Shown here piece by piece: positions 1 to 25,550 of a DNA stretch of 25,550 nucleotides. The translations under genes were made by a program, and so were the position numbers. Below the pieces are notes generated by a model. It saw only the letters and a list, made by a program, of their open reading frames with translations. It searched no databases and was not told the origin of the DNA. The stretch is from IMG/VR virus record IMGVR_UViG_3300040781_000285, positions 1 through 25,550 of that record; one strand, 5' to 3'. Source of the DNA: a virus. Each line of letters opens with the position of its first letter. Positions within the stretch are counted from its first letter, which is position 1.

Positions 1-61
1 AAACAAATAAAATACATAATAAACACATCCATACATAAAATTTAATTCAATAGGAGCTAGT

Positions 62-1474
62 ATGGATAGCAAAGAGTATGAAGATATACAGTCAATATTA
101 AAGACTGTATTCAGTAACAAAGAGATGATGTTAGAGGCAGTGAGGGGAAACTTCGACCTTATAAACATGATGATACCAGAAGATGGTGGTAGTCAGGAAA
201 GCCCAGAGATGCAGAAGTTTATGGATGACTATTTTGTTTCAAATATCGGTGGTAAGACAGTAGTAATAAGAAGAGATAATATTGGTAAGCAATATGACTT
301 CACAAACTTCTCACGTCTTAAGGCAAACATAAAAGAAAAACATAAGGTTAAAAAAATTGTTGATGAAGAGGTTGTCTATAAGGTTGTAGAAAAACCAATT
401 GTCGATCGTTTTCTCAACGATAAAGCAGAGCGCTTTGATGATGTAGTATTCAAACCATCAGGCAATATATCTGAAGGTGAGTATAACTTCTTTGAGGGCT
501 GGAGTTATGAACCAGTTGAGGGTGACTGCCAAGGTTATCTAGACCACATAAAAGATAATATATGTTCAGGTGATGATGATCTGTATGAATATGTATTAGA
601 CTGGATGGCACATATAATTCAACATCCTGAAGATAAAGTTGATAAGTGTTTAGTATTGAGAGGTAGTCAGGGAACTGGTAAAGGTTTCTTCATCCAAGAA
701 TTTGGCGCACTATTTGGTAAAGCTTTCCATCACCTAACAAATATGGGACCTTTAGTTGGAAGGTTTAATTCTGAGTTGGCCAATAGACTATTAGTTTTCG
801 CTGATGAAATAACATGGGGTGGTAAGAAAAGTGAAGGTTCAAGACTTAAAACTTTTATATCTGAAGATGTAATAAACATCGAGTTTAAGGGTAAGGATGT
901 TGTACCCATGGAAAACTTCTCAAGACTTGTAATTGCTTCAAACCATGACTGGGTTGTACCAATTGAGGGTGGTGATAGACGGTACGTTGTATTAGACGTA
1001 AACGACAATATGAAAGAAAATAAAAGCTATTTCTCCAGAATTCATAATAATATGTTAAAGGGCGGTAGGGAAGCTTTGATGCACATACTAAAGACAAGAG
1101 ACTTAACAAAGAGAGACTGGTCGGTTAAACCTAAAACTGATGCAATTGATGACCAAAAGATGCTATCTCTCGAACCACACGAAAATTGGATATATGACTG
1201 TATATCGGGTAATATAGATGACAGTGTGATACCTTGGGCACTTGGTTGGAATACTAAAATTGAGAATAGAGATATATATAGTATGTATAAAGAATATATG
1301 AGAGATAATTACAGCCATGCATATATTAAAAGCTCAAGGGAATTATCACGCTTTTTAACAGACCTTACTGGAACTAATACCTTTGTAAATAACGGAAAAC
1401 GTTATAGAACTTTTAGTACTAACATGCAACAAAAGTTTGAAACTTACGCTGGAGTTGGTTCAAATATTTGGTAA
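62..1474 (+). CDS. SF3-type replicative helicase (DUF5906/D5-like, primase-helicase family)
   Basis: This 470-aa protein looks like the ATP-dependent helicase that unwinds phage DNA at the fork. Visible motifs are a Walker A loop GSQGTGKG (201-208), a Walker B strand LLVFADE (243-249), a sensor-1 like strand RLVIASN (288-294) and an arginine-finger-like GGDRR (303-307). This order and spacing match superfamily 3 helicases of the phage DUF5906/D5 group. Residues 1-190 show no clear zinc finger, TOPRIM or AEP primase motifs, so primase activity, if any, is probably encoded upstream of the window. The start is supported by AGGAG 9 bp upstream; the first 61 bases are AT-rich and non-coding. It is the only recognisable replication gene here and is followed by a repeat-rich non-coding gap that could be an origin. 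Helicase assignment is firm; the exact subfamily is less so. Confidence 0.88.
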   Translation: MDSKEYEDIQSILKTVFSNKEMMLEAVRGNFDLINMMIPEDGGSQESPEMQKFMDDYFVSNIGGKTVVIRRDNIGKQYDFTNFSRLKANIKEKHKVKKIVDEEVVYKVVEKPIVDRFLNDKAERFDDVVFKPSGNISEGEYNFFEGWSYEPVEGDCQGYLDHIKDNICSGDDDLYEYVLDWMAHIIQHPEDKVDKCLVLRGSQGTGKGFFIQEFGALFGKAFHHLTNMGPLVGRFNSELANRLLVFADEITWGGKKSEGSRLKTFISEDVINIEFKGKDVVPMENFSRLVIASNHDWVVPIEGGDRRYVVLDVNDNMKENKSYFSRIHNNMLKGGREALMHILKTRDLTKRDWSVKPKTDAIDDQKMLSLEPHENWIYDCISGNIDDSVIPWALGWNTKIENRDIYSMYKEYMRDNYSHAYIKSSRELSRFLTDLTGTNTFVNNGKRYRTFSTNMQQKFETYAGVGSNIW

Positions 1475-1480
1475 AGTTAT

Positions 1481-1636
1481 GTTCTTGTTCTTTTAAAGTT
1501 CTTATATAAACTCTTATAGGGTATAGAATAAGGACTTAAGAACATAAGAACTTAAAAAAGTAACTTAGATATAGGGAAATAATTAAAATATATAAGAGTT
1601 GCAAAAAGGCTTAAAGTGCTGTACTTAAGTTCTTAT
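1481..1636. repeat. Cluster of GTTCTT/AAGAAC direct and inverted repeats (candidate origin or operator)
   Basis: The roughly 180-bp non-coding gap after the helicase gene holds six exact copies of GTTCTT or its complement AAGAAC: + orientation at 1481, 1487, 1498 and 1629, and complement at 1538 and 1546. The 10-mer AAGTTCTTAT occurs at 1496-1505 and 1627-1636 and inverted at 1544-1553. The gap is very AT-rich. Clustered short repeats beside a helicase gene fit an iteron-type origin or a multi-site operator for the downstream genes. The inverted pair 1496-1505/1544-1553 could also form a long-looped stem followed by a short A-run, not a U-tract, so a terminator is unlikely. The function is inferred. 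Confidence 0.5.
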
Positions 1637-1656
1637 TGCAATTCTTAGGAGGTTTT

Positions 1657-1944
1657 ATGACAGAAGATGAAGAAGCGAAGATATTATTATGTGGCGGATG
1701 TGAGACATGTGAGTATTATAATAGATATATAGAGGGAGAAGATGCATTTACGGGAGAAGATATAATAATTATAAGATGCACCGAAAAAGATAGAGTTGAG
1801 AAGGATATATATAGTATTTATAGAGATGATAAGCTTGATGGGTTTGCTAAGAGTTTACTTACTACTAATGTTGAAGATAGTGGTACAGAATTAGTTAAAG
1901 AAAAATTTTGTAAAAAGTGGAAATTAAATGCAACAATTGGCTAA
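1657..1944 (+). CDS. Small Cys-rich hypothetical protein
   Basis: This is a 95-aa acidic protein of unknown function. The frame is open from a TTG at 1636, but AGGAGG at 1647-1652 sits 4 bp before the ATG at 1657, so that ATG is the better start. Near the N-terminus is a C-G-G-C-x2-C cluster (about residues 12-18), with further cysteines in RC-T-E-K and F-C-K-K-W near the C-terminus. This could form a small zinc- or metal-binding fold, but no family is recognised. It follows the repeat-rich gap and is the first gene of the block running to the terminator at 5023, so it may be under control of that gap. Confidence 0.65.
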   Translation: MTEDEEAKILLCGGCETCEYYNRYIEGEDAFTGEDIIIIRCTEKDRVEKDIYSIYRDDKLDGFAKSLLTTNVEDSGTELVKEKFCKKWKLNATIG

Positions 1945-1976
1945 AAAGTTGCAAGCTAATTGTAAGGAGATAAATT

Positions 1977-2459
1977 ATGACATATGACTATCATGATCAA
2001 AACAAAAAAAATAAACCAGTAGAAGAGTGGTTTGATGAAAACTTATATAATAAGTTTGGAAATTTTGAAAGGTTTGAAACAAAAGCAGAACAGGAGTGGG
2101 GGGACGTACATATTATAGGTGAAGCTATTTTTGAAGAAAAAATTATACATGAAATATGGCAGAATTTTTTCTTTGAAGTGGTTAGTAATTCAAATACAAA
2201 TTCACCGGGTTGGTCGTTAAAGTTTAAGGAACATCCAACTATAACTAATAGATACTTAATATATAGATATCCAGATAGATATTATATACTCAAACATAAA
2301 GAACTAATTGAATGGTGGATGGGATATGACCGAGAACAATTTTATTTAGATAAAAGTGCAGATAGTGGATATTATGGTTCGCATGGAAGGTTGGTACCTT
2401 GTAGCCTACCCGAACTACAGCAATTTATAGTAGGAGTTAAATATGTTAAAACAAATTAG
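1977..2459 (+). CDS. Hypothetical protein, 160 aa
   Basis: No family is recognised. The protein is rich in aromatic residues (Tyr, Trp, Phe) and has the alternating hydrophobic/charged pattern of a compact alpha/beta domain. A central E-x-K-I-I-H-E-I-W-Q segment precedes strand-like stretches and an R-Y-P-D-R-Y-Y-I-L-K stretch. A nuclease-like fold is possible, but I see no complete catalytic motif. The start has an AAGGAGA site 6 bp upstream. The 3' end overlaps the following HNH endonuclease gene by 17 bp, which suggests the HNH gene arrived at this boundary later. Its place between helicase and regulators suggests an early or middle role. Confidence 0.6.
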   Translation: MTYDYHDQNKKNKPVEEWFDENLYNKFGNFERFETKAEQEWGDVHIIGEAIFEEKIIHEIWQNFFFEVVSNSNTNSPGWSLKFKEHPTITNRYLIYRYPDRYYILKHKELIEWWMGYDREQFYLDKSADSGYYGSHGRLVPCSLPELQQFIVGVKYVKTN

Positions 2460-2913
2460 GCCAATAATTGGATATGAAGAAAGATATGCAGTAACAGAAG
2501 ATGGCAAAGTATGGAGCTTTATAAATAATAAGTGGCTGATGCCAAGGAAAGTTGGTGTAAAAAAAAAGATGTATTATAGTTTTGTATTATATACTGATAA
2601 TAAAAACTATATAAATAAAAAAGCCCATACACTTGTAGCTGAAGCTTTTTTAAAAAACCCCGATAATAAACCAACTGTAGATCATATCGATAGGAATAAG
2701 CTTAACAATATTACATCTAATTTAAGATGGTCTACACATAAAGAGCAGGCTGCAAATAGAAGTGGAAAGTTTTGTAGTATACCTGTAATAAACAAAAACA
2801 CTAATAAATTATATGCAAGTATAAAAGAAGCAAGTAATGATAATAATATTAGTTGTTATATGATATCAAAAGATATCAATAATAATTGTAAAACTTGGTA
2901 TAGGCATATTTAA
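2443..2913 (+). CDS. HNH homing endonuclease with NUMOD4-like N-terminus
   Basis: This 156-aa protein is a free-standing HNH endonuclease of the homing type. Residues 6-45 resemble a NUMOD4 module (I-x-G-Y-E-x-R-Y-A-V then G-K-V-W-S-F). The HNH core follows, with H62, the D80-H81 pair in T-V-D-H-I-D, N88 and N93, R95-W96-S97 and H99. Residues 113-156 resemble a NUMOD1-like DNA-binding helix-turn-helix tail, which would give site specificity. AGGAG at 2432-2436 sets the start. It overlaps the upstream gene by 17 bp and ends 5 bp before the sigma-like gene, consistent with insertion into an intergenic boundary. It probably spreads itself by nicking or cutting phage relatives that lack it. Confidence 0.85.
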   Translation: MLKQIRPIIGYEERYAVTEDGKVWSFINNKWLMPRKVGVKKKMYYSFVLYTDNKNYINKKAHTLVAEAFLKNPDNKPTVDHIDRNKLNNITSNLRWSTHKEQAANRSGKFCSIPVINKNTNKLYASIKEASNDNNISCYMISKDINNNCKTWYRHI

Positions 2914-2918
2914 TAACA

Positions 2919-3482
2919 ATGATACAATATCATAATTACCTATCCAACCCCACAGATACAAATGCAACGCTTCTTTATAAAGCATTAGATGTACCAATTA
3001 AGAAGGTCGTCTACTCAATGATGAAGAAGCACAGTTGCTACGTATCTGAGGCACGGATGGAGGAAATAATACATGATATGAAGAGTAAGTTCTTTGAGTA
3101 TCATTTAGATAAGAAGGGTGCTAAGGTTGTTAATATAAACGCCTACATCCACCTACTCTTTAAGAAGGTAGTTTGGTCGAGACAGTATAAAATAGATGAT
3201 GAGAAGAGATATAATATAGAAGATCAATACAACCTAGTAGCACCTAATAAAGAAAAACCCACACCAATAGAAGAATTACCAAATGAACTCAAAGATATGG
3301 ATAATGGACCTATAATTTATATAGCTCTATCTAAGGGGTGGAGTTATAAGAAAACATTCCTATTCTTAGAGGAGAATTGTGGTGTTAGTAGGAAGTTTAT
3401 AAGGGATAATGCAGAGATATTGATAAAAATAAAGAAGGTTTTGAATTATAAGAATTATACCCAATGGAAGAATAAAAGATGA
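2919..3482 (+). CDS. Putative sigma-factor-like transcription protein
   Basis: This 187-aa protein has the two-part layout of small phage or ECF-like sigma factors. Residues about 18-95 look like region 2: a helical segment L-Y-K-A-L-D-V-P-I-K-K-V-V, a segment with E-E-I-I-H-D-M-K-S-K-F-F-E-Y, then N-I-N-A-Y-I-H-L-L-F-K-K. A linker of about 35 residues follows, then residues about 130-175 look like a helix-turn-helix region 4 (S-Y-K-K-T-F-L-F-L and V-S-R-K-F-I-R-D-N-A). If real, it would redirect host RNA polymerase to phage promoters, and the TGGCTATATA elements here are natural candidates. No good Shine-Dalgarno precedes the ATG, so translation may be coupled to the HNH gene ending 5 bp upstream. 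A generic HTH regulator is the alternative; the assignment rests on pattern only. Confidence 0.5.
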   Translation: MIQYHNYLSNPTDTNATLLYKALDVPIKKVVYSMMKKHSCYVSEARMEEIIHDMKSKFFEYHLDKKGAKVVNINAYIHLLFKKVVWSRQYKIDDEKRYNIEDQYNLVAPNKEKPTPIEELPNELKDMDNGPIIYIALSKGWSYKKTFLFLEENCGVSRKFIRDNAEILIKIKKVLNYKNYTQWKNKR

Positions 3483-3643
3483 AAAGAATAACTATAACAG
3501 AAGTAGAAGATGAATTAAAACAAGTATTTAAAGAAACTTGCCTAGAAGATGGTCTAACTATGTCTCAGGTATTAAGAGCTTTAATGAAATGGTATATATT
3601 AGAAAATAATAAGGATGTCAGAAATGAGAAAAATAAAAGATAG
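3479..3643 (+). CDS. Small ribbon-helix-helix (CopG/Arc-like) regulator
   Basis: A 54-aa reading frame starts at ATG 3479, overlapping the stop of the sigma-like gene in an ATGA arrangement that implies translational coupling. It begins M-K-R-I-T-I-T-E-V-E-D-E-L-K, then has T-M-S-Q-V-L-R-A-L-M-K-W-Y-I. A short basic strand followed by two amphipathic helices joined through a T-M-S turn is the classic ribbon-helix-helix fold of CopG/Arc-type repressors, which bind short palindromes as dimers. Its length is normal for the family. The 3' end overlaps the start of the following HNH gene by about 20 bp, so the HNH gene probably inserted at this edge. Its target is unknown; the palindrome AAGTATACTT in the promoters is one speculative candidate. 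Confidence 0.6.
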   Translation: MKRITITEVEDELKQVFKETCLEDGLTMSQVLRALMKWYILENNKDVRNEKNKR

Positions 3644-4079
3644 TAGTATCATCTATGATGGTATAGTGTGGAGCTTACACGATGGATATTATGATAATAC
3701 TATAAATGGCAAACTCCATAGATATATATGGGAACAGTATAATGGCCCAATACCAACTGGTTTTGTTATTCACCATAAAGATGAAGATAAATTAAATTAT
3801 AGTATTGAAAATTTAATAATGATGACAGTTGCCGAACACATATCACACCATCATAAGAATAAAGTTGTTTCTAAAAAAACTTGTATAAAAATATCAGAAG
3901 CACATAAGGGAATGAAAACTTATGATAGAGATGATACACATAAATTACTAATGAGTAAGAAAAAGACTAAATATAAAGAAGGTGACGTTTGGAAAAACTG
4001 TAATGGTTGGTATACAAAAGTAAATGGAAAGATAAAATATATTAAAAAAAGTGAGGTAATATGTCAAGAGAAACGATAA
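3624..4079 (+). CDS. HNH endonuclease (HNH_3-like, free-standing)
   Basis: This 151-aa protein starts at ATG 3624, which has AAGGA 8 bp upstream; an in-frame ATG at 3615 lacks a properly spaced site. The N-terminus has D-G-I-V-W-S-L, a small strand module common before HNH cores. The core contains L-H-R-Y-I-W-E, V-I-H-H-K-D (the catalytic His-His pair), N-L-x-L/I around E-N-L-I-M-M and A-E-H-I-S-H-H-H. The basic C-terminal third (many Lys, plus G-W-Y-T-K-V) is probably DNA-binding. Its frame overlaps the ribbon-helix-helix gene at the front and the winged-helix-like gene at the back by 19 bp, as expected for a mobile endonuclease lodged between two regulators. Confidence 0.82.
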   Translation: MRKIKDSSIIYDGIVWSLHDGYYDNTINGKLHRYIWEQYNGPIPTGFVIHHKDEDKLNYSIENLIMMTVAEHISHHHKNKVVSKKTCIKISEAHKGMKTYDRDDTHKLLMSKKKTKYKEGDVWKNCNGWYTKVNGKIKYIKKSEVICQEKR

Positions 4080-4396
4080 TACAAGGAATAGCTAATACAA
4101 CTAGATCACCAATGAGTGCAGCTATTATGGCAAACCTAATTGCACAGTTGAGTAATGAGGAAACTGCAATAGTAAGAGAGAATGCATTCATGTGGTTTAA
4201 ACCCAATATCAAATGGATGTGTAAGAATACTAATTTGAAAGAAGCAGCCATCTATAGTATATTAAATTTATTAAAAAAGTTTGGTTTTATAGAGAAGGCT
4301 ATTGATGGGGGTGTTTTGTTTGTTGCTATAAACTTTGAAAAACTAGAGGAATTAAATGTACAAGAAGATACCAATGAAGAAGAAAAAACCAGTTGA
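4061..4396 (+). CDS. Winged-helix-like DNA-binding protein
   Basis: This is a 111-aa protein. Residues about 45-95 read as a winged helix-turn-helix: W-F-K-P-N-I-K-W-M, then L-K-E-A-A-I-Y-S-I-L-N-L-L-K-K-F-G-F-I-E, then a wing G-G-V-L-F-V-A-I-N-F. The pattern of recognition helix, L-K-K-x-G-F-I and beta wing is shared by many phage replication-initiation and regulatory proteins. The N-terminal 40 residues are helical and the C-terminus is an acidic tail. The start has GAGG 4 bp upstream and overlaps the preceding HNH gene; the 3' end overlaps the next HNH gene by 41 bp. It could be a transcriptional regulator or, less likely, a small terminase subunit, since none is recognised elsewhere. The family is uncertain. 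Confidence 0.5.
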   Translation: MSRETIIQGIANTTRSPMSAAIMANLIAQLSNEETAIVRENAFMWFKPNIKWMCKNTNLKEAAIYSILNLLKKFGFIEKAIDGGVLFVAINFEKLEELNVQEDTNEEEKTS

Positions 4397-4727
4397 GACG
4401 GATGAAGCTAAGATAAAGAGAAACTTTAGAGCATCTAAGGTTTGGAAGGAATTTCGTCTATCTTTTATTAAAGAATATGATGCAAGGTGTTCTTGTTGTG
4501 GTGTAAAGAAATATGGTAAGGAAAGAAGAGCTCTTCAACTTCACCATCATAATGATGATATTAAAACGTACAAAGATGTACATAATAGGGAAAACTTTAC
4601 TCTACTATGTGCGGGGTGTCATAAGTTGGTTGAACGCTTCCTTAGTAGAAGAAAGGGTGAGTTTGATATCGATGACTGGTTTATTAAGTTTAAGAAAGTA
4701 TATGAAGCTAGTAGGAGGGGAAAATGA
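4356..4727 (+). CDS. HNH endonuclease with two-CxxC zinc site
   Basis: This 123-aa HNH nuclease is of the zinc-ribbon type. It has C45-x2-C48, then L-H-H-H-N (about 62-66) with the catalytic histidines, H-N-R-E-N-F (about 76-81), and C85-x2-C88-H89. Unlike the two homing-type HNH proteins nearby it has no NUMOD-like modules. Such small HNH proteins encoded next to the large terminase are, in several phages, partners of the terminase during DNA packaging, so a packaging role is as likely as a selfish one. GAGGA lies 5 bp before the ATG at 4356; a second in-frame ATG at 4374 is possible. The stop overlaps the next start by 4 bp. Confidence 0.82.
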   Translation: MYKKIPMKKKKPVETDEAKIKRNFRASKVWKEFRLSFIKEYDARCSCCGVKKYGKERRALQLHHHNDDIKTYKDVHNRENFTLLCAGCHKLVERFLSRRKGEFDIDDWFIKFKKVYEASRRGK

Positions 4728-4963
4728 CGGATAACTTAAAGGCTAAATTCCTACTTATAGGAGTAGATGAAGAAGTAATTGAAGCTTATGAAAAGCTAGA
4801 AAATATGGGTATGAATATTAAGATGGAGAAGTTGGAGAAGATAATGGAGAGCATTAGAGTTAATAGTAAAAATGCATCTGATATAGATAGGTTGGCCCAA
4901 TTCTATGTAGCATTATCAGACAAAGATCAATTTGAAACATTTGTTAATAGTACGAGAGAATAG
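4724..4963 (+). CDS. Hypothetical protein, 79 aa
   Basis: The protein is small, predicted to be largely helical, and of unknown function. It overlaps the HNH gene by 4 bp (ATGA) and has a strong AGGAGGGG site at 4713-4720. It is rich in Glu, Lys, Met and Asp with heptad-like hydrophobic spacing (E-K-L-E-N-M, M-E-K-L-E-K-I-M), so it may form a coiled coil. It is the last gene before the terminator preceding the large terminase. Its position would suit a small terminase subunit, but there is no visible DNA-binding motif, so I leave it unassigned. Confidence 0.6.
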   Translation: MTDNLKAKFLLIGVDEEVIEAYEKLENMGMNIKMEKLEKIMESIRVNSKNASDIDRLAQFYVALSDKDQFETFVNSTRE

Positions 4964-4975
4964 CATAGTTAAATG

Positions 4976-4996
4976 TAAGGGCTTAACTCCCCCTTA
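4976..4996 (+). terminator. Weak hairpin after the early block
   Basis: TAAGGG (4976-4981) pairs with CCCTTA (4991-4996) across a 9-nt loop, followed by a partly T-rich run (ACTTTTATATATTTT). It lies 27 bp before the stronger terminator, so the two may act in tandem. Alone it would be a weak terminator. Confidence 0.35.
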
Positions 4997-5022
4997 ACTT
5001 TTATATATTTTCACCTTTTTTT

Positions 5023-5052
5023 AGTCCACTCATCCAAGTGGACTTTTTTTTT
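5023..5052 (+). terminator. Rho-independent terminator
   Basis: AGTCCACT (5023-5030) and AGTGGACT (5037-5044) form a perfect 8-bp stem with a 6-nt loop, followed by an uninterrupted T-tract to 5052. It separates the helicase/regulator block from the terminase transcription unit, and the terminase promoter element begins 7 bp downstream. Confidence 0.88.
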
Positions 5053-5058
5053 ATCACT

Positions 5059-5098
5059 AAAGTATACTTTATATCATCTCAATGGCTATATAGATAAA
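5059..5098 (+). promoter_or_regulatory. Bipartite phage promoter element, copy 1 (terminase unit)
   Basis: AAAGTATACTT (5059-5069) is followed after 13 bp by TGGCTATATAGATAAA (5083-5098). The same two boxes at the same spacing recur at 11045 and 19452. Reading TATATA as a -10 element leaves 17 bp to ATACTT as a -35 element, which is normal sigma geometry although the -35 is not the TTGACA type. The first box contains the perfect palindrome AAGTATACTT, so it could also be an operator or activator site. It lies between a terminator and the terminase Shine-Dalgarno at 5113-5118. Promoter function is inferred from recurrence and position. Confidence 0.72.
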
Positions 5099-5123
5099 CA
5101 GTACAAAACAATAGGAGGTTTTC

Positions 5124-6731
5124 ATGGCTAAAACAGCTAAACAAATGGCAGCAGCTAAAAAAAACTTACAACAGAAGGGACAACCCTCCAATTCACCAGG
5201 TCGACCTAAGGGTTCTGGCTATGGAACATTTGCCCAAGAATTATTTAAAGATAGCTTAGCTCATCCAACAAGGTATAAGAATAAAACTGTACCATTCGTT
5301 ACTGCTTATATGCAAGAAGTGCAGTCATCCGCTTTAAAAGGGGGATGGGCTGCAAAAATGTTCTTTGAACGTTTATTTGATGATGATATATTAGAGAAGA
5401 TAGATAGAGAACTTAATAAGAGTAAGAGGGAAGATGCAGACTTTCAGTCTTATAGGATATATAAATTAGGTCATGACTACCAGCAAAGAGTTTTATCTTC
5501 TATGAATAAGAGAATATATAACATGGCTGGTCGTAGAGCGGGTAAGTCTGAAACTAATATATTAAAAGCAGTAGATGTTATGACATCTAAGGATGATGGT
5601 AAGGTACTTATTATCGGTCTAACTCATACTACAACTGTCGATCTATATTTTAATGCAGTAGTTAAACTGATAGAGGAATTAGGTTGGGAGATAGAGAAGA
5701 AGAGTAGAACTGAAGGACTAATTGCAATTGGTGAAAGAGAGATACACTTTAAGGGTAATAGTTCTATTGATGAGAGAGAGAAGATAAGAGGTACAAAGTG
5801 GGATGTAGTAATTATAGATGAGGTTCAGTCTCAGAAAGGTTTGATATCCCTAATAGATAGTATAGTAGAACCTACACTATTGGATAGAGATGGACAATTA
5901 ATACTAACGGGTACGGGTCCGAGAGTAAGAGGAACATACTGGGAAACACTTTGGACACAGGATAATGGAGCACTTAAATTAAACTGGAACATCACAGACA
6001 ACCCCTTCATACCAAACTATAAGGAAGTATTAGATAAGATCAAAGAAGATAAGGGACTTACCGATACTTCACCTCTATATGTGAGGGAGTATTTAGGTCA
6101 GATATCATATGATGATGATGCTTTAGTATATAGACTGGAGGATGACAATTTCATAGTAGAACAGGAAATGTTAAACTGGATGGCTACACAACCCGTAACA
6201 GATGTACAATTTAGTGCAGGTTTAGACTATGGTTTTGATGATGCAGATGGTTTTGCCATCGTTATGTATTCCATCTCTAACCCCTCAAGAAAGTATTTGG
6301 TATATGAGTATAAGGGTAGAAGAACGGGAGTAACAGAGTTGGTTGATGCTATTAAGGCGGGAATTGAATATATAAATACCGATCCTAAGTTTGCCAACCT
6401 AACCAACAAAGACTTTAATATATTTGCAGATACTGCGGGTGGAATTAAGAAGATATCATTTGAACTATCTACACAACACAACCTCCCCGTATTAGATGCA
6501 TACAAAGCTAATAAAGACTTTGGTATAGAACAGTTACAGGAAGATGTAAGAAAGAGAAACTTTAAGGTTATTAAGGGAGGAGTGTTTGAAAATGAAGCCT
6601 TAAAAACTATATTTAAGAGGGATGAATTGGACAACCTAACTAGAACAGTAGATGATACAGCCTTTCACCCAGATATGTTGGATGCAGTACTTTATGCACT
6701 CCGTCCGATATATATGTTTAGTAACAATTAA
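5124..6731 (+). CDS. terL: Terminase large subunit
   Basis: This 535-aa protein is the packaging motor and headful/cutting nuclease. Its ATPase half shows A-G-R-R-A-G-K-S as Walker A (135-142), V-V-I-I-D-E as Walker B with the catalytic Glu (228-233), and L-T-G-T-G as the coupling motif (261-265). The RNase H-like nuclease half shows G-L-D-Y-G (Asp 368), F-A-D-T-A-G (Asp 436) and H-P-D-M-L-D-A (Asp 517 and 520), the expected metal-binding acidic set. An extra N-terminal part of about 100 residues carries S-P-G-R-P-K-G-S, a motif seen at the N-terminus of small terminase-like proteins. No separate small subunit is recognised nearby. AGGAGG at 5113-5118 sets the start, and the gene follows a dedicated promoter element. 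Confidence 0.95.
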   Translation: MAKTAKQMAAAKKNLQQKGQPSNSPGRPKGSGYGTFAQELFKDSLAHPTRYKNKTVPFVTAYMQEVQSSALKGGWAAKMFFERLFDDDILEKIDRELNKSKREDADFQSYRIYKLGHDYQQRVLSSMNKRIYNMAGRRAGKSETNILKAVDVMTSKDDGKVLIIGLTHTTTVDLYFNAVVKLIEELGWEIEKKSRTEGLIAIGEREIHFKGNSSIDEREKIRGTKWDVVIIDEVQSQKGLISLIDSIVEPTLLDRDGQLILTGTGPRVRGTYWETLWTQDNGALKLNWNITDNPFIPNYKEVLDKIKEDKGLTDTSPLYVREYLGQISYDDDALVYRLEDDNFIVEQEMLNWMATQPVTDVQFSAGLDYGFDDADGFAIVMYSISNPSRKYLVYEYKGRRTGVTELVDAIKAGIEYINTDPKFANLTNKDFNIFADTAGGIKKISFELSTQHNLPVLDAYKANKDFGIEQLQEDVRKRNFKVIKGGVFENEALKTIFKRDELDNLTRTVDDTAFHPDMLDAVLYALRPIYMFSNN

Positions 6732-6738
6732 ATATTCT

Positions 6739-6779
6739 CGAAAAGACTATGTTTTCGGTGGCTATATATTATAGAGAGG
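6739..6779 (+). promoter_or_regulatory. TGGCTATATA element with upstream hairpin (portal unit)
   Basis: TGGCTATATATTATAGA begins at 6759 and closely matches the copy at 8997 through the following AGG. The upstream AAAGTATACTT box of the other promoters is absent. Instead CGAAAA (6739-6744) and TTTTCG (6752-6757) form a 6-bp hairpin just before it. A start about 7 bp past TATATA would fall next to the AGGAG at 6777-6781, giving a very short leader. It may be a second promoter class or an RNA-processing site between terminase and portal genes. Confidence 0.55.
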
Positions 6780-6787
6780 AGAAATAA

Positions 6788-7036
6788 ATGTTTAATAAAA
6801 ACAAGATACCTAAAGAAGCTTTGGCCAAAATAGTAGAGGTGTATGAACAAGCAGCTAAGCAGCAAGCTAAGTACGACCTCCTAGTTGAGCAACCTCTTAA
6901 GTATGAATTCCTTGAGCAGATGATAAACAATGCTACTCAGGGTGTAATGATGGAAGTAACCATGACAGATGGTACTAAGATAAAAATAAAGCCTATGACA
7001 CAATTTGATGCATATGCTGATGGCAAAGACTATTAA
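6788..7036 (+). CDS. Hypothetical protein, 82 aa
   Basis: This small protein lies between the terminase and portal genes. Residues 1-45 look helical and rich in Ala, Gln and Lys; residues 50-70 look like two beta strands (M-M-E-V-T-M then K-I-K-I-K). AGGAG lies 6 bp before the start. The stop is 12 bp before the portal start, and both are driven by the element at 6759. Small proteins at this position in podoviruses are often head-assembly factors, but none is recognised by sequence here. Confidence 0.6.
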   Translation: MFNKNKIPKEALAKIVEVYEQAAKQQAKYDLLVEQPLKYEFLEQMINNATQGVMMEVTMTDGTKIKIKPMTQFDAYADGKDY

Positions 7037-7048
7037 GGAGAATGGTAA

Positions 7049-8950
7049 ATGTTGAATAAGAAAACAATAGCAAGTGATATTGATATGCTAAACAACCATT
7101 TCAGTACTAGAGAAGATAAGTATCGTAGAAACTTCAACCGATATACTTCAAATGGTGCAAGGTCTGAAAACATCTGGAAGAAGAGGGTAAAACCTTATGT
7201 TTATTCAAGAAAGTTTAATATGTTTGATAAGGAAACTAAAACTCCCGTATTTAATGTTATACGATCTTCTGTAAATACAATTCATTCTAAAATGTCTCAG
7301 ACTAAAGTAAGACCTTTCTTCAACCCAATAAATGGACTATACAAAACACAGCAGGTTTGCCGTAATGCACAAACTTTCTTTGATGAATACTTTGATAAAG
7401 AGGGAATTTATTCTCTTGGAAACCAGGCTATTAAAGATGCTATGATATTTGAGTATGGTGCGCTTTGGGTTGATGAAGATGCTATGGAAATTAAGCTTAT
7501 TAAACCCTGGGAATACTACTACGACCCAGCAGAATTACAAGAACAGAAGATAACAAGATGTTATATCAGAAAGAAGGAATATCCTATAAGACTTCTTAAA
7601 GATGTTATATCTAATAGAAAGAAGGAACACAGAGAACTATTCAACTTACTTAAGGAACAACCACTATCATTGGTAAATTATGTTATTTATTACGACCTTG
7701 AGGGTGGCAAGAAGTATCATATTATAAATGGTAACTTTGTTTCTGAGAAAAGTATAGAATATACAATTCCACCAGTCATCATGCTTTGGTATGAAGATCC
7801 AATAAAGTCGGGACAGTCTACTTCTTTGGTAGATAACCTATATGATATTCAGAGAGCAATTGACCTCTCATCTAATAAGATATATAGTGCAGCAGAATTA
7901 TCACCTTCAAACTCTATATTTGTACCTAGAGGTTCTAATATTAAAGCATCTATGGTTTCAAATGAAGCGGGTAATATATATGAGTATCAACCCCTTCCAA
8001 GTGGTGGAAACCCAATACAAGTTTCAACTCCCGGTTTTATTGATCCTTCATACATAAACTTACTTGAAATGACTATTCAGTTTGCATATAATATGGAGGG
8101 TATATCAGAACTATCCGCTCAGAGTAAAAAACCTTCTGGCTTAGATAGTGGTGTTGCACTTCAGACTATGGAAGATATAGAGAGTGAGAGACACAACGTT
8201 TTACTCCAAAACTATATTCGCTTTATGATGGGTGTTGCTATCAGAGTTATTGAGATATTCGATGACAATGACAACATTCTACCTAAGAAACTTGGTCGAT
8301 CTGATATTAAGTGGAAACAGTTGAAAGATGAGAAGGAAAACTTCTCTATACAATTCTCTGCATCCTCTTCTCTATCTAAAGACCCTAAAGTTAAAATGGA
8401 ACAAATTGAGAAACTTAATAGTATGGGACTTATTGATCCGGCAACTATTAGTTCTCTCCTTGAATTCCCCGATCTACAGAATGCATACTCTATATCTGCT
8501 GCTGCTTATGACCAATGTTATAAGATAATTGAGAGAGCGGTAGAGGATGAAAACTATGAGTTCTTTGAGATAGTTGATCTTAATATGTTGTATAGACAGA
8601 TCATAAATACTATGATGAGACTTGATAGTGCGGATGAAGACCCTAAAATTGTAAACAGACTTACTGTATTACTTATTAAGGTTAAAAACCAGATCGATCA
8701 GATCAACAATACAATTATGGAACAGCAAGCTCCTCCAGCGGAAGAACCATTACCAGAAGATGTTGGTATGGAAGAATTACCTCCTGAAGTTGATGAGTTT
8801 GGTAACCCAATTGTAGCAGAAGAAATGGGAGCAGCACCAACAGACTTAAATGGTATGCCAATTCCAGAACAAGCAGCAGTATTACCCGGTGGAACACCCG
8901 CTGGAATGCCAAGTGGGATGACACCCGAACAATTAATGGGTGGCATGTAA
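7049..8950 (+). CDS. Portal protein
   Basis: This 633-aa protein would form the dodecameric ring at the packaging vertex, through which DNA enters and leaves and to which the tail adaptor binds. Identification rests on its place between terminase and scaffold/capsid, its length, and podovirus-portal-like segments: N-V-I-R-S-S-V-N-T with a following M-S-Q-T-K-V-R-P near residue 80, a helical Y-D-I-Q-R-A-I-D-L-S stretch, and a stem/wing region with S-G-L-D-S-G-V-A-L-Q-T-M-E-D. The last 70 or so residues are Pro-, Glu-, Gly- and Met-rich and probably disordered, ending in G-G-M. AAGGAG at 7035-7040 precedes the start. The exact family is not assigned. Confidence 0.87.
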   Translation: MLNKKTIASDIDMLNNHFSTREDKYRRNFNRYTSNGARSENIWKKRVKPYVYSRKFNMFDKETKTPVFNVIRSSVNTIHSKMSQTKVRPFFNPINGLYKTQQVCRNAQTFFDEYFDKEGIYSLGNQAIKDAMIFEYGALWVDEDAMEIKLIKPWEYYYDPAELQEQKITRCYIRKKEYPIRLLKDVISNRKKEHRELFNLLKEQPLSLVNYVIYYDLEGGKKYHIINGNFVSEKSIEYTIPPVIMLWYEDPIKSGQSTSLVDNLYDIQRAIDLSSNKIYSAAELSPSNSIFVPRGSNIKASMVSNEAGNIYEYQPLPSGGNPIQVSTPGFIDPSYINLLEMTIQFAYNMEGISELSAQSKKPSGLDSGVALQTMEDIESERHNVLLQNYIRFMMGVAIRVIEIFDDNDNILPKKLGRSDIKWKQLKDEKENFSIQFSASSSLSKDPKVKMEQIEKLNSMGLIDPATISSLLEFPDLQNAYSISAAAYDQCYKIIERAVEDENYEFFEIVDLNMLYRQIINTMMRLDSADEDPKIVNRLTVLLIKVKNQIDQINNTIMEQQAPPAEEPLPEDVGMEELPPEVDEFGNPIVAEEMGAAPTDLNGMPIPEQAAVLPGGTPAGMPSGMTPEQLMGGM

Positions 8951-8954
8951 CAGT

Positions 8955-8975
8955 AAAAAAACCTCATAGAGGTTT
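8955..8975 (-). terminator. Hairpin that reads as a terminator on the minus strand
   Basis: AAACCTC (8959-8965) and GAGGTTT (8969-8975) form a 7-bp stem with a 3-nt loop. On the + strand only three Ts follow, but the A-run at 8955-8961 becomes a U-tract on the minus strand. The strong direction is therefore antisense, although no gene is seen on that strand. It may also act weakly on the + strand or fold as a processing signal behind the portal gene. Confidence 0.5.
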
Positions 8976-8978
8976 AGG

Positions 8979-9017
8979 GCCACATAAGTTTTTCAGTGGC
9001 TATATATTATAGATAGG
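8979..9017 (+). promoter_or_regulatory. TGGCTATATA element with overlapping inverted repeat (scaffold/capsid unit)
   Basis: TGGCTATATATTATAGA starts at 8997 and ends in the Shine-Dalgarno of the next gene (AGGAG 9015-9019). An inverted repeat GCCAC (8979-8983)/GTGGC (8996-9000) overlaps its first bases. As with the copy at 6759 there is no AAAGTATACTT box 24 bp upstream. It sits at the boundary before the scaffold and capsid genes, whose products are needed in large amounts. Promoter versus processing site is undecided. Confidence 0.55.
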
Positions 9018-9025
9018 AGTAGACA

Positions 9026-9589
9026 ATGTACGAATTAGAGAATTTAGATGAGATGCAAAAAGATCAGCTACTTCAGGCACTTATCGCAGAAAGGGAGAAT
9101 GGATACGATATGGACAATATGAAACTAATGAAAGTTGTAGAACACTTAGCTACACGTATTGATAGTATGGAGAAGCTCTTCCTTGATGAATTTCTTGGTG
9201 GCATTGATGAGATGTATCAAGAGAATTTAAGAAAAAAAGATGTTGATGAATTAAGAGAACGCTATAGTGGTGACCTCGAACAGTTCATGGACCCCTACAA
9301 CAAAGCCTACGATACTGACATGATCGAAGACCTTCTTGATAGTCTTAATAGTGATAGAGATGGTTGGGATCGTGAAGATGAAGAGTGGGACAAAGAAAAA
9401 AGTCTTGAAGGTATGATCAAGATGATAAAAGAGAGAATGGGCGGAATAATGGGACTACCCGGTGTAGAAGCTGCATCCGTATCACTCGATCCTTCAGAAG
9501 CATTAGAAGATGCTATTGGAGAAAAAGAAGACGATGAAGATCCAATGGACTTTGTCAAGAAATTAGCTAAAAAAGAAAAACGATATTAA
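9026..9589 (+). CDS. Scaffold-like head assembly protein
   Basis: This 187-aa, very acidic, helix-rich protein lies directly between portal and major capsid genes, the usual place for a scaffolding protein. Residues 1-75 have coiled-coil-like spacing. The middle is dominated by Asp and Glu (D-R-D-G-W-D-R-E-D-E-E-W-D), and the last ten residues are strongly basic (K-K-L-A-K-K-E-K-R-Y). A short basic C-terminal segment that contacts the capsid protein is typical of podovirus scaffolds. It would guide procapsid assembly and then leave. No protease motif is seen. The assignment comes from position and composition rather than a signature motif. Confidence 0.72.
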   Translation: MYELENLDEMQKDQLLQALIAERENGYDMDNMKLMKVVEHLATRIDSMEKLFLDEFLGGIDEMYQENLRKKDVDELRERYSGDLEQFMDPYNKAYDTDMIEDLLDSLNSDRDGWDREDEEWDKEKSLEGMIKMIKERMGGIMGLPGVEAASVSLDPSEALEDAIGEKEDDEDPMDFVKKLAKKEKRY

Positions 9590-9600
9590 GGAGATAATTT

Positions 9601-10986
9601 ATGGCTATTACAACTGATACTACCGGTTTAGGACAATTACTTAAAACTTGGTATACTGAAAAAGGTGTTGAAAACCTTTTATTTAGAAACTCACCCGTAC
9701 TGAAAGCAATTAGTAAGAGTAGAGTTGGTGGTGAAGAATATGCATTCGCATCTATGTATGGATCGGGTGGTAACATCACTGCATCACACACAAAAGCGGT
9801 AGCAAATGCTGCTTCGTCTGCTAGAAACGCACAGTTTAAGGTGGCTCCTGGTCAGCTATTTACTGCATACAATGTATCTAAGAAAGAAATTCTTGCTACC
9901 GAAAAGAACAAAGGTTCTTTCCTTAAAGCACAGACTTCTCGTTTCTTCGCTGCAAACGAAAACATTAGAAAGGGTCTTGCGGCTACTCTCTATGGTTTTG
10001 GTTATGGTGAAATTGGTAGAATTCAAGTTGCTGTTCCACAGGGTGGTACTTCATTCGTATTCAACGATGCTTCTATGGCTATCAAAATTGACGTTGGAAC
10101 TAAATTCCAAGTTACTGATGGTTCTACAGGTTCTCCTGGAGATGCTCTTCTTGGTACTACTTATACAGTTACTAAGGTTGATGGTCTTGCAGTAACATTT
10201 ACTCCTGCAGTTGTTGAAGCCGGTGGTTTCTCAGATGCTGGTTTTATTTGTTATGAGGGTGGACGTTCTGGTTCTACTCCTCTCTTCCCTCAGGGTCTTG
10301 CAGCTTGGGTACCTTCTATCGTTGCTGGTAGAACTGGTGCAGCTTGGGATGACTATATCTCAACTCCTTTCCATGGTGTTGATAGAAGTGTTGCTACTGA
10401 TAGACTTGCTGGTCAATATGTTCAGAGAGCAGCTGCTGAGAAATTTGCAGACGCTGTCGTTCGTGGTGTTCGAGCCGTTCGTAGAGCGGGTGGTGTACCT
10501 AACATGATCATCGTAAATGATGAAGACTATGCAACTATTATATCTGAGATCGAAGCTCAGACTAGCTACTGGCAGTCAACAAACTCTGGTGGAGATAGTA
10601 AGAAAAAGAATTCTGCTGCTAAAGGTATGGAAGAAGTTTCTTTCATGTTCTCTACTTCTTGGGTAAAAGATATATATGATGACCCATATTGCCCTAAGGG
10701 AACAGCTTACATCCTTGATATGGATGTTGTTGAGCTTATTTCTCTTGGTGGTGCACCTATGACAGACGATGGTATTTCTGGTAACAACCCTGGAACTCCT
10801 GATGTTGAGAGCGAAGGTGATGGACCTGGTACAAACTATGACCTTATGGTTGAAGACTACATCACTGTTAAAGATGGTGCGGATACTGATGATGGTCCTG
10901 CAATGGAAATTTCTATGCAGGTTTATGCAAACTTCGTAATTCATAATACTGCTCATGCATGTGTTATTGACTTTGATGCACCTTAA
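9601..10986 (+). CDS. Major capsid protein
   Basis: This 461-aa protein follows the scaffold and has an excellent AAGGAG site 7 bp upstream; a terminator lies immediately after it. The N-terminal region (T-W-Y-T-E-K-G-V-E-N-L-L-F-R-N-S-P, then K-A-I-S-K-S) resembles the N-arm and first domain of HK97-fold capsid proteins of podoviruses. The stretch S-S-A-R-N-A-Q-F-K-V and the later M-I-I-V-N-D-E-D-Y-A-T-I resemble the E-loop/P-domain and A-domain respectively. Residues about 390-425 are Gly- and Asp-rich and may form a surface loop. It uses more CGT and fewer AGA arginine codons than neighbouring genes, as expected for a highly expressed product. Fold assignment is by pattern; identity as capsid protein is strongly supported by context. 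Confidence 0.88.
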   Translation: MAITTDTTGLGQLLKTWYTEKGVENLLFRNSPVLKAISKSRVGGEEYAFASMYGSGGNITASHTKAVANAASSARNAQFKVAPGQLFTAYNVSKKEILATEKNKGSFLKAQTSRFFAANENIRKGLAATLYGFGYGEIGRIQVAVPQGGTSFVFNDASMAIKIDVGTKFQVTDGSTGSPGDALLGTTYTVTKVDGLAVTFTPAVVEAGGFSDAGFICYEGGRSGSTPLFPQGLAAWVPSIVAGRTGAAWDDYISTPFHGVDRSVATDRLAGQYVQRAAAEKFADAVVRGVRAVRRAGGVPNMIIVNDEDYATIISEIEAQTSYWQSTNSGGDSKKKNSAAKGMEEVSFMFSTSWVKDIYDDPYCPKGTAYILDMDVVELISLGGAPMTDDGISGNNPGTPDVESEGDGPGTNYDLMVEDYITVKDGADTDDGPAMEISMQVYANFVIHNTAHACVIDFDAP

Positions 10987-11012
10987 GTATAAACAAATAT
11001 TTAATACTATTT

Positions 11013-11040
11013 AAAAAAGAGAGCTTCGGCTCTCTTTTTT
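11013..11040 (+). terminator. UUCG-loop rho-independent terminator, probably bidirectional
   Basis: A 6-bp core GAGAGC/GCTCTC around a TTCG tetraloop is extended by an A-run upstream and a T-run downstream, giving up to 12 bp of pairing (11013-11024 with 11029-11040). C(UUCG)G is an exceptionally stable loop, and the A- and T-runs would allow termination on either strand. It ends the capsid transcript and lies 4 bp before the next promoter element. Confidence 0.92.
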
Positions 11041-11044
11041 TTAT

Positions 11045-11084
11045 AAAGTATACTTAATAAAATACTAGTGGCTATATAGATAAA
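11045..11084 (+). promoter_or_regulatory. Bipartite phage promoter element, copy 2 (tail unit)
   Basis: AAAGTATACTT (11045-11055), 13 bp, then TGGCTATATAGATAAA (11069-11084). The downstream box is identical over 16 bp to copy 1 at 5083, and the spacing between boxes is the same, while the 13-bp spacer differs in most positions. It lies between the capsid terminator and the AGGAGG (11091-11096) of the first tail-region gene. A predicted start near 11085 would give a leader of about 18 nt. Confidence 0.75.
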
Positions 11085-11102
11085 GAAACAAGGAGGTCTT
11101 AA

Positions 11103-11507
11103 ATGACTACTACAAATGACTATCAGAATGTTATTGTGTCTGCACAGACTGCTGCAGGAAACCAGCACTTACTAATATCTGTAGACTTTACAGAGGCTCA
11201 GACTTTAGAATTTGCCAACTTAACAGAATTGGTTGATCCGTCATATACTAGACAAACAGCAAGTTGGACTTATGATACTGTAAATAAAAATGGTACATGG
11301 ACACCTGCACAGTATGACTTTACAAACACTCATAGTTTATATGGTTGGGCTCTGGTCGATGTATCAAACAACTTAATTTCCGTACATCACTTCGTTGATA
11401 CAGATGGAACAACTCCCATCGGTGTAAATGTTGGTCCGGCAAACCCACTACTTATTGCTCAAATTAAACAGAGCGCATTGTCTTCACCCCCAACAGTAAT
11501 ATCTTAA
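11103..11507 (+). CDS. Hypothetical virion-region protein, 134 aa
   Basis: This is the first gene of the tail transcription unit and its function is unknown. The sequence is rich in Thr, Asn, Val and Trp, with strand-like segments (L-L-I-S-V-D-F, A-S-W-T-Y-D, G-W-A-L-V-D-V) that suggest a small beta-sandwich. The tail N-P-L-L-I-A-Q-I-K-Q-S is helical. AGGAGG is optimally placed 6 bp before the ATG. Located just after the capsid gene, it could be a head decoration protein or part of the tail; nothing in the sequence decides. Confidence 0.62.
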   Translation: MTTTNDYQNVIVSAQTAAGNQHLLISVDFTEAQTLEFANLTELVDPSYTRQTASWTYDTVNKNGTWTPAQYDFTNTHSLYGWALVDVSNNLISVHHFVDTDGTTPIGVNVGPANPLLIAQIKQSALSSPPTVIS

Positions 11508-11518
11508 GGAGGTTTTAG

Positions 11519-11770
11519 ATGTATAATGTTTTAGTAGAACATGACACGGGTTTAATTAAAGACTATGGAAGAGACTACTTTCTTACTAATAATACTATTG
11601 TAGTATTAGAGGATGGTAGTCATATTTTAACTTACTCAGACTTATCAAGTGCAAACTGTAATGTACATCAAATTGAAGATGTTATTGAAGGTTTTGTAGG
11701 TGATGGGTTTATTTGGGATAATGGTAGTGTAGTTATCAACCCAAACTATGTTGCACCTGAGGAATTATAA
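11519..11770 (+). CDS. Hypothetical protein, 83 aa
   Basis: This small protein contains repeated short strands (N-T-I-V-V-L-E-D-G, S-V-V-I-N-P-N-Y) and ends in Y-V-A-P-E-E-L. It starts 11 bp after the preceding stop with an AAGGAGG site, and its stop shares one base with the next ATG (TAATG), so it is translationally coupled to the 609-aa gene. The W-D-N-G-S-V-V-I-N-P ending resembles the short end segments of tail-associated accessory proteins, but no family is recognised. It may be a chaperone or accessory of the 609-aa protein. Confidence 0.6.
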   Translation: MYNVLVEHDTGLIKDYGRDYFLTNNTIVVLEDGSHILTYSDLSSANCNVHQIEDVIEGFVGDGFIWDNGSVVINPNYVAPEEL

Positions 11771-13599
11771 TGGCAGATATATCAGTATTATTTAGCGAAC
11801 AACAGTCGACGTCTCTCAATTGGGCAAAGAATATAGAAGGACTTGATAGTGAGTACTTTGTCTATCTATATAGAGATGCATCCAACTCAAACTATTCTAC
11901 TGTTCAAGTTTGTAAATATACTGGTTCTGATATTGAGTATGGCACTAAGGTAGTATTGTCTTCCAACATATTAGAATTCTCTGATATGGTTGTGCTAGAT
12001 GATACTCGTGTAATGATAGCATACAACTCGGGTTCAACACTAAACCAGTCTGTTATAGTGGGTACAATAAACAAATTAGCTAAAAGCATAAGCTTTGGTA
12101 CTCCGCAAACCCTATCAACGGGTAACTTAGCATCATCAAAAGTTTTTGGCTTAGCTAAGATAGATGATAATACTGTCCATGTAACTTATTCTAGCGCAGC
12201 TATTATAAGTTGTCAGCAGCGTATTCTAACTATAACAAATGGTGATGATATAAACTTAAATACTGAATATTATTTAGAGGTTGCCAATAGAGGTGCCTGG
12301 GTTGCTAATGATGTTAATGCAAATGGAACTAGAGTTTATATTTCAACTGTAAGTGATGCACAAAGTGTAGATGTTAGAACTTATAACATAAGTGGAACTG
12401 TAATAACTCCGGGTACAACAAGACAGGTTGTCATATCAAACCCAACAATAGATGTATATGGTTGTGTACATTATATTCATGCAATATCAGATACGGATGT
12501 AGTTGTATATTATACCGAAGATGCTTCGGGAGGTGTATTAGACTTAAGAGCGGGTTTATACAGATGGACATCAGATGCTAGTCCCCTAACACTATTAGAT
12601 AATACTTCAACTGCTATAAACTCAAACCCAATTTATAGAAACGCTGAAGGTATGTGGGGTTCGGCAAAGATATCAGATGGTATAATAAATATAGCATACA
12701 CTCAGTCAACACCCGCATATTACCTAGTAAAGATGCAAGTCAATGAGGATGATACATTAAGTATTGCAGCTGATGTACAGATAACAGGTATATCATCATC
12801 GGTTGGTTTTTCATCCATTGGTAATTTTAATAACACAAACTCTATATCAGCTGTGGCAGGAGATACACAAACAGTTGCAACTTCGGGATATGAACCTCCT
12901 ATATTACTCATAGAGAATACAGTCATAACTGTAGGAGAAAATGGTGCTCACAAAGTAGCTACAAAAACTCAACCAGCTGATAATACTATTATTGCACTAG
13001 GTGAAACTAGTGGGCATAGTGTTAATGTATATCCCTCAGAAAGTACTTTAATTACGGTAAATGAGGGTGGTAACTTAGCACCAAATGTTGGTGGAAATGC
13101 AGAAAATATTACAATAACTGTTGGTGAAGCAGAGGGTGTTTTCAAACCAACACAGCCAGCAGAAAATACTATAACGTTGGTGAGTGAAACTTCAGGACGT
13201 TTCGTTTATCAACCTCAAACAGAAAATACTATTATTACTGTAAATGAACAGTTTGGTTTTAGAGTTGATGTAATAACTCAACCAGCTGATAATGCCATCA
13301 TAGTAAAAGGAGAGGGTGGTCAGAGATACTTCCCCATATTTATTGATGGTGCTGAAAATACTATAGTTATGAGAGGGTGGATGGGAAATGTATTCATCCC
13401 CTATGTTACTGAAGAAGAAAGATATAATGGTAGCTTAAGTGCATTACCAGAAATTGAATATAATAAATATATTAAGGTTGTTGATGAATTACCCGTACAA
13501 CCCCAGACAAACTATTCAATTAGTAAGGGATGGGATGGGAACATACAACGATCACCATATGTTACTGAAGAAGAAAATTACAAGGAGATAATTAAATGA
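11770..13599 (+). CDS. Tail- or head-fibre-like protein with propeller-like head and repeat stalk
   Basis: This 609-aa protein is of a type not recognised by name. Residues 1-380 are strand-rich, with recurring patterns such as F-V-Y-L-Y-R-D, V-M-I-A-Y-N-S, V-H-V-T-Y-S, V-V-V-Y-Y-T and I-N-I-A-Y-T about every 45-60 residues, each likely the inner strand of a propeller blade. Residues about 382-552 are eight tandem repeats of 20-22 residues with consensus E-N-T-I-I-T-V-x-E, probably a beta-solenoid or a rigid stalk. The last part repeats P-Y-V-T-E-E-E twice. It overlaps the next gene by 4 bp. A receptor-binding or decoration fibre is the likeliest role, inferred from repeats and position. Confidence 0.6.
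   Translation: MADISVLFSEQQSTSLNWAKNIEGLDSEYFVYLYRDASNSNYSTVQVCKYTGSDIEYGTKVVLSSNILEFSDMVVLDDTRVMIAYNSGSTLNQSVIVGTINKLAKSISFGTPQTLSTGNLASSKVFGLAKIDDNTVHVTYSSAAIISCQQRILTITNGDDINLNTEYYLEVANRGAWVANDVNANGTRVYISTVSDAQSVDVRTYNISGTVITPGTTRQVVISNPTIDVYGCVHYIHAISDTDVVVYYTEDASGGVLDLRAGLYRWTSDASPLTLLDNTSTAINSNPIYRNAEGMWGSAKISDGIINIAYTQSTPAYYLVKMQVNEDDTLSIAADVQITGISSSVGFSSIGNFNNTNSISAVAGDTQTVATSGYEPPILLIENTVITVGENGAHKVATKTQPADNTIIALGETSGHSVNVYPSESTLITVNEGGNLAPNVGGNAENITITVGEAEGVFKPTQPAENTITLVSETSGRFVYQPQTENTIITVNEQFGFRVDVITQPADNAIIVKGEGGQRYFPIFIDGAENTIVMRGWMGNVFIPYVTEEERYNGSLSALPEIEYNKYIKVVDELPVQPQTNYSISKGWDGNIQRSPYVTEEENYKEIIK
12913..13425 (+). repeat. Tandem 20-22-residue repeats in the 609-aa protein
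   Basis: Eight units begin at 12913, 12979, 13039, 13102, 13162, 13222, 13288 and 13354, each starting [E/D]-[N/S]-x-[I/L/V]-[I/T/V]; a divergent ninth follows near 13510. Spacing is 60, 63 or 66 nt, so frame is always kept. The stretch ACTCAACCAGCTGATAAT occurs identically at the unit 1/2 and unit 6/7 junctions, pointing to recent duplication or gene conversion between units. Confidence 0.8.
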
Positions 13600-14909
13600 A
13601 GGCATCTGAATTAAACAAGAGAGCCAGAAGCTTAGCTGACTTACCAAACTCAGAATTTATTACTTATGATGATGAGAAGAACTCACTAAATGAAGCATGG
13701 AGAAATATCTACGCTCATATTACTGACAATGATGATGACTATTTCATAGAGACTAAAGAGTATGCAATGCAAGATGGAGTTACAGATGATGCTTATACGT
13801 TTGAGTTTGAACTACCAACAAACATGTATAAACTCAGAACTGTAGACTATAAAGATGGTGATGTTTGGACTACTATGGATAAGTTTTCTCTATCTGAAAG
13901 AAATAGAGCGGGAGCACCTAAATACCGTTTTAAGGCGGACAAACTTTGGATACAGTCTTCAAGGAGTTGGCCAACTATTAAGATAACATACTATCCACCT
14001 CCAGAAACTATACAACTTCCCGATGTTAAGGTTGCATTCAACCAAGACTTATCTGAAGTATATTCTATTTGGGATGAGTGGGCAGTAAAAGATAGTTCAA
14101 CTGTAATTCAGGGTAGTGAAACTAGTATTACTCTATACAATGAGAATAGTACTACTCCAGAAGTAATATATAGTGGTGGAACTGATATAAGCTTTCCACT
14201 ATATTACAAAAACAATATACTATTTGTAGATGGTAACTCACTTATGAAACTTAAACCAGATGGTAGTGCTATTGAATTGGTAGATGACATTGATGTATCA
14301 ACATACCGACCCTCAATAGTAAGAGATGTATATTACTATGTAAATATTGGACAAACTGAAACTAAGTCTTACAACTTAAAGACGGGTGTAGTAAAAACAT
14401 TCGATGCATCCCTCCTTTACGACTGCCCCTATATTAGTGTGACTGGTCAGAGATATTACCTCTCAACTAACGTATATGGTATTACATCACTGCAAAAGAA
14501 TGGTGATGTGATAGTAACTGCCGGAGTTGAGATGTTTTCCTACCCATTCTTCTCTGTAGATCAGATCATTTACAGACTAGATGAAGATGATAATTTTACT
14601 GAATGGGGTGAGGGTTCTTTAGGGTATAATAGTACAAACCATATAATTACAGGAACTCCAGAGAATGGTTCTGTAAATACTATTGGTAATTCAGATGATA
14701 CGGATATAGAATACCCACTTAATATAGTGCCAACAATAATTGCATACAGTGCCGCAATTGACTATACAAGAAAAGCACAGGGTGATCCAACTCTTATTAA
14801 GACGAGGTTGTCTGAGCTTTGGATGGAAATGGCAGAGACTATGAGAAGGGATGACTATAAACCAGAGAGAGTAAATAACGAATATAGTAATAACTTAAGG
14901 GGATACTAA
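13596..14909 (+). CDS. Head-tail adaptor with a propeller-like insertion
   Basis: This is a 437-aa protein. Residues 1-140 look like a podovirus adaptor: helical L-N-K-R-A-R-S-L-A-D-L, then Y-D-D-E-K-N-S-L-N-E-A-W-R-N-I-Y, then strands ending I-K-I-T-Y-Y-P-P-P. Residues about 372-430 look like the matching C-terminal helices (L-N-I-V-P-T-I-I-A-Y, A-I-D-Y-T-R-K-A, L-S-E-L-W-M-E-M-A-E-T-M). Ordinary adaptors of this kind join these parts directly and are roughly 200 residues long. Here about 220 residues lie between, made of roughly 40-residue strand-rich units (near 162, 198, 238, 278 and 316) with a recurring Y-Y or L-Y pattern, like blades of a small propeller. It would bind the portal and carry the nozzle, whose gene starts at its last base. 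Confidence 0.7.
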   Translation: MKASELNKRARSLADLPNSEFITYDDEKNSLNEAWRNIYAHITDNDDDYFIETKEYAMQDGVTDDAYTFEFELPTNMYKLRTVDYKDGDVWTTMDKFSLSERNRAGAPKYRFKADKLWIQSSRSWPTIKITYYPPPETIQLPDVKVAFNQDLSEVYSIWDEWAVKDSSTVIQGSETSITLYNENSTTPEVIYSGGTDISFPLYYKNNILFVDGNSLMKLKPDGSAIELVDDIDVSTYRPSIVRDVYYYVNIGQTETKSYNLKTGVVKTFDASLLYDCPYISVTGQRYYLSTNVYGITSLQKNGDVIVTAGVEMFSYPFFSVDQIIYRLDEDDNFTEWGEGSLGYNSTNHIITGTPENGSVNTIGNSDDTDIEYPLNIVPTIIAYSAAIDYTRKAQGDPTLIKTRLSELWMEMAETMRRDDYKPERVNNEYSNNLRGY

Positions 14910-17900
14910 TGAACAGGATAGATATAAACCTCCTAAAGAGTATCGATACTGATACTATTGACCAACAGGTTAAGAAGTTTGGCGAAGATGCTGCAGCCAT
15001 CCATAATACGGGTATTGAAAGAGATGGGGGTATCACAAACCTCTATAGAACAGAAGTAGTTTCTACTACAGATACTATCGACTATACTAATGATGGGCAG
15101 AAGATAACTACTACTATAACCGGTGAAACTAGAAATATCTTCATCAATGATAAGAAGATCGGTGAAGTTGATGCTCGTGGTATAGAGTTTAAGTTGGAAA
15201 TTGAAGGTACTGAGGATGTAGTATTAGATAGTGCGGGTAATTATATAACATTAAATTATGCAGAAAAAGTTATAACAGTAACTCAATATGATACAAACAA
15301 TATTATATTACAAAGTAGAGATATTTTATTTAATGATATTGGTGACGACGATGTTGCCACCTCAATATCGTTCATACATCGGGATAATATGGACTTTGAT
15401 ACTGAATACGAGTTTATTTTCAGGTCTGGTAATACTGCTTATTTATTGAGAGAAGCTGGTAAAAACCCCGAAGAAGATGTTATAACATTAAGAAGCAGTG
15501 AGTATTATAGTGCAGCAGTATATGAAGGTGCGGTTGTTGTTGTTGATGATACTGGCTTAAGTTCATGGGATGGTACGGCTTGGAAATATGCTGATGGTAC
15601 GGGTGCGGGTACGGGTTTATATTCTAACGATGTAAGAACTCAGGGTGAAGATGTTATAATTCGTTCTGATGGTGGTTTTTTAATAGTTGAAAAAACACAA
15701 GGTACCGGGCTGGGTATACACTCTTATGATGGAACTAACTGGAAGTGGGGTGATGGAACTGGTACAGGTACAGGACCTTATTATTTTTCGAATGATGTGA
15801 GAAGAATTGTAAAGTATGGAGATCAATGGGTTGGTTATCAAATATATCCAGATGGTGTTGCAAACTGGGATCCTGTTGGTGGATGGACGAAAGGTAATGG
15901 CGGTGGTGCAGGACTGCAACCCTATGCGTTAATAAATAATGTTGATAAAGTTGTAGCAGATAATGATAGTAATATGTTATATGTTGAAGGAGAACCTGCA
16001 GGTTCTAATTATAGTGGCTTATATTCATTTGATGGAACGGCTTGGAAAAACCCCGATGGTACTGGAACTGGTACAGGACCTTATTGGTTTGGACCACAAT
16101 ACACGACTACAAAAGATATGATAATGCACAAAGGTACTTTAGTAATATCTGCATCTTATTATAAGTCTTCAACTGAAAATGGTTTTAGAGTTTTATCTTG
16201 GGATGGAACGGCTTGGAAGTATTATGATGGTACTGGAACTGGTACAGGACCTTATTATAATTATATTATCAATGATAATGATAGCCCCATTGAAAGATAC
16301 CAATTTTTCCTAAACTTTAATAATGGAACATCAGAGCAGTTGCTAATGTATCAAGACCAAAATATTAAAATTTCTTCTTGGGATGGAACAGCTTGGAAAT
16401 TTTTTGATGGAACTGGAGCGGGTACGGGTATACACTTTGATCTATCAACCTCTTATGTTGTAGAAAATATATCACTAGCTCTACTTAATTTTAATAATGA
16501 TATATTTTCTCTTGGTGCCCACTCAACATCTTATTACAAGGGTGTAGATGAGTATTGGTATCAGTTGTTTAATGATCAGAGAGTAATATTACAAACTAGT
16601 TCTAGTTCTGGCTTTAGTGGTATATTTTTTACTCATGGCTGGAATGGAATGTTAGTTTATGGTACCTCTGGAGGTATTTTTTCTTATGATGGAGCAAACT
16701 GGAAGTGGCCCGATGGTTCAGGAAGTGGTACAGGACCTTATAGTAGCTATATATTAAGCTGTAGGCGGGCGGTTAGTTATAGTGGTGACTTGATAGTTTC
16801 GTCAGAAGGTGGTATTTCGTCTTATGATGGAACTAACTGGAAGTATTATGATGGTACTGGAACTGGTACTGGTCTACATTATACACAAGATGACTTAAGC
16901 CAAACTACCCAGCAAAGTTTAGCCGGTTTATTGGTAATACCTGGAAATAGACTTGTTTTTTTAGGGTTTTTAGGTGATGTATCAACTTATAAAGATGGTA
17001 TATTATATAAATATGATGGTACAAACTCTGGTCCCGGAACTAATGCTCCATTTGGTCAAAGTGTAATTCCCAATAGTTCATGGCCTGTAAGTATAAAATG
17101 GAGAGATCAAGATAACACATTATTACTTACCGGTAGGAACGGCCTTGACAGTACTTGGGACTTGGCATCTGGTGGTAATGATCCGGTAAATGGCTGGGCG
17201 TGGACATTAGGTGATGGAACTTATATAAATGATGGTAAAGCTGAATGGTTGCACTTTAAGGGTGATAATGGTATAGACAGTATTGTTCCAATGGATGATA
17301 TAAGTGGTACTGTAGTTTTTCTACAGGATGATGGAGTTTTCTCTTATGATGGGGCTAATTGGAAATATGCTGATGGTACTGGAACTGGTACAGGACCTTA
17401 TGGAACCAAAGCTGATATAGGGACTACGGGAAACCTTAGTAAAGCGGTGAAGCTTAATAATAAGGTTGTTGTATTTACTTATAATGATGCATACGTATCT
17501 AATGGCGGTAATAGTTGGACTGCTATTGGTAACAAGACTGTAGAATACAGTAGTGTAGATGTTATAGAAAATAAGATACACGCTACAATTTATGGACAAT
17601 TTTTAGCCTATGTAACAGTAGATGAAGAGGGCATATACCGGAATGAAACATATTTAGATGAAGCACTAAGAATAAATATACCAATTAAGAGTAATGAATT
17701 AAACTCTGTTTATTGTTATAAATATGAGAATGGTAAATATATATTGGGAGTACCAGGTAACTCAAGACAGTTATATAGTTCACTCGACCAAGGTTTTAAT
17801 ATTGTTGAAGATATAAACTGTGAGTGGGCAATTCCTCAAACATATAGTGGTTTTACTAGACATGTTCTAACAAATACGGCCAATGCTGATACTATAACAT

Positions 17901-19753
17901 CTACTGAATTGAATAACTTGGGACATATTGGTTATGTCGACTTTAATACAAATTTTAGTGACAAGGTAATATGGTCTAATAATGGTGGCATGGATATTAC
18001 AGCACTACTCCATGAAAATAGTATATCTGGCTATGGTTATGTTGAAGCTATCTTTAAGGATGCAAGTGCGGATATTTATACGTCATATTCACCACTTTTT
18101 AATAGTTCATCATCTAATGCTATCTTATTAAAGTCTCAAACCGATACAAATATAAGTGCATATGGTAAGCTGACAAATGGTCCTGGAACTACTGCAGCAA
18201 ACAACTTAGAGTTTAGGAATAACTTTATTTCCAGTGTTCAGGGTTATCTCTCTGTTGGCATTATAGATGGTTCTGGAGATGATAATGTAGGTACTCTTAT
18301 TTCAGATGTTGGACAGTTTGACCCCGGTTGGACACCCTACTTTGATGATGATAAAATTATCTATAGATATAAAGGTAAGTATTATTATGTGAAAATTGGT
18401 ACTGATATTGGTAATATAATTCAGAGTGTAGATGATAGAGTACTTAAGATAAATACCATCCATCCTCTAAACCTTATTGATACTGTAGAAGAAGAATTGG
18501 AAGTTGGTTCTATAGACTTTAATGGTAGAACACTATATACATCTACTGGCTCTGTTGCAACAACCAAAACTGCACTAGCATCTCGTTTCTCAGGAGACTT
18601 TAGTAACTCTATTGATGTTGGAAGTAAGTTGATAGCTATTGATGGTTTTAATGCATCTAATTTTGAATTGGTTGGTGTTGGAATACCAAATGTGACAAAT
18701 ATTTTAAGCAACTATATTATAGATACCTTCTATGATAACAGTTATTTTGTATCAACATTATCAGATGGTTCGGAAGTAATTGATGCTACAAAACTTAATA
18801 CTATATACTTAGAAGATGAAAGTCTTCCACCCTCTCTTGGTGCTATATATAATGATGGTGTTGCAGTGTCAGGTTCTAATACGGTTGTACTAGATGATGG
18901 GAAAGATGTATACATGTTGGCGAATACTTTATCGGGTGAGTACAAGTTCTTTGAATTGTATGGACAACTCTATGCGTTTGATGGACTATACATCTACTTG
19001 ATAAGTAAAACTAATGGCACTATATCCACTCCTGTTAAGACAGCAGTTGCTACCGGTTTGGAATATATAGCTACTACACCAATTGAAACCTACTTTAAGA
19101 GTAAGTTTGATAACTCACTATTCATCTTCTCTGGTGGTAGAAACTTAAGTAAAGCAAAACGTTTCTCTAAAGTAGATAAACTAAAAGATGGAGTATACTC
19201 GGTAATGGAGAATACTTTGTGGTTGGATACTGAAGGTGATAGGGTTTATACAACCAGAGATAGTATTATATCTGAAATTGTTAAACCAGATGAAAGTATA
19301 CTTAATACCTACAATACAGTGAATGGTATACTTTTCAAAGTAAAACCAACTGGGGGTGTAGATACAGTATACAACTACAACTTTAGTAATGAAGGTGAGG
19401 TTGTACCTCTTAAATATCAAACGGCTTATTATGGTCTTGGTACTAATAGCAAAAGTATACTTAAAGAGTATGTGGTGGCTATATATAATGAATTAAAAGA
19501 AAACATTAGTGTAAAATTATCTGTGTCATCTTTCGATGAGCAGAGTTACGATAGTGTTGATAAGCTATTTAATTTAAGTGCTAAAGACTATGATAGGAAT
19601 GGTTATGCAACTATCCGGATACAACCGGGTAATGCAAAAGCTTTAGGTTCCTCTCTTACAATAGAGAGTGAAAATAAAATAGTAATAAGTTCTGTATCGG
19701 CTGAGTTTGCTCAAGCGGGTAAGGGAACAATATCAACACAGAGGAGTAGATAA
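14909..19753 (+). CDS. Large tail nozzle/hub protein with internal DG-W-K repeats
   Basis: This 1614-aa protein is the largest in the window. The N-terminus (I-D-Q-Q-V-K-K-F-G, then G-I-E-R-D-G-G-I-T-N-L-Y) resembles the opening of podovirus tail-nozzle or tail-stabilising proteins. The C-terminal domain of about 120 residues (A-Y-Y-G-L-G, Y-V-V-A-I-Y-N, V-K-L-S-V, Y-A-T-I-R-I-Q-P, S-L-T-I-E-S) resembles their closing beta-sandwich. Between lie many strand-rich units; residues about 218-831 hold eight good and several degraded copies of a 21-residue repeat with D-G-x-x-W-K and D-G-T-G-T-G. It follows the adaptor by position, as a nozzle should, but is much longer than usual, so extra domains may bind receptors or fibres. 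A promoter element lies inside its 3' end. Confidence 0.68.
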   Translation: MNRIDINLLKSIDTDTIDQQVKKFGEDAAAIHNTGIERDGGITNLYRTEVVSTTDTIDYTNDGQKITTTITGETRNIFINDKKIGEVDARGIEFKLEIEGTEDVVLDSAGNYITLNYAEKVITVTQYDTNNIILQSRDILFNDIGDDDVATSISFIHRDNMDFDTEYEFIFRSGNTAYLLREAGKNPEEDVITLRSSEYYSAAVYEGAVVVVDDTGLSSWDGTAWKYADGTGAGTGLYSNDVRTQGEDVIIRSDGGFLIVEKTQGTGLGIHSYDGTNWKWGDGTGTGTGPYYFSNDVRRIVKYGDQWVGYQIYPDGVANWDPVGGWTKGNGGGAGLQPYALINNVDKVVADNDSNMLYVEGEPAGSNYSGLYSFDGTAWKNPDGTGTGTGPYWFGPQYTTTKDMIMHKGTLVISASYYKSSTENGFRVLSWDGTAWKYYDGTGTGTGPYYNYIINDNDSPIERYQFFLNFNNGTSEQLLMYQDQNIKISSWDGTAWKFFDGTGAGTGIHFDLSTSYVVENISLALLNFNNDIFSLGAHSTSYYKGVDEYWYQLFNDQRVILQTSSSSGFSGIFFTHGWNGMLVYGTSGGIFSYDGANWKWPDGSGSGTGPYSSYILSCRRAVSYSGDLIVSSEGGISSYDGTNWKYYDGTGTGTGLHYTQDDLSQTTQQSLAGLLVIPGNRLVFLGFLGDVSTYKDGILYKYDGTNSGPGTNAPFGQSVIPNSSWPVSIKWRDQDNTLLLTGRNGLDSTWDLASGGNDPVNGWAWTLGDGTYINDGKAEWLHFKGDNGIDSIVPMDDISGTVVFLQDDGVFSYDGANWKYADGTGTGTGPYGTKADIGTTGNLSKAVKLNNKVVVFTYNDAYVSNGGNSWTAIGNKTVEYSSVDVIENKIHATIYGQFLAYVTVDEEGIYRNETYLDEALRINIPIKSNELNSVYCYKYENGKYILGVPGNSRQLYSSLDQGFNIVEDINCEWAIPQTYSGFTRHVLTNTANADTITSTELNNLGHIGYVDFNTNFSDKVIWSNNGGMDITALLHENSISGYGYVEAIFKDASADIYTSYSPLFNSSSSNAILLKSQTDTNISAYGKLTNGPGTTAANNLEFRNNFISSVQGYLSVGIIDGSGDDNVGTLISDVGQFDPGWTPYFDDDKIIYRYKGKYYYVKIGTDIGNIIQSVDDRVLKINTIHPLNLIDTVEEELEVGSIDFNGRTLYTSTGSVATTKTALASRFSGDFSNSIDVGSKLIAIDGFNASNFELVGVGIPNVTNILSNYIIDTFYDNSYFVSTLSDGSEVIDATKLNTIYLEDESLPPSLGAIYNDGVAVSGSNTVVLDDGKDVYMLANTLSGEYKFFELYGQLYAFDGLYIYLISKTNGTISTPVKTAVATGLEYIATTPIETYFKSKFDNSLFIFSGGRNLSKAKRFSKVDKLKDGVYSVMENTLWLDTEGDRVYTTRDSIISEIVKPDESILNTYNTVNGILFKVKPTGGVDTVYNYNFSNEGEVVPLKYQTAYYGLGTNSKSILKEYVVAIYNELKENISVKLSVSSFDEQSYDSVDKLFNLSAKDYDRNGYATIRIQPGNAKALGSSLTIESENKIVISSVSAEFAQAGKGTISTQRSR
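15560..17401 (+). repeat. Interspersed 63-bp (21-residue) repeats in the nozzle gene
   Basis: Clear copies start at 15560, 15719, 16022, 16193, 16373, 16679, 16817 and 17339; degraded ones are near 15845 and 17006. The consensus is S-[W/Y/F]-D-G-[T/A]-x-W-K-x-x-D-G-[T/S]-G-x-G-T-G-[P/L/I]-[Y/H]. Spacers of about 35-80 variable residues separate most copies, as expected for one loop-and-strand motif per propeller blade. Copies at 16022, 16193 and 17339 share an identical 30-bp 3' end, which shows recent sequence exchange. Confidence 0.88.
19452..19485 (+). promoter_or_regulatory. Bipartite promoter element, copy 3, inside the nozzle gene
   Basis: AAAGTATACTT (19452-19462), 13 bp, then TGGCTATATA (19476-19485): the same boxes and spacing as at 5059 and 11045. 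It lies within codons for S-K-S-I-L-K and V-V-A-I-Y-N of the nozzle gene, about 270 bp before the first internal-protein gene. A start near 19492 would give a leader of about 260 nt and independent transcription of the genes from 19754 onward. The downstream GATAAA extension of copies 1 and 2 is not kept. Confidence 0.62.
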
Positions 19754-20662
19754 ATGGGTTTATTTGGTAATTTATTTGGCGGAGAAGATAGAAAGAAAGG
19801 TGCTGCGACACAAGCTCAGGCTGCCAAACATATAGAAGCGGGAAGTAAAGCTGCCGGTGTTGCTGGTACTGCTGCTAGACAAAGAGCGGGTCAAATGGGT
19901 GCTCAGGCGGATCAATATGCTGCTCGAACTCAGGCAGATATGGGTTCAAGTGCTGCAGACTTTATGAAAAAGCAGGATGCTGCTGCTTCACAGAGTGCTG
20001 GAAGAGAAGCTCAAACCGCTACTACAGGAGCAACAAGACAAGCTCTTAAAGCTGCAAAGACCGCCGGACTTACTGGTGGTCAGAGTGCTTTATTGGCAGG
20101 AAGAGGAGCTGCGGATACTTATTCGGGAGCTCTTCAGAAAGGTATGGATACGGGACGTAGTAGATATGGACAGGCAACTCAGCTTGGTATGCAGCAAGGT
20201 TCTGATCTAGCGGGTAGAGAAGCAACAGCACGTGGTCAGCAGATCAGTGCAGCCGGTACTCAAACGGGAGCGGGTTCTGCTTTATCTCAACAGGGTGCTG
20301 CTCAACAGCAAGCTGGAAACCAGAAGCAGTCAAACATGTTTAGTGGTATTGGTTCTGTATTAGGTGGAGTTGGTGCTTTATTCTCAGATGAAAACCTTAA
20401 GAAAGATATAACAGAAATTGATAGTAAAAGAAGTTCAATTGATGAACTTATTGCAAAAGTAAGACCCGTATCATATCATTACAAAGATGAAGATGATAGT
20501 GAGCAGAAACATGAAGGTGTTATTGCTCAAGAACTAGAAAGTACAAAGCTTGGTAAAGGTGCAGTTGGTGATAGTAAAATGGGTAAATTTATTTCAACTG
20601 ATGAACTTAAACCAATTCTTATTGATCTTGTTAGAGAGTTGAATAAGAGAGCGGGGGCATAA
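19754..20662 (+). CDS. Probable internal virion protein with C-terminal S74-like chaperone domain
   Basis: This 302-aa protein begins M-G-L-F-G-N-L-F-G-G and is then dominated by Ala, Gln and Gly in helical stretches (residues 15-195), as in ejection proteins of podoviruses. A Gly-rich hydrophobic segment (G-S-V-L-G-G-V-G-A-L) leads to F-S-D-E-N-L-K-K-D-I at 210-219, then V-R-P-V-S-Y-H-Y and G-V-I-A-Q-E-L-E. This is the core of the peptidase S74 intramolecular chaperone family, in which the Ser (here 211) marks the self-cleavage site in characterised members. The family usually caps trimeric fibres, so its presence on an internal-type protein is notable. GAGGAG precedes the ATG, and the start abuts the nozzle stop. 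Confidence 0.72.
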   Translation: MGLFGNLFGGEDRKKGAATQAQAAKHIEAGSKAAGVAGTAARQRAGQMGAQADQYAARTQADMGSSAADFMKKQDAAASQSAGREAQTATTGATRQALKAAKTAGLTGGQSALLAGRGAADTYSGALQKGMDTGRSRYGQATQLGMQQGSDLAGREATARGQQISAAGTQTGAGSALSQQGAAQQQAGNQKQSNMFSGIGSVLGGVGALFSDENLKKDITEIDSKRSSIDELIAKVRPVSYHYKDEDDSEQKHEGVIAQELESTKLGKGAVGDSKMGKFISTDELKPILIDLVRELNKRAGA

Positions 20663-20663
20663 C

Positions 20664-20969
20664 ATGGAAAATAGTAGTTGGGGACCACTTATACAAGATG
20701 TATTAAAACAAGCAATGGATAGCGAAGCAGTTCCTGGTGGAGAACCGGGTACTGATACTTTGAGTACAGCACAACCAACTGATATAGCAGCTCAAACCCG
20801 AGAGGGTGATGGTGCTATATTTTCTGATGAAAATTTAAAGAAGAATATTTCACCTAGAATTGATAGTGATGCTGAATATGAAACAGTTATGTTAAATTAT
20901 TTACTACGTGCTATTAAAGAGGTTGATGAACTTAAGAGAGAGAACAAAAGACTTAAAGGAGAACTATAA
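20664..20969 (+). CDS. Small protein with shortened S74-like tail
   Basis: In this 101-aa protein the first half is acidic and low in structure (V-P-G-G-E-P-G-T-D-T). The second half starts F-S-D-E-N-L-K-K-N-I at 53-62, matching the signature in the preceding protein, but the central strand part (V-R-P-V-x-Y-H-Y, G-V-I-A-Q-E) is missing. The C-terminal helix L-L-R-A-I-K-E-V-D-E-L-K-R-E-N-K-R-L-K resembles the closing coiled coil of S74 domains. It starts one base after the preceding stop, so translation is likely coupled; only a G-run serves as a binding site. It may be a reduced partner or decoy of the upstream domain. Function is unknown. Confidence 0.68.
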   Translation: MENSSWGPLIQDVLKQAMDSEAVPGGEPGTDTLSTAQPTDIAAQTREGDGAIFSDENLKKNISPRIDSDAEYETVMLNYLLRAIKEVDELKRENKRLKGEL

Positions 20970-21796
20970 TGGGTTTATTCAGTAGAAGTAAAAATTCCTC
21001 TAAGTCTTCTAGTAAGAGTTCCTCTAAGTCTTCTAGTGGAAAGTCTTCAAGAAGCAGCAGAAGCTCTTCAAGTAGATCAACTTCTGGAGCAGCAAATAGA
21101 AACCCCTACGATAGAACTCCTAGAGGTACAACAGCACCCAGTAGAACTCCTTCAAAAAGTAAGAGTAAAAGCTCTTCATCTTCAAGGTCTAGTTCAAATA
21201 GATCAGAGAGAAGAGGTTTATTTGGAGGACCAACACTTGGTCAGAGAGTTAGAAATACTGTTTCAAATATAAGACAAACTGTGAGTGATGTTAGAGAACA
21301 TGGACTTGGCAGTGCAATAAATAGGAATGTAAATAGGGGTAGAAATAACCCCGGACTATTTGGTGGATACAATAGAATTGCATCTGGTGTCCAGAGAATT
21401 GCTGGTGGTGACAGAAATGAGGGTGTTAAGGGTAAGAAGTTTGGTGGTGTAAGAAATGCACAAAATGATAGAAGACCACCATCAGCATCGGGTAATAATA
21501 GAGGTCTTGGTGGTGGAACTTGGGGTGGTAATTCATCCTCATCCAGAAGAGATAGAGATGATAGAAGAAAAGATAGAGAAAAGAGTGGTCAGAAAAGTAT
21601 TGGAACAATTGGTTCTCAGTTTGCAAAAAATGCAAATAAAGTAAGTGATGACGTACAGCCAGCAGAACAACCACAGGTTGTAACACATGAAGTTGAAAAA
21701 CCAGCAGAAGTACCAGTACAAGAACAAAAACCTAAGAGCCACTATGCACAAGTATTTAGTGATAAGAATTTGAAGAAAGATATCAAGGAGAATTAA
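20969..21796 (+). CDS. Ser/Arg/Lys-rich basic virion protein with terminal S74-like tag
   Basis: This 275-aa protein is strongly basic. Residues 5-80 are mostly Ser, Lys and Arg; residues 83-86 and 129-132 are two G-L-F-G motifs; the rest is Gly-, Asn- and Arg-rich, then acidic and Pro-rich (230-256). It ends in F-S-D-K-N-L-K-K-D-I within 13 residues of the C-terminus, the same signature as the two proteins upstream but with nothing behind it. Charge and low complexity suggest a disordered DNA-binding or membrane-interacting protein packaged in the virion. AAGGAG lies upstream, and the ATG shares its first base with the preceding stop. No family is recognised. Confidence 0.68.
   Translation: MGLFSRSKNSSKSSSKSSSKSSSGKSSRSSRSSSSRSTSGAANRNPYDRTPRGTTAPSRTPSKSKSKSSSSSRSSSNRSERRGLFGGPTLGQRVRNTVSNIRQTVSDVREHGLGSAINRNVNRGRNNPGLFGGYNRIASGVQRIAGGDRNEGVKGKKFGGVRNAQNDRRPPSASGNNRGLGGGTWGGNSSSSRRDRDDRRKDREKSGQKSIGTIGSQFAKNANKVSDDVQPAEQPQVVTHEVEKPAEVPVQEQKPKSHYAQVFSDKNLKKDIKEN
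20995..21042 (+). repeat. 24-bp tandem repeat, two copies
   Basis: TTCCTCTAAGTCTTCTAGT begins both 20995-21018 and 21019-21042; the last few bases of each unit differ. It encodes the S-S-K-S-S-S-K start of the Ser/Lys-rich region and probably expands or contracts by slippage. Confidence 0.8.
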
Positions 21797-21797
21797 A

Positions 21798-23048
21798 ATG
21801 GGAGATGTAAGACAGGACAATTTTATACCAGCTGCTGAAGATCCAAATAGTCCTTACTTTGATGCGGCATATGCTCAGCAGAAAGCTGAAATAGATGCAT
21901 TAAGGGCAAATAGTGGTACGGAAGAAAAAGGAAGAGGTTTATTCGGAAATATTAAAGACTTTGTCCAGGATAAGGTAATTGACCCAATTCAAGAACGCAG
22001 AGAAAATAATGAAAATGAAGCACAACAAATGGCGGAGAACACTGCATTAAAAGATACCTGGATGCCAGAAGAATATAACCCTATTACTGCACCAACTAGA
22101 CAGGATGTTCAGGCTGCTGAAATTGGCGGAAGTCCTATTGCTACACGATCTGATATAATGAGAGATAAAGCTGTAGATACAGCTCTCAGAACTGGTTCAA
22201 CTCAGGAAGAAGCAGATGCCATGGGTCAGGAAGTTATAGATAACGCCTTTGCACAGGCACAGCAAAATAACCTTGAAAATATGAGTATGGTTGATGGTAT
22301 GACATTAGCTGCTACACTTGATAAGAAAGAAATGGAAACGGGTGTAAGACCCTCTCTTGAAACTCCAGAAGAGCGTGAGGCGATGTCAAGAGAAGTTCTT
22401 GGTTGGGATGATAAAGATGCTCAACCCGAAGTTGATGCCATATCTTCTGCTCAACCATATGATGGTCCAAAAGAAGTAGAAACTCCTCCTGAAGAGGATG
22501 TACTAGTTTCACCTGCTACTCAAGAAGAGGAAGCAGTTGCTGCAGAAGAAGAAGCTGCAGCGGGAGCGGAAATACCAGTACCCCCTAAAGTTGAAGAAGA
22601 AGTTATAACAACTCTTGAAGATGCTAAAACAGAAGAGGACTTCTTAAGTAGAGCTAAAGGTTTAATGGAAGACTATGGTGTTCCAATACTCGGTCTTATT
22701 CAGTCATTCTTGTATGGTTATGCTGGTAATGATAGTGAAACTATATTACAGAGAAAAAATAGAATATCTGATGAAGAAGCATCAAGAGCTTGGGAAGAGG
22801 ATATGATAAGTAAGGGTAGAACTTACGAAGAAGAGCAAGCTGCAATTGAAAGAGAATGGGCAGCATCACAACAAGCACAGCAACAGCAGTTTCAAAAGGA
22901 ATTAGCTGAAATGGCTGGAACACAAGACTTAGAAGCTATTAGAGCTACAGCAGATGCTAGAGCAGAAGCGAGCGGTAACGCACCAATGAGCGACGCTGAA
23001 TTTCTAGCTTCACTCCAGTCAGCGGCTGGACAATTCAATATGGAATAA
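21798..23048 (+). CDS. Probable internal virion protein, acidic
   Basis: This 416-aa protein is of unknown family. It carries G-R-G-L-F-G-N-I-K-D-F at 45-55, echoing the G-L-F-G motif of its neighbours. Residues about 60-200 are helical and Gln-, Glu- and Asn-rich; residues about 215-285 are an acidic, Pro-containing linker (runs of E and A). A hydrophobic stretch V-P-I-L-G-L-I-Q-S-F-L-Y-G-Y sits near 294-307 and could insert in a membrane or pack in a helix bundle. The C-terminal 100 residues are a long Gln- and Ala-rich helix. AAGGAG lies 8 bp before the ATG. Context between other ejection-type proteins suggests a virion role, perhaps in DNA delivery. Confidence 0.65.
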   Translation: MGDVRQDNFIPAAEDPNSPYFDAAYAQQKAEIDALRANSGTEEKGRGLFGNIKDFVQDKVIDPIQERRENNENEAQQMAENTALKDTWMPEEYNPITAPTRQDVQAAEIGGSPIATRSDIMRDKAVDTALRTGSTQEEADAMGQEVIDNAFAQAQQNNLENMSMVDGMTLAATLDKKEMETGVRPSLETPEEREAMSREVLGWDDKDAQPEVDAISSAQPYDGPKEVETPPEEDVLVSPATQEEEAVAAEEEAAAGAEIPVPPKVEEEVITTLEDAKTEEDFLSRAKGLMEDYGVPILGLIQSFLYGYAGNDSETILQRKNRISDEEASRAWEEDMISKGRTYEEEQAAIEREWAASQQAQQQQFQKELAEMAGTQDLEAIRATADARAEASGNAPMSDAEFLASLQSAAGQFNME

Positions 23049-23059
23049 GGAGATAATTT

Positions 23060-25144
23060 ATGGCACTTTCAGATAGAGATGACTGGTTGGAACAACTAGG
23101 TACTGGAGCATGGACTGGAGTAAATGAACTACTTTTTGGTCTTCCTGAATGGATGGCTAAGAAAAAAGGTGGAGACTTTTACAACGAAATTCAAACACTC
23201 AGAGAACAAAACCCATTAGCTGCTGGTGTCGGTACTGGTTTGGGACTTGTTGGAGGTATGTTAGTACCCGTTGGAGGTCTTGCTAAGCTTGGTGGTAAAG
23301 GACTTACTACTGCAGCCAGACTTGCTAAAGGTGCAGATACTGCTGTTGATCTAACGAGAGCGGGTGGAATGGCTGGTCGTTTAGCACAAGCAGGACAAAC
23401 TGCTGATAGAGCAGGAGATATATTAAGAACTATGAAGGGTGCTAAAGGTGCTATGTTGAGAGGAGCATCACAAGCAGTTCCTCAAGCCGCATTTACAGCT
23501 GATAGTGGCGGAGACTTCCTTAAGCAAGCAGCACTTGGTACTGCACTTGGTGGTGGAGCAGAGCTTGGTCTTGGAAAACTATTAGGTAAAGCGGGTGGTG
23601 CAATTGATGATGCTACTATAAACGCTGTTACGGGTGGTCAGGCAAGACGAGTAAGAAGCGATGTACTCGGTGGAGCAAGAAGAGCTACTGGTGGTGGTCT
23701 TAATAAAGCAGATGATAAAATTGCAGACCTTGCATCATTTCTTAGAAGAGAAGGTATTCAGTCTCTTGATGATGTTGCTGAAAAGTATAGTGGTCAGGCA
23801 GACATATGGAAGGCACTCGGAAACAAGGTAGATGAAGTTGGTCTTAAACCTTCAAACATCTTAGATGATATGTTAAAAGATAGTAGAGCAGCGGGTATCT
23901 TAGATAAGTTTGATGAGGCAGAAGCTAAAGAGATAATTAGTGATGTTATTACAAGAGCGGATAGAGGTACAAACTGGGCAGGAACAAGAAGTATATTAGA
24001 TGACTTTATTGCTCGTGGTATGAAAAGTGATGATATGGGTAAAGCAGCCAAAGGTTCATTGGCAGGACTTGTCAAAGAACTTTATGATGATGCCTCAATT
24101 AAATTAGCAGATGATCTATCTGGTGCAGACTTTACTAAACTCAAAAAAGACTGGACAAATATTAGAGCACTCGGTTCTGCAGCAATGAGAGATGCATCTG
24201 ATCCTGGTAAAGTATTTACTGGTGGTTCAGATACATTTATGAAACAGGCAATGTCTCAACTATCTCCTGGTGGAGCAGTACTTGGTGGAGCAATGGGTAC
24301 TGGTGAAGAAGGTATTATGGATAATATCGCTGGTGCTGCTGGTGGAGCATTGTTAGGTTCTGCAGCAAATAAATTAATACCAAAACTTGGTACAAAAGCT
24401 TTAGGTTTTGGTGCTAATGCACTCTCCAAAGTAACTGATGAAGGAATTCAGCAAGCAGCTCGTGGAGTATCAAGACTTACTTCTAAAGATGTAACTCCAG
24501 ATGAAGCAGAGACTATGGATAAAGCAGCTCCCGGACTTGGTACTGCAATTGAAAACCCTTCTGCTATACCTACTGAAACTGCAACACCAGAAGCAATGGC
24601 AGATGCCGCTCCTAAGAGACAGCTTAATAGTAAGTATAATATGATGGTTATTGGTGCTCTTAGAAGAGAATATTACAAAGAGAAAATGGCTGAACAGGGT
24701 GTTTCATTACAAGAACATATATTAAATTCGTTTATGAATACTAATGGTTTTGACCCTAAAATGACAGCTAATACAGTTTGGCCCGATGGTGATCAGGCAG
24801 AGAAGTTTATGGCTCAGTTAAAAGCTAGAGATGTACTCTCTGGTCTTGATACAGATGCACTCTTAGGTTATTCAAACTTGCAAGCAAGTCTTCCATCCAT
24901 GGCACAGTCTCCTCAGCAAATGGCAGCTAATAGACAGCTCGAAGCTATCGATGCAGCTCTATTCGACCTTAGGAAATTGGCTACAGGAGCAACAGAAGAC
25001 TTTGCACTTAAAGGTCTTTCAGATAATGTTAAGAAAAGTATTGCTAGTAAAACTATGTCAGCAGAAGAAAAACTCCAAGCAGTTAGAGATACATTCCAGA
25101 CTTATGGTTACTCACCCGATCTATTAGGTAGCTACGGTGTATAA
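23060..25144 (+). CDS. Probable DNA-ejection (internal virion) protein
   Basis: This 694-aa protein has two Gly/Ala-rich hydrophobic segments: about 54-80 (G-V-G-T-G-L-G-L-V-G-G-M-L-V-P) and about 400-450 (G-G-A-V-L-G-G-A-M, A-G-A-A-G-G-A-L-L-G-S-A). These glycine-zipper-like stretches are typical of phage ejection proteins that cross the host membrane. Between and after them are charged helical regions rich in Asp, Lys and Ala (for example A-D-D-K-I-A-D-L-A-S-F-L). The C-terminal 170 residues are helical with no recognised enzyme motif. Its leader AAGGAGATAATTTATGG is the same as that of the major capsid gene, suggesting high translation. No lytic transglycosylase or muramidase motif is evident. 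Confidence 0.65.
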   Translation: MALSDRDDWLEQLGTGAWTGVNELLFGLPEWMAKKKGGDFYNEIQTLREQNPLAAGVGTGLGLVGGMLVPVGGLAKLGGKGLTTAARLAKGADTAVDLTRAGGMAGRLAQAGQTADRAGDILRTMKGAKGAMLRGASQAVPQAAFTADSGGDFLKQAALGTALGGGAELGLGKLLGKAGGAIDDATINAVTGGQARRVRSDVLGGARRATGGGLNKADDKIADLASFLRREGIQSLDDVAEKYSGQADIWKALGNKVDEVGLKPSNILDDMLKDSRAAGILDKFDEAEAKEIISDVITRADRGTNWAGTRSILDDFIARGMKSDDMGKAAKGSLAGLVKELYDDASIKLADDLSGADFTKLKKDWTNIRALGSAAMRDASDPGKVFTGGSDTFMKQAMSQLSPGGAVLGGAMGTGEEGIMDNIAGAAGGALLGSAANKLIPKLGTKALGFGANALSKVTDEGIQQAARGVSRLTSKDVTPDEAETMDKAAPGLGTAIENPSAIPTETATPEAMADAAPKRQLNSKYNMMVIGALRREYYKEKMAEQGVSLQEHILNSFMNTNGFDPKMTANTVWPDGDQAEKFMAQLKARDVLSGLDTDALLGYSNLQASLPSMAQSPQQMAANRQLEAIDAALFDLRKLATGATEDFALKGLSDNVKKSIASKTMSAEEKLQAVRDTFQTYGYSPDLLGSYGV

Positions 25145-25170
25145 CATAGTTTATATAAAGGAGAATAAAT

Positions 25171-25455
25171 ATGAATATGAAAGATAAATTAAGAGGAGCA
25201 TTCGGTCAGGAGGTTATGGATGAACTAACAACCATGGCTACTCCTGAAGTTGCAAAACCTCAAGAAGAGAAGAAGAAGGATAACAATAAGAGAAGTATTG
25301 GTGATATATTCGCTGCTGTTGAAGCACAGCGAATTTATGATCCTAATATGCCCCAAACATCTCGTCCTTCAAAGCATGCTCCCAAACATATGGCTGAACA
25401 GGGTATGACTGAAAACATGCAGCCAGATACAGGTTGGGGAACAACATCAGCTTGA
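25171..25455 (+). CDS. Hypothetical protein, 94 aa
   Basis: This is a small hydrophilic protein of unknown function. Residues 1-25 are helical (D-K-L-R-G-A-F-G-Q-E-V-M-D-E-L); a Lys/Glu-rich segment follows, then S-I-G-D-I-F-A-A-V-E-A-Q-R. The C-terminal 40 residues are Pro-, His- and Met-rich and probably disordered. AAGGAG lies 8 bp upstream. It follows the 694-aa gene by 26 bp and is the last complete gene seen in the internal-protein unit, so a minor virion role is plausible but unproven. Confidence 0.58.
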   Translation: MNMKDKLRGAFGQEVMDELTTMATPEVAKPQEEKKKDNNKRSIGDIFAAVEAQRIYDPNMPQTSRPSKHAPKHMAEQGMTENMQPDTGWGTTSA

Positions 25456-25490
25456 CCCCCAGGCGCATAGTTATTACCAAGGAGTACTAA

Positions 25491-25550
25491 ATGAAAGGTA
25501 TAATTTGTGATAATGAAAGCGTTGAATTTGATGGAATGGTATGGAAACTA
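25491..25550 (+). CDS. Start of a probable HNH endonuclease gene (cut by window edge)
   Basis: Only 20 codons are visible, beginning M-K-G-I-I-C-D-N and containing V-E-F-D-G-M-V-W-K-L. This matches the opening strand module I-I-Y-D-G-I-V-W-S-L of the HNH protein starting at 3624. AAGGAG at 25479-25484 gives a clear start. The HNH core itself lies outside the window, so the call rests on this short match. Confidence 0.45.
   Translation, partial: MKGIICDNESVEFDGMVWKL

Follow-up and report, generated by a model that had tools for sequence, protein, structure and literature searches.

The stretch of viral DNA analyzed here (the window) is a genome fragment of 25,550 bases in which a two-part element recurs among the structural genes, raising the question of what this element does and what reads it. 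We consider it probable that the copies are the late promoters of the phage, used by the host RNA polymerase together with a sigma-like protein encoded at 2919 to 3482. We strongly infer that the elements are promoters, and the role of the sigma-like protein as their reader is moderately supported.

A two-part element among the structural genes

A motif scan of the window found AAAGTATACTT-N13-TGGCTATATA exactly three times, all on the + strand, at 5059 to 5092, 11045 to 11078, and 19452 to 19485, with spacer letters that differ between the copies, and no further site even when up to three mismatches were allowed. The first-pass annotation had described these three copies and their rigid 13-bp spacing, and the shuffled-sequence control that it proposed gave no occurrence in 100 shuffles. 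Its reading of the letters holds as well: 17 bp separate ATACTT from TATATA, and the 10 bp of AAGTATACTT form a perfect palindrome. ATACTT agrees with TTGACA at only one of six positions and TATATA with TATAAT at four of six, so that the sites do not qualify as housekeeping sigma-70 promoters. A search of Rfam gave no match. A fourth AAAGTATACTT is found at 19293, without a partner TGGCTATATA.

The first two copies are, as had been annotated, preceded by a terminator and followed by a Shine-Dalgarno sequence. Intrinsic terminators on the same strand, hairpins followed by T-runs (−11.2 and −15.3 kcal/mol, z about −5.3), end just upstream of them (5023 to 5052 and 11013 to 11043, the latter after the capsid gene), and an AGGAGG lies downstream of each, ahead of the terminase gene at 5124 and of the gene at 11103. 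The genes after site 1, all on the + strand, include those for the terminase large subunit (5124 to 6731; PHROG phrog_2, E 1e-26), the portal protein (7049 to 8950; phrog_156, E 6e-11), and the probable major capsid protein (9601 to 10986), the last assigned by position and conservation, as the family search gave no match. The third copy falls inside the + strand ORF 14909 to 19753, which codes for a 1614-aa probable structural protein, about 270 bp ahead of the gene at 19754. The first-pass annotation mentioned neither this location nor the existence of core-only sites. The TGGCTATATA core occurs five times in the window, always on the + strand: in the three bipartite sites and, lacking the upstream half, at 6759 to 6768, just before the gene at 6788, and at 8997 to 9006, just before the gene at 9026. 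Core-only equivalents of the 8997 site were found after the portal gene in several relatives. The window also has a cluster of GTATAC near site 3 that is not kept in relatives.

In the proposed mechanism, GTATAC would act as a −35-like element and nnnCTATA as a −10-like element, with the distance from AAAGTATACTT to TGGCTATATA fixed at 13 bp, and transcription would start a few bases past the core. Site 1 would drive the terminase, portal, and capsid genes, site 2 the tail-side genes beyond the capsid terminator, and site 3, from within the preceding coding sequence, an S74-type gene and the genes after it. It is very improbable that the elements are instead another kind of DNA or RNA site (an operator, an RNA processing site, or a packaging site): core-only copies within operons and next to Shine-Dalgarno sequences would be compatible with such a role, but the bipartite sites follow terminators and precede gene groups, with a promoter-like fixed spacing and on one strand only.

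Conservation of the element in uncultured relatives

The exact motif of the window had no match in other viral contigs, and relatives were therefore sought through the capsid, portal, and terminase. First single-protein searches with the terminase and primase gave no matches; against phage records, the capsid gave none and the terminase one weak match, and bacterial genomes searched with capsid and terminase yielded no relative. The relatives are uncultured and come from IMG/VR (records G001 to G021, read whole or in part), and their terminases are 34 to 64% identical to that of the window. The same places in these genomes carry GTATACNN-N13(12)-nnnCTATA. All three homologous sites are present in G001, as GTATACTC-N13-TTACTAAACA (terminase), GTATACTC-N13-TTACTAATAA (capsid), and GTATACTT-N13-TTACTATATT (large gene), and also in G006, where the spacer has 12 bases at two sites, and in G017, whose terminase copy is GTAAACTT. 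The capsid and in-gene copies are found in G004 (the capsid one listed as G003/G004) and G012, and the capsid copy in G007 (G007/G008) and L041.

The spacing was assessed by counting GTATAC-gap-CTATA in 25 relatives (488 kb, the window left out), with Markov sequences as a control. On the late-gene strand there were 10 pairs at a gap of 18 and two at a gap of 17, against at most two at any other gap and none on the opposite strand at gaps of 17 or 18; the control at gap 18 had a mean of 0.27 and a maximum of three. The 25 relatives are related to one another, so the sites are not independent events, although the DNA flanking them has diverged. In this respect the sites match the promoters of Salmonella phage 7-11 discussed below, which likewise precede late gene groups and consist of two elements at an almost constant distance. 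A point against the proposed mechanism is that the GTATAC element is absent from several relatives that have the sigma-like gene.

The triplet preceding CTATA is mostly uniform within a genome and different between genomes: TGG in the window, TTA in G001, TAA in G006 and G017, ATA in G007 and G012, TGA in L041, and ACA in G010, with G004 mixed (TCC and TCA). Agreeing pairs of triplets within genomes, counted upstream of genes, numbered 36, compared to a mean of 7.6 and a maximum of 22 in 5000 shuffles. Such agreement would be expected if the reader is encoded by the phage and its specificity drifts. The first-pass annotation had proposed that promoters specific to the phage divide the structural genes into units, a proposal that gains support from the position, spacing, and strand conservation of the sites and from these lineage-specific letters.

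The in-gene copy gives a second view of the same constraint. Relatives that lack the in-gene element also keep the protein stretch SIL...(V)TIY, but in all six carriers the SIL codons are AGT-ATA-CTN, with AGT making up only 4 to 30% of their serine codons. Under the carriers' own codon usage, the chance of AGT-ATA-CTY is 0.005 to 0.053 each (G004 actually has CTG). Further along, the window has an alanine at a position where threonine is found in 13 of the 16 large-gene sequences, those of the other five carriers among them (the remaining two are tyrosine in G009 and serine in G015), and its codon, GCT, stands exactly where the TGG triplet requires GCT. Similarly, G012 has a tyrosine in place of the valine or isoleucine of other carriers, where its ATA triplet requires TAT. 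Relatives without the motif elsewhere lack the in-gene element too. We read this pattern of codons and residues as selection on a DNA element inside the gene.

A sigma-like protein and the polymerase that would use it

The candidate reader is a protein of 187 aa (2919 to 3482, + strand) with homologues at the equivalent position of 15 further records, making a family of 16, and its gene lies within about 1.7 kb upstream of the terminase. Its AlphaFold model (pLDDT 80, pTM 0.48) had sigma factors as its best nine PDB matches in Foldseek, each of them weak (E 0.18 to 1.2). Of the 50 rows obtained with VIA-align, nearly all had titles naming a sigma factor or the sigma chain of a transcription complex, and the matches spanned residues 1 to 104, which correspond to region 2. 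The best Z scores were 9.1 (rmsd 8.8), 8.6 (rmsd 2.5 over 90 residues), and 8.0 (rmsd 3.2), and the T4 gp55 complex 7d7c was matched with a Z of 6.6, all in a range (below about 13) that can be common for helical bundles. The named viral structural matches were also mostly sigma factors, among them the one from Cronobacter phage GAP52. The C-terminal domain was modeled with a pLDDT of 81, and its fold search gave no clear match to region 4.

At the sequence level, searches of Pfam, PHROGs, NCBIfam, and PDB with this family returned only weak or chance matches. Sigma70_r2 (Pfam) did not match the window protein; its best family member, G020, reached 13.8 bits (the cut-off is 24), and one member had an E value of 7.6e-4 in a single-genome search, under the cut-off. 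Single members touched sigma models in PHROGs (E 0.88) and NCBIfam (E 0.024). G017 and G018 gave Pfam matches at or near the cut-off, but these come from additional proteins outside the conserved family. In profile comparisons with hhalign, the 7-11 sigma factor gp47 ranked 11th of 247, the first five being family members, which is not significant, and phiEco32 gp36 ranked 128th, with no detectable similarity. The phage thus appears to encode a protein with a sigma fold, as judged from the predicted structure and with weak sequence support. Its N-terminal, region-2 domain would read CTATA, and the C-terminal domain or a partner would read GTATAC.

Two small genes next to it code for putative DNA-binding proteins, and both are candidates for GTATAC binding. 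The first (3479 to 3643, + strand) resembles ribbon-helix-helix proteins when its translation is read by eye, and similar ORFs adjoin the sigma-like gene in most relatives; it is an alternative candidate for the binder of GTATAC. The second (4061 to 4396, + strand), near the terminase, is winged-helix-like, with weak PHROG matches to a replication initiator and DnaD; it could be aligned in a set of seven members and is a possible cofactor. Either could instead serve a promoter read by the housekeeping sigma factor of the host, in which a MotA-like activator site replaces the −35 element. The conservation of both genes beside the sigma-like gene, the palindromic nature of GTATAC, and the 17 bp between TATATA and ATACTT in the window would fit this arrangement, which we nevertheless regard as unlikely: the cores of G001 (TTACTAAACA and TTACTAATAA) do not resemble TATAAT, and a lineage-specific triplet before CTATA is unexpected if a host sigma factor reads the core. 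Moreover, the relatives lack the longer palindrome (GAAGTATACTC, TTTGTATACAA, and GTAAACTT), and since they retain only GTATAC, a dimer-type activator becomes less likely. The first-pass annotation had left a phage sigma factor and an activator side by side; the former is now the better supported, given the sigma-like predicted fold of a protein encoded near the terminase.

The enzyme itself could also be of phage origin. Promoters of a T7-like single-subunit RNA polymerase would explain the resemblance of nnnCTATA to the CACTATA core of T7 and SP6 promoters, seen in GACACTATAT of G010 and CAACTATAGAG of G019, and the lineage-specific letters upstream would mirror the specificities of T7, T3, and SP6. 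A start directly past CTATA would also suit the core-only sites adjoining Shine-Dalgarno sequences. Some of these sites in relatives are so close that a start six bases past aCTA would be the first base of GGAG. However, a search for the T7-type polymerase (PF00940), with T7 as positive control (E 1e-109), found no match in the window fragment or in the records of relatives that it covered (21, of which some are nearly identical). The genomes of G004 and G017, which carry the motif, are about 31 kb long and probably closed, as frames of 335 and 1881 aa, respectively, read through their end-to-start joins. They have no T7-type polymerase match and, by inspection, no unassigned ORF of polymerase size. 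Furthermore, the footprint of T7 polymerase on its promoter does not extend to the position of GTATAC, and the conserved element would fall upstream of it. We consider a T7-like enzyme quite improbable. Considering that the two apparently closed genomes gave no match to such a polymerase, the host RNA polymerase is likely the enzyme in these relatives, and presumably also in the phage of the window. Host core polymerase carrying the ECF-type sigma-like protein would then read the element.

Comparison with known phage systems

The closest layout is that of Salmonella phage 7-11, whose late promoters, GTAAtg-(16)-aCTA, are recognized by the host core with the phage sigma factor SaPh711_gp47, an ECF-type protein of about 185 aa, with starts 6 to 9 bases from the element (PMC8948821). 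Both systems have a bipartite GTA../(a)CTA arrangement, with parts about 16 to 17 bp apart, before late gene groups. In the same notation, the element described here is GTATAC-(17)-aCTATA, a spacer one base longer. The −35-like part is GTATAC instead of GTAAtg, the core is longer (CTATA), the genomes are smaller (about 31 kb compared to 90 kb), and the sigma proteins are not recognizably homologous by sequence. The element may therefore work like the 7-11 system, the likeness being one of layout and not of demonstrated descent. The sigma factor gp36 of phiEco32 reads middle and late promoters with a single element, consensus tAATGTAtA (PMC8948821). The combination of a phage sigma factor with phage-specific promoters would be shared, and the single-element promoters resemble the core-only sites, but the consensus is unrelated to our element and gp36 has no detectable similarity to the sigma-like family.

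Two other systems are comparable in part. Phage T4 gp55 is a small sigma-like protein with region 2 that directs the host core to late promoters, and the model of 2919 to 3482 matches its complex (7d7c); however, T4 late promoters consist only of a −10 element (TATAAATA), while the sites described here have a second upstream element at a fixed spacing. T7 and SP6 share the CTATA core with lineage-specific preceding bases, but differ in the single-subunit polymerase gene, not found here, and in the conserved GTATAC, which lies outside the T7 footprint.

Taken as a whole, these results tentatively suggest, with something short of even confidence, a clade of uncultured phages of about 31 kb with a sigma family that has diverged beyond the reach of sequence models and whose −10 specificity would have shifted in each lineage together with all its promoters, including the in-gene one, with the protein sequence following. 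If so, these phages would provide naturally retuned pairs of sigma factor and promoter, as relatives differ in their −10 triplet and most of them use a single one throughout, and the evolution of promoter specificity would be open to direct test. A conserved gene near the terminase, missed by standard family models, would gain a suggested function, and a promoter would have been kept within a coding sequence at the cost of amino acid changes.

HNH genes and sigma-like proteins

The sigma-like gene (2919-3482, plus strand), a candidate reader of the putative late promoter, and the terminase large subunit gene (5124-6731, plus strand) are flanked and separated by two HNH endonuclease genes and a third, HNH-like ORF recognized by eye (2443-2913, 3615-4079, and 4356-4727). 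Two of the uncultured relatives code for additional proteins similar to Sigma70_r2 (cut-off, 24 bits), distinct from the conserved sigma-like family: one in G017 (L108:11634-12185, minus strand; 24.3 bits) and one in G018 (L111:7535-7780, minus strand; 15.5 bits).

GTATAC cluster and repeats in the large ORF

Near promoter 3, GTATAC, found in the -35-like half of the promoter, occurs six times inside 600 bases (18908-19460), once as an extra AAAGTATACTT at 19293 that lacks the -10-like core; no similar cluster was seen in the relatives. The large ORF (14909-19753) contains repeated DGTGTGTGPY-like units, and a contig break falls within its homologue in G017. Several relatives have repeat-rich ORFs of hypervariable appearance (L027 at the G004 end, L024/L025 in G002, L034/L035 in G011, and L102/L103 in G014), with the repeats GAGWG, SVWASVVASVGDSVRDSV, AAWAAAGAAAG, and AAYASA; in G004, one such ORF holds both contig ends.

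S74-like motifs downstream

Each of the three successive ORFs that follow (19754-21796) carries a motif resembling SDENLKKDI, with which the S74 chaperone domain begins.
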